Assembly (NCBI GenBank): GCA_009746045.1
Contig: RPFO01000111.1
Coordinates: 723,301-787,300 of the forward strand
From: Mesostigma viride
Lineage: Eukaryota > Streptophyta > Mesostigmatophyceae > Mesostigmatales > Mesostigmataceae
DNA length: 64,000 nt
Direction: 5' to 3'
Position numbers and translations under genes: made by a program
Part shown: piece after piece, positions 1 through 64,000 of the stretch
Layout of the letters: each line of letters starts with the position of its first letter
Position numbering within the stretch: the stretch's first letter is position 1
The notes under the pieces: generated by a model
The model's input: only the letters and a program-made list of their open reading frames with translations
Database searches by the model: none
Told to the model about the DNA's origin: nothing

Positions 1-3000
1 GATGTGAACGTGGACGTGCCCGCGCCCAAGTCCGAGTGGAACACCCCTCAGCGGCTGCAGCACTTCACCGCCATACGCAAGCTGGATGGGGGGACCTTTC
101 CACCTGGTAGGCCATGTGTGCCTGATGTGTGCAGGATGCAGCATCGTGCAGCGGTGGACCGTGTGCATGCAGCAGGGGTGAGGCAGCAGATCTCCGAAAT
201 AGACTGGGTGTTCAGACACGTGAGAGGCAGAGGCAGCCAACTTCAGTGGTCATGGGTTGAATCAAGTCGATATGTAAAAAGTGGGCTCTACTTGCCTGTC
301 AAAAGGCTACAATAGCTGCGGCTAGTGGCTGCGTTTCTTCCAAACTTTTCATGTTGGGCAATGGGCATGGTCGTACCCACGCACCCCAAATTTCCAGTTT
401 CTGCTTGTGTTGTAGTAAAGCTAGTGTTTGCTAACATCCCCACGGTGAGGGGCTGTGACTTCTGGTCTGCTGGCCCCCGACTACGCCCACCAATGGTTGC
501 TCATACGCCCTCCCTGGCGCAGGTTTTGCGGCAGAACTGGCCAAGAAGAACGGCACCTCCCGCGGCATGGTGCTCTCCCAGTGCGGCAGTGAGCGCTCGT
601 TGCTCTGCTTCCTTCTGGCCAAGCTGCAGCAGCTGGACTATGATGTAAGCGTTTGTGGTGGTGATGCAACCATGGTGCAGCAGCTGGAGTATCACTTGAG
701 CGCTGCGGCACGGCGGCATGTGGGCGCCCTGGCCCTCTGTGGTCATTGGGCGAGCGCGCTTGCTATGCTGGACGTGGCCCATCAATGGGAGGCTCACTCG
801 GGAGCACCTGCTTGCTTTGGCCAGCACATAGGTGCCCTCACGTGGGCTCCATTGCACTGGGACACGCGGCTTTGTTTCCCATCATTTCCCGCACCTCAAA
901 CCATGTGTGTGGCATTCCCTACCACGCCATACGTTGCCCTTGCCGCGTCATGCATGTTTATTTATCTAGCATAACGAGAGTACAATGTGAAATAGTTACG
1001 TCAGCCCACTCTCCACGCATAGTTGGACAAAACCAGGGGCACGATAGGCCTGCGCTGGTTGTCTCCTTGATAGTGGGGATGTGTACGAAGAGGTTTTCTG
1101 CACATTAGTCATAACAGGCAATGGGCGAGAACAGCTCTCTGCTTGCTTTACAAGGCGATTGTGCCATGCCCACAATCTTGTACAACAAGTTGCTTTGCTC
1201 CGTGCCCCACATCATCATGCCCCCCACCCACGACCGGCCACACGTCAGGTGCTGGTCGGCCACAACGTGGCGGCGTGGGACCTGGACATCCTTCTCCATC
1301 GCATGCAGGCCTGCAAGGTGCCCCACTGGTCGCGCCTCGGCCGCCTCAAGCGCCAGCAGATGCCCAAGCTGACCGGCGGCAACAATGCGTTTGGTGGCGG
1401 CGCCAGCATCGGGGCAATGACGGTGATGGCGGGGCGCCTCATCTGCGACACCTACCTGGCCGCGCGCGAGTTCCTCAAGGAGAGCTCGTACACGCTCAGC
1501 CACCTGGCGTCCTCCCAGCTGGGGCAGGAGCGCACGGAGCTCACGGCGGCCGACGTGCCCTCCAAGTTTGCCTCGTGCGAAGCCCTGATGGAGATGGTGA
1601 GCCGCGTGCATGCGTGCAGGGGCCCTGCGGAGTGGCCGGGTGCTGAGCGTGTGCGTAGGGGGGGCGTTGGGCGGCTGCTGGCATCCCTCTTGGTAGCCGC
1701 CGTCGCGTTGTGGTGAGCGCAGCGTGGCAGGGTCGTTCTCTGTTGCTGTGATGAGCAGCGTGCTCTTGCCTGCTGTCTTCATGTGCTGACTTGGGTATTG
1801 CTCTCTGTGCATGGCGCTCGATAGTGGTATTGAGGGCGGGGTGGCGGGGTGCACGATCAGGAGCGCAGCGGGGTGGGCTGGCATGCGCAGTGGGGTGGTG
1901 TACTTGGGGTAATGGCTGTTGTCTTGACCAGCGACAACATGCTAGTACGTGATCTATGGATTTTGTGGGCTCGCATCCTGGCTCAACCCATTTTTGCCCT
2001 CGCACAAGCCTGGATTTATTTGGCAAACGACCTGCTTGCCACACCGCATCGCCATGGACCCTATCCGCTTCAAAACCATCGCAACCGCGTCCTCCGTGGC
2101 TGACCGTCTGATGCGGCACGCGCTGCAACCCACCGTCTTGTTGTCTCCCTCCCCCCCCCGCAGGTGAGCCACTGCGAGGGCGACGCATGGCTGAGCCTGT
2201 ATCTCATGTTCCAGCTGTGCGTGCTCCCGCTGACGCGCCAGCTGACAGCGCTGAGCGGAAACCTGTGGAGCAAGACCCTGCAGGGAGGCAAGGCGCACCG
2301 CATCGAGTACCTGCTGCTGCACGAGTTCCACTCGCGCAAGTTCCTCGTCCCGGACAAGCTCACACACAAGGAGAAGGAGAGGTGGGCATGGATGTGATAG
2401 GAGAGGTAGAGGGGGGAGACCAAGGTAGGGAGGCGGTGGTTAAGTGAGAGATGGGGGCTGGGGCGGTTGAGGGGGAGGTGTGTGTGGGGGGGGGGTTGTG
2501 GGGGAGGGAAAGGTGGCGGCGGGGCGGAGGAGCAGCCATTCACTCTACTTGGGCACATGAGAGCGCACAATCCCGTGGTACTGCCTGGGTGCAGCGTGGG
2601 TTGGTCAATCAACGTGCATGACCTGCCCCCACACTCTCCCAAGTTTCCCATCTGTTCTCAACCTTGCGCCGGCGCCCCTGGTTCCCCATCATTCTTTTGT
2701 GGCGGTACCTGGCAGGTCTCTTCGCGCGGCGGCAGCGGCGGCTGCGGGAGAGGACGAGGAGGAGGAAGAGCCCGCGGAGGCGCCCGAGGGAGGGGGGCGT
2801 CGCCGCAAGGCAGCCGCGTACGCGGGTGGCCTGGTGCTGGAGCCCAAGGTGGGCCTATACGACAAGTACGTGGTGCTGCTCGACTTCAACAGCTTGTACC
2901 CATCGATCATCCAGGAGTACAACATCTGTTTCACCACCGTGCAGCAGAGCCCGCCAGGCACCCAGGGCGCCCCCCTGCCAGACCTGCCCGCGCCCTCATC

Positions 3001-6000
3001 GGACGGCCCCACGGGCGTGCTCCCGCAGGTACTGCGCCGGCTCGTGGAGCGCCGGCGGCAGGTGAAGGGCCTGTTGAAAAATGAGCGCAACCCGACCAAG
3101 CGGCAGCAGCTGGACATCCGGCAGCAGGCGTACAAGCTGACCGCCAACAGCATGTACGGCTGCCTGGGCTTCTCCAACTCTCGCTTCTACGCCAAGCAGC
3201 TGGCCGAGCTGGTCACGTCGCAGGGGCGGGAGATCTTGCAGAGTGAGTCCGCGCAGAACATGTGCCGGGTATGCGGCTACCAGCAGTGTGCGCTTGATCG
3301 ATCGTTCTCCATCTGTGGAGTGTGGCATCCTCTCCTCCTTTCGTAGGTTGGGTGGGATTTCCCAAAGACGTGGAAGGCCAAAGGTATCCTTGTGGCAGGC
3401 AGGCAGAGCTCTGCGCATGTCTAACTTATGGTAGGCTATATTTTTACCAACTTGATGGCTTGTGGCTTGATGTGTTCTGCTTGTGGCGGCATCTGCTTGT
3501 TGCTTTGAAGTCATTTCCGTTTTGTGCCCTCTGGGGGCACCCTGTGGGCCCCATGGCATGGACATCATGGCAGCTGCCATCACCGCGGTTTGGGCTTCTT
3601 TTATAAAGACAGTTTCTGCGTGCCTGCCATGCCCACCGTATGGCCACCCCTGGTCATGCCCACGCCCACAGGTATCCCTGCCATGCGCTGGTGCCTGGCT
3701 GCTGCCCCCTTTGTCCGCACTTGCCCCCCCTTGTTCTCACTTGTTCCCCCCCTGGCCGTACTTGTCCGCCCTTTCCCCCCCTTTGGCCCCCTCTTTCCCC
3801 CTCCCACCAGACACGGTGGACCTTGTGCAGAAGAACCTCAACCTGGAGGTTATCTACGGAGATACCGACTCCATCATGGTGCACAGCGGCCTCGATGACA
3901 TCAGCGCCGTTCGCGGCATCGGCGCCGCCATCAAGAAGGAGGTGTGTGCCGCTAAACCCTAGTCAGTGCGCCACATGCTTTGGAAGACAATATCCGGCTG
4001 CCCAGGGCTTGGGCTCGTCAGCGGTTTGGCATTGGAATGGACTGGTCATCCTTGCGTGGCAGCGCATCATCACACATCTAACCTAAAGTAAGATATACGG
4101 GCTAGACTGGGACTGACCTCACGCTGTCCTAGTACTCCTTTCTCAACTGCCCTTGATGCAGTTTTCGGCATGGCTGCTCCAGCATTTGCTGTCGTGCTGC
4201 GCGGAAGAAAGGTATTGGCTGTGCTCGGGCCACACGCAGCCTTGCTACCCTCCGCGTGGCACCTCTACAGCTCTGCCCTTGCTGGCCCAAGCCCCTTGAT
4301 ACCCTGGCTGTTAGCTCTGCATCCGCCTGTGTGGGGGAGTACACGCTTCCCCCGTACACGCGGCTCCTTGCCCCTTGCCACGAGCACACCTGGAGGTTGC
4401 CATCGCCCGCCCCTTTGGCAAAGCCCCCTGCCTGTGAGGCTGCATCCCCCTTGACAACTGACTGTGGGCTGGCGGCGCTGGTGCGTTGCGGGCCGCAGGT
4501 GAACAAGCTCTACAAGCTGCTGGAGATTGAGATGGACGGGCTCTTCCGCACGATGCTGCTGCTGAAGAAGAAGAAGTACGCGGCCATGAAGGTGGAGACG
4601 GGGCCGGACGGCAGCACGAACCTGGTGATGGAACAGAAGGGGCTCGACATTGTGCGGCGCGACTGGAGTGCGATATCCAAGCAGGTCGGCAACTATGCGC
4701 TGAAGGAGATATTGTCCGGCAAGCCCAAGGAGGAGGTGGTGGAGAGCATCCATGCACACCTGCGGGACGTTCGCGAGAAGATAGACAAGGGGGAGTACCC
4801 GCTGGAGGCGTTTGTCATACTCAAGTCCCTCACCAAGGCGCCCCGGGACTACACCGACGCCAAGAGCCAGCCCCACGTGCAGGTTGCGTTGCGGCTCAAG
4901 CAGGTGCGTGCCGTGCTGTGTTGGTGTCCCAGTGGGCCGCATCGCTTCTGACTCTGCCATGGAAGGTGGCATGTTGTGCATACTCTGTTAGGGTAGTTCG
5001 CATGGAAAGGAAGGTAGCATGCTTGTGGGTCCCGTGCGGCGGTGGGTCCCAGTGGCTCAAGCCAAACGCGAGCAGAGCGTGATGACCCTGGATGCCCCTG
5101 GCGGGGTGCTTTGCTGCCCCCAGCACCCGGGCTTGCCAATTTGCATGCTATTTGCAAGACTAGGCGGCTTTGCTGCTGGCATCCTTCGCCATGCGAGAAG
5201 CATGCCTGGTTGCTCCCTACCCGTACTGAGGCGGCTATGCCATGACGACTTGTGCCTGGCCTCTGTGCCCTCCTATCTCTGCCGTGGGGGGTGTACTCCA
5301 TCTTTTCGCTGCGGTGGGTTGATGCCGGATGCTAGTCTAATGCCTGATGCGTCCTTGCCCTCCCTGCCGCTCTCTTACCTTCCATGTGGTCCCCCTTGCC
5401 ATTTCTGCCCTCTCCGCCCTCTCCCCTTCCGCCCTTTGCGTCCCTCCTGCCTTCCCCCTCCGTTTCCCTCAGTCGGGCCGCAGCGAGGGCACGATGGCGG
5501 GGGACACGGTCCCGTACGTCATCTGCAAGAACAAGGGGGATGCCGACGCCAGCAACACGCCCATCGCCGAGCGCGCCTACCACGTGGACGAGGTGCGCGC
5601 AAGCGAGACGCTGGTCATCGACGCCGAGTACTATCTGTCGCAGCAGATCCACCCGGTGGTGTCCCGGCTGTGCGCGCCGATCGAGGGGACCGACGCGGCC
5701 CACCTGTCGGTGTCGCTTGGGCTGGACCCGACGCGCTTCCACCAGCAGGTGCGCATTGTCGACCGTATTGTTGAGAGTGTGGCCGTGATGCTTCCACCAG
5801 CAGGTGGGCGCATGCCTCTTGCCTGTAGCCGCGATGCTTCTACCCGCAGGTGCGCGCTTTCCGTAGTGCTGAGTGCGTGACACATGAGTAGTGCCTCTTG
5901 CATGCGGCCATGATGCCTCTGCGAGGTGTGTGTCGTATTGACAAGTGTATGACGTATGTGGCAGTTGCCGTCGTCATCGCCACTGCCACCAGCACCAGCA

Positions 6001-9000
6001 CTATCCAACCATGACAAGGACAACTGGCCATTGCTTGCAGTGTCTTCATTGTGCTGCTCGCTCCATGCCATCCTGTTGTTGAACATGCCCTTGGTATGAT
6101 GCATGCCCGCAGCTCCTTTCGTTTGCCGTACCTAGCTGCACCTCCCATGGGCGCCGGCACTGACCTACTTCGACCTGCCAACCGCTTGTGCTTGGCATGG
6201 AACGGCTGCCACGCGCTTGTGCTTGGCATGGAACGGCAATGGACCCATCGCAGGCGGCGCAAGCGTCGTCGATGCGTGAAGACGCGATGCTGTCTACGGG
6301 CGCGTCCCTGGACGACGACGAACGGTGGGTGCCAGCTGGCGTGCCGCAGCTTCTGTGCCCTCTCCAATTCCTGGCGTCTGTGTTTCGCTATAGCTGGGTG
6401 TGCAACCCTTCGAGCCTGCTCTTGGCATGGGTTGCGGGCAGCAAGCGGCCAGGGTCCATGTTGGTCACAGTTCGCGTTGTCTGGTGCCCGCGTGGTATCT
6501 CCATCCCCCCCTCCTGCGTGGCAGTGATGGCCTTCGCGCTCATAATCATAGGCACACGCCATGGTGCCACCTCATCATGGTACCGGAAAGAATGTGCAGT
6601 GAGCACCGTTTTTTGCCCATGATCTATTCTTGGCTTGATGAATATATTGACGGTTTATTCTTGGCGCAAGCGGCATGGGCGGTCCAGCCTGACCATCCCC
6701 ACCCCATCTCCTCACATCTAGCTGCTCGGGTGCCCACCCTGCCCACTCTTCCCCCTTCCCTCCCCTTCCCTCGGTGCGGCAGCTTCAAGACGTGCGACCC
6801 GCTCATACTGCGGTGCCCCTCCTGCCGGCAAGGCTTTGCGTTCGCGGGCGTGCGTGCGGTCACCGGGGGCCAGCAGGACGCCGACTCGCTGCTGGCGTGT
6901 CCCCATTGCTGCGGCAGAAGGGCGGCCAAGGACGGGGGAGATGCGGCGCTGCAGGCTGGCGTGGTGACCGCCGCCATGTTGGCAAACCAGGTGAGGTGAC
7001 CGCCACCATGTTGGCAAACCAGGTGAGGTGACCGCCGCCATGTTGGCAAACCAGGTGAGGTGGCCGCCGCCATGTTGGCAAACCAGGTGAGGTGGCCGCC
7101 GCCATGTTGGCAAACCAGACGAGGTGCCATGATGCAAGTAAGGTGGCAGTACGCAATTGAGGTACCATTACGCAAGTGGGGTGCCATTATGCAAGTGAGG
7201 TGCCATTATGCAAGTGGGGTGCCGGCATGCAATCGACCATAGTTTCGCAGAGCTGCATGTGTCCACGTCCCCTGGTTGTGGTTGTCGTGGTAATTATTTG
7301 CGCATCATACGTCAGCGTTTCTCACTGGATCGCCCCAACGAGAAGAAGTAGACATGCGCAGACGGTTGTATGGCTGCACACGCGCTATCTTGTGCCAGCA
7401 CCTTGGTTCAACTCTGTGGCTGGCCCGTTGCTCATGCTCGGGGGACCCGGAGCCTGGGCAAGGGGTGGCGTTGGGCAGTTTTGCCATAGTGCGTTTTCCT
7501 TGGGTTTGGTCATTTCCTCTTCCCCCTCATGCGGTACGGGCACGGCCTCGCAACCCTCCTCGCCCTGCTTGCCCCGCCGCCACAACACACCTGCGTGCCC
7601 AACTGCTGCCATACACGTGCGTGCACGCATGACGGCCAGGTCAAGCTGCACGCGGAGGAGCTGATGCTGCGCTACTACGACGCGCCCGCCAAGTGCTCGG
7701 AGGAGATCTGCGGCCACACCAGCCGCAACGTGGCGCTGCGCGTGAGCGGGGACGCGCCCGCTGGGTCGGTCTGCCCGCGCTTCCCGATCTGCCACGGCAC
7801 CATGACACGGCAGGTGCGTGGTTGGGGGGAAGGGGGGGGGAGCATGAGCGTCCCAACGGCCAATCGCCAGGGCCAGGGCTGGGGGCTCTTGAGGCTGGTG
7901 CTGGCTGGGCCACTGGTCCGTACTGTCATGTCGCTCATCATCATGTCATCGTGCTGGCGAGAGGAACATGCCTGGATGTGTGTGCTTGGAGATGTACACT
8001 GTCTGCTCTATCACAAGGCGGAGCTGCGTTGGGACCTGGAAGCCTTTTTTTCAGTTGCACCATCAGCCCTTCCCGCACAGGTCGCCTGCCACATTCCTCA
8101 CCCTGGTTGCATCAGTGCCACTACGCTGCATGCACAGCTGACCCGCGCCATGCCTTGGGTGTGTATGTCCTGTCCTGTCCACTGCCAAGCTTGAATCGGT
8201 AAGGGAGCTCTACTGTGGTATGAACCCACATGACCCTCCAGGCTGGCTTGACCCTCCAGGCTAACCACCCCAGACCACTGCATGCATGATCGGCTGCCTC
8301 CCGGCATGGCACGCCTGTCTGGCCTGCTAACCTGCGTGGTGACATGGTGGGTGACAAGGTGGGCCGGTGGCCTTGCGATGCTGCTGCTCCTTTGCTGGTG
8401 TGGCAGATGTCGGAAGCGGAGCTCTACATCCAGCTCTGCCACCTGGTGCGGCTGGTGGACATCCCCGCGGCGCTGGAAAAGGTATGTCGGGGGAGCGTGG
8501 GCGGTGCTTCCTGTGGCAGCACATGTGGGCGTGCTCGGGATTCGTTTCGGTTCATCTGTACTACCCGGATGAGAAATGGTGGGATGCCACATCATCAGAG
8601 CAGATTTAGACACCAACCAAATAGCTTGGCTCTCCAACAATCCAACTAGGCAGTGCCCTGGCGCTGGCATATAGGGTTTCGTTTGCATGCCCTCGGTTGC
8701 GTAACCGGCCAGTGAAGAGCTCAACAACGGTCCGTTGGGGGTTCTGCTTAGACATCTGCAGGAGACTGGGGCGAGCTGGATCTCAGGGTCATCTCCGCGG
8801 AAAATCTCCGTCTTTGGATGGCATGTCAGGCCGTGGCTCATGTCATGAGAACTACCCTTGTTGGGCGTGTCGCACCTTTGTTTGCCGTTGGGTGCAGATC
8901 ACCAAACCCGACGAGAGGGCGGGGGCGGCGCGCCGATGTGGCGCGCTGGTGGATGCGCTCCGGCCAGCCCAGAAGACCATCAACAAGCTGCAGAATGCGT

Positions 9001-9047
9001 CCAGCTACAAATGGGTGGACCTGATGGATCTGTGCGTGGCCATGTAG
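1..9047 (+). CDS. POLA1: DNA polymerase alpha catalytic subunit, 3' part of gene (13 exons)
   Basis: Catalytic subunit of the primase-polymerase complex that starts nuclear DNA replication. Exons: 1-106, 523-644, 1249-1596, 2164-2381, 2716-3242, 3811-3941, 4499-4903, 5473-5748, 6254-6324, 6783-6990, 7640-7813, 8407-8481 and 8898-9047 (TAG). All junctions are GT-AG, all phases agree, and the sum is 2811 nt = 936 codons plus stop. The visible protein begins in the inactive exonuclease-like domain (VLVGHN at residue 77). It then has family-B polymerase motifs [10 protein letters not shown] (about 321), KLTANSMYG (about 405) and YGDTDS (about 456). The C-terminal zinc modules follow: CPSC/CPHC (746, 774) and CSEEIC/CPRFPIC (823, 849). 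The KKKKYAA and [10 protein letters not shown] blocks and the order of the zinc modules point to alpha rather than delta, epsilon or zeta. The N-terminal third lies left of the window. Introns 8 and 10 begin with duplicated donor sequence. TGTAA pentamers at 9305 and 9418 are candidate poly(A) signals. Confidence 0.94.
5733..5855 (+). repeat. Degenerate triplication of the POLA1 exon 8 donor region
   Basis: The exon 8 end, GCTTCCACCAGCAG followed by GTGCGC, recurs in the intron at about 5789 (followed by GTGGGC) and, diverged, at about 5837 (GCTTCTACCCGCAG, GTGCGC). Each copy keeps a CAG|GT junction. Only the first is placed by the conserved protein ([10 protein letters not shown]). Confidence 0.6.
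6183..6240. repeat. 29-bp direct duplication in POLA1 intron 8
   Basis: The string CGCTTGTGCTTGGCATGGAA begins at 6183 and again at 6212, a clean 29-bp period just upstream of the exon 9 acceptor (AG at 6252-6253). No function is apparent. Confidence 0.7.
6967..7126 (+). repeat. Five 32-bp copies of the POLA1 exon 10 end plus its donor
   Basis: Unit starts are at 6967, 6999, 7031, 7063 and 7095. The first copy is the real 3' end of exon 10 (coding TAAMLANQ) plus the first intron bases. The next three repeat GCAAACCAG|GTGAGG exactly, and the fifth has lost its donor (CCAGACGAG). The transcript therefore offers four equivalent 5' splice sites spaced 32 nt apart. Only the first keeps the conserved frame, because 32 is not a multiple of three. 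Confidence 0.9.
7134..7231. repeat. 19-bp minisatellite, about five units, POLA1 intron 10
   Basis: Units starting with GCAAGT or GCAATT and ending in a form of CCATTAT follow one another at 19-bp spacing, directly after the 32-bp repeats. They contain AAGTAAGG and AAGTGAGG words that resemble donors. Confidence 0.8.
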
Positions 9048-9194
9048 TGTGCGCCTGCACGCATGCAATAAGCATGCCAAGCAGGAAATGCTAAAAGCAA
9101 AGACTGAACACAACATGTACACCATTGTCAGTGCAGATCATCAGGGTCATGGGCTTGAGCATGGAAGTCTCTACAGCGCAGTTGTTCCGGTCGA

Positions 9195-9345
9195 TGAATT
9201 AATTAAGAACATACCTCCATGGGGAGGCTGTTAAGATTAAAATTAAATTGTAACATAGCTCCGTTGGGAGCACATGTAGCACATATCCCTGAGTGGGGAG
9301 GCTTTGTAACACATATCCCTGAGAAGGGGCATATGGTTTTGTATA
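9195..9345 (-). mobile_element. LINE family 1, truncated 3' ends (minus strand)
   Basis: Read on the minus strand, the sequence has the signature GTGCTACAT, then CCCAACGGAG, then TATGTTACAATTTAATT, and then a TTAATTAA-rich tail. This signature also ends the family 1 copies at 10331-10653 (+) and 14962-16948 (+). A second CTCC/GGAG motif at 9211-9231 suggests two truncated copies side by side. No coding sequence remains. Confidence 0.5.
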
Positions 9346-9530
9346 CATTCTGAGCGACAACCTGCAGGTGGTGCGTGTTAACTGCCACCTACTCTGGGTG
9401 CAGAAGGTGCACCTGCATGTAACGTGCCAAGCCTATCAGCCAGGCACGTTGGGAAAGATCGTCTTCTCCTAAATACGGGACTATCGTCCCAGGGTTGATA
9501 CCTGCCTGAGAAGGGAAGATATATTCACTG

Positions 9531-10264
9531 CTCCAGCCGTGTTCAGCCCGTCTCACGTGTCGAGACTGAACAAGTCGCGAGTGGACACGTGTGTAGTACT
9601 CCTACACAGACAGATCTCGAATGATTTATCTAGTGCAAAATCCGAATGGCTTGCATAACTCCCCGGAAAGGAGAACTTTTGCGGTAGGACTGTAGGTGTC
9701 AGCTGGCGATGCCTTAGGATCCGAGGAGACGTCCGTCCTATAGTCAGCAAAAGTTGGTGCGAGAAGTCCCCAGTTCGATTCCGGCCTGGATTCATTTGCA
9801 GATCGCGTTTTCCGCGGACCGGCACTGAACGCAAATGGTTTTCACCTTTGCGGCGTGCCAAATCAGAATATACGCTTGGCTGATCTCGATAGTACCGGCT
9901 ACGCCCCCTTCTAAAGAAGGTTCCATGATCCAGCCGTGTTCAGCCCGTCTCACGTGCCGAGACTGAACAAGTCTCGAGTGGACACGTGTGTAGTACTCCT
10001 TCACACACAGATCTTGAATGATTTATCTAGTGCAAAATCCGAATGGCTTGCATCACTCCCCGGAAAGGAGAAATTTTGCGGTAGGACTGTAGGTGTCAGC
10101 TGGCGATGCCTTAGGATCCGAGGAGACGTCCGTCCTATAGTCAGCAAAAGTTGGTGCGAGAGGTCCCCAGTTCGATTTCGGCCTGGATTCATTTGCAGAT
10201 CGCGTTTTCCGCGGACCGGCACTGAACGCAAATGGTTTTCACCTTTGCGGCGTGCCAAATCAGA
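9531..10264 (+). mobile_element. Tandem dimer of a tRNA-like SINE with 12-bp target-site duplication
   Basis: Two head-to-tail copies of one sequence: 9531-9867 lacks about 50 bp at its 5' end, and 9875-10264 is full length (390 bp). Between them is ATATACG. The pair is flanked by identical ATATATTCACTG at 9519-9530 and 10265-10276, as expected for one target-site duplication. Each copy holds a B-box-like AGTTCGATTCC (mutated to AGTTCGATTTC in copy 2). An A-box-like TGGCGATGCCTTAGG lies about 65 bp upstream, consistent with an RNA polymerase III promoter from a tRNA with a long variable arm. A third copy lies on the minus strand at 29887-30320. It does not fold as an intact tRNA gene. Confidence 0.75.
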
Positions 10265-10330
10265 ATATATTCACTGTGCTAAGGACTACTTGCTGTGATC
10301 ACAGCGTAGGCTGTACTATTAAGCGCCAGA

Positions 10331-10653
10331 TGTTGCTGGCCGACCTAGTGGTCCCAGCTCAGTTTGGACCCCGCATCCACTCCCTCTCCCTTCTTTGGAC
10401 TGCCATGCAGAACAAGAAGCGGTGGCAGAAGATTGTCCAGGCTCACGCGCCAGCCCCTGTGGGCAAGCCACCCCCCCCCAAGAGGAAGGGGCGTTTTGCT
10501 GAGTAGTGTTGTTAGGATTTTATAGACTAGATAGCTTAGAGTTAGGTTAGTTCGATTACGCGGCTTCCTCCACCTCCACCCACCCATCAAGGAATATGTG
10601 CTACATGATCTCCCCACGGAGGCATGTTATAATTTAATTTTTTTTTAATTAAG
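10331..10653 (+). mobile_element. LINE family 1: ORF2 C-terminus and 3' UTR
   Basis: A short open frame (10331-10506) encodes LADLVVPAQFGPRIHSLSL, then WTAMQNKKRW and a proline/basic tail ending KGRFAE. It matches the translation of the minus-strand copy at 10655-10846. A 3' UTR follows, ending in the family 1 signature (GTGCTACAT, CCACGGAGG, ATGTTATAATTT) and a T/A-rich tail. It is a heavily 5'-truncated non-LTR retrotransposon. Reverse transcriptase is absent here. Confidence 0.7.
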
Positions 10654-11243
10654 CGCTTCTTCCTCTGTGGGGGGGGGGGGGCTTGCCCACAGGGGCTGGC
10701 GTGTGGGCCTGGACAATCGTCTTCCACCTCTTCTTGTTCTGCATAGCAGTCCAAGCAAGAGAGAGGGAGTGAATGCGATGTTCAAACGGGGCTGGGACCA
10801 CTAGGTCGGCCAACTGCTGAGGATAGGTCATGGCATGTTTACCCATCTTTCTAGGAATGTCCTTGGGGCCAGGCTAGGTCAGGACATGCCGCCCTGGCTG
10901 GCCAAGCCGCTGGGGGCCGGCCAGACCGAGGTCGGTGTCTAAGTGAGTGGTGCGAGCAAGATGTCCTACAAGTGCTATCCTACACTGTCTAATCTCGTCC
11001 GAAATGTGAGGCATACCCTGGTACAAAGATTCTAAAGACCTATGTGTGGAAAACCCTACGTTCAGGGCCTGGCGGAGCATCCTAATGACCGTGCCGTTCA
11101 GCCGTGTGGCCAGCGCTGGTGTCCTGGAGCGTCCATGCCTCGGCGCCATAGGTGAGTGCTCAGGTGCCGGACACCGTGAGGACCAGGACCTTGAAGAGCA
11201 TTCGCTTGCGGTGCTCACCCAGGTCCTTCGAGCGCGCCAGTAG
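10649..11243 (-). mobile_element. LINE family 1: decayed ORF2 C-terminal region (minus strand)
   Basis: Minus-strand frames read RSLESLYQGMPHISDEIRQC, then RIALVGHLART, PGRHVLT and, after a frame break, WTAMQNKKRWKTIVQAH to a stop at 10649. The GHLART block is the usual region after the reverse-transcriptase domain in LINE ORF2. The copy is tail-to-tail with the plus-strand copy at 10331-10653, so together they form a large inverted repeat. It is broken by stops and frameshifts. Confidence 0.7.
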
Positions 11244-11251
11244 AGTTAGGT

Positions 11252-11306
11252 TAATATTGTGCGGAAACCTTTTGCCACTCGGCTTCTAAGGTTCCGCACA
11301 ATATTA
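11252..11306. repeat. Perfect-stem inverted repeat (about 18 bp arms)
   Basis: TAATATTGTGCGGAAACCTT at 11252 pairs with AAGGTTCCGCACAATATTA ending at 11306, with a single bulged A and a loop of about 16 bases. It lies between two LINE relics. It may be a tiny MITE or the terminus of a transposon, but no duplication of the target was recognised. Confidence 0.55.
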
Positions 11307-11359
11307 CGAGCGATAATAACCACTCGCTGATACACTCAAGTTCATGCCGGCAATTAAAA

Positions 11360-11425
11360 GCACTCAGGTGCTCCGTGACCGATCCTCAACGCAGGAGCAC
11401 GAGTTTAATTAATTAATTAATACGG
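11360..11425 (+). mobile_element. LINE family 2, 3' terminal fragment
   Basis: It carries the family 2 end signature, GTGCTCCGTGAC followed by GGAGCACGAG and a TTAATTAATTAA tail. The same signature occurs at about 14440-14500 (-), 17385-17435 (+) and 17838-17885 (-). The inverted GTGCTCC/GGAGCAC can form a hairpin next to the tail, a common feature of LINE 3' ends. Confidence 0.5.
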
Positions 11426-11930
11426 CCAAGGATTTCTCTCTCAAACACCCGTGGAAGCTTCACGGAATTCTCACCTTCCACCATGCAGGTCGAAGTTCTT
11501 GACGGTCAGTCATCGACGCTAAGGCTGCGCTTGTCGAGCTTGGCCTCCTCGCGGAGGTCGAGCGACTGCTGCTTGAGCTGTGCTGCGACGGCGGAGGTTG
11601 TGGAGGTGGTGTGTTGCTTGAGCATGTCCGCCCAGGTCTGGGTCACTGGGAGGAGCATCGACAGCTGGGCCAGCGGGGGCTGGCTTGGCGGCAATGTCCT
11701 TCACCGCCTAGTGGGTGGTCAGGCCTGCGGTGTTTTGCACTGAGGCACGCGATGGCGACGATGGCGTTGTCCTGGAGGCGCTTGTCGATCGATATCACGG
11801 ATCGAGCTGGGCGGTGATGGAGTCGGTGGAGGGGGTACGTGGTGTGTGTGTGGGGTGGAGGTGAGGAGGGTGGAGGTGGCGGTGGAGAATCATGCCCGGC
11901 GGAGCTGATGAGTCGTTTCATCATTGGGCA
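11425..11930 (-). mobile_element. LINE family 1 ORF1 fragment (minus strand)
   Basis: The minus strand repeats, with changes, the central ORF1 sequence seen at 15700-16150 (+). It has the stretch around VKDIAAKPAPAGPA, the HTTSTTSAVAAQLKQQ block, and KMEEGEN-like coding near 11480. It is broken by frameshifts. Confidence 0.65.
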
Positions 11931-11935
11931 CCGCC

Positions 11936-12165
11936 AGAATCTCTCGGGGACTTCCTACGGCGCTGGACGACGACTTGACCCTGGCACATGCATCAACAGC
12001 GGCGGCGCAGGAGCTATGGCCGACCTTACCTCCAGCTCCGGCAGAGCGCAGGGGGGGAAACGGTATACTGGAGGGGGGAGGTAATCCACGTCGACCACAA
12101 GCCCTGGCAGGCGCTGGCCCCTGACACCCCAGCAACCCCAGTCTACATATAGGGAATACATATTC
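11936..12165 (+). mobile_element. LINE family 1 ORF1 C-terminal fragment
   Basis: Nucleotide matches to the ORF1 end at 16290-16510: a CTGGACGACGACTTGACCCT block, then GGAGCTATGGCCGAC, TACCTCCAGCTCCGGCAGA and CACAAGCCCTGGCA, followed by the GGGAATAC that starts the 3' UTR. Small insertions and deletions destroy the frame. Confidence 0.6.
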
Positions 12166-12634
12166 ATTGAGAATGATAAGTTACGGAGGTGAGAGGGGCA
12201 TGCAACATATAAGGAAAACCCCCAAAAGGAGAAGAACCCTGAAGAAATTATTAGGAATCTGACACGGACATCCAAGGATCACGCCAGCTGCACAAGGTAC
12301 AACTAACTACATCACAAAACTACGACACGCAGCAACATCGGCGGTGAGACGTCAACCACCATTGCAGACGAGCTCTTGAAAGGACCAGCTCCTTACCCTC
12401 ATGGGCCTGGTAGTAGGTGAGGTAGAACTGAGTGGGTGCCACCGCCTTCCCCACTCACGGGACAAGGCGGCTCCGGCCCCCACCACCAGTCCTGCTCACC
12501 TTCCCCTCCCCTGAGGACAAGTGCTCAGCGGTTCCTTTCTCGTCGCAAGAGGTTGCACGACCTTACCTGGACGCTGGACGACGACCTGACCCCCGCTCAG
12601 CAGCAGCAGCGATGCGACCTGTGGCCTGAATACC

Positions 12635-13999
12635 CAGTGATGCGTCATACGCGATACGCGTCGTACGCGGCCCCAGGTGTATAATGTATAATACACGGTG
12701 TATAATGTATTATACGCTGATCGTACGATAACCGTTGAAAACCCCTTTTTTGGCATGATTTTGAGGGGTTTTCAACATTCTGAGCAACCAAGCATAGTCT
12801 GCTGGTGTTTTTCCATACCTTTTGCCTATACATGACATATATAGCATGACCTTTGGCATTGCCACCACTACCTAAATACAAGCTTAGTTTCTAACGGTCT
12901 AACTTGATAGTTTCTCTTCAAAATCGAGACAAGTACATGCAACTAAGTATCAATACCAGTATCAATGCACAACTCACTGGAAAGGATAATAAATTTGTAG
13001 AACTTGAGCAAGATATGCATGCACTATACATTGCCCCGAGGTGTCGATGACATTGAAGGGCGTCGATGGCATTGAAAGGCGCAAATGAATGCCTCGCACA
13101 GCTCCTCGTCCAGCTGCTCTTTGCTGAGCCCGTAAGGTGCGGGCAAATTACCGTCGGTGGATTGGCCCTTTGATGATCCGCTTGGCCCAGCCGCCCCAGC
13201 AGCGCGCCCCGAGGTGTTGCTGGCATGAGCGGACACCCAGTTAAAGGCGTCGGTTTCTACAACGTCTGCAAGCCTGTCTTTAAGTGCCGCCCGCACATCA
13301 GCCTGCTTCTTGGCGTCACTAGTCGCCTTCCTCTTCCTGGTATTGCTTTCCTTCTCCGCCTGCTCGACCAGCAGCCTGTAACGGAGTACTCCATCATCCA
13401 TGTAGTAGTTTATATTTGTCTGCTGCCGATTCTTGAGGATGCGCTCTTTGCTAATGTATGTCCAGACAGTTTCGGATGTGGCCTCCTCTTCTTCATCGGG
13501 CCGCACATCATCATCGTGTTCCATTGACTCACGTGTCAGCCATGCCTGGATGTCGATATGCTACGATCTAGGTGCCAGACGACCACGACGTTGCTGGCAC
13601 ACCTTATCACCTTCTTGATCCAGATAAATAGGTGTACGTTTACTCCAAATATACTGTTGCTTATCACCTTCTTGATGATGAATCTTCAGCCTTCCCGCCT
13701 TCACCTTCCCGCCTTCACAAGTCACAATGAACGCGCTTTTAGCTTTAGTGCACTATACACTAGCTAGCTCATCACGCAATTATTTGTTCCTACTACAGTA
13801 GGTCGGCGCGCCGCAGTCTAGGCAAGCAAATGCACCCACCTCATAAGCCAAAAATATGCCAAAAATACGCGAAAATACGCAAAAATGCGCAAAAATACGC
13901 GTTGCGTATGAAAGTACCCCATTTTCGTACGCGCCGCTTGCGTATCGCGCATAATGTACGCTAAATACGGCGTATAATACGGCGTATGACGCATCACTG
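12635..13999. mobile_element. hAT-like DNA element, 1365 bp, with terminal inverted repeats
   Basis: It starts with CAGTGATGCGTCATACGC at 12635 and ends with the exact reverse complement of that string at 13999. The flanks are TGAATACC (12627-12634) and GGAATACC (14000-14007), an 8-bp target-site duplication with one mismatch. A terminus beginning CAGTG plus an 8-bp duplication is typical of the hAT superfamily. The right subterminal region has repeated AAAATACGC motifs (13853-13902) and several further TACGC words, a usual layout for hAT transposase binding sites. No hAT transposase is encoded, so it is probably non-autonomous. It contains the open frame 13024-13524 (-). Confidence 0.75.
13024..13524 (-). 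CDS. Unrecognised 166-residue protein inside the hAT-like element
   Basis: A single open frame from an ATG with an acidic start (MEHDDDVRPDEEEEATSE). A middle part (about 20-100) follows, rich in Lys/Arg/Gln/Glu and likely helical (NRQQTNINYYMDDGVLRYRL, then a KRKATSDAKKQADVRAALKD stretch that could be a nuclear-localisation or coiled segment). The tail is Gly/Ser-rich, then GLSKEQLDEELCEAF. I do not recognise a family. Because it lies wholly between the element's inverted repeats, it may be an accessory protein, a captured host exon or a fragment of a longer transposon gene. It lacks the hAT dimerisation and zinc-finger signatures I would look for. Upstream exons cannot be excluded. Confidence 0.45.
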   Translation of the reverse strand: MEHDDDVRPDEEEEATSETVWTYISKERILKNRQQTNINYYMDDGVLRYRLLVEQAEKESNTRKRKATSDAKKQADVRAALKDRLADVVETDAFNWVSAHASNTSGRAAGAAGPSGSSKGQSTDGNLPAPYGLSKEQLDEELCEAFICAFQCHRRPSMSSTPRGNV

Positions 14000-14961
14000 G
14001 GAATACCTCCGCCACAAGAAGGACCGCCAGAAGCCCAAGGTGTACTGGAGGGGCGCGGGGACCTGATGATCAACCACAAGATGACAGTGGACGCCCCCTG
14101 CGGGCTAGAATAGCCTTAGCATGTATTCATCGGTTGTCACTGCCGCCATGGCAGCCATGCCTAGAATGTTAATAAAAGCTAGGCAAATTTGCCCAGCTGT
14201 GCCACCATACATAGTCACGTGCACCGCTATAACACACAGTACACAACCAGCCATAGCCTTAGCTTCGCCCTTGTACAGCCATGCTACGTCCTGGCTATGA
14301 TCAGATTACTTGCCCACGCTCCTTGTTATGATATGCCCAGGCATAGTTGTCTCACTTCATATGCTCACATGGGTCTTATTGCACCCACAGAACCCGTGCT
14401 GGATCGTCTATCGTGTCCGATTGCATGCAGCTGTGGCAAATTAATATAATGGTTAATTAGACTCGTGCTCCCGTTGGGGAGTCACGGAGCATTAACCCCG
14501 ATGGATGGATGGGTACAAACAGTCCTACCGGTCTAATCTATCTACATCAGCTACATACTACATCTAGCTAACATCATTCTAACTACAACATCTATCTAGA
14601 CAGCCGCTGCCCTAGGGGAGCTGTCTGGCGTGCCTCCCACGGGATTGCACACGCGGGCGCTTCCCCAATGGGCGGGGCTTGTTGTCCTGTATGACCTGGG
14701 CCCACTTGGCCTTGTCCATCATCTTCTTCCAAATCACGGAAAGGCCTAGGCCCCCCATGTCCTCTACTAGCTGTTCTTTGAAGGTGCGGGCCTTGCGGCG
14801 TCTAACATCACTGGGCCCGGCCCACGTCAGGAGGTGCCGGCCAGGCTGAGCTGGTCGCAGTCCTGCGGGGGGGCCACGTGAGGTGTCTACCTGGTTGGTG
14901 CGAGCTAGGTGCCCTACTAGCTGCAGGCGCCGCTGCTTAATGGTGCTGGTGATATAAGGCA

Positions 14962-16948
14962 AATGCTCTCACGAGCCACGAGCCACGAGCTAGGTAGCCA
15001 TGGCTGTCGGAGCTCATAACTTTCACGTTTGAGCGCCGAATTCAGCTGTGAATATCACAATCGCTTCGTCTTTCTAAGACGCACATGCTGATATAATTTT
15101 CCGACGCTATTACGCAATATACGATGAGCAAACGCCTCTCGACGCAACGCAGCCTGGCGGCTGCGCTTAGCAATGAAAATACGTCTGCAGCCCCGGCTGC
15201 AGCTTCGCCAACCGGCCCAGAAGGCAGCGGCGCCACTAGCCAAGCTCTAGTGCTCGCCCAGCCTCCCGGGCTTGCCTCGCCATCTGCCTCGCCTGAACCC
15301 AAGCGCAGTCGCTCTTCTGAGCCGCCCTGGGAAGAGACCTCCTTTGACGTCAACAGCTCCGGCTTCTGGCAACGCCGCCCCACTTGGTTCATGGAAGACT
15401 TGTTTTACGGCAATCACGCCTCGCTTCTAGCCCTGTGCGTGTACCTCACGTCCCACAACCGTGGCCGCTGGCCTGGTGACGGCAAGCTTGTCGACCCCGC
15501 CGAGGCTCTCCCCATCATTCACCGCATGCCTCGCCCCAAGCTTCAACGCTTCGCCCTCTGCTCCCTTGTTGGACGCTCCGAATCCGAGATCTGGGCTCCC
15601 AAACCGCCCCCCTTCCCCTCCGAAGCCTCCATCCGCACCCTCCTCAAGGAAGCTTTCGAGCAGCACGTGACCCCTCTTGCCGCAGATGTGGCGGCACTCG
15701 GCGGCACGCTGGCTGCTGAGCTCCCCACCATCCCCACCGCCACCGCCACCCTCCTCGCCTCCACCCCCCCCCCCCTCCGCCTCCACCGACTCCATCACCG
15801 CCCAGCTCCGCGACATCGACCAGCGCCTCAAGGATAATGCAATCGCTATCGAGGTCTTGCAGAACACAGCAGGCCTCACCGCCCAGGCAGTGAAGGACAT
15901 TGCCGCCAAGCCAGCCCCGGCTGGCCTGGCCGGCGATGCTCCTCCCATCACGACCTGGGCGGACATGCTTAAGCAACATACCACCTCCACCACCTCCGCC
16001 GTCGCAGCCCAGCTCCAGCGGCAGACGCTTGACCTCCGCGAGGAGGCCGAGCTCGCCAAGCGCAGCCTCAACGTCATTGTCAAGAATCTCAAGATGGAGG
16101 AAGGTGAGAATTCCGAGAAGCTTGCGCGTGCTTTTGAGAGAGAAATCCTTGATCGCATGGGCCTTACTGGTGAGATCGAGCTCCAGCCGCCCACCGCCTT
16201 CCCCGCGCGCGGGGTAAGGCAGGGCCGCCCCCGCTCCTTCTCACCTTTAAGACCCCGGCGGACAAGATTTCTTTTCTCAGACGCCGCAAGCGGCTCGAGA
16301 AGACTCTCTTCACCCTTGACGACGACTTGACCCTGGCACAGCAACAACGGCGACGGGAGCTATGGCCGACCTACCTCCAGCTCCGGCAGACCAAGGCGGG
16401 CCAGCCGGTGTACTGGAAGGGGGCGGCCATCTACGTCGGCCACAAGCCCTGGCAAGCGACCCCCTCGACCACCGCGGCCCCAGCAACTCCAGCCCCAGCC
16501 TAGGGGAATACAGCAGTAGTGTAGAATAGTTAGACAGTGGCCTTGTACATGCCCGCCTACTACAGGCACTATACCAGCTGAGGCCTAGCCTTTTAGTCAT
16601 GTACATGTGTGCCTACGCCGAGCCACACTCCAGATGATGCCTAGCTTTATTTAATTATGCAGTGCCCATGCAGGGAGTAACTCCCTGCTGAGCAGCCATG
16701 CCCTAGCTTTTTGTATAGCTATGCTGATCTTCCCCCCCATGACAGGCTCCCCCTTCGCTGGGCATAGCTTGAAGATCATGGGGATGCAAGTGCCTTGGTG
16801 CACCTAGAGCAAGGGTCCTTTACATCCCCACCCTTGCAGGAAGTAGCTTAGGATGTATGATAGGCCATATGCCCCCCTCTCAAGGGCTAATAATGTGCTA
16901 CATATACTCCCAACGGAGTTATGTTACAATTCAATTCAATTCAATTCA
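14962..16948 (+). mobile_element. LINE family 1 insertion carrying ORF1 but no ORF2 (1987 bp)
   Basis: Both ends are defined by a 10-bp target-site duplication, ATATAAGGCA at 14952-14961 and 16949-16958. The element runs from a 5' leader, through a frameshifted ORF1 (15124-16503), to a 3' UTR. It ends with the family signature (GTGCTACATATACTCCCAAC, GGAGTTATGTTACAATTC) and an (ATTCA)n tail. No reverse transcriptase or endonuclease lies between ORF1 and the 3' end. It is therefore an internally deleted or genuinely non-autonomous LINE that must have been moved in trans. Confidence 0.85.
15124..16503 (+). pseudogene. LINE ORF1 (nucleic-acid-binding protein), two frameshifts
   Basis: The first frame starts at ATG 15124 (MSKRLSTQRSLAAALSNENT) and is lost at a C-rich run (about 15763-15778). 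The second frame continues with STDSITAQLRDIDQRLKDNA, a predicted coiled coil, and then RSLNVIVKNLKMEEGE, which resembles the RRM-like domain of L1-type ORF1 proteins. After another break near 16220 the third frame gives TFKTPADKISFLRRRKRLEK, TLDDDLTLAQQQRRRELWP and VYWKGAAIYVGHKPW, ending at TAG 16503. The order coiled coil, RRM-like and basic C-terminal domain is that of ORF1 proteins, which package the retrotransposon RNA. The C-run slip could be a sequencing error, but the second break makes decay more likely. Confidence 0.8.
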
Positions 16949-17374
16949 ATATAAGGCATGCCCTGGTACAGGTCCTCATTGCGGACATGAGCAGCATATC
17001 CTACTCTGAAAATGGAACGCAGCATGTTGGTGACCGCGCGGCGTCCAGCTTGCGGGCCAGGTCGGCGGTGAGGGTCCACGTCTCGGCCCCATACGTGAGA
17101 ACAGGGAGGACGAGGACCTTGAACAGGTCCTGTTTCTCGATCTTGCCCAGGGGCTTGCGCCACAGGGCCCGGTACTGGCGTAAAGCGTGCCAGGCGAGGG
17201 AGATGCTGTGGTCCACATCAGCCTCGCAGCTGGGGAGCAGGCTGCCCAGCAGCTTGACGCGGTCCCGATACAGGACTTGAGAGCCGTCGAGGAGATAGAG
17301 GGCTGTGGCATGCCTCTGGCATGAAGGAGAAAGGGGGTATCTGCCCTTTCTTCCTGTTGTGCACATACAGGGAT

Positions 17375-17435
17375 TAACAGCACTTCGGTGCTCCGTGACT
17401 TCCCAACGGGAGCACGAGTTTAATTGATTAATAAT
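17375..17435 (+). mobile_element. LINE family 2, 3' terminal fragment (plus strand)
   Basis: GGTGCTCCGTGACTTCCCAA runs into CGGGAGCACGAGTTTAATTG and a TTAATAAT tail. This is the family 2 end with almost nothing 5' of it. It abuts the minus-strand reverse-transcriptase fragment. Confidence 0.5.
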
Positions 17436-17837
17436 GAGATTAGCATAGTGGCTGCATGGCTAACGTGATGACTGACTAGCTAGACCTTTTCAGTGGTTTT
17501 CCATTTGCGGGTATTTTCTCGTAAATGGTGGGAGAGCGATCGCAGCAATTGTGCTCACCACTGGACACTCGCGGCCAGTTAGGCTCAAAACACACGCCCT
17601 GATCAAGCATGCTGTTTCCGGCCCCACCGTCTAGGTCATCTAGTCGCTCTACACGTAAGCCAGCCATTTTTTCAATGCACAAGGATACACATTTCCATCA
17701 CCATCCATCTTCATCATCCTGAACGACTCGAACACGCGGACAAGATAACGGCAGGCTCGAGCTACCATGGTCCGGATTCTCCTGATTTCTGGCCTGCGCG
17801 CGCTGGTTGTCTCCTTGATAGTACTCCGTGGCATTGA

Positions 17838-18010
17838 TTAATTAATTCATTAAACTCGATCATGCTCCAGTTGGGGAGTCACGGATGGATGGATACATTG
17901 GGTACATGCAATCCTACCGGTCTAAGCTACCGACAAGAACAGTCCTACTCTATATCTATGGTGCTCGCGACCCTAGGGGTCTTGTCTAGCATGCTTCCTA
18001 CCTCAGTGGC
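17838..18010 (-). mobile_element. LINE family 2, 3' UTR fragment (minus strand)
   Basis: The minus strand shares with the 14435-14612 3' UTR the order TAGACCGGTAGGA, a CCATCCATCC run, then CCGTGACTCCCCAACTGGAG and an AATTAATTAAT tail at 17838. The remaining 5' part is short, so this is a truncated insertion. Confidence 0.55.
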
Positions 18011-18645
18011 ATGCCTCTGCGCATGGCTCGCAAATACTTACTACACTTCTTTCACTTTCATTTGCAGGCAGGAAATGTGAAAGGCCTGCAGCAGCATCCC
18101 CAGTTCCATTCAAGGTTCACATGTCCAAGACTCGTACACAGGAATGCACATCAGATTACTTGGCTTATTAAACGTCAACGCCAATACAAAACTGTAGTTC
18201 ACAGAATACTGGCAAGTGCTTTCACTGCGTAAAGCGCTTTGCAAATTGCGACAATCAACGTGGCTTAGCCTCACACAAGGTAGAATAAATAAGAATTCCC
18301 ACACATGGGTGGATATCTCCCGTTTGTGGGTGGGCGAAAGCCCAAATAGTACATAACAACTGGTCCCACCCAAAAGGGTGACAGCCAGTGTAGCCTAACT
18401 AAAATGTGAAAATGGGCATTGGCCTTCAGGTCTCTACGGATGAAATCCTGCCTTCCCATGGCAACACACCTCAGGGCACCGACATGGGCAGACAGATGAC
18501 TGGGTGACTCATTACGCTAGAGAAGCTAACTGCATGGCTGGTATCCTGACAGAAAAGACCCAGCACTATTGAAATCATAATGTTTTCGCTAGGCCTTAGG
18601 TAAGTGCTCTTCGCAGCCTTATCCCCTCGGAACGCGTAGCGACTC
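18011..18645. other. Intergenic, no feature recognised
   Basis: No exon, repeat family or conserved motif could be supported here. It lies downstream of the minus-strand gene ending at 18646 and may include its 3' UTR. Confidence 0.4.
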
Positions 18646-19559
18646 CTATGAAGTGGGGGCCACCGAGGAGAGCTTGGTGCTGGAGCCGGCCCTGCCAAAC
18701 GGGCTCAGGGGGCTCTTTGGCGTGGCTCCCGCCTTGGGTGAGTTGGGCAGCGACCCCTGTGGCCTTCCCGGCACATCTCCTGGTTTGGCCTTGGGCGACC
18801 CTGACGGGCTGCTTCCTGCTGAGCGGGGCAGAGTGGTTGACACCGAGAGCAGCAGGGGGCAGTCAAACGTGATGGGCGCGCAGTCGTAGAAGAGCGTGAC
18901 GGTGGGCAGGTTTGCCGCCTCTAGGATTTGGGGGTCGTGGCCTTGGCCGGGATCTTCTTCCAGGCCACCCAGCTTGACTGGCAGGGGGGCACCTTTGAGC
19001 CCGAGCTGTGCAAGGGTCATATCTGGATTCAGTGCGGAGGCAGCATTCACCCTGTTGCGTCGCATTAAAATTTCACACGATAGCCATGGCGAAAGCCGCA
19101 TCCAAGCATAGGAAGGAGTGTAGCTTTAGTCGCAAGAAGGTTGTATATATGCCGACTAGGTAACTGCAGCTTGACAGCGAAGTAAAGCCAGCCAAGTGCT
19201 AAATCCCCGCGTGAAAAATCAGGCCAAGCGGTTGCAGCACATGCAACATTACGTAGCTAAACGTACTTGTCCTTATGAAAGGTAATGCCCGAGATGGTCT
19301 CCCCGTGCCGCTTTTGTATAAAATCCCGAACTTCCCGCAAATAAGTGCTGGTTGGAACAGCAGGCAGTACAGTCGTAAGGTGCGCTAACTCTACCATCTT
19401 AATGCAGAGCCTGACATGGTCGTCTGTGGTGTCGTACAAGTTAACGGGGGGTTCGTACACAAAGGAATTCGCATAGGCAGCAAGGCCACCCGCTTTCTTT
19501 TTCATAGGAGAGGCAGGACTGCCCGGCCTGGCGCTAGGAGACGAGCTTTTTGGCGGCAT
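18646..19559 (-). CDS. Unrecognised 232-residue protein, two exons
   Basis: Exon 1 runs 19559-19267 from ATG. Its donor is GTACGT (minus strand, 19266-19261) and its acceptor ends in ACAG at 19052. Exon 2 runs 19051-18646 with the stop. The phase joins (a split Lys codon) and the 699-nt chain closes. Residues 1-28 are Ser/Pro/Lys-rich. Residues 35-150 look like one small alpha/beta domain (NLYDTTDDHVRLCIKMVEL, TYLREVRDFIQKRHGETISG, then NPDMTLAQLGLKGAPLPVKL and NLPTVTLFYDCAPI), with a strand-helix-strand rhythm that could be ubiquitin-like. The tail is Ser/Pro/Gly-rich. I cannot name a family. Long helical and charged blocks without low complexity argue that it is a real conserved gene rather than a chance frame. 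Its 5' end faces the SDR gene across 1.2 kb. Confidence 0.65.
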
Positions 19560-20757
19560 TTATCGCCGCAGGACGTGCCACGAAATGTTTTTCCGGTGCA
19601 GCGACAGTACTAGTAAGCGTAACCGGACAGATCCCCGGGCATTCCAGATCTTGGCTCTATGCCCCGGCAAAGCAAACATCACATTTCAAATGCCATGCTC
19701 GTTATTTTGTTGATTTACCCTGTCAAAGAAAGTCCACAAATTTGAAATGCATCATCGTCGTCATGGTCTACGGTATTCCTGCATTTATAAGTTGACGACA
19801 TCCCAGCTGGTTTTATTTTAATATCGTGTCACTGAGTCAACGAGAAGACCTCTTGCTTTCACGTGCGTTTCCGACTTTCTGCGCGAGTTCAAACTTCAAA
19901 GTATGATGTTATTCATGTTCTAGTATGGGCGAATTGTTAAACAGTTGTCCAGAGATCCTGGACACGTGGAACTGTGGAACAGCGCTACTGTACTGTACCC
20001 ACTATAGATTCTCTGCTGCCCATGTGCGGCGTGGGACACAACAACAACAACAACAACTGTACTGTACAGTACAAGGTGCCAGGCCACTGCAGGCACCAGG
20101 CTTCTGCAGATTTCTGCAGGCACATCATGAGGGCAGCCTGCAGTGTCCTACTGTACTGTGCGGAATAAACGCAACTCAACTCAACTCAACAGTACTGTAC
20201 ACCGCGCAACGATATCGGTGTCAACAGCTGTTTGAACCTGGCTGCTTGAACATTTTTTTCTTAACTCTCCATTGGTCTCTTCTTGGTGTAATAGTACAGA
20301 TTTGATTTTAACGTAAGATTATTTGTCACAACTCGGAAACATTCTGTGGCAACTGATACAGTAAAGTTGTCAAAGGTAGTCAACAACAGCGCCCGCGGGC
20401 TTGGCTCATGGCTTCCAGTTGTCCGCATGACGAACATCTAAATAATGGCGCCGTAAATAATCCCGAGTGGCGAGTGTTGTTCGACAACAACATCATTTTC
20501 CATTTACCTCCCAAATTGATTAGGCCATCGGACCATATAAATTTTCCTTTCATGCTCGCGCATAGCGTAAACATGCTACTAGTAGATCCTTCGGCGTAGC
20601 GGGGCAAGCAAGCCTTGCTGTTGTCGGGGTCGGAGGCTTTGCCGACGTGGCAGGCAGGCAAGCCATGAGCAGATTGGAAGACGGCAGTTCGTTTAGCGTG
20701 CTTTGGTAGCCCTTTTCAAATCGGTCTATACGACGATTTTACGAAGCAAGCCAGGAT
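19560..20757. other. Divergent intergenic region with a possible short retroposon
   Basis: It separates the minus-strand gene at 19559 from the plus-strand SDR start at 20758, so it must hold both promoters. No TATA box is clear. Between about 20040 and 20205 are (CAA)n, several copies of GTACTGTAC or TGTACAGTAC, and an (AACTC)n run ending at AACAGTACTGTAC. The run resembles a retroposon tail flanked by a short ACAGTAC duplication. A 63-codon frame at 20408-20599 has no supporting feature. Confidence 0.35.
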
Positions 20758-23700
20758 ATGGCCAGCAGCGGTCGCAACGTAGATGTACCGTGCCGATACC
20801 TGGTCACAGGTGGCGGGGGATACCTTGGTAGACATTTGGTCCTGTATTTGCTGCAAAGACTGCGCCAGCAGCACCTTTGGCAAGGTTTCGTCCGTGTACT
20901 TGACGTTAAGAAGGATAGTCCTTTCCCTGATGGCCATCCCGCCCTGCAGTACATGTCGGGGTCGGCAGGGGACGCAGAAGTGGTTCGCAAAGCCGTGGAA
21001 GGGGTAGACGTCGTGTTTCATGTTGCTAGTGTTATCTCAACCGTGGCCCCGCTCTCGACATTGAAAGTCAACGTGGACGGGGCTAAAGAAATCGTCAAGG
21101 CTTGCATGGCGCCTGACAGCGAGGTTAATGCCCTTGTGTTTACATCCTCCACCGCAGGTATGTGATCCGGAACTACCTAAAAAAGTACGGTGGGCTGTGG
21201 CAGAGCAGTGGCTCTCTAAATACATTTCTCATTTTTTTTTTTCACTGGGGAATGCCTGCGCCAGCGCCAACGTGATGGGGTTTTGGTGTTGGCTTTGTTG
21301 ACCTTGTGTTTTGCTTACCACGTTTTGGGTCAGGGAGGGAGAGGTTTGCCGCACGGTGTGCAGGTTGCCTCGTGAGGACTTAAGCTGTGGTGCCTCACAC
21401 GCCATATGCGCATGCATGACATCAGAGCACTACATGGCCCACAGACAGTGCCATTGGGCCGTGTCCATCAGTTTGTATTCGTAATACTGTCAGGGGCATG
21501 CCATGGCAAGTGTGCTGGGTAGTTGCCAGCAGTGTTGCGCTGGGTCCGTGACAAGCAGTGCTGGTTGCCCATGCCTGCAGGGGTGCCATGCCTTGCCATT
21601 AGCGTGACCAAGTGTGAATGTGGCAGTAGCGCGGACAATCAGGTGAAAGTGGTGGGGATGGCAGGGGCGGGGCCGCCGCCGGGGTGCTTGCCACCGGCTG
21701 TTCCGTCTCCCTTCTCGTCCCTTCATAACCTGCATGCCATACCCAGTATTGTCAAAAGCCGTCTATGTGTGGTCCACCGCTGTGTGCGTGTGTCGCCATC
21801 CTGCCCCACGTTGCCCCATCCCTCAGCCCTGACTCGGCATGGGTACGTGGGAACCGCGTGTGTGTGCCCTCTCCCCCCCCCAGCGGTATTTGTGGGCCAA
21901 CCGCTGGAGGCCTGTGACGAGTCGCTGCCCTACCCTGATCTGGGGGAGTATGGTGACGCCTACTCGCTCACCAAGCGGATGGCGGAGGAGTTTATCCGTG
22001 GCGCGGATGGCGGGCGGGGCGGGTGCCTGCGCAGTGTGGCGTTGCGGATGGCAGGCATCTACGGGCCGGACGAGAGCACCCACTGCGACCGCATGCTGAG
22101 GACCGCAGGTGAGCGCACACACAGGGTGCCGGACGATAGTGTTGCTGGTTGTTGCCCGCGTGGGTGGGCCGGGATGGGGCGATGTGTTCACGGGGCATGG
22201 GGGATGATTCTTGTTATTCGTTGAGAAAGATGCTTACAAAACATTGGCCTGTACAGCGGAGTAGACCAAGAACCGTGTGGCGTGCCTAGTGGCATAGCAT
22301 GGTGCCACCTGCATGTGGAGGGGGGTTGTTCGTGGCAGAGGGGGGTCCAGCAGGATGGAAGCTACGGCGGTGCATGTCAGGCGTGCGGTGACCTTGTGCG
22401 GCTTCTCCATGTGTGCGGTGGCCCCGTGCGGCTTCTCCTTGTGTGCGGTGGCCCCGTTGTCGGTGGCATGTTGTTTCCAACACGGCGCCCACCTGCCACT
22501 CCATGTGTGTGATGGGAGCCTGTGCCCGGGGCATCGGGGGTGTCGGCACACCCATTCCCCTCGCCCACCCTGCCCATGCCCCTCCGTCCCCCCGCCCATG
22601 CCCCTCGCCCCCCCGCCCATGCCCCTCGCCCTCCCCCCCCCCCCCCGCCCGCTTATTCTTGTCATGTTCCTCCCCGTGCTGACACCCTCCCGCCCCGCTG
22701 GTTGCAGCCATACCAAGGGGGCCTGCCTTGCTGCGATGAAAGCCCAAGCGCGACCTTGCCACTAGTTGAAACTGTGTGCCATGGCCTCCGGTGGCGATTT
22801 TGCCTGCTCTGGTCTTGCCGCTTGCGATCCTCATGCCCCCTCGTCACCGCGTGCTGTTATTTTCACGCCCCTGGCATCCCTGAACAGAGATGGGACTCTT
22901 TAAGTTCCTCATCGGCGACGGCACCGCGCTCACCGACTGGTGCGTCCGAGTGAGACACGGAAACAAACCCAAGTGCGGGGGCGTTGGATTACCCGTTCAT
23001 CGCCCTGGGAGTGCTGGGGGGGGGGGGCTCTCCTCTGGGCTGTGCCGCTTTGGCATGCAACCTCATGTCATGCACCTGATCACAAGAATACGGAGATGAT
23101 GTCAGCCCTGCCCTGTAAGACGAGGAATGGTGTCATTCCCACCCTTAGCAGTACACGGAGAGTGTTTTGCACCATGTCCAGGTTGGGCAGCGTGCCGTCA
23201 CCTGTGTGCAAGTATCTGCTGGCTGCTGGCGTCCGCACATCATTTTCTCTCCAGGCCAGCCGAGAGCTCTTGCATGGTCTTTGGTTGGGAAGGGCACTGT
23301 GTGAATGCAGCATCACCGCTGACATCAGCGCCTACGCTATCGTGCGTGTGGTTACAACAACCAGACCCCACACTGTGGACGATGGGCCTTGTCCACCTGC
23401 TGGCTACCCGGCGTGCTTGGCCCAACCTAACGTCAACTCTCGTGCGCCACGCTCGTGGTGAATGCAGCTGCTGTGTCATTCAGGATGAGGGTAAGGTGCT
23501 GTGTCGTTCAGGATCAGGGTCATGTGCTGTGTCGTTCAGGGTGAAGGTCAGGTGCTGTGTCGTTCAGGCTGAGGGTCATGTGTTGTATCGTTCAAGGTGA
23601 AGGCCAGGTGGACCGCACACAAGCACCGCTCACATGCAGTCGCTGTGTCTCGATCATGGCACCGTTCATGGGAGCCGGTTTCCCTGGCCATCAAGGTGAA

Positions 23701-26490
23701 TTCTGTGTGCATGATGCAGCAGTGGGTTGCTCAAGTGAACGATCACACTCGGGGGTGTCGCTGGCTGGTTGCTGCACTTGAACACCCATCGTGCTGCGGT
23801 GCCTCGTGCCTGCCATGGTCCCCCCTCCCTGCCAGGGTGTATGTGGACACGGCGGTGCAGGCGCACGTCAAGGCGGCGGATCAGCTGCTGCGGGAGGGCA
23901 GGAGGCCGGCGTCCGAGGGCGTGGGTGCGCGCGACATTAATGCTGGCGGCCCCGGCGCGGTGGGCGGCAAGGCCTACTTCATCACAGACAACCTGCCTGT
24001 GGAGTGTGTCGAGTTCTTCCGCCCGCTGGTGGAGGGGCTGGGCTACGCGTGGCCCACACTGCGGTGGGTGCCCGCATGGCGCATGCATGCCTGTGTGGCT
24101 GGTATTTTACAGGTGCCTGCGTATGTCAAAAGGTGACGCCTCCACGGGCTCCAGCGTGTCATCCCCTTCTCATAGTGGTAGTCGAACCCCAATGATGTGC
24201 GACGGGACGAGTAGGTGATGACCCGCATCCTTGAACGCGCATGGTAAGCTATACAAGGATGGCAGTAGTCAGGTTGGATGCCAGTGGCTGCTGGCTGGTT
24301 TGGCCCGTCGCATACGTCGGTGTCTTGCCTGGCCATGGCGTTTCGAGTCTGTTAAGTTGACTGAGGCATGCCATCCCTCCATGTGTTGGCGTATGTGCGG
24401 CTGCCACCTTGCCTGGGCCTCGCAGCGTCCCCGCATGGTTCATGCTGGCGTTTGCCTCCCTGAACGAGTTCCTGTGGCGCCACCTGTCCGGAGTGGTGGA
24501 CTTCCAGCGCGCGCCGCTCTTCCTGTCTCGGCTGGAGGTGCTTAAGCTGGTCACGCACCACCACTTCCGCAGCGACGCCGCCACGCGCGACTTTGGGCAC
24601 GTCCCTGCGATGGTGCCACCTGGCGAGGGCCTGGCGCGCGCTGTGGAATCTTACAGGGCGCGCTACGGGACGCCCATCGCCCGCGGGCGCACGTTCCTCG
24701 TGCCGCGTACGTTGCAGCAAATAGCATGTTGCCTAGGCCCCATGCCTTCAAGTTTGTTGCAGCGATGTTGCCTATGCCCCATGCCTTCAAGTTTGTTGCA
24801 GCGATGTTGCATATGCCCCATGCCTTCAAGTTTGTTGCAGCGATACGGGCGCAGTCTGATGCGTCACTTTATGTATTTATATTTATATGTTTATATTTGA
24901 TACGGGCGCAGTCTGATGCATCACTTTATGTATTTATATAAATATGTTTATATTTGATACGGGCGCAGTCTGATGCGTCACTTTATGTATTTATATTTAT
25001 ATGTTTATATTTGATACGGGCGCAGTCTGATGCGTCACTTTATGTATTTATATTTATATGTTTATATTTGATACGGGCGCAGTCTGATGCGTCACTTTAT
25101 GTATTTATATTTATATGTTTATATTTGATACGGGCGCAGTCTAATGCGTCACTTTATGTATTTATATAAATATGTTTATATTTGATACGGGCGCAGTCTG
25201 ATGCATCACTTTATGTATTTATATTTATATGTTTATATTTGATACGGGCGCAGTCTGATGCATCACTTTATGTATTTATATTTATATGTTTATATTTGAT
25301 ACGGGCGCAGTCTGATGCATCACTTTATGTATTTATATAAATATGTTTATATTTGATACGGGCGCAGTCTGATGCGTCACTTTATGTATTTATATTTATA
25401 TGTTTATATTTGATACGGGCGCAGTCTGATGCATCACTTTATGTATTTATATAAATATGTTTATATTTGATACGGGCGCAGTCTGATGCGTCACTTTGTG
25501 GCCCGGACGGATGGCATGGTGTATGCCCATGTCTTTGTTAGAACGACTTTGTTAGGTTTGGCAGGCAGGCATGCCGCGGCAGGTGGTACAGTCTTACCAT
25601 CAGGGGCTTTTTGCATGTCCGAAGGAGAAAGCAGGGAGGGTTCCGTGGCCTGCCAGGTCTAGAGCAAGGCCGGGACAGCGTGTCAATGCCACCCTGGATG
25701 CCAAGTTTGTTACATGTGTGGTATAGTGACATGTTATAGTGAAATGTTATGCCTACCATAAGATTGACAACATCAACCACGCAGATAGCGCACCGTAACT
25801 TTCAAGGGTACCTGTCCATGGACTATGGTTTGCTGCATTCTCAAACATTTGAGTTAGTCGCAGAGCATGCCAAGTGCCAAGCCTGGGCAAGGACATGCGC
25901 TGATCATGCATACTTGCAGTTTGTCTTGTTTAACATTTCTGTTGTCGTTCAAACATCGGGTTTGGGTCCATTACCATCGGTTCGGGTGTCATGTTTCCTG
26001 GGTGTGCGTGGATGTGTGTGTGTGCTGCGTCGTGGCACCTGCAGACCTCATCTGGTGGCTGCTCATCGTGGCGGGAATGTACCTGCTGTACCTGTGCACC
26101 TTCCACAAGAGCTGGATGCTGGTGCGGACGCCAGCCTATGGTTGGGGGGGGGACGTCCTCGAGGCAGCCATGGGCTTTCCAACGACCCTTGTGGTCATCT
26201 GGTGGGCTGCCGTGTGTGCGCATGTCGCCGAGGCGGTGGTCGCCTACAAGGTTGCCACATCGCTGGGCCTGCGCGTGAGCATCCCGTGGTTCCTGCAGAC
26301 CCTGGTGCTCGGGTACCCGAGCCTGGGCCTGCTGCTACAGCTGAGTGATTGGCGGCGGCGGCACAAAGCAGCCACCATGAGTGATGAAAGTAAACCTCCC
26401 GTGTCAGGAAAATCGGTGGTTAATGCCGTGCAAAATTCTGGCGAGTCTGGGGCATGTGCCAGCAGTTCCAAGGCCAAAAAGCTCAAGTAG
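20758..26490 (+). CDS. 3beta-hydroxysteroid dehydrogenase/C4-decarboxylase-type SDR with membrane C-terminal domain
   Basis: Six exons: 20758-21157, 21884-22108, 22888-22939, 23836-24063, 24426-24706 and 26045-26490. All are GT-AG and in phase (543 residues). The extended-SDR NAD(P) motif TGGGGYLG is at 17-24, the conserved TSS at about 130, the catalytic pair YSLTK (Tyr160, Lys164), followed by ALRMAGIYGP. FLIGDGTALTDW and VYVDTAVQAHVKAADQLL are typical of the 3beta-HSD family, whose plant and fungal members oxidise and decarboxylate sterol C4-carboxylates at the ER. The last exon adds about 148 residues with three likely membrane segments (LIWWLLIVAGMYLLYLCTF, TLVVIWWAAVCAHVAEAVVA, WFLQTLVLGYPSLGLLLQL) and a Lys-rich end. 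That part resembles the TMEM254/DUF4499 family by eye. Sterol substrate is inferred. Introns 3 and 5 hold minisatellites. Confidence 0.88.
23470..23609. repeat. 28-bp minisatellite, five units, SDR intron 3
   Basis: GCTGTGTCGTTCAGG-type units begin at 23470, 23498, 23526, 23554 and 23582, with a variable AGGGTCAGGT half. It lies about 230 bp upstream of the exon 4 acceptor and has no coding role. Confidence 0.8.
24711..24843. repeat. 39-bp repeat, three to four units, at the start of SDR intron 5
   Basis: GTTGCAGCGATGTTGC plus CCCCATGCCTTCAAGTTT recur with starts at 24756, 24795 and 24834. A first, diverged copy begins at 24711, four bases inside the intron. The array runs directly into the 57-bp minisatellite. 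Confidence 0.85.
24842..25496. repeat. 57-bp minisatellite, about 11.5 units, SDR intron 5
   Basis: Units begin GATACGGGCGCAGTCTGATG at 24842, 24899, 24956 and so on every 57 bp, and end in an A/T-rich half. Two variants alternate in that half (TATTTATATTTATATG versus TATTTATATAAATATG), plus GCGTC/GCATC. Because 57 is divisible by three, one frame stays open (IRAQSDASLYVF repeat), but the array lies wholly between a good donor (24707) and acceptor (26044). Confidence 0.92.
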
Positions 26491-29400
26491 ATGGGAGGTA
26501 CTGGGCTCGTTGATTAATTAAGGTGGACCGAAGGTAACGTTCGGTACCCGGCGCCAGGACTTTGGCGCCAGCTGGCGCGCCCCGCCAAAAGTGCACCCAG
26601 CCCAGCCAAAAGGTCAACACTTCAGGCCCAATGGGGGGGGGCATCCCCCCAACCTAGGCATGGCCACAAAGCAAATCTTCTGACGCTGAATTTTTGCAGC
26701 CAATTAGTTACGTCCACGTCGAGTTAGCCTGTTCAGTCTGGGTGATTTTGAGAGGTGGCTAGCTCAAGTTATGAATTTTGAGGCTAAACTTTGCGTGGAA
26801 ACAGCCACATTGCAAACATCACAACCTTAAAAATAGTAAACCTTTTCCGTTCGATATGTGGCTAGCTCAAGTTATGAATTTTGAGGCTAAACTTTGCATG
26901 GAAACAGCCACATTGCAAACATCACAACCTTAAAAATAGTAAACCTTTTCCGTTTGACCTGGGGCTTTGAAAACAACTTATCCACGGACGTAACATCCCT
27001 TCAGCGTCATAAAATGTTGGATCGAGAAAGTCAAGCCAGGTGCCTACTGGAAGCCAAAACCTGCTTTTAGCTGCTGCAACTTGCCACTAGCTAACTTGTA
27101 GAGGAAGATTTCAATTTGGGTGTCGTACACGCCATTCTGGATCCTCTTGATGAGACCTTTCAGCTGAGCTATCACAAGCTTATACTAGATGTCTGCACAT
27201 ATGATTACGCATCCAGAAAAGTGCCCTTCAGGCATGTCCCCTCCCCTTAAGGGGACGCGGCGCGCCGAATTTTTTCCGCGCCAAAAAATTCGCGGTACCA
27301 GCCGTACCGTGAAAAGTGGGTGCACGGTGCGCGCTCCCCTTGCGGAAGTGGCCATGGCGACTGCGTTTAGGCGAAACTAGCAATGTAAGGCTAGAGAAAT
27401 GCCAAAAAAATGCTCGAATGTTGAAGACGATGATTTAATGATGTTGGTTTGTGGCGGCAAGTAGCTGATTTACAATATCGCTGCTTTATTTTACTGCCAT
27501 CGGCATGGGGGGTAAACTGCATTTTTTCGTCGCGCGGAATAAAATATAATTCGTGATAGCGGCTGTAAATTCGCAGTTTTCGGGGGCTTTTTGACCGCGA
27601 AGGATGAATTCGTATCGGTAGCATTGAATTCCAAACCGAACTGGTGCTTTTTGCTACATTTTCGGCCATTCTCGGTAAGTAATTCTTCAGGCCTCCGCAA
27701 TGCATGTCGGAACCTTCCATGGAAGAACGGCCGTTGTTGCGCGCCTGGGCGAGGGATCTGCGAGGTCAAGGTATAGATTTGTCGCGAATGTTCTGTGCTA
27801 TCAGTTCTTTCTTCTATTAGCTCATCGTTCGAAGTTTTTTCCGTTCTTTTTGGGCAGTTTCCGCCAGCTAGCTCGCCGTTGCTTGCCGTGGTGTTGTCGA
27901 ATACCTGGCAGCTTTAGATTGTTTTCGTTGATGTCGTGGTCAAGGCCGCTTCAGTCGAAGCCTATTGCTTCTCGGGAAGGTTTCAGGTATTTCATGAAAC
28001 GTGTTCTGGCAAGGATGTTGTGCTTATGGAAGCTTCTAGTTGTGTGAGAGTGACGCACCCTCTCTTCGCAGCGGCATCACAGCGCTCATGCGCTGGAGGC
28101 CCGCCAATGGTTTCTTTCCATTTTATCGTGCAGGGGAGGGTTTAGGGTTTTACTGACGATCATGTTGGAGATATTGCATTTGTGTGACTGCATGTAGATA
28201 GCTGCCACCATTGGTTTATTTGAGCTTTCCCTTGATATGATGATGTGAAAAGACTGCAATGTGCTGAGCCAGGCATGGTTGACATGGTTGACTGCATGCA
28301 AGCTTTGTATGCCATGATCTCCTTGGTTCCTTGCCCTCCATCGTTCCAGTTTGTTGCCCATCTCAGGTAGGGCATTTAAGGAGTCGCTGCAGTGTTGATT
28401 AGCTTGGTTGGCATAAACCTTAACACTCTAACCTGGGAGAAACATAGAAAATGCTGATTAGGCATTTTAGTGCCATCATCATTATTGCTATTCACATGCT
28501 TATAAGTCTGGCCATGCTCGAGGGACGGTGAAGGGGTATGAGGCGTGTGGCCACCCATTTGTATTTCATAACATATTCAGCATGTATTTGATGCATGTTG
28601 GATGGCATGCAAAGTGTAATTGTGTTTCCTTGGTAACTGAGTGGTCCTTAGCGCCTTGTCAGGTGGTCGTCTAGGAAACCCATCAGTGCGTGCCACAGTG
28701 ACCCCCGACCTTGAGCATGTGTCGTCATCAGTGAGCAAGAGTTAGAGGTGCTTTTGGTCATAGATTTGCTGAGTTCTTGGCATGAAGTTTACAAGGTAAC
28801 CTTGGGTTGAGTATAGTGTATGCTCTCTTGGCATGTATGCCTAGCGATCGTGTTGCTATGCTTGCGCTGGCAAGGTTGGCCATGCCGAGGGCAGGTGAGG
28901 GCAGATGAGGTGCCTAGGCGTTTGCTTATGTTTTGTGATCGAGTAGGGCATGCTTTCAGGCTCTTTGGATGGAAAACATCGTGCCTAAGTGGCCTTGTAC
29001 AAAGAAAAACCTTCTTTAGCGGTCGTGAGAGTGGCATCCGCCAAACGCAATAACTTGAGCTAGGGTTGTCCGATTGACCTCAAACTTGGACCGTGGCTGG
29101 GACCACCCGTGCCGAAATTTAATAGTGCTTTTTGGCTTGATCTGACAAGTTTATGAATTGTTTTATTTTTTTAAGTGAAAAAAATCGCGTTTTTGGCGCC
29201 ACGGGCTATTTTTTGAACGGCGGTGTCCGTATGCCCCATGTAAGTTGCGGTTTGCGATGTGCCTGGAAGCAACTACGCGGCTTGTGCTTTTTGGGTCAAC
29301 CTGTTTTGTGGATTGGCTGGGGCATAACCAGCCCTAGTTAGCGTCTTTTGCTATTTATAGCGCATTATTGGCGTATATATGGGGGTAGTACCCCCAAAAA

Positions 29401-29538
29401 GTGCATGGACAACTCACTAGAGATGTTATTTAGTGCCCCCAATCATAACTTAGCATTGTGCAAATGAATTTCAAGTGATATTAGCATATGTCAATTTTAA
29501 GGGTTTTGAGGTGCCACATCCCCTTAATTATACAGGAG
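26491..29538. other. Intergenic, about 3 kb without a supportable gene
   Basis: It follows the SDR stop. TGTAA at 27384-27388 is a possible but distant poly(A) signal. The region holds the 103-bp duplication at 26755-26960. It also has small GC-rich palindromes (for example GGCGCCAGGACTTTGGCGCC at about 26558 and CGAATTTTTT/AAAAAATTCG around 27265-27300). The base composition shifts to A/T-rich from about 27.4 kb. Short frames here lack splice or family support. Confidence 0.4.
26755..26960. repeat. 103-bp tandem duplication
   Basis: GTGGCTAGCTCAAGTTATGA begins at 26755 and again at 26858. The two copies are nearly identical to their ends (CCTTTTCCGTT), with one visible G/A difference in CTTTGCGTGG versus CTTTGCATGG. 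A recent duplication is implied. Confidence 0.92.
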
Positions 29539-29790
29539 CTAGGGCATGGCTAAATTCTCAGCAGAGAGTAGCTCTCTGCGCTGGAGGTAGGTCGGCCATA
29601 GCTCCCGTCGCCGTTTTTGCTGCGCCAGGGTCAAGTCGTCGTCCAAGGTGAAGTGAGTCTTCTCGAGCCGCTTGCATGCGGCGTCTGAGAAACGAAATCT
29701 TGTCCGCCGGGTTCTCAAATATGAACAGAAGCGGAGGCGCCCCCGCCTTACCATGTGGGCCCATCACGTAGGCATACATGGCCACGTCGC
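29539..29790 (-). mobile_element. LINE family 1 ORF1 C-terminal fragment (minus strand)
   Basis: The minus strand reads RLEKTHFTLDDDLTLAQQKR followed by RRELWPTYLQR, matching the ORF1 end at 16290-16380, with an in-frame break upstream. No 3' UTR follows, so the fragment is truncated at both ends. Confidence 0.7.
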
Positions 29791-29886
29791 TCAGCTTTTC
29801 TAGTCTACACTACCGCTATATAATCCCCTAGGCTGGGGTGGTGCCCAGGGGTCGCCTGCCAGGGCTTGTACGTGGACGACGTAGAT

Positions 29887-30320
29887 TCTGATTTGGCACG
29901 CCGCAAAGGTGAAAACCATTTGCGTTCAGTGCCGGTCCGCGGAAAACGCGATCTGCAAACGAATCCAGGCCGGAATCGAACTGGGGACCTCTCGCACCAA
30001 CTTTTGCTGACTATAGGACGGACGTCTCCTGATCCTAACGCATCGCCAACTGACACCTACAGTCATCCGCAAAAGTTCTCCTTTCCGGGGAGTGATGCAA
30101 GCCTTTCGGATTTAATTAATTAATTAATTAATTAATTAATTAATTAGGAACATAACTCCGTTTCGGATTTGGTACTAGATGAATCATTCGAGATCTGTGT
30201 GTGTAGGACTACACACGTGTCCACTCGAGACTTGTTCAGTCTCGAAACGTGAGACGGGCTGAACACGGCTGGAACCTTCTTGAGAAGGGGGCGTAGCCGG
30301 TACCATCGAGATCAGCCAAG
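29887..30320 (-). mobile_element. tRNA-like SINE inserted in LINE ORF1 (minus strand)
   Basis: It is the same element as the copies at 9531-10264, here in reverse. It is flanked by CGTAGAT at 29880-29886 and 30321-30327 (ATCTACG on the element strand), a 7-bp target-site duplication within the ORF1 codons for IYV. The A-box-like TGGCGATGCGTTAGGA and B-box-like AGTTCGATTCC are better preserved than in the dimer. The copy is itself interrupted by a LINE tail at 30114-30160. Confidence 0.75.
30114..30160 (-). mobile_element. 47-bp LINE family 1 3' tail nested in the SINE
   Basis: On the minus strand it reads CGGAGTTATGTTCC and then a (TTAA)n tail, the extreme 3' end of LINE family 1. It is flanked by TTTCGGATTT at 30104-30113 and 30161-30170, a perfect 10-bp target-site duplication. 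The sequence outside rejoins to the intact SINE. Confidence 0.8.
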
Positions 30321-30582
30321 CGTAGATGTCCACCCCCCTCCAGTAGACCGGCTTCGTCCCTGCCATCTGCCGGAGCTGGAGGTAGGTCGGCCATAGCTCC
30401 CGTCGCCGTTGTTGCTGCGTCAAGGTCAAGTCGTCGTCCAGTGTGTAGGAGGTCCCCCCAAGCCGCTTGCGACGCTTGAGGAACTCCATCTTATCCGCCA
30501 TGGTGTCAAAGTCCCTGGATGGGAGTCAAGATCCAGCTTTCTCTTTCCTACATTTTATCTAATTGTTCGTTGTCAAACTCAT

Positions 30583-30642
30583 GCGTCCAGGAATAGTTGT
30601 CTCACAAAACATACATTAAGTGAGACAACTATTCCGTGACGC
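30583..30642. repeat. Inverted repeat, 15-bp perfect core arms
   Basis: GAATAGTTGTCTCAC (30591-30605) and GTGAGACAACTATTC (30620-30634) are exact reverse complements around a 14-base loop. GCGTC/GACGC continue the stem after three unpaired bases on each side. It could be a folded MITE or small-RNA precursor; no function is claimed. Confidence 0.6.
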
Positions 30643-30762
30643 ATAGCGATCCAACGCCGTGGAAGGACTAGGGTAGTTGTCTGAGAGGAAACACGCGAAG
30701 GCACATATTCCTGGATACAAATTATCAACAGAATCCAGAAGGGGTGGAAGGCCATAAAACCA

Positions 30763-30767
30763 TTACA
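30763..30767 (-). promoter_or_regulatory. Candidate TGTAA poly(A) signal
   Basis: TTACA on the plus strand is TGTAA on the minus strand, about 470 bases past the stop of the GGACT-like gene. That distance fits the long 3' UTRs of green-algal mRNAs. A 5-base match is weak alone. Confidence 0.3.
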
Positions 30768-31235
30768 GTTCGTAAAATACACATTACTGGTGAGTGAATG
30801 CGTGCCATGCACAGGATGCCACGGAGTAGATTGCTGGTCTCATCACACATCACGAAATTGCTACCAATTATTGACACGAAACGGCAGACAGCTGGACTAT
30901 CTTCAGTATATACAAAGTCTGCCATCTCAGTACTAGTGTACAATCCAAGGGTGTTCACACCGAAACTTGCAGGCACTGTGGAATGCCATGACCGCATGCC
31001 CGAGGACACGGCAGCGTCCTGATTGCAAGCGCAAGCATTCCGTGGAACCATGCTACACCGGGATGGCCTACCGCAAGCTACTCATGGGATGTTATGAGCT
31101 GTCCGTTTAACCAATCAGCTCTCCCTGAACCTTGCTCACTAAGAACCCATCCGTAGTGAAGCGACACATGCATACCGGCCAACGATGCAACCATGTATTA
31201 ACGGCGCATCCCAAAAAAGACCTTCCCCCAAGCTG

Positions 31236-32517
31236 TCATACCCAAGCCTGCAGAGACGGCTTTCCTGCCAAGAATGCGCTGTGCCGCGGCAACTGGCAGT
31301 GGGTGGAGGTCATGAACGGCTGCAGCCAGGCATGCACCGCCTGCCGTGAGGACATCCCCTTGGGCCGATGCTCCCTTGTCACGTACTTGGCAGCCTCCGA
31401 GTGGCCATAGTTGGGAAGGTGCGGCAATTGGATCATGTGGGGGGTCAGGTGGCCGCCCTCAAAGTAGGCATGGGCCACCAGTGTGCCGGGCGCCGGCATG
31501 TCCATCTCGCCCACGTCGCGCGTGTAGTAGGCCATGAAGCGCGCGCCGAACTCTGTGCGTGGCTCCACGTCGGTGATGTGCACGCTCTTGCGCTTGTAAT
31601 AGCTTGTGTGCACCCCCTCTAGCTCGTCTAGTTCGGCCAGCGCCTCCCCGTTGACCAAGTACAGCTCGCCCGTCACATTGTGGCCCACGCTGGGCACGTC
31701 CAGCAGGTAGGGCGTGTGGTAAGGGCCAGGCATCACCAGCGGGAAACGGTCATGCGTCTTGCCTGAACCGACGAAATGGGCCGCGCCCACATCGCCGTGC
31801 TTCTTCATCAGGGGGTGGTTGCTGGAGAAGGAAGCAGGCGGGGGGGCAGGGAAGCACCCATGGCATCGTCTGAGTCAGCTAACGCCAGGCATCGGGTACC
31901 CCATAAGCACACGAGTACCATTTGAGGAGGAAAAGGATTCCTACAAGTACACTCCCAACATCCTGATGTGAGGGCATTGTTGGAACTTTGATTCTACACC
32001 TTACGGCACGGCAGTCCTAACCAGGGATGAAAAACCACTAGGCTGCGGGGCTAAACACAAAACCCACAATGTATTCGAAAGAAAACAATGTAATGTATTC
32101 TCCTGTATATTCTGAAAGACTTCATTGCAAACCGGCTTCGAACTAAAAAGCAGAAAGACTTGCCAAACGTAAGATTGGCAGTTTTTGTGTTTTATTATTT
32201 CCTTTTCTAATCCATCACGTGTCCGGAAGGGAAACGCAATCTGAACCCTAAACCCTAAACATAGGGGATAGTGAAGATACATTAAATTGGTGAGGTAAGT
32301 TACAGGAACACGCATTCCGTCGTGAAAGCCAAACATCATCAATTCGACAGGGACGGCGAGCTTGCAAACGTGAGCATATAGCTAGCAAAACACAGCTACA
32401 CCCATGCATTGCTACTTACTGGTGTCCTTGCTTCAGCGTCCCGTACACAAATATAAGGGTATAGTCTTTTAAACTCCCTTCCGCGGCCAGTGGCACGTCC
32501 TTGACGGAAGGCGGCAT
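31236..32517 (-). CDS. Gamma-glutamylamine cyclotransferase-like protein (GGACT/AIG2 fold)
   Basis: Two exons. Exon 1 (32517-32420) starts at ATG and ends at donor GTAAGT. Exon 2 (31821-31236) begins after CTCCAG, and a His codon is split across the junction. The protein has 227 residues. The strand-loop signature IFVYGTLKQGHHNHPLM (about 22-38) binds the gamma-glutamyl group. GSGKTHDRFPLVMPG and PYLLDVPSVGHNVTGELYLV follow as in GGACT. The presumed catalytic acid is Glu101 in LDELEG. Family members release 5-oxoproline from gamma-glutamyl amines, for example the epsilon-lysine crosslink left by transglutaminase. The exact substrate here is inferred. The C-terminal 60 residues extend beyond the usual about 150-residue fold and look unstructured. 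Confidence 0.88.
32244..32260. repeat. Short telomere-like CCCTAAA repeat in the GGACT-like intron
   Basis: AACCCTAAACCCTAAAC gives two and a half copies of the plant-type telomeric heptamer. It also matches the telo-box word AAACCCTAA known from plant promoters and 5' regions. Here it is inside the only intron of the gene. Confidence 0.6.
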
Positions 32518-33727
32518 TTGCGGGACAAAGTTGCGCTAACTTTCAGCTTCTATATTCAAGCTGACTTCCACAGGGGTACAGCAATCCAAGGGCGCGTGAG
32601 CCTTCTCAAACTCAGCAGACGGCGCAGCTACAACAAAATGCAATGGACAAGCCAAAATCGGAACCATGCGCACGATAGAAACCACAGGTGTTGCAGAGAG
32701 GCTTAGAGAACACGTTTTCCATCGTTTTGGAGGTCATTTCGCAATTTTCTTTATGTAGATGGCTTCGGCGCAATGGGTAGTCCGCCACAGCTGCTTTCGT
32801 CGCACGTTACACTAGAAGCAATAAACACCTGACTCCAGGCTGGTTGGCCCCGGTTTCTGTTGCGCCTCAAACGCTGTCGTTTCGAGCTCTGTTTTTCCGG
32901 GTGGCTGCACTTTTCCGATCTTAGGAGGTGACGGTGCCGTACACCCCGCCGCATTCTTGTTCTTGGACGACATCATCAAGTGACGAGATGATAATGCGCA
33001 GCGCCGCCTAGCTGTCCGCCCCATTGCCAGACACACTCAACAACAGTAGACCTTAGTATGTCACAGTAGACCCTAGTATGTACCTACCTAGTTTGTACTT
33101 CGTTCCAGGGCCGACCTGAGGGCTGAGACCTCGGCCACGAGCCGAATCTGGGCTAGCGTTCCTGCGTATTCTTGTAAGTCGAAAGGCTTTTTGTTTTCGA
33201 CCCTTTCAGTTTTCAACTTTGAAATTGGCGGGAAGACCCTCGGGGCACTGGGCCAGTAGTGCAGACAATTTTTTCTGACCGACCACACATGATCAGGCGC
33301 GCGGTCACGAACTCTGTAATGATTACCGAAACCCGCTCAAGGTTGTTAGCGAAATAATTCGATAGAACGCCAAACCAAGAATAATGCTCCGATAATCGTT
33401 TTGTTATGACACACGGGAATACATGGATGACGACCTTTTCTAGCATTTCAATTGGTACTGGTTACCAGAGATCACATACCGAACGAAGTTTCCCGTCTAT
33501 AGACTCAGACTCGAGTATGTCGATATGCGGCCCACAGTGAAGCCCCGATGTTACAATTTGCTTCGAAGGCATGGGGCTTGGCCGCCAAGCTCATCCCCAC
33601 AACACGTTGGCGAGTCCCCGTTGGCATGGGGCAGTAAATAACCCCTTTGGCAAATCAAATTTACGACCGACCTCAAGGAGCTTGGAATAAATTTGTCAAT
33701 TGGATAGCGTGGCTAGGAGTTCCACAG
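32518..33727. other. Divergent intergenic region between GGACT-like and coiled-coil genes
   Basis: The two genes point away from each other, so promoters for both are expected here. I see no clear TATA box. One possible minus-strand coding segment (32829-32976) is listed separately. The rest holds no repeat or frame I can support. Confidence 0.35.
32829..32976 (-). CDS. Possible short exon, unrecognised (minus strand)
   Basis: From two adjacent ATGs the minus strand encodes MMSSKNKNAAGCTAPSPPKI, then GKVQPPGKTELETTAFEAQQ and KPGPTSLESG, followed by GTGTTT, a weak donor. The composition (Lys, Pro, Ser, Glu) looks like a real disordered N-terminus. No following exon could be fixed before the GGACT-like gene begins, so this may be a chance frame or an alternative upstream exon of that gene. 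Confidence 0.22.
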
Positions 33728-36700
33728 ATGGCACCTGCGAATTCTCGTAAAGCGAAACTTGGCGTTATAGTACCGAGCCCTGGAGAATGTGCTCGGATTG
33801 CTGCAGAGAGCTTTGCAAAAGCTCGCATTCGGCGACTCCTGGAGGTAAGCTGGTTGAGGGAGAATAGGCGGAGGCATAACACCCACTAGACACAGCGTCA
33901 TTATTGGCGACGGATTGTCAACGTTATTATGGCAGTGTGATATACTTCATAGATGGCAGTTGTATGCTATTGTAGGTCTGTTCTCCAAAGCTGTAGCCTC
34001 TGGGACGCAACCTAGCCGGCAATAGATGCCTTCCAATACCGATGCAGCAACGTGCTGCCAACTTAATGACACGCAGCAAGAAAGCTGTAGCCTCTGGGAC
34101 GCAACCTAGCCGGCAATAGATGCCTTCCAATACCGATGCAGCAACGTGCTGCCAACTTAATGACACGCAGCAAGAGATGCTCTTCCAGAATATGAGGCTC
34201 CCAGGGAGGACAATAATGGATATGATATGAGCCGTAATATACCATACCACATTCAGGCTAGTTATGCAAGAAGAATGCCCGAGCTGTATGCACACATCCA
34301 TGTTTACACAGGAACGTCCGAGTGGAATGCAGTGGACCGGATTTGTAGTAGGTTGTTCTGGCTAGGATGCCTAGATGGCAGATAGGGTTTCTAGGCGGTC
34401 TTTTGTTCCAAGACGCTGTATCGGTGCATGGCAGCACCTGTTGCAACACCACGTCTGCTTGGTTTGCATCGTTGCACTTTGGTGCCAAACAGACGGCCCG
34501 GTTTTCCTTTGCTGCAAATTTCTTCTAGGAACCTAAATCTGTCTAGCTGTGGCATGTGCTGGGGCTGCTTGATGGGGCAGTCTTATTGCAAATTCCTCCA
34601 TGGCAGCAGTGTTTCCATGGTGCTGCATTGTGTCTCGAATGGCCTAGTCTAACTTGTCCTCCCCCCTTCTTCCTCCTCCTCCTCCTCCTCCCCCTCCTCC
34701 TCCTCCTCCTCCTCCTCCTCCTCCTCCTCCTCCTCCTCCTCCTCCTCCTCCTCCTCCTCCTCCTCCTCCTCCTCCTCCTCCTCCTCCTCCTCCTCCTCCT
34801 CCTCCTCCTCCTCCTCCTCCTCCTCCTCCTCCTCCTCCTCCTCCTCCTCCTCCTCCTCCTCCTCCTCCTCCTCCTCCTCCTCCTCCTCCTCCTCCTCTTC
34901 CTCCTCTTCCTCCTCCTCCTCCTCCTCCTCCTCCTCCTCCACCCCCACCCCCCTTGCTGCCATCCTCGATTACCCTGCTGCCATCCTCCACCACCCGGCG
35001 GCCAGGTACGTGGCCAGGACAAGCGCGCCAGCGACCGCCACCGCCAGCAGTTCCAGGCCGCGGCTGACAACGGGGGCGCGGAGCTGCTGCGACAGCTGGC
35101 GGTGAGGCACGCGCGGAGGCAGCGACGGATTCGTTTGAGAATGGGGGGCGTGTTACCGCGAGCTGGCATTCCCTGGGGTGTGGCCTGTGGGGCATGGATG
35201 GGGCAACCGGTGCAGCTGTGCGCTGCTTCTGTGGTGTTATTGTACAGGAATGTGGCTGTGCCACGCTTTGGCCCGGCCTGCAGCCGGCCACCGTTTATAC
35301 CAACAACCAACAACCAACAACCAACAACCAACAACCAACAACCAACAACCGATGCGGACAGACCTGGTTTTGAAATTTGCCCAGGAGGAGGAGGTTTTCC
35401 GCGGGTCTGGTATGATCTGGTATGACAGTTAGCCAAGAGTATACAACTGTCGGTGAGTACAGGGAATCCTTTTGCTCGACGACCGTTCCCTGCCAACCTA
35501 CCTTTGTGGGCACGTTCTTAACCACAACAGCTTCACTCCTGGCATATTGCTGCTCTGGTTATCGTCCTCTGCTCCCAGGGGCGTGGCTAACATGGCACAG
35601 TTTGGGTGTTCCTCTCACCTTTTGAGCACCGTCCCAGGCAATGATGTCACCCCCTGCCTGGCAAGTGAAAGGTGCAGAACCGGGGGTGCAGGTGGAGGTG
35701 GAGGCAGCCGCCTGCCTGGCGCCCACCCCCTCATGCGGAATCTTTCTTGCTACTTGTGGTGGACATGCAACACTGCGAATGTGCCCTTCAGTGGCCCACC
35801 GTGGCTCTAGGGACAGCACAGGGAATCGCCTTATGGGGGCCTGTCTGGCGCACACTACAGGGGCACCGGCGCGGTAGTTCCCACCAACCACGTTCCTCCC
35901 TCGTGCCACGTCCCAGGCGCCACCTCACCCTTCTCCCCCCCTTGCGTGCCACCAAACCCTTCCCCCCTTGTGTGCGGGTGTGGCCCTCTGCATGGCTGCG
36001 GCTCCTGCCCCTGTGCCGTGGCGTGTGTGTGTGTGTGCGTGTGCGTGTGCGTGTGCGTGCAGGATCAGTGTGAGCAGAAGCGCGCGGCGCACGCGGAGCA
36101 GCTGCAGGAACAATACGCGGCCGCCATGCGCATGTTTGGGGGGGCCCACGCGGGGGCCGTGGCAGCCACCGCTGACAAGGTAGGGTGGTGAGGTGCGGTA
36201 GCAGTTGGGCGGGTGGTGTGCGGTAGCAGTTGGGCAGGCGTACTAGGCCTGCCATGCCTTGGCTCACCGCTGGCCCCCTGGGACTTGACATGTGGCCCGG
36301 TGTGTTCAATCCCACACCCTCTACCAAGCGCGGAGATGCGCCGTCTCCCACTGACCATGTCTCACCCACCACGACCATGCGTTGCGTACTCGACAGGGTC
36401 GTCCCCCCTCCACCCTGTGTGTGTCCACCCATGCCTGCGCGCGTGTGCGTGTCCACCCATGGCTGCGCGCGCGTGTGTGTCCACCCATGTCGGCCTGTAC
36501 ATGTGTAAGTGTGTGGGCGCTCTCGACAATGTGCTTGCGTATCAGAACCAAGGCAACTCTGGCTTGTGAACATGGGCGCCACGTTGGTTGTACCACGTGT
36601 ACGTGCGCAGGCACAGCGCGCGGAGATGGAAGTGCTGGTGCTGGCCGAGCGGGCGCGCACCGAAAAGGAGCGATTCGACGCCGTGAGGGAAGAGGTGAGG

Positions 36701-39700
36701 GCGCGCAGGAAGCCGCCTGAATGGGGACGATTTGCCTAGGCAAACAGCACGGTTGCAGGGGTTGAGTGGCAACCTTGAGCCAGGGGTATGGACAGGGGCG
36801 GCTTTGAGAGATGCTGCCATGTTTTGTGGCGCAGAGCGTTCTAGACAGGCACAAGTTCATGGCAATGGCTCACTGACAAGGTTTGCCGCGTGGGACCTCA
36901 TGCTGTAGCGTGCGCGAAACTTTGGATGCACTGCTGCTGGGTGGATATCCTGGCACTTTTCTGTGTTTGCCTGGCCTCATCCCGCGTGGGGGGGGTGTCG
37001 CCGTAACATGCGTCTCATTGCAGACCTGACACAACTTGGTCTTTCGTGGTGCCTCGCGCCATTCCCTGCTACATAGCTCTATGTCCTGAATCTGGGCTTT
37101 AAGCCCGGAAGTTCAAGGCCAGTAGGCTGAGTCATCTCTCCTCTCACGTGTTCTTGCTGACAAGCCCGATGAGTCGGACCTGTCAGCTTTCTCAGTCTGT
37201 ATTCCCACGACCTTTGGCTTTATAGAACCGTCCGTGATGTAACGGCCGCCTGCTCTGCGTTCCGCTCTCCGCCTGCCCCTCCCCTCTCACCATGCCCGTG
37301 ATGGGCCGACCGCACGGTGTTCCCTTCCCGCATGGGGGCCCTCAGGAGCTTCTGCGGCGTCGCGTGTGGCAGCACAAGCACGCGCAACTGGTGGCCCAGC
37401 GGGCGCGTGTGCATGAGCTGGCGCAGGAACAGCGGCAGGCAGCGCACGAGTACGTGCCACCTGTGGCCGAGGGGCCCGAGGAAGGGGCGCGCGAGGGGGG
37501 TGCGCACAAGGGCCAGGGCGGTGGCATGGACTTCAAGCAATCCTGCTTCCACGATGTGCAGGCGACTGTGCTCCGGCACAAGGGGCCTGCGGCTGCCAGC
37601 GTCGGGGTCGACGCGCCTCCACCCAGCGCGATGGATACGGCGCAGGCGCAGGCGAATCGTCAGCGCGCGGAGCGTGAGGCGGCGCAGGCCGAGGCGCGGC
37701 TACGGGATATGGCGGCCAGGGAGCGGGGGCGGGCGGCCGCGTACCTGCTGCAGGCTGATAAGGTGTGTGGGGGGGGGAAGGTTGAGTTGCAAGGGCCGTG
37801 CCACGTTTACCTGAAGCCTAGGGGGGGCGGCAAGCTGGTTGGGTTGGGGCGAACATCCGGGCGAGCATGTGTGCCTGTTAGCCAGGGCTACAGGTGGTCG
37901 GGGCCAGGTCGCTATGGTTGGCATGTGGGCATGTGTGTGTGTCTGGAGGGTGAGGTGTCCCATTATTCCTTGGGGTCAGCCAAAACAGGATGAAACAGCG
38001 ATAACAAGCTGCCAACATTAGGTTTGCTGCCATGGCTGCCGTGACAAGCACAATTGTAGTATTCACCATTGTGATTCTACACCAACGACCAATGGGAAGG
38101 CAACCTGGATGACGGTGATGGTGCTCACGCCACCCCCACCGCTCTCACCCGCACTGCGCGCTGGTATTGCCGCCCCGCAGGAGTGCGTGGAGCTGGAACG
38201 CGAGCTGCAGCAGCTGCAGGCGCAAGAAGTGGCCGCGCGGCGCGGCGCAGTGGTGGCAGCGCAGGCCGAGCGGGTGCACGCGCTGGCGCCGCCGGCAGTA
38301 GCCCGCAGCGACGGTGGTGATGCGGCGGTCACTGGTGGCGGTGCGCAGGGACCCACCTTGTTTCCTGACCGCGTGCTGCAGCGACAGCTGGCGCAGGTAA
38401 AGCATTTCAGGGATGCAGGGCAGTCCTATGGCTGGTTGGGACCCAACATGATCGCACCTTGTTGCCATGCAGGATATTCCAATTGCATGGTTGGATGGCG
38501 TGTGTGCTTCAACAGGAGGGGGGACATACCCCCCCATTTTCCTAATTGAGCGCGCACACTTTTTTGCCGTCCAGCGCCGTCCGTCACCAGCCAAAGTGAA
38601 AAATCGTGGAGCGCACACCTTTGCCAAATTTGGTCCGTCGGGGCGTTTTGGAGTGCACGTTGGACGTGTGACACGGGGCACTATACGCTAGGGAGGTAGT
38701 CGGCACAGTCAGGACTTGTACCTGACGCCACCAAGATCACTCCTAGTTTCGCCACGTGTCCTAAGAGTTATGACCGTATAAATACCGTAGTACGCATTTG
38801 TGCCGCGTGGGATACAACTAACTAGCTAACTAACTTGTTAATATGTGCGTTAGAACGTCCACGAGTACCTCACTCCGGGATGTAAGCCAAAGCGCCGGAC
38901 CAATACCTAATCTCACAGTGAGCGCGCACCTTTCCTGAAAACCAGGCGCCGAGTGTGTTTGCCGAGCGCACTCCGGTTCTATTTTCCTCGCGCCGTCCTC
39001 AAAAAGCCAACTTGAGCGTACTACTTTTTAATAATGCTGGCGACGGGGCGGTTTTGGAGCTCGCTCCACGTCTGTCAGAGCCCCGTCGGACCAAACTTGG
39101 AGTAGGCAGTTTGCCGTGATGTCCCCCCCCCTGCTTGAACCATCTCTTGCTTGAACTACGGCCGCTGCCATGTTCACCAAGTTAGCTTTCCCCCCATGTC
39201 ATCGCAGAACAAACAGTGACAGTGATGTTCTCAGCAAACTGTTCTCACTTGCGCGCGTGTGTGCAGGCTGCCATGGAGGCCGACTTTGAAAGTGAGTTCC
39301 TCCCGCAAGAGCCCAGCCATCCCGACGCAGACATCCTTTGTGGTGGGGCCGGCGTGGCTGCCAACCCCGCACATGCGGCGCCGGCTGCTTCCCCCAGCGA
39401 GTGGCTTCCGCCCGCTGCCACAGGGGAGGGCGTCGTACTTGCTGATGGTGCCCGCGCACCCGCAGCCAGCAGCGCAGCACCCCGCAACGTGGCAACGGGA
39501 GTGCCCCCCTCGTCCAGCCAACAGGGGATGGCCCGTGAGGCGCTGTCGACCGCGGTGGACTCTGAAACCACGGTGTCGGGGCCGCCACTTTCTGTTGGTG
39601 AGTGCCGCTCAGGGGCTGGAAGTTCGTGGGCGTTTCGGGACATGGATGGTTATCCATCTGCGCCTGCTACTGGAACTGGCCGACGGCACCACCGTTCCAT

Positions 39701-42700
39701 GTTGCACCTGTCTCCCATGCTGCCAGCTGTGGGCGTCTTACCCTCTCCCATAGTTGGCTAAGTGCGCTGGCCGAAGACTCTACTGTTACTTGCTGCCAAG
39801 CTGGGATTTCCTTCCAGGCTGGCATGCACCTCTCTGCTGTAACCTGCCAGTGCGGCACCCTTGCATGTTTCGTGCATTAGGCTAGAGCACCCAGCCGTGA
39901 CCAGCACTTTCAACAAGTCCACCACCATGGGCACAGGACCCACAAACATCCAGAAAGGGGCTTTCAGTGCCTTGTTCAGGCTTATGCCCCACTCCCACCC
40001 ACGATGATGTTTTCAAGGCCCTGGGGGAATTGACTTTGCGGGTAGGTTCAAAACGGTGGTACTGCGGTGTTAGGTGAGATAGGCGGCCTTGTCGTGGCAG
40101 GATGTTTGGGGTGGCGACCTGCTGGTAAACAAAATGAGCAAGGCTTGGCGGTGTTCCTGCTGTGCAGGGGAGGCCCTAATGGAGTCAAAGGGCCCTGAGC
40201 CAGAGTCCAGAGACAGACTTGATGGCATGGTGGTGTATGCACCTGAATTGGAATAGTTGGCCTTGGCCGTGTTGGGTTGGCGCTGCTGCGCATCTTTCGG
40301 GATGGGATATGTTTACCTGCACACGACAGGTAGGAATGGACGCAGCTGGCGGTCATGCAGCCACCAAGTCGCGCTGCCACCGCTACATCTGCGTCTGCAT
40401 TCCCTCTTCATGGTGTGGCCACTAACATGGACACCCTCCCCCAACGGCATCTTGCAGGGGGGACAACCAGCACGGAGGTGGCGATGGCTGCAGCAGCAGC
40501 GGCAACGGCCGCCGTCGCCCGCGGGTTGGATACCAAGGGGAAGGCGGCGGCATCCAGGGGGCCAACGTCCCTGCCAGGCAAGAAGAAAGCGGGTGCAGGG
40601 GACGAGAAACACGGCCAAGGGCCACCCAATGCCAGGCGCCATGTCAAGGACAGTTCTGCAGGCCCCAGGGTGGATGCCAGGGGCGCGCTGGCGGGTCGTC
40701 GAGACGGTAGCTCCAACACACCCTCCGAGGTCTCTCTTCTGCGGCAGCACGTGGCTGCGACCGCCGTGGCAGCCGTTCTGGAGCAGGAGGGTGAGGCGGC
40801 CGACGACGCGTCCGTGGAGGATGAGAGTGAGGGGGGTGGAAGTGAGGGGGGTGGGAGTGAGGGGGATGGGAGTGAGGGCAGCAGCGGCTTTGTTCCCCAC
40901 GAAGGCCACAAGCCTGTGCCCTTGCTCGGACACGCCGATATGCCCCAGGTGGCAGGTGAGCGCTGGCAGGGCACAAGGCCGCAGCAGGCCCGGGGCTCCC
41001 ACCGCACCAGCACGGCCAGCGTGCCGTCCACTCTGGACACCGCAGCGGACACCCTGGGAGACGGAGACATCTCGGATGGGGGCGCCAGCTGGCTGTGGGC
41101 GCCCAGCGTACGTTCGGAGACGCCATCGGCGGACCCCTTCCTCAGCAGCAAGCGCAGCTCCTTTTCGTCCAAGGACAGACTGGCATCTGCAACAGAGGCA
41201 CCCGCCGAGGTGCCGAGTGGCGGTGGGTGGGCACGCGCCCGCCCTATTGCGCAGAGTGAGCCATCGCCCGCACCAGGGCCGGCACGCACGGAGCTGCGAC
41301 CAAGCACAGACGACAGGCAGGGCGTACCGCAAGTGGTGCGGGGGCCATCCGTGGTGGTTGTGGATGGGGCCGGGCCGGGCGGTGAGGGCCGGACCGCAGG
41401 GGGCGCTCCTGCTTCCTCCGGCACCGCCGCGATGTTCGGCGTGCAGGTGCCCCCCCCTCGCTTCATGGGCGACGGCCGCGCGCGCGAGGCCTCACTGACC
41501 GCGGCGCCTTGCGCGAGGATGGAGGGCATGCACGCCATCGCAGAGGAGGACGAGCGTTCCACCCCATCCGTCGTGGCGTCGCCGGCGCCCCGCTCCCAGG
41601 TGGCCCCAGACAGGGCCAGGCCAGGTGTGGCCGCAAGCCAGGATACATACGGCGGGTTTGCGCCCCAGTATCCCACCTTTGGTGCCCCCGACAGCGACGC
41701 CACCGCGGTTCGCAGTGGGGCCACAGGCGACCCACCCGCGGAGGCCCGCTACATGGGGGTGGCGTCGGCGCCGCGGCCGGTGGGGGCGGTCCCCTCCCGC
41801 CTTGATGAGCTGCGGGCACTGCGCGACGAGCTGTTGGGGTGGCAGCCGCCAGCACAGCCAGCACCGCCGTCGCAAGCACCGCGCGACACGTGGCAGGAAC
41901 ATGTGGCGGTGATGGAGGCTGCACACTTGTCGCAGCCATCTCAGGCGCATCCATCCTCATCCCAAACACCAGCGGTGCTGGAGACATCCACACTGCAGGC
42001 AGAGCGGATGGCAGGTGGGGCGAAACCAGGGAAACCACCGCAGGGGGTGGCGGCCCGCACCATCGAGGGCTCGATGGACAGCATGCTGGGTGCGCTGGTG
42101 TCGCAGATCGGCGAGCTGGACCGGCTGATGCTGTCGACCGCAGAGGCAAGCTGGCCGCCAGCACCACCGCCAGCTCCCCAGCCACAGCAGCAGCAGCGGC
42201 AGCGGCAGCAGCTGGTGCGACGAGAGCCTCAGCTATCGCCCCCCATGACAAGGGCAAACGGGCGCCACGGCTCCACGTCGCAACCACAGCACGGTATGGA
42301 GTTATCTTGCTTTGTTACCCTACGGGTGCTGGATGGAGGGATCGCCATCGTTTGCTTAGTGGTGCTGCACAGGTATCTGGCTTCTGATTCTCCCGCTGCT
42401 TCTGGTCCGCAGGGAAAAGCCGCCCTTGAAGCAGAGGTTTTCCTTGTGTCGCACGTCATGACCGGTGTAAAGGGCTACCGTAGCGATCCACCGCGGAGCT
42501 GCCGGACTCTGTCGCCGGCCAAGTCCGTATGGCATCGTGCCCGTTTGTGGAACAGAGGCCTCCCATGGCCGGCTTACCATGCAAGGTAGACCGAACCAAT
42601 GTCGTCGGACCATCTGCGTCATAAGGACTTTTCGACAGAAACACGAGTAATGCCTGCAGATGTTTGCGGTGAGTGGCGGCCACTCATGCCTCTGCTCGTG

Positions 42701-45700
42701 TTCTCTCCCTCCTGCCACTTACTGTGTCTCATCCTGTTTTCCCGTTCCTGGCGATGGTGCACTGGCTGGCTGCATGCGCTCATTATGGCATGCTGTCATG
42801 CCCCAACAGACATGGGCAGCGCGGGTGCATGGCAGCCGGATGCCAGCTGGACAGGGAGCCTCCCGCGCAGCACGGCAAGCACCCAGGCGGATGTGGCCAC
42901 CCCTAACCCGGCAGGCGCCGTGCAGCAAACGGCAGCACAACGGAGCGCAGTGCCCGGTCTGAGCGCCCACGTCAGTACGCCGAGCGAGCAGGCAGCAGGG
43001 GCGCTCTCTTCGTCCCTGGTGAGCGGCTGGTGGGGCCTTATACTTTGTGCCTGGCGATGCTTGGGAGATGTCTGTAGCCACGCTTGACGGGCTTTGCTTC
43101 GGATTTCGCAGCCATCGCGGCTATGTTGCGCGTGCAGTGTTTTTTGTCTAGCCCACTGGGTGAGCGGTGCATGACACGGGCATGGAACCCCGATGTTTGC
43201 TGCACGAGGCGAAGGCGCCACTGATGTTTGCTGCACGATGCGAAGGCGCCACTGGTGTTTGCTGCACGATACGAAGCTGCCACTGATGTTTGCTGCACGA
43301 TGCGAAGGCGCCACTGGTGTTTGCTGCACGATGCGAAGGCGCCACTGATGTTTGCTGCACGATGCGAAGGCGCCACTGGTGTTTGCTGCACGATGCGAAG
43401 GCGCCACTGGTGTTTGCTGCACGATGCGAAGGCACCACTGGTGTTTGCTGCACGAGGCGAAGGCGCCACTGATGTTTGCTGCACGATGCGAAGGCGCCAC
43501 TGATGTTTGCTGCACGATGCGAAGGCGCCACTGGTGTTTGCTGCACGATGCGAAGGCGCCACTGGTGTTTGCTGCACGATGCGAAGGCGCCACTGATGTT
43601 TGCTGCACGATGCGAAGGCGCCACTGATGTTTGCTGCACGATGCGAAGGCGCCACTGATGTTTGCTGCACGATGCGAAGGCGCCACTGGTGTTTGCTGCA
43701 CGATGCGAAGGCGCCACTGATGTTTGCTGCACGATGCGAAGGCGCCACTGATGTTTGCTGCACGATGCGAAGGCGCCACTGATGTTTGCTGCACGATGCG
43801 AAGGCGCCACTGATGTTTGCTGCACGATGCGAAGGCGCCACTGATGTTTGCTGCACGATGCGAAGCTGCCACTGATGTTTGCTGCACGATGCAAAGGCGC
43901 CACTGATGTTTGCTGCACGATGCGAAGGCGCCACTGATGTTTGCTGCACGATGCGAAGGCCCCACTGGTGTTTGCTGCACGATGCGAAGGCGCCACTGAT
44001 GTTTGCTGCACGATGCGAAGGCGCCACTGATGTTTGCTGCACGATGCGAAGGCGCCACTGATGTTTGCTGTACGATGCGAAGCTGCCACTGATGTTTGCT
44101 GCACGATGCGACGCTGCCACTGGTGTTTGCTGCACGATGCGAAGGCGCCACTGGTGTTTGCTGCACGATGCGAAGGCGCCACTGGTGTTTGCTGCACGAT
44201 GCGAAGGCGCCACTGATGTTTGCTGCACGATGCGAAGGCGCCACTGATGTTTGCTGCACGATGCGACGCTGCCACTGGTGTTTGCTGCACGATGCGAAGG
44301 CGCCACTGATGTTTGCTGCACGATGCGAAAGCGCCACTGGTGTTTGCTGCACGATGCGAAGGCGCCACTGGTGTTTGCTGCACGATGCGAAGGCGCCACT
44401 GATGTTTGCTGCACGATGCGAAGGCGCCACTGGTGTTTGCTGCACGATGCGAAGGCGCCACTGATGTTTGCTGCACGATGCGAAGCCGCCACTGATGTTT
44501 GCTGCACGATGCGACGCTGCCACTGATGTTTGCTGCACGATGCGAAGGCGCCACTGATGTTTGCTGCACGATGCGAAGCCGCCACTGATGTTTGCTGCAC
44601 GATGCGACGCTGCCACTGATGTTTGCTGCACAACGCGAAGGCGCCACTGATGTTTGCTGCACGATGCGAAGGCGCCATTGATGTTTGCTGCACGATGCGA
44701 AGCTGCCACTGATGTTTGCTGCACGATGCGAAGGCGCCACTGATGTTTGCTGCACGATGCGAAGGCGCCACTGGTGTTTGCTGCACGATGGGAAGGCGCC
44801 ACTGATGTTTGCTGCACGATGCGAAGGCACCACTGATGTTTGCTGCACGATGCGAAGGCGCCACTGATGTTTGCTGCACGATGCGAAGGCGCCACTGGTG
44901 TTTGCTGCACGATGCGAAGGCGCCACTGATGTTTGCTGCACGATGCGAAGCTGCCACTGATGTTTGCTGCACGATGCGACGCTGCCACTGATGTTTGCTG
45001 CACGATGCGAAGGCGCCACTGATGTTTGCTGCACGATGCGAAGGCGCCACTGATGTTTGCTGCACGATGCGAAGGCGCCACTGGTGTTTGCTGCACGATG
45101 CGAAGGCGCCACTGGTGTTTGCTGCACGATGCGAAGGCGACACTGGTGTTTGCTGCACGATGCGAAGGCGCCACTGATGTTTGCTGCACGATGCGAAGGC
45201 GCCACTGGTGTTTGCTGCACGATGCGAAGGCGCCACTGGTGTTTGCTGCACGATGCGAAGGCGCCACTGATGTTTGCTGCACGATGCGAAGGCGCCACTG
45301 ATGTTTGCTGCAGGATGCGACGCTGCCACTGATGTTTGCTGCACGATACGAAGCTGCCACTGATGTTTGCTGCACGATGCGAAGGCGCCACTGGTGTTTG
45401 CTGCACGATGCGAAGGCGCCACTGGTGTTTGCTGCACGATGCGAAGGCGCCACTGATGTTTGCTGCACGATGCGAAGCCGCCACTGATGTTTGCTGCACG
45501 ATGCGAAGGCGCCACTGATGTTTGCTGCACGATGCGACGCTGCCACTGATGTTTGCTGCACGATGCGAAGGCGCCACTGGTGTTTTCTGCACGATGCGAA
45601 GGCGCCACTGGTGTTTGCTGCACGATGCGAAGGCGCCACTGATGTTTGCTGCACGATGCGAAGGCGCCACTGGTGTTTGCTGCACGATGCGAAGGCGCCA

Positions 45701-48700
45701 CTGATGTTTGCTGCACGATGCGAAGGCGCCACTGGTGTTTGCTGCACGATGCGAAGGCGCCACTGGTGTTTGCTGCACGATGCGAAGGCGCCACTGATGT
45801 TTGCTGCACGATGCGAAGGCGCCACTGATGTTTGCTGCACGATGCGAAGGCGCCACTGGTGTTTGCTGCACGATGCGAAGGCGCCACTGATGTTTGCTGC
45901 ACGATGCGAAGGCGCCACTGATGTTTGCTGCACGATGCGAAGGCGCCACTGATGTTTGCTGCACGATGCGAAGGCCCCACTGGTGTTTGCTGCACGATGC
46001 GAAGGCGCCACTGATGTTTGCTGCACGATGCGAAGGCGCCACTGATGTTTGCTGCACGATGCGAAGGCGCCACTGATGTTTGCTGCACGATGCGAAGGCG
46101 CCTCTGATGTTTGCTGCACGATGCGAAGGCGCCACTGATGTTTGCTGCACGATGCGAAGGCGCCACTGATGTTTGCTGTACGATGCGAAGGCGCCACTGA
46201 TGTTTGCTGCACGATGCGACGCTGCCACTGATGTTTGCTGCACAACGCGAAGGCGCCACTGATGTTTGCTGCACGATGCGAAGGCGCCATTGATGTTTGC
46301 TGCACGATGCGAAGCTGCCACTGATGTTTGCTGCACGATGCGAAGGCGCCACTGATGTTTGCTGCACGAGGCGAAGGCGCCACTGGTGTTTGCTGCACGA
46401 TGCGAAGGCGCCACTGATGTTTGCTGCACGATGCGAAGGCACCACTGATGTTTGCTGCACGATGCGAAGGCGCCACTGATGTTTGCTGCACGATGCGAAG
46501 GCGCCACTGGTGTTTGCTGCACGATGCGAAGGCGCCACTGATGTTTGCTGCACGATGCGAAGCTGCCACTGATGTTTGCTGCACGATGCGACGCTGCCAC
46601 TGATGTTTGCTGCACGATGCGAAGGCGCCACTGATGTTTGCTGCACGATGCGAAGGCGCCACTGATGTTTGCTGCACGATGCGAAGGCGCCACTGGTGTT
46701 TGCTGCACGATGCGAAGGCGCCACTGGTGTTTGCTGCACGATGCGAAGGCGCCACTGGTGTTTGCTGCACGATGCGAAGGCGCCACTGGTGTTTGCTGCA
46801 CGATGCGAAGGCGCCACTGGTGTTTGCTGCACGATGCGAAGGCGCCACTGGTGTTTGCTGCACGATGCGAAGGCGCCACTGATGTTTGCTGCACGATGCG
46901 AAGGCGCCACTGATAATTGCTGCACGATGCGACGCTGCCACTGATGTTTGCTGCACGATACGAAGCTGCCACTGATGTTTGCTGCACGATGCGAAGGCGC
47001 CACTGGTGTTTGCTGCACGATGCGAAGGCGCCACTGGTGTTTGCTGCACGATGCGAAGGCGCCACTGATGTTTGCTGCACGATGCGAAGCCGCCACTGAT
47101 GTTTGCTGCACGATGCGAAGGCGCCACTGATGTTTGCTGCACGATGCGACGCTGCCACTGATGTTTGCTGCACGATGCGAAGGCGCCACTGGTGTTTTCT
47201 GCACGATGCGAAGGCGCCACTGGTGTTTGCTGCACGATGCGAAGGCGCCACTGATGTTTGCTGCACGATGCGAAGGCGCCACTGGTGTTTGCTGCACGAT
47301 GCGAAGGCGCCACTGATGTTTGCTGCACGATGCGAAGGCGCCACTGGTGTTTGCTGCACGATGCGAAGGCGCCACTGGTGTTTGCTGCACGATGCGAAGG
47401 CGCCACTGATGTTTGCTGCACGATGCGAAGGCGCCACTGATGTTTGCTGCACGATGCGAAGGCGCCACTGATGTTTGCTGCACGATGCGAAGGCGCCACT
47501 GATGTTTGCTGCACGATGCGAAGGCGCCACTGATGTTTGCTGCACGATGCGAAGGCGCCACTGATGTTTGCTGCACGATGCGAAGGCGCCACTGGTGTTT
47601 GCTGCACGATGCGAAGGCGCCACTGGTGTTTGCTGCACGATGCGAAGGCGCCACTGATGTTTGCTGCACGATGCGAAGGCGCCACTGATGTTTGCTGCAC
47701 GATGCGAAGGCGCCTCTGATGTTTGCTGCACGATGCGAAGGCGCCACTGATGTTTGCTGCACGATGCGAAGGCGCCACTGATGTTTGCTGTACGATGCGA
47801 AGCTGCCACTGATGTTTGCTGCACGATGCGACGCTGCCACTGGTGTTTGCTGCACGATGCGAAGGCGCCACTGGTGTTTGCTGCACGATGCGAAGGCGCC
47901 ACTGGTGTTTGCTGCACGATGCGAAGGCGCCACTGATGTTTGCTGCACGATGCGAAGCTGCCACTGATGTTTGCTGCACGATGCGACGCTGCCACTGGTG
48001 TTTGCTGCACGATGCGAAGGCGCCACTGATGTTTGCTGCACGATGCGAAAGCGCCACTGGTGTTTGCTGCACGATGCGAAGGCGCCACTGATGTTTGCTG
48101 CACGATGCGAAGCCGCCACTGATGTTTGCTGCACGATGCGACGCTGCCACTGATGTTTGCTGCACGATGCGAAGGCGCCACTGATGTTTGCTGCACGATG
48201 CGAAGGCGCCACTGATGTTTGCTGCACGATGCGAAGGCGCCACTGATGTTTGCTGCACAACGCGAAGGCGCCACTGATGTTTGCTGCACGATGCGAAGGC
48301 GCCATTGATGTTTGCTGCACGATGCGAAGCTGCCACTGATGTTTGCTGCACGATGCGAAGGCGCCACTGGTGTTTGCTGCACGAGGCGAAGGCGCCACTG
48401 GTGTTTGCTGCACGATGCGAAGGCGCCACTGATATTTGCTGCACGATGCGAAGGCGCCACTGATGTTTGCTGCACGATGCGAAGGCGCCACTGATGTTTG
48501 CTGCACGATGCGAAGGCGCCACTGGTGTTTGCTGCACGATGCGAAGGCGCCACTGATGTTTGCTGCACGATGCGAAGGCGCCACTGATGTTTGCTGCACG
48601 ATGCGAAGGCGCCACTGATGTTTGCTGCACGATGCGAAGGCGCCACTGATGTTTGCTGCACGATGCGAAGGCGCCACTGATGTTTGCTGCACGATGCGAA

Positions 48701-51700
48701 GGCGCCACTGGTGTTTGCTGCACGATGCGAAGGCGCCACTGATGTTTGCTGCACGATGCGAAGGCACCACTGATGTTTGCTGCACGATGCGAAGGCGCCA
48801 CTGATGTTTGCTGCACGATGCGAAGGCGCCACTGGTGTTTGCTGCACGATGCGAAGGCGCCACTGATGTTTGCTGCACGATGCGAAGGCGCCACTGGTGT
48901 TTGCTGCACGATGCGAAGGCGCCACTGATGTTTGCTGCACGATGCGAAGGCACCACTGGTGTTTGCTGCACGATGCGAAGGCGCCACTGGTGTTTGCTGC
49001 ACGAGGCGAAGGCGCCACTGATGTTTGCTGCACGATGCGAAGGCGCCACTGATGTTTGCTGCACGATGCGACGCTGCCACTGATGTTTGCTGCACGATGC
49101 GAAGGCGCCACTGGTGTTTGCTGCACGATGCGAAGGCACCACTGATGTTTGCTGCACGATGCGAAGGCGCCACTGATGTTTGCTGCACGATGCGAAGGCG
49201 CCACTGGTGTTTGCTGCACGATGCGAAGGCGCCACTGATGTTTGCTGCACGATGCGAAGGCGCCACTGATGTTTGCTGCACGATGCGAAGGCGCCACTGA
49301 TGTTTGCTGCACGATGCGAAGGCGCCACTGATGTTTGCTGCACGATGCGAAGGCGCCACTGATGTTTGCTGCACGATGCGAAGGCGCCACTGATGTTTGC
49401 TGCACGATGCGAAGGCGCCACTGGTGTTTGCTGCACGATGCGACGCTGCCACTAATCCCCGTGCCCCTTTTTTCTTGCTGCTTGTTTTTCCTGCAGGCCC
49501 ATGATTCACGGCCATCCGTTGCTGTTACCAACAGCTCTTTCCAACAGGCGGTGGTGGATGGTGCCAGCCGGCTCTCGAGTGGTCTGAGCTCTCAGCCACA
49601 AGCAGTGCTTGGCGCTGCCGCCCTGCCCCATGTCCCAGGCCAGGCCACCATACGCGATGCCCGCGGGAACGTCTCGCTGACATCATCCCACGGTGTGCTG
49701 TCCTTGTCAGGTGGCGCGGCAGGCGGCGCGTCTGGCAGCATGGGCGCGTCACAGGGGTCGCACAGTTCCGCTGGGCGTGGCCACCGGCACGCATGCGGCC
49801 CCCGCTCGGACACGTCCGGTTCGCTGGTGGACGAGGGCGAGCTGGACGCGCTGATCGAGCGCGTGCGCGCCGACTTCAACATTAGCTCGTTGAACTCCAG
49901 CACCACGCAGGTGAGCACGCGCAGGATGGCCCGCTCATTGAAAATTAGCTCCACGCAGGTGAGGGGCGTGGTGGCGGGCATTCAGCCTGGGTATGTGTAG
50001 TGGGCAGGCGTGGGCAGGCGACACTTTGGCAAGTCATAGCATGTTTTGCGTCCCGCCTGCAACCATGCCGGATTGGGCAGGTACGTTAGAGTGTTCCCAG
50101 GCCTGCGACACCAGGCTAAAGCTAGAGGTTGGTTTGCTGCTGGCCCACCCCACACAAGAATGGTTGAGCTTTCCAGTGGCGCGGCTTGTTTGGCGGCTAT
50201 TTTTTCAAGTGAGCGCCGCTGTTGCAACATGTGGTGCCCAGGCTTTGAGAATGGGATGGTGTTTCCGGCTGCCTGCTCTGCTGCGGCAGGTTTTAGTTCC
50301 TGTACCAGGCAAACTATCTTGTGAGCGTTGGCCTGGGTCGATGATGGGAGCGGTGTGAAAACATCTTCGGGTGACGACCCCTTCTCCCACTGCCTCTGGG
50401 CCCAGGTAACCTACCCACCCTCAGCAGATCTGGCCCACCATCCCTCCCTACTGGGCTCACGTCTATTCGTTGCCAACGGTGCCGGTATCCACTATGTGCG
50501 CTGATGCACGTGTGCGTGCCGGCATCATCTTGTGCGTGCTCACATCCACTTTTGTGCTGGCATCCCCCTGTGTGCCCGCTGATAACCCATCGCGCGCAGG
50601 ACGGAGAGCTGCTCCACGCCAGCCGCAGCCACGCGGCGCCCACCCCCATCCCCGCCCCCGCCTCCACCCCCGCCCCTGCCTCAGCTGACAGAAGCAAGCT
50701 GCAGGGGGCACCCATGGCGGCCAGCATCGCCGGTTTGACGCCAGCTGCAGCCGCCAGCAGCTCGCGTACCGCCGTGCCAGTGTCCAGCAGCGCTACGGGC
50801 CCCGTGGGCGGGCGAGGAGGGCCCTCGCCATATGGGGGGCTGCCCGACGGCCGCCCGCGTGGAGAGATGACAGCACCGTTGCACTACGCGGGCATCAGCG
50901 GCGGGGACACGGCAGGGATGGGTGTGCCGCCTGGGCCATCTCCGTGGGGGCATAGCATGGAGGCACCTGGCAACGCGCGCCCCTTGGTGACCAGCAGCCC
51001 TTACTCACAGCTCGCGTGGCAATCTTCCATTGGTGCCTACCCGCACTCCTATTATGTTCCTGGAAGCCTGGGGCTGGCTGGTCCTTTGGACCTTCGCTTG
51101 GGCAGTACACCCGTGCCACCCACATGGGTGCCGGGTGCCAGCACCACAAGTCTGGCTGCTGCGCCGGCACTGGGCGGCAATTCCTGGCGCGCTTCCCCCG
51201 GACACACGGGGGCCAGCCTACCCGATGCTGACTACGACCCGCTCACCCGGCCGGCGGCAGGCGTGGGCAGCGGCGCCGCGTCGCTGCGGGCCACGTTTGA
51301 GGAGCGCAAGAGACAGCACCTCGCGCAGCTGAGGCAGCTCTGTGGGACGGGCGGTGAGGGCCGTGGGGTTGATGGGGATGACGCGGGGGACAGTGTTGAC
51401 GAGGAGCTGGACGATGTGTCCGCAGACGGTGATGAATACCACGCTGGGGGTGGGTCCGCTGATACTGACCCGCCTGGCATGGGCGCGCCTCCTATCGTCA
51501 TCCCGGGCCCTGCGCTGGGCTCCAGCTGGAAACGACTGGCCTCCTCTCCTGGCCAGGGGGCAGCACACTCGGCAAGCACGCAGCGGGTGTCGCCAGCAAG
51601 CCACCGAAAAGGAAGCGCTCACAAGGGTACAACATCGGGTACGTCGCCCTCATGCATCCATCATCACCTGCACTTGGTACTGTGTGCTGCGGATGCCATC

Positions 51701-52342
51701 AGGCCAGCAGCGTCCATGCACTTTGTTAGCTGAGGTGGCTGCCTTGGCCTTCCGTGTTCCGTTCTAGCGTGGTCTGCGCAGTCTTCAGAGGTGGCAGGCT
51801 GGATTCTGCAACATGCTGCCCGTCTTTCCGTCTGGCCACTTCACCGTAGTCAGTCCTTTACCAGTCATCGCTGTGCTTCCCAGAAGGGGCCACAACGGAG
51901 ATGGCGGGGCACAACCATGCCTTCCCGGCAGCTCTGGTGGCCAGATGATGCCGTGGCGTGATTGGATGGTGGCATGGCATCACCCTCTACCTTCAAGCGC
52001 AGGGAGGCACACTCCAGAGGCTTGACTCGTGCGATGCCCTCTGTACCGTGGCCATACCGATGTTGCCATCCCGGCTTGTCTTGCCCTGCAGCCGGGCCGG
52101 CCCACCGGGCAACCCCTGGCGACCACCGACCTCGTGGCGCGCGCCCGAGGACGGCTCCAGGGCCCCGCGTATCGCCCCCTTCCAAGGCCTCTCCACCCTC
52201 CAAGGCCTCTCCCCTGCCCAAGGCCTCGCTGGGCAACCCGGTGCCCTTGGAGCAGCGGCTGCAGGCGGCGGGGCGCGAGAGGCAGCAAAAGAACGCCGCA
52301 ATCATTGCGCGCCGGCGGCAGGTGTTCAGCGCCTATTCCAAG
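33728..52342 (+). CDS. Large coiled-coil / low-complexity protein, 12 exons seen, 3' end outside window
   Basis: Exons: 33728-33844, 35018-35101, 36063-36179, 36611-36694, 37346-37762, 38181-38396, 39267-39597, 40458-42293, 42810-43018, 49497-49910, 50600-51638 and 52092-52342. The total is 5115 nt = 1705 codons, all in phase, with an in-frame TAA at 33635 before the ATG. Exon 2 could instead start at 35006 and exon 10 end at 49958 without frame change. Residues about 30-320 are charged helices (RIRRLLEDKRASDRHRQQFQ, ELLRRRVWQHKHAQLVAQRA, ANRQRAEREAAQAEARLRDM), predicted coiled coil. Exons 7-11 are mostly Ala/Gly/Pro/Ser-rich with islands such as DEGELDALIERVRADFN and LRATFEERKRQHLAQLRQL. Exon 12 ends RLQAAGRERQQKNAAIIARR then RQVFSAYSK at a GTAGGC donor. 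I do not recognise the family; a cytoskeletal, centrosomal or ciliary role would fit but is a guess. Confidence 0.72.
33988..34174. repeat. 93-bp tandem duplication, intron 1 of the coiled-coil gene
   Basis: GCTGTAGCCTCTGGGACGCA starts at 33991 and again at 34084. The copies appear identical over the 93-bp unit, ending in ACACGCAGCAAGA. Confidence 0.92.
34671..34940. repeat. (CCT)n trinucleotide tract, about 270 bp
   Basis: An almost pure pyrimidine CCT run with two CTT interruptions near 34895-34910, in intron 1 of the coiled-coil gene about 75 bp before its exon 2. All six frames stay open, giving poly-Leu, poly-Pro, poly-Ser or poly-Gly/Glu/Arg chance frames. The mirror-symmetric purine/pyrimidine strand can form triplex (H-DNA), and the length is likely variable between strains. 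Confidence 0.95.
35300..35350. repeat. (CCAACAA)n heptamer repeat, about seven units
   Basis: CCAACAA repeats perfectly from 35300 to 35350 in intron 2 of the coiled-coil gene. The 7-base period resembles a telomeric repeat in length only; the sequence is not CCCTAAA. Confidence 0.9.
43191..49453. repeat. 31-bp minisatellite, about 202 units, intron 9 of the coiled-coil gene
   Basis: The unit contains GTTTGCTGCACGATGCGAAG followed by GCGCCACTGAT. The span of 6263 bp equals 202 x 31, and the register is kept throughout. Common variants are CTGATG/CTGGTG, GAAGGCGCC/GAAGCTGCC/GACGCTGCC and ACGATGCG/ACAACGCG. Blocks recur at 1612 bp (52 units; for example 44685 and 46297, 45305 and 46917), and also at 2015 and 3720 bp. 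It fills the 6478-bp intron between donor 43019 (GTGAGC) and acceptor 49496 (CTGCAG). Since 31 is not a multiple of three and the minus strand lacks stops, all three minus frames stay open for more than 2100 codons. These are not genes. Confidence 0.97.
49872..49958 (+). repeat. Partial duplication of the exon 10 donor region
   Basis: The exon 10 end (ATTAGCTCGTTGAACTCCAG then CACCACGCAG|GTGAGC at 49911) is echoed 48 bp later by TTGAAAATTAGCTCCACGCAG|GTGAGG at 49959. Both donors are in the same phase, so using the second would add 16 residues in frame. Confidence 0.65.
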
Positions 52343-55300
52343 GTAGGCATGCATGGGGCACGGTGGGGTAGGCATGCATGGGGCACGGCAGGTGTTCAGC
52401 GCCTATTCCAAGGTAGGCATGCATGGGGCACGGTGGGGTAGGCATGCATGGGGCACGGCAGGTGTTCAGCGCCTATTCCAAGGTAGGCATGCATGGGGCA
52501 CGGTGGGGTAGGCATGCATGGGGCACGGTGGGGTAGGCATGCATGGGGCACGGCAGGTGTTCAGCGCCTATTCCAAGGTAGGCATGCATGGGGCACGGTG
52601 GGGTAGGCATGCATGGGGCACGGTGGGGTAGGCATGCATGGGGCACGGCAGGTGTTCAGCGCCTATTCCAAGGTAGGCATGCATGGGGCACGGCAGGTGT
52701 TCAGCGCCTATTCCAAGGTAGGCATGCATGGGGCACGGTGGGGTAGGCATGCATGGGGCACGGCAGGTGTTCAGCGCCTATTCCAAGGTAGGCATGCATG
52801 GGGCACGGTGGGGTAGGCATGCATGGGGCACGGCAGGTGTTCAGCGTCTATTCCAAGGTAGGCATGCATGGGGCACGGTGGGGTAGGCATGCATGGGGCA
52901 CGGTGGGGTAGGCATGCATGGGGCACGGCAGGTGTTCAGCGTCTATTCCAAGGTAGGCATGCATGGGGCACGGTGGGGTAGGCATGCATGGGGCACGGCA
53001 GGTGTTCAGCGTCTATTCCAAGGTAGGCATGCATGGGGCACGGTGGGGTAGGCATGCATGGGGCACGGCAGGTGTTCAGCGCCTATTCCAAGGTAGGCAT
53101 GCATGGGGCACGGCAGGTGTTCAGCGTCTATTCCAAGGTAGGCATGCATGGGGCACGGTGGGGTAGGCATGCATGGGGCACGGCAGGTGTTCAGCGTCTA
53201 TTCCAAGGTAGGCATGCATGGGGCACGGTGGGGTAGGCATGCATGGGGCACGGCAGGTGTTCAGCGCCTATTCCAAGGTAGGCATGCATGGGGCACGGTG
53301 GGGTAGGCATGCATGGGGCACGGCAGGTGTTCAGCGCCTATTCCAAGGTAGGCATGCATGGCGCACGGTGGGGTAGGCATGCATGGGGCACGGCAGGTGT
53401 TCAGCGTCTATTCCAAGGTAGGCATGCATGGGGCACGGCAGGTGTTCAGCGCCTATTCCAAGGTAGGCATGCATGGGGCACGGTGGGGTAGGCATGCATG
53501 GGGCACGGTGGGGTAGGCATGCATGGGGCACGGCAGGTGTTCAGCGCCTATTCCAAGGTAGGCATGCATGGGGCACGGTGGGGTAGGCATGCATGGGGCA
53601 CGGCAGGTGTTCAGCGTCTATTCCAAGGTAGGCATGCATGGGGCACGGCAGGTGTTCAGCGTCTATTCCAAGGTAGGCATGCATGGGGCACGGTAGGTGT
53701 TCAGCGTCTATTCCAAGGTAGGCATGCATGGGGCACGGCAGGTGTTCAGCGCCTATTCCAAGGTAGGCATGCATGGGGCACGGTGGGGTAGGCATGCATG
53801 GGGCACGGTGGGGTAGGCATGCATGGGGCACGGCAGGTGTTCAGCGCCTATTCCAAGGTAGGCATGCATGGGGCACGGTGGGGTAGGCATGCATGGGGCA
53901 CGGCAGGTGTTCAGCGCCTATTCCAAGGTAGGCATGCATGGGGCACGGTGGGGTAGGCATGCATGGGGCACGGCAGGTGTTCAGCGCCTATTCCAAGGTA
54001 GGCATGCATGGGGCACGGTGGGGTAGGCATGCATGGGGCACGGCAGGTGTTCAGCGCCTATTCCAAGGTAGGCATGCATGGGGCACGGTGGGGTAGGCAT
54101 GCATGGGGCACGGCAGGTGTTCAGCGCCTATTCCAAGGTAGGCATGCATGGGGCACGGTGGGGTAGGCATGCATGGGGCACGGCAGGTGTTCAGCGCCTA
54201 TTCCAAGGTAGGCATGCATGGGGCACGGTGGGGTAGGCATGCATGGGGCACGGCAGGTGTTCAGCGCCTATTCCAAGGTAGGCATGCATGGGGCACGGTG
54301 GGGTAGGCATGCATGGGGCACGGCAGGTGTTCAGCGCCTATTCCAAGGTAGGCATGCATGGGGCACGGTGGGGTAGGCATGCATGGGGCACGGCAGGTGT
54401 TCAGCGCCTATTCCAAGGTAGGCATGCATGGGGCACGGTGGGGTAGGCATGCATGGGGCACGGCAGGTGTTCAGCGCCTATTCCAAGGTAGGCATGCATG
54501 GGGCACGGTGGGGTAGGCATGCATGGGGCACGGCAGGTGTTCAGCGCCTATTCCAAGGTAGGCATGCATGGGGCACGGTGGGGTAGGCATGCATGGGGCA
54601 CGGCAGGTGTTCAGCGTCTATTCCAAGGTAGGCATGCATGGCGCACGGTGGGGTAGGCATGCATGGGGCACGGCAGGTGTTCAGCGCCTATTCCAAGGTA
54701 GGCATGCATGGGGCACGGCAGGTGTTCAGCGTCTATTCCAAGGTAGGCATGCATGGGGCACGGTGGGGTAGGCATGCATGGGGCACGGCAGGTGTTCAGC
54801 GTCTATTCCAAGGTAGGCATGCATGGGGCACGGTGGGGTAGGCATGCATGGGGCACGGCAGGTGTTCAGCGCCTATTCCAAGGTAGGCATGCATGGGGCA
54901 CGGTGGGGTAGGCATGCATGGGGCACGGCAGGTGTTCAGCGTCTATTCCAAGGTAGGCATGCATGGGGCACGGCAGGTGTTCAGCGTCTATTCCAAGGTA
55001 GGCATGCATGGGGCACGGCAGGTGTTCAGCGCCTATTCCAAGGTAGGCATGCATGGGGCACGGTGGGGTAGGCATGCATGGGGCACGGCAGGTGTTCAGC
55101 GCCTATTCCAAGGTAGGCATGCATGGGGCACGGTGGGGTAGGCATGCATGGGGCACGGCAGGTGTTCAGCGCCTATTCCAAGGTAGGCATGCATGGGGCA
55201 CGGTGGGGTAGGCATGCATGGGGCACGGCAGGTGTTCAGCGCCTATTCCAAGGTAGGCATGCATGGGGCACGGTGGGGTAGGCATGCATGGGGCACGGCA

Positions 55301-58300
55301 GGTGTTCAGCGCCTATTCCAAGGTAGGCATGCATGGGGCACGGTGGGGTAGGCATGCATGGGGCACGGCAGGTGTTCAGCGCCTATTCCAAGGTAGGCAT
55401 GCATGGGGCACGGTGGGGTAGGCATGCATGGGGCACGGCAGGTGTTCAGCGTCTATTCCAAGGTAGGCATGCATGGCGCACGGTGGGGTAGGCATGCATG
55501 GGGCACGGCAGGTGTTCAGCGCCTATTCCAAGGTAGGCATGCATGGGGCACGGCAGGTGTTCAGCGTCTATTCCAAGGTAGGCATGCATGGGGCACGGTG
55601 GGGTAGGCATGCATGGGGCACGGCAGGTGTTCAGCGTCTATTCCAAGGTAGGCATGCATGGGGCACGGTGGGGTAGGCATGCATGGGGCACGGCAGGTGT
55701 TCAGCGCCTATTCCAAGGTAGGCATGCATGGGGCACGGTGGGGTAGGCATGCATGGGGCACGGCAGGTGTTCAGCGTCTATTCCAAGGTAGGCATGCATG
55801 GGGCACGGCAGGTGTTCAGCGTCTATTCCAAGGTAGGCATGCATGGGGCACGGCAGGTGTTCAGCGCCTATTCCAAGGTAGGCATGCATGGGGCACGGTG
55901 GGGTAGGCATGCATGGGGCACGGCAGGTGTTCAGCGCCTATTCCAAGGTAGGCATGCATGGGGCACGGTGGGGTAGGCATGCATGGGGCACGGCAGGTGT
56001 TCAGCGCCTATTCCAAGGTAGGCATGCATGGGGCACGGTGGGGTAGGCATGCATGGGGCACGGCAGGTGTTCAGCGTCTATTCCAAGGTAGGCATGCATG
56101 GGGCACGGTGGGGTAGGCATGCATGGGGCACGGCAGGTGTTCAGCGCCTATTCCAAGGTAGGCATGCATGGGGCACGGTGGGGTAGGCATGCATGGGGCA
56201 CGGCAGGTGTTCAGCGTCTATTCCAAGGTAGGCATGCATGGGGCACGGCAGGTGTTCAGCGCCTATTCCAAGGTAGGCATGCATGGGGCACGGTGGGGTA
56301 GGCATGCATGGGGCACGGCAGGTGTTCAGCGTCTATTCCAAGGTAGGCATGCATGGCGCACGGTGGGGTAGGCATGCATGGGGCACGGCAGGTGTTCAGC
56401 GTCTATTCCAAGGTAGGCATGCATGGGGCACGGTGGGGTAGGCATGCATGGGGCACGGCAGGTGTTCAGCGTCTATTCCAAGGTAGGCATGCATGGGGCA
56501 CGGTGGGGTAGGCATGCATGGGGCACGGCAGGTGTTCAGCGTCTATTCCAAGGTAGGCATGCATGGCGCACGGTGGGGTAGGCATGCATGGGGCACGGCA
56601 GGTGTTCAGCGCCTATTCCAAGGTAGGCATGCATGGGGCACGGTGGGGTAGGCATGCATGGGGCACGGCAGGTGTTCAGCGTCTATTCCAAGGTAGGCAT
56701 GCATGGGGCACGGTGGGGTAGGCATGCATGGGGCACGGCAGGTGTTCAGCGCCTATTCCAAGGTAGGCATGCATGGGGCACGGTGGGGTAGGCATGCATG
56801 GGGCACGGCAGGTGTTCAGCGCCTATTCCAAGGTAGGCATGCATGGGGCACGGTGGGGTAGGCATGCATGGGGCACGGCAGGTGTTCAGCACCTATTCCA
56901 AGGTAGGCATGCATGGGGCACGGTGGGGTAGGCATGCATGGGGCACGGCAGGTGTTCAGCGCCTATTCCAAGGTAGGCATGCATGGGGCACGGTGGGGTA
57001 GGCATGCATGGGGCACGGCAGGTGTTCAGCGCCTATTCCAAGGTAGGCATGCATGGGGCACGGTGGGGTAGGCATGCATGGGGCACGGCAGGTGTTCAGC
57101 GTCTATTCCAAGGTAGGCATGCATGGGGCACGGTGGGGTAGGCATGCATGGGGCACGGCAGGTGTTCAGCGCCTATTCCAAGGTAGGCATGCATGGGGCA
57201 CGGTGGGGTAGGCATGCATGGGGCACGGCAGGTGTTCAGCGTCTATTCCAAGGTAGGCATGCATGGGGCACGGTGGGGTAGGCATGCATGGGGCACGGCA
57301 GGTGTTCAGCGTCTATTCCAAGGTAGGCATGCATGGGGCACGGTGGGGTAGGCATGCATGGGGCACGGCAGGTGTTCAGCGCCTATTCCAAGGTAGGCAT
57401 GCATGGGGCACGGTGGGGTAGGCATGCATGGGGCACGGCAGGTGTTCAGCGTCTATTCCAAGGTAGGCATGCATGGGGCACGGTGGGGTAGGCATGCATG
57501 GGGCACGGCAGGTGTTCAGCGTCTATTCCAAGGTAGGCATGCATGGGGCACGGCAGGTGTTCAGCGCCTATTCCAAGGTAGGCATGCATGGGGCACGGTG
57601 GGGTAGGCATGCATGGGGCACGGCAGGTGTTCAGCGTCTATTCCAAGGTAGGCATGCATGGGGCACGGCAGGTGTTCAGCGCCTATTCCAAGGTAGGCAT
57701 GCATGGGGCACGGTGGGGTAGGCATGCATGGGGCACGGCAGGTGTTCAGCGTCTATTCCAAGGTAGGCATGCATGGGGCACGGTGGGGTAGGCATGCATG
57801 GGGCACGGCAGGTGTTCAGCGTCTATTCCAAGGTAGGCATGCATGGGGCACGGTGGGGTAGGCATGCATGGGGCACGGCAGGTGTTCAGCGCCTATTCCA
57901 AGGTAGGCATGCATGGGGCACGGCAGGTGTTCAGCGTCTATTCCAAGGTAGGCATGCATGGGGCACGGTGGGGTAGGCATGCATGGGGCACGGCAGGTGT
58001 TCAGCGTCTATTCCAAGGTAGGCATGCATGGGGCACGGCAGGTGTTCAGCGTCTATTCCAAGGTAGGCATGCATGGGGCACGGTGGGGTAGGCATGCATG
58101 GGGCACGGTGGGGTAGGCATGCATGGGGCACGGCAGGTGTTCAGCGCCTATTCCAAGGTAGGCATGCATGGGGCACGGTGGGGTAGGCATGCATGGGGCA
58201 CGGCAGGTGTTCAGCGCCTATTCCAAGGTAGGCATGCATGGGGCACGGCAGGTGTTCAGCGCCTATTCCAAGGTAGGCATGCATGGGGCACGGCAGGTGT

Positions 58301-61300
58301 TCAGCGCCTATTCCAAGGTAGGCATGCATGGGGCACGGTGGGGTAGGCATGCATGGGGCACGGCAGGTGTTCAGTGCCTATTCCAAGGAAGGCATGCATG
58401 GGGCACGGTGGGGTAGGCATGCATGGGGCACGGCAGGTGTTCAGCGCCTATTCCAAGGTAGGCATGCATGGGGCACGGTGGGGTAGGCATGCATGGGGCA
58501 CGGCAGGTGTTCAGCGTCTATTCCAAGGTAGGCATGCATGGGGCACGGTGGGGTAGGCATGCATGGGGCACGGTGGGGTAGGCATGCATGGCGCACGGCA
58601 GGTGTTCAGCGCCTATTCCAAGGTAGGCATGCATGGGGCACGGTGGGGTAGGCATGCATGGGGCACGGCAGGTGTTCAGCGCCTATTCCAAGGTAGGCAT
58701 GCATGGGGCACGGTGGGGTAGGCATGCATGGGGCACGGCAGGTGTTCAGCGTCTATTCCAAGGTAGGCATGCATGGGGCACGGCAGGTGTTCAGCGTCTA
58801 TTCCAAGGTAGGCATGCATGGGGCACGGCAGGTGTTCAGCGCCTATTCCAAGGTAGGCATGCATGGGGCACGGCAGGTGTTCAGCGTCTATTCCAAGGTA
58901 GGCATGCATGGGGCACGGCAGGTGTTCAGCGTCTATTCCAAGGTAGGCATGCATGGGGCACGGCAGGTGTTCAGCGTCTATTCCAAGGTAGGCATGCATG
59001 GGGCACGGTGGGGTAGGCATGCATGGGGCACGGCAGGTGTTCAGCGTCTATTCCAAGGTAGGCATGCATGGGGCACGGTGGGGTAGGCATGCATGGGGCA
59101 CGGCAGGTGTTCAGCGCCTATTCCAAGGTAGGCATGCATGGGGCACGGTGGGGTAGGCATGCATGGGGCACGGCAGGTGTTCAGCGTCTATTCCAAGGTA
59201 GGCATGCATGGGGCACGGTGGGGTAGGCATGCATGGGGCACGGCAGGTGTTCAGCGTCTATTCCAAGGTAGGCATGCATGGGGCACGGCAGGTGTTCAGC
59301 GTCTATTCCAAGGTAGGCATGCATGGGGCACGGTGGGGTAGGCATGCATGGGGCACGGCAGGTGTTCAGCGTCTATTCCAAGGTAGGCATGCATGGGGCA
59401 CGGTGGGGTAGGCATGCATGGGGCACGGCAGGTGTTCAGCGTCTATTCCAAGGTAGGCATGCATGGGGCACGGTGGGGTAGGCATGCATGGGGCACGGCA
59501 GGTGTTCAGCGTCTATTCCAAGGTAGGCATGCATGGGGCACGGCAGGTGTTCAGCGTCTATTCCAAGGTAGGCATGCATGGGGCACGGTGGGGTAGGCAT
59601 GCATGGGGCACGGCAGGTGTTCAGCGCCTATTCCAAGGTAGGCATGCATGGGGCACGGTGGGGTAGGCATGCATGGGGCACGGCAGGTGTTCAGCGCCTA
59701 TTCCAAGGTAGGCATGCATGGGGCACGGTGGGGTAGGCATGCATGGGGCACGGCAGGTGTTCAGCGTCTATTCCAAGGTAGGCATGCATGGGGCACGGTG
59801 GGGTAGGCATGCATGGGGCACGGCAGGTGTTCAGCGCCTATTCCAAGGTAGGCATGCATGGGGCACGGCAGGTGTTCAGCGTCTATTCCAAGGTAGGCAT
59901 GCATGGGGCACGGTGGGGTAGGCATGCATGGGGCACGGCAGGTGTTCAGCGTCTATTCCAAGGTAGGCATGCATGGGGCACGGTGGGGTAGGCATGCATG
60001 GGGCACGGCAGGTGTTCAGCGTCTATTCCAAGGTAGGCATGCATGGGGCACGGTGGGGTAGGCATGCATGGGGCACGGCAGGTGTTCAGCGTCTATTCCA
60101 AGGTAGGCATGCATGGGGCACGGTGGGGTAGGCATGCATGGGGCACGGCAGGTGTTCAGCGTCTATTCCAAGGTAGGCATGCATGGGGCACGGTGGGGTA
60201 GGCATGCATGGGGCACGGCAGGTGTTCAGCGTCTATTCCAAGGTAGGCATGCATGGGGCACGGTGGGGTAGGCATGCATGGGGCACGGCAGGTGTTCAGC
60301 GTCTATTCCAAGGTAGGCATGCATGGCGCACGGTGGGGTAGGCATGCATGGGGCACGGCAGGTGTTCAGCGTCTATTCCAAGGTAGGCATGCATGGGGCA
60401 CGGTGGGGTAGGCATGCATGGGGCACGGCAGGTGTTCAGCGTCTATTCCAAGGTAGGCATGCATGCGGCACGGTGGGGTAGGCATGCATGGGGCACGGCA
60501 GGTGTTCAGCGTCTATTCCAAGGTAGGCATGCATGGGGCACGGTGGGGTAGGCATGCATGGGGCACGGCAGGTGTTCAGCGCCTATTCCAAGGTAGGCAT
60601 GCATGGGGCACGGTGGGGTAGGCATGCATGGGGCACGGCAGGTGTTCAGCGCCTATTCCAAGGTAGGCATGCATGGGGCACGGTGGGGTAGGCATGCATG
60701 GGGCACGGCAGGTGTTCAGCGTCTATTCCAAGGTAGGCATGCATGGGGCACGGTGGGGTAGGCATGCATGGGGCACGGCAGGTGTTCAGCGCCTATTCCA
60801 AGGTAGGCATGCATGGGGCACGGCAGGTGTTCAGCGCCTATTCCAAGGTAGGCATGCATGGGGCACGGTGGGGTAGGCATGCATGGGGCACGGCAGGTGT
60901 TCAGCGTCTATTCCAAGGTAGGCATGCATGGGGCACGGCAGGTGTTCAGCGCCTATTCCAAGGTAGGCATGCATGGGGCACGGTGGGGTAGGCATGCATG
61001 GGGCACGGCAGGTGTTCAGCGCCTATTCCAAGGTAGGCATGCATGGGGCACGGTGGGGTAGGCATGCATGGGGCACGGCAGGTGTTCAGCGTCTATTCCA
61101 AGGTAGGCATGCATGGGGCACGGTGGGGTAGGCATGCATGGGGCACGGCAGGTGTTCAGCGCCTATTCCAAGGTAGGCATGCATGGGGCACGGTGGGGTA
61201 GGCATGCATGGGGCACGGCAGGTGTTCAGCGCCTATTCCAAGGTAGGCATGCATGGCGCACGGTGGGGTAGGCATGCATGGGGCACGGCAGGTGTTCAGC

Positions 61301-64000
61301 GCCTATTCCAAGGTAGGCATGCATGGGGCACGGCAGGTGTTCAGCGTCTATTCCAAGGTAGGCATGCATGGGGCACGGTGGGGTAGGCATGCATGGGGCA
61401 CGGCAGGTGTTCAGCGTCTATTCCAAGGTAGGCATGCATGGGGCACGGTGGGGTAGGCATGCATGGGGCACGGCAGGTGTTCAGCGCCTATTCCAAGGTA
61501 GGCATGCATGGGGCACGGTGGGGTAGGCATGCATGGGGCACGGCAGGTGTTCAGCGCCTATTCCAAGGTAGGCATGCATGGGGCACGGTGGGGTAGGCAT
61601 GCATGGGGCACGGCAGGTGTTCAGCGTCTATTCCAAGGTAGGCATGCATGGGGCACGGTGGGGTAGGCATGCATGGGGCACGGCAGGTGTTCAGCGCCTA
61701 TTCCAAGGTAGGCATGCATGGGGCACGGCAGGTGTTCAGCGCCTATTCCAAGGTAGGCATGCATGGGGCACGGTGGGGTAGGCATGCATGGGGCACGGCA
61801 GGTGTTCAGCGTCTATTCCAAGGTAGGCATGCATGGGGCACGGCAGGTGTTCAGCGCCTATTCCAAGGTAGGCATGCATGGGGCACGGTGGGGTAGGCAT
61901 GCATGGGGCACGGCAGGTGTTCAGCGCCTATTCCAAGGTAGGCATGCATGGGGCACGGTGGGGTAGGCATGCATGGGGCACGGCAGGTGTTCAGCGTCTA
62001 TTCCAAGGTAGGCATGCATGGGGCACGGTGGGGTAGGCATGCATGGGGCACGGCAGGTGTTCAGCGCCTATTCCAAGGTAGGCATGCATGGGCACGGTGG
62101 GGTAGGCATGCATGGGGCACGGCAGGTGTTCAGCGCCTATTCCAAGGTAGGCATGCATGGCGCACGGTGGGGTAGGCATGCATGGGGCACGGCAGGTGTT
62201 CAGCGCCTATTCCAAGGTAGGCATGCATGGGGCACGGCAGGTGTTCAGCGTCTATTCCAAGGTAGGCATGCATGGGGCACGGTGGGGTAGGCATGCATGG
62301 GGCACGGCAGGTGTTCAGCGTCTATTCCAAGGTAGGCATGCATGGGGCACGGTGGGGTAGGCATGCATGGGGCACGGCAGGTGTTCAGCGCCTATTCCAA
62401 GGTAGGCATGCATGGGGCACGGCAGGTGTTCAGCGTCTATTCCAAGGTAGGCATGCATGGGGCACGGCAGGTGTTCAGCGCCTATTCCAAGGTAGGCATG
62501 CATGGGGCACGGCAGGTGTTCAGCGTCTATTCCAAGGTAGGCATGCATGGGGCACGGCAGGTGTTCAGCGTCTATTCCAAGGTAGGCATGCATGGGGCAC
62601 GGTGGGGTAGGCATGCATGGGGCACGGCAGGTGTTCAGCGTCTATTCCAAGGTAGGCATGCATGGGGCACGGTGGGGTAGGCATGCATGGGGCACGGCAG
62701 GTGTTCAGCGTCTATTCCAAGGTAGGCATGCATGGGGCACGGTGGGGTAGGCATGCATGGGGCACGGCAGGTGTTCAGCGCCTATTCCAAGGTAGGCATG
62801 CATGGGGCACGGTGGGGTAGGCATGCATGGGGCACGGCAGGTGTTCAGCGTCTATTCCAAGGTAGGCATGCATGGGGCACGGTGGGGTAGGCATGCATGG
62901 GGCACGGCAGGTGTTCAGCGCCTATTCCAAGGTAGGCATGCATGGGGCACGGCAGGTGTTCAGCGTCTATTCCAAGGTAGGCATGCATGGGGCACGGCAG
63001 GTGTTCAGCGCCTATTCCAAGGTAGGCATGCATGGGGCACGGCAGGTGTTCAGCGTCTATTCCAAGGTAGGCATGCATGGGGCACGGCAGGTGTTCAGCG
63101 TCTATTCCAAGGTAGGCATGCATGGGGCACGGTGGGGTAGGCATGCATGGGGCACGGCAGGTGTTCAGCGTCTATTCCAAGGTAGGCATGCATGGGGCAC
63201 GGCAGGTGTTCAGCGCCTATTCCAAGGTAGGCATGCATGGGGCACGGCAGGTGTTCAGCGTCTATTCCAAGGTAGGCATGCATGGGGCACGGCAGGTGTT
63301 CAGCGTCTATTCCAAGGTAGGCATGCATGGGGCACGGCAGGTGTTCAGCGCCTATTCCAAGGTAGGCATGCATGGGGCACGGCAGGTGTTCAGCGTCTAT
63401 TCCAAGGTAGGCATGCATGGGGCACGGCAGGTGTTCAGCGTCTATTCCAAGGTAGGCATGCATGGGGCACGGCAGGTGTTCAGCGTCTATTCCAAGGTAG
63501 GCATGCATGGGGCACGGCAGGTGTTCAGCGCCTATTCCAAGGTAGGCATGCATGGGGCACGGCAGGTGTTCAGCGCCTATTCCAAGGTAGGCATGCATGG
63601 GGCACGGCAGGTGTTCAGCGTCTATTCCAAGGTAGGCATGCATGGGGCACGGCAGGTGTTCAGCGTCTATTCCAAGGTAGGCATGCATGGGGCACGGCAG
63701 GTGTTCAGCGCCTATTCCAAGGTAGGCATGCATGGGGCACGGCAGGTGTTCAGCGCCTATTCCAAGGTAGGCATGCATGGGGCACGGCAGGTGTTCAGCG
63801 TCTATTCCAAGGTAGGCATGCATGGGGCACGGCAGGTGTTCAGCGTCTATTCCAAGGTAGGCATGCATGGGGCACGGTGGGGTAGGCATGCATGGGGCAC
63901 GGCAGGTGTTCAGCGTCTATTCCAAGGTAGGCATGCATGGGGCACGGCAGGTGTTCAGCGCCTATTCCAAGGTAGGCATGCATGGGGCACGGCAGGTGTT
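52322..64000 (+). repeat. Exon-intron-junction minisatellite (45/70-bp units), at least 11.7 kb
   Basis: The first unit is the real end of exon 12. Each unit is GTGTTCAGCGCCTATTCCAA+G (21 nt, VFSAYSK), then GTAGGCATGCATGGGGCACG plus GCAG, 45 bp in all. Many units insert a further 25-bp GTAGGCATGCATGGGGCACG-GTGGG segment (70 bp, a few 95 bp). From the length I estimate 170-190 units; I did not count them. Nearly every unit thus shows CGGCAG|21 nt|GTAGGC, an acceptor and donor around seven codons. A C/T site (GCC/GTC, Ala/Val) alternates along the array. Rare variants include CATGGCGCAC, a G deletion near 62090 and GAAGGC at 58388. The array reaches the right edge, so its end and the next exon are not seen. 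Confidence 0.96.

Follow-up and report, generated by a model that had tools for sequence, protein, structure and literature searches.

Two questions about splicing remain open: what decides which of several equal sites a spliceosome uses, and by what route introns grow longer. Work on them has usually relied on a small number of engineered duplications or on isolated natural ones. A stretch of 64,000 nt (hereafter the window; window coordinate plus 723,300 gives the position on its contig, G000:C2222) from Mesostigma viride, a green alga related to land plants, poses both questions in an acute form, as the end of an exon and the intron-like sequence following it are repeated there in tandem for many kilobases. 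What is this array, and how could a gene accommodate it? All features described below lie on the forward strand.

Results

Extent and composition of the array

The array starts at 52316, occupies the window to its last position (64000) and overruns it by ~3.9 kb, finishing within a 25-nt unit at ~67,882-67,888 in window-continued numbering, where unique DNA begins. An earlier note, made from the sequence of the window, had given its length as at least 11.7 kb; it is 15.57 kb, comprising 421 units, of which 251 are 45 nt (A) and 170 are 25 nt (B). Segmentation within the window yields 184 A and 135 B units, the last B being an A unit truncated by the window end. The A unit joins the 21 coding nt at the end of exon 12 to 24 intron-like nt, just as the note had described, whereas the B unit carries no exon piece. 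The "70-bp unit" proposed there alongside the 45-bp one is really A plus B, and the 21-nt segment that it placed between CGGCAG and GTAGGC in nearly every unit is absent from the 170 B units; in 248/251 A units CAG stands ahead of this segment and AAG behind it. Its phase-0 reading VFS(A/V)YSK is borne out, with VFSVYSK in 139 A units, VFSAYSK in 111 and VFSTYSK in one.

These head-to-tail units, tens of nt long and of high identity, make the array a minisatellite. Chance is excluded by Tandem Repeats Finder scores, which reach 6,120 for rows within the array, and by the exact match of 244/251 A units to one of two sequences; GGT stands at the start of 420/421 units, and an exact internal repeat extends over 1,080 nt. 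Such homogeneity suggests that the array is probably young. Hits to its unit on two other contigs (C777 and C1602) were dismissed as unrelated minisatellites of 68-75% identity. The search skips very common words, so that further arrays sharing the unit may exist elsewhere in the genome.

The gene that enters the array

The gene model spans 33728-52342 in 12 exons: 33728-33844 (taken from the published protein), 35018-35101, 36063-36179, 36611-36694, 37346-37762, 38181-38396, 39267-39597, 40458-42293, 42810-43018, 49497-49910, 50600-51638 and 52092-52342. Exons 2-12 join into 1,666 codons without a stop and with GT/AG at every junction; adding the exon at 33728-33844 upholds the numbering by which the last is exon 12. 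The published protein (EukProt Mesvir1 Mv22966-RA), which starts exon 2 at 35006 instead of 35018 in the same frame, is identical to the model over 1,098 residues, then reads into intron 9 and lacks exons 10-12. The intron that it enters holds a separate 6.25-kb array, a 31-nt minisatellite of ~202 copies (43192-49443, Tandem Repeats Finder) lying wholly inside it, an example of how junction and intron arrays may hamper annotation. A second copy of the exon 10 donor junction (CCACGCAG/GTGAG, the slash marking the join) ends an in-frame, stop-free stretch of 48 nt after that donor (49911-49958) and scores 16.0 against a shuffled maximum of 10.0.

Exon 12 continues the open frame of exon 11 (phase 1). 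The exon-derived portion of the array unit corresponds to the final 21 nt of exon 12 (52322-52342), which end in phase 0 at AAG/GTAGGC. This putative donor scores 7.4 bits, within the range of 5.0-11.4 spanned by the 15 donors of the window's two gene models, and is outscored by 2.7% of the GT sites at 34000-52000. Read on without splicing, the frame is closed 97 nt past 52342 by a TAG (52439-52441). The first unit beyond the exon is a 25-nt B, and of the four unit-start donors that precede the TAG (+0, +25, +70 and +95 nt) only that at +0 is in phase. The suggestion that the leading units form a protein segment of variable length is rejected because of this stop.

Past the array, where it runs into unique DNA, no exon was identified. 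Codon scoring of parts of the 80 kb downstream gave no convincing coding continuation among the segments listed, which scored >9, and Pfam gave no match to reading-frame pieces of at least 20 residues in the first 1.2 kb; 52342 may therefore go unused as a donor. Protein searches for relatives found only the alga's own protein, and a search for a second genomic copy of exons 10-12 returned the locus itself plus short matches, 41-70 bases long, confined to a single small portion of the query sequence. Pfam scans of the focal protein gave nothing above cut-off, while the published one carries a PF28375.1 entry in a protein database, a family that the scans did not report. The N-terminal part presumably resembles the centriole protein family CEP295/Ana1, which has a C-terminal ALMS motif (PF15309); that identity was set aside, the motif having no match in the genome at E<=10.

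Junction copies elsewhere in the window

A second junction array (6963-7126) consists of ~5 copies of a 32-nt unit in which the final 28 nt of an exon of DNA polymerase alpha, ending at 6990, are followed by GTGA. Alignment to DNA polymerase alpha structures spans the exon join at 6990 with modest local conservation, and homology thus supports the join. Diverged copies of another donor junction of the same gene (CTTCCACCAGCAG/GTGCGC) lie in the next intron (5733-5860). Altogether 4/16 donors tested, and 0/15 acceptors, have a copy in the window. For this test the polymerase alpha donor was placed at 7054, in the third copy (6990 was used for signal scoring), and one exon between 5748 and 6783 was missed, which leaves its junctions outside the counts and overstates the intron length there.

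Exon edges across 70 loci

Exon edges recur in the neighbouring introns of sampled genes. Among 70 loci of two gene families, all counted with no rows dropped and all from the Mesostigma viride genome, copies within ~220 nt of adjacent intron were found at 17/70 exon 3' ends and 9/70 exon 5' ends, or 26/140 edges, the edges being ends of profile matches rather than of transcripts. Two cross controls gave 0/70 each, and exon interiors 0/53. The first 30 loci suggested this pattern, and the 40 fetched later gave 13/40 and 5/40 at 3' and 5' ends, respectively. At a score of at least 13, own introns carried copies of 16/70 donors and 10/70 acceptors, compared with 2/1050 and 3/1050 when introns were swapped in from other loci; a looser rule (z>4) gave 21/70 and 12/70, with 1/70 and 0/70 in the cross controls. 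Four pairs of loci are close paralogues, and since both members of one pair (L077 and L080) carry the donor copy, the independent donor events number 16 rather than 17. An impression gained from array-finding, that copies occur at donors only, was overturned by alignment, which revealed copies of acceptors as well.

Splicing at most of the copies examined would disrupt the reading frame. With the best-matching copy on the intron side, the frame would stay intact and stop-free in only 2/17 donor and 1/11 acceptor cases (the latter being the 12 of the z>4 rule minus L086, a simple CA repeat); a random offset also fails about two-thirds of the time, and the count is thus no sign of selection. Intronic windows carry copies too, in 12/70 and 13/70 on the donor side and 5/70 and 6/70 on the acceptor side, which does not differ significantly from exon edges (p 0.28 and 0.32, respectively). 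At a score of at least 13 the edges compare with 17/70 and 14/70 such windows on the donor side, and with 9/70 and 11/70 on the acceptor side. Intronic sequence thus duplicates at a similar rate, and no junction-specific process is needed.

Discussion

The array and the scattered copies are, in our judgement, probably best accounted for by rampant local duplication that is tolerated through use of the exon-proximal splice site. Short tandem duplications would arise and persist freely in and beside the introns of this alga. One that crosses a splice junction would leave the gene intact as long as the spliceosome uses the copy adjacent to the exon, i.e. the first of several donors or the last of several acceptors, as a shortest-exon (exon-definition) rule would predict; surplus copies would turn into intron, which lengthens. 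The 15.6-kb array would be an extreme, homogeneous case grown from the exon 12 donor junction; the likeliest mechanism is unequal exchange or slippage involving units of 25, 45 and 70 nt as well as larger blocks. Like the earlier note, we expect the bulk of it to be intronic, and the abundance of copied junctions implies that the splicing machinery apparently must ignore many look-alike sites.

The most serious competing account, though an unlikely one, makes exon 12 the last: translation would stop at the TAG at 52439, and the array would be 3' untranslated and downstream DNA derived from a coding end rather than from a splice junction. The closed frame, the fruitless search for exon 13 and the missing ALMS motif all agree with it, but the putative donor at 52342 is of a strength that few GT sites nearby exceed, and copied junctions occur at many of the exons sampled in other parts of the genome. 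Far less credible is a reservoir of microexons, in which some A units would be spliced as 21-nt phase-0 exons, adding VFS(A/V)YSK repeats. The frame permits it, since the cassette after CAG stays in phase ahead of the next donor in those 248/251 A units, and the A unit, with its CAG/GT and AAG/GT, is open in frame. To this extent a potential microexon, claimed earlier for nearly every unit, stands for nearly every A unit; its splicing is another matter, as the would-be acceptors have a purine-rich context (35% pyrimidine from -20 to -4, where the two gene models' 15 acceptors have 47-94%) and a score of 3.2, which 12/15 of those acceptors exceed. Likewise, of the hundred-plus equivalent donors and acceptors once envisaged, it is the donor-like sites that exist in their hundreds, while the acceptors are poor. 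Neighbouring units are moreover very closely spaced (24 or 49 nt), and the homogeneous array gives no signal of selection.

Copying might instead be directed to splice sites by error-prone reverse splicing, transcription-linked breaks or mobile introns. Exon 3' ends do show a slight excess over intronic windows when the stricter rule is applied (17/70 against 25/140), but this falls short of significance and is gone at a score of at least 13, so that we regard a junction-targeted process as improbable. We similarly give little credence to false expansion in the assembly. Near-identical units extending over 15.6 kb are hard to resolve in what was probably an assembly of PacBio reads and optical maps, and an exact repeat of 1,080 nt means that array length may be misjudged; against this stand the two unit types, the scattered variants, the unique sequence on each side and the short junction arrays at unrelated loci.

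Local duplication with exon-proximal splicing admits a bolder generalization, which we hold only tentatively and consider rather doubtful as it stands: that Mesostigma introns grow largely by duplication of their own junctions, the spliceosome reliably picking the exon-proximal site among identical neighbours. If so, the genome would offer a ready-made collection of competitions between tandem donors or between tandem acceptors, numbering in the thousands, of which the array of 420 donors would be the extreme. Should the frequency in our sample hold genome-wide, a single transcriptome of the alga would put the shortest-exon rule to the test in a great many natural instances.

Several known systems invite comparison. 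Duplication of AGGT segments likewise produces tandem copies with splice signals, the extra sequence being spliced out; there an exonic segment is doubled and a new intron is born, whereas in Mesostigma existing junctions are doubled and an existing intron would lengthen. Intronic minisatellites, or VNTRs, are tandem arrays within introns, as this one is expected to be; its unit differs in including an exon end and splice sites. In a potato RdRp gene, a tandem duplication across an intron-exon boundary created a new intron demonstrated by RNA-seq (PMC4974935). It resembles the Mesostigma array in crossing a junction and inheriting splice signals, but was a single, two-copy, RNA-seq-backed event on the acceptor side, whereas here the DNA shows one junction copied hundreds of times and copies of 26/140 sampled edges. 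In Drosophila, novel intron positions have arisen through sliding or tandem duplication (PMC2891723); regional duplication near splice sites there, too, moves or makes introns, yet its outcome is new intron positions, while that in Mesostigma is an accumulation of look-alike junctions.

Structure of the array

The array begins at 52316, at the CGGCAG of exon 12, and is built from two kinds of unit: an A unit of 45 nt, GGTAGGCATGCATGGGGCACGGCAGGTGTTCAGCG[C/T]CTATTCCAA, and a B unit of 25 nt, GGTAGGCATGCATGGGGCACGGTGG, whose first 22 nt are common to A and from which the exon piece is absent. Segmentation yields 184 A and 135 B units within the window. The earlier note had traced the array for at least 11.7 kb, up to 64000, and it does extend so far, continuing in downstream stretches of the same contig to about 67,882-67,888 (continued coordinates), where it ends inside a B unit and unique sequence follows. 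The entire array, in this one assembly, comprises 251 A and 170 B units, of which 244 A units are each identical to one of two sequences and 156 B units to a single one. Larger blocks have also been duplicated; the longest exact internal repeat measures 1,080 nt, its copies spaced 835 nt apart.

Unspliced reading from exon 12 into the array gives VGMHGARWGRHAWGTAGVQRLFQGRHAWGTVG and then a stop, TAG, at 52439. Donor sites at unit starts ahead of this stop lie at +0, +25, +70 and +95 nt, that is, at offsets 0, 1, 1 and 2 modulo 3, and hence only the first is in phase. The phase-0 cassettes of 21 nt proposed earlier for nearly every unit are indeed found in phase, between CAG and the next GT, in 248 of 251 A units. 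According to splice-site profiles built from 15 donors and 15 acceptors of the two gene models in the window, the AAG|GTAGGC donor scores 7.4 bits, against 5.0 to 11.4 for model donors (leave-one-out), while the array acceptor scores 3.2 bits and is exceeded by 12 model acceptors out of 15, its pyrimidine content being 35% as against 47-94% among the 15. These low acceptor values make the splicing of 21-nt microexons from the array unlikely. On sequence grounds, the array might conceivably function as a decoy or as a store of microexons.

The gene and its terminus

A search with 330 residues of the gene model returned a single protein, identical over that length, EukProt jgi/Mesvir1 Mv22966-RA of the streptophyte alga Mesostigma viride. 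Eleven exons, the last ending at 52342, join without a stop into 1,666 codons, every intron having GT and AG. The published protein supplies a further, N-terminal exon (33728-33844), which confirms the number 12 that had been assigned to the exon ending at 52342; in the exon that follows, it begins 12 nt earlier with the frame unchanged. Model and published protein (1,163 residues) are identical over 1,098 residues, beyond which the latter reads past 43018 into intron 9 and ends ..VSGWWGLILCAWRCLGDVCSHA, before the minisatellite there, so that exons 10-12 are missing from it. The minisatellite spans 43192-49443 (31 nt, about 202 copies). A second copy of the exon 10 donor lies 48 nt downstream (49911-49958), in frame and stop-free, and a 16-residue alternative extension is therefore possible; a (TCC)90 tract (34671-34940) lies just upstream of the exon 2 acceptor. 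Pfam scans of the gene gave no match above cut-off, the protein database assigns the published protein to PF28375.1, a family not reported by the Pfam scan, and a genome search for the ALMS motif gave no match. Presumably, the layout of the gene resembles that of CEP295/Ana1.

In the accessible parts of the 80 kb downstream, a codon score trained on this gene revealed no convincing continuation into an exon 13; retrotransposon-like reading frames and other genes are present there. Nor did Pfam match any reading-frame piece of at least 20 residues within 1.2 kb beyond the array. As exon 13 was not found in these searches, we retain the alternative that exon 12 is the terminal exon, which we nevertheless regard as rather improbable. 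By eye, related retrotransposon-like reading frames, one of them reverse-transcriptase-like, occur at 15097-16500 and just past the array (69-77 kb, continued coordinates; stretches L006-L007).

Copies of exon edges elsewhere

The window also contains a DNA polymerase alpha gene, matching 16 distinct solved sequences at E<=1e-20 (best 1.6e-73), with a repeat at 6963-7126 whose 32-nt unit, in about 5 copies, joins the final 28 nt of an exon to GTGA. Alignment to polymerase alpha structures continues into the next exon across this junction, which thereby gains homology support, conservation right there being modest; a short query restricted to the junction region found no match. Over the introns of both genes, a copy scoring at least 13 is present at 4/16 donors and 0/15 acceptors. 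An array at 24842-25497 (57 nt, 11.5 copies) lies near an exon of a gene resembling, by eye, NAD-dependent epimerase or sterol dehydrogenase.

A survey of this one genome drew on the exons of two families, kinesin motor (129 matches) and chaperonin (58 matches), and covered 70 loci: the best 30 kinesin, 20 further kinesin and 20 chaperonin. The first 30 gave rise to the idea, and so only the later 40, chosen from the match lists before their sequence was inspected, test it independently. At each locus 36 nt of exon edge, with exon ends defined by profile match, were compared by alignment with the neighbouring intron. Flanks of 345 nt gave a score of 13 or more at 16/70 exon 3' ends and 12/70 exon 5' ends (cross controls 0/70 each), and z>4 at 21/70 and 12/70 (cross controls 1/70 and 0/70). 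When flanks of 220 nt were judged by a score-and-shuffle rule, copies were found at 17/70 exon 3' ends and 9/70 exon 5' ends, at 0/70 and 0/70 cross controls and in 0/53 exon interiors, and also in intronic windows near donors (12 and 13 of 70) and near acceptors (5 and 6 of 70). Among the acceptor matches obtained with the longer flanks, one (L086) consists of a simple CA repeat and was lost under the stricter rule. The later 40 loci alone gave 13/40 (3' ends) and 5/40 (5' ends); introns swapped between loci reached score 13 in 2/1050 and 3/1050 cases. By a plain score of at least 13 the exon edges show no excess: 3' ends reach it at 16/70 loci and 5' ends at 10/70, the intronic windows at 17/70 and 14/70 near donors and at 9/70 and 11/70 near acceptors. 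Fisher tests separate exon edges from cross controls (p 8e-9) and donor-side from acceptor-side intronic windows (p 0.019), giving p 0.13 for donor versus acceptor and p 0.28 and 0.32 for exon edge versus intronic windows.

Repeats at individual loci include 22 nt in about 7 copies at a kinesin exon end (L037), 83 nt and 36 nt in about 3 copies each at two further survey loci (L033 and L051), and an acceptor junction with several copies upstream of the real one (L088). With CAG|GCAAGT at its exon end, L037 would seem to have a GC-AG intron, the junction of which recurs about 7 times. A 70-nt donor duplication is common to the close paralogues L077 and L080, whereas an acceptor copy occurs in only one member of the pairs L041/L044 and L049/L050; junction copies thus apparently can persist but also undergo turnover. 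Between two near-identical chaperonin loci (C1641:63548-67934 and C887:345845-347056 of the source genome, G000) the matching intron differs by ~3.2 kb, as judged from the match coordinates.

Origin and use of the copies

Splicing at the intron-side copy that matches best would leave the frame intact and free of stops in 2/17 donor and 1/11 acceptor cases; a random offset also fails in about two thirds of cases, and the count therefore limits copy use and shows no selection. By eye, the donor dinucleotide is intact in 12/17 donor copies (11 GT and, at L037, one GC). Since intron-side copies mostly break the frame though most keep this dinucleotide, we infer that the exon-proximal copy, the first donor or last acceptor, must normally win. 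Such a choice is predicted by exon definition with a short-exon preference; a preference for the shortest intron would predict the opposite.

General local duplication is the simplest account, because intronic windows and exon edges are duplicated at about equal rates and the exon interiors sampled had no copies (0/53). Tandem duplication would be frequent, removed from exons and tolerated where splicing hides it, and the giant array would represent an extreme case of such tolerance. In the literature, mostly open-access and at the level of titles and abstracts, we found neither a description of junction-derived arrays for Mesostigma nor one of junction copies at many sites. The nearest case is a potato RdRp duplication spanning an intron-exon boundary (PMC4974935); PMC3443670 offers a review of the general model, and intron sliding and duplication are the subject of PMC2891723 and PMC7730772.
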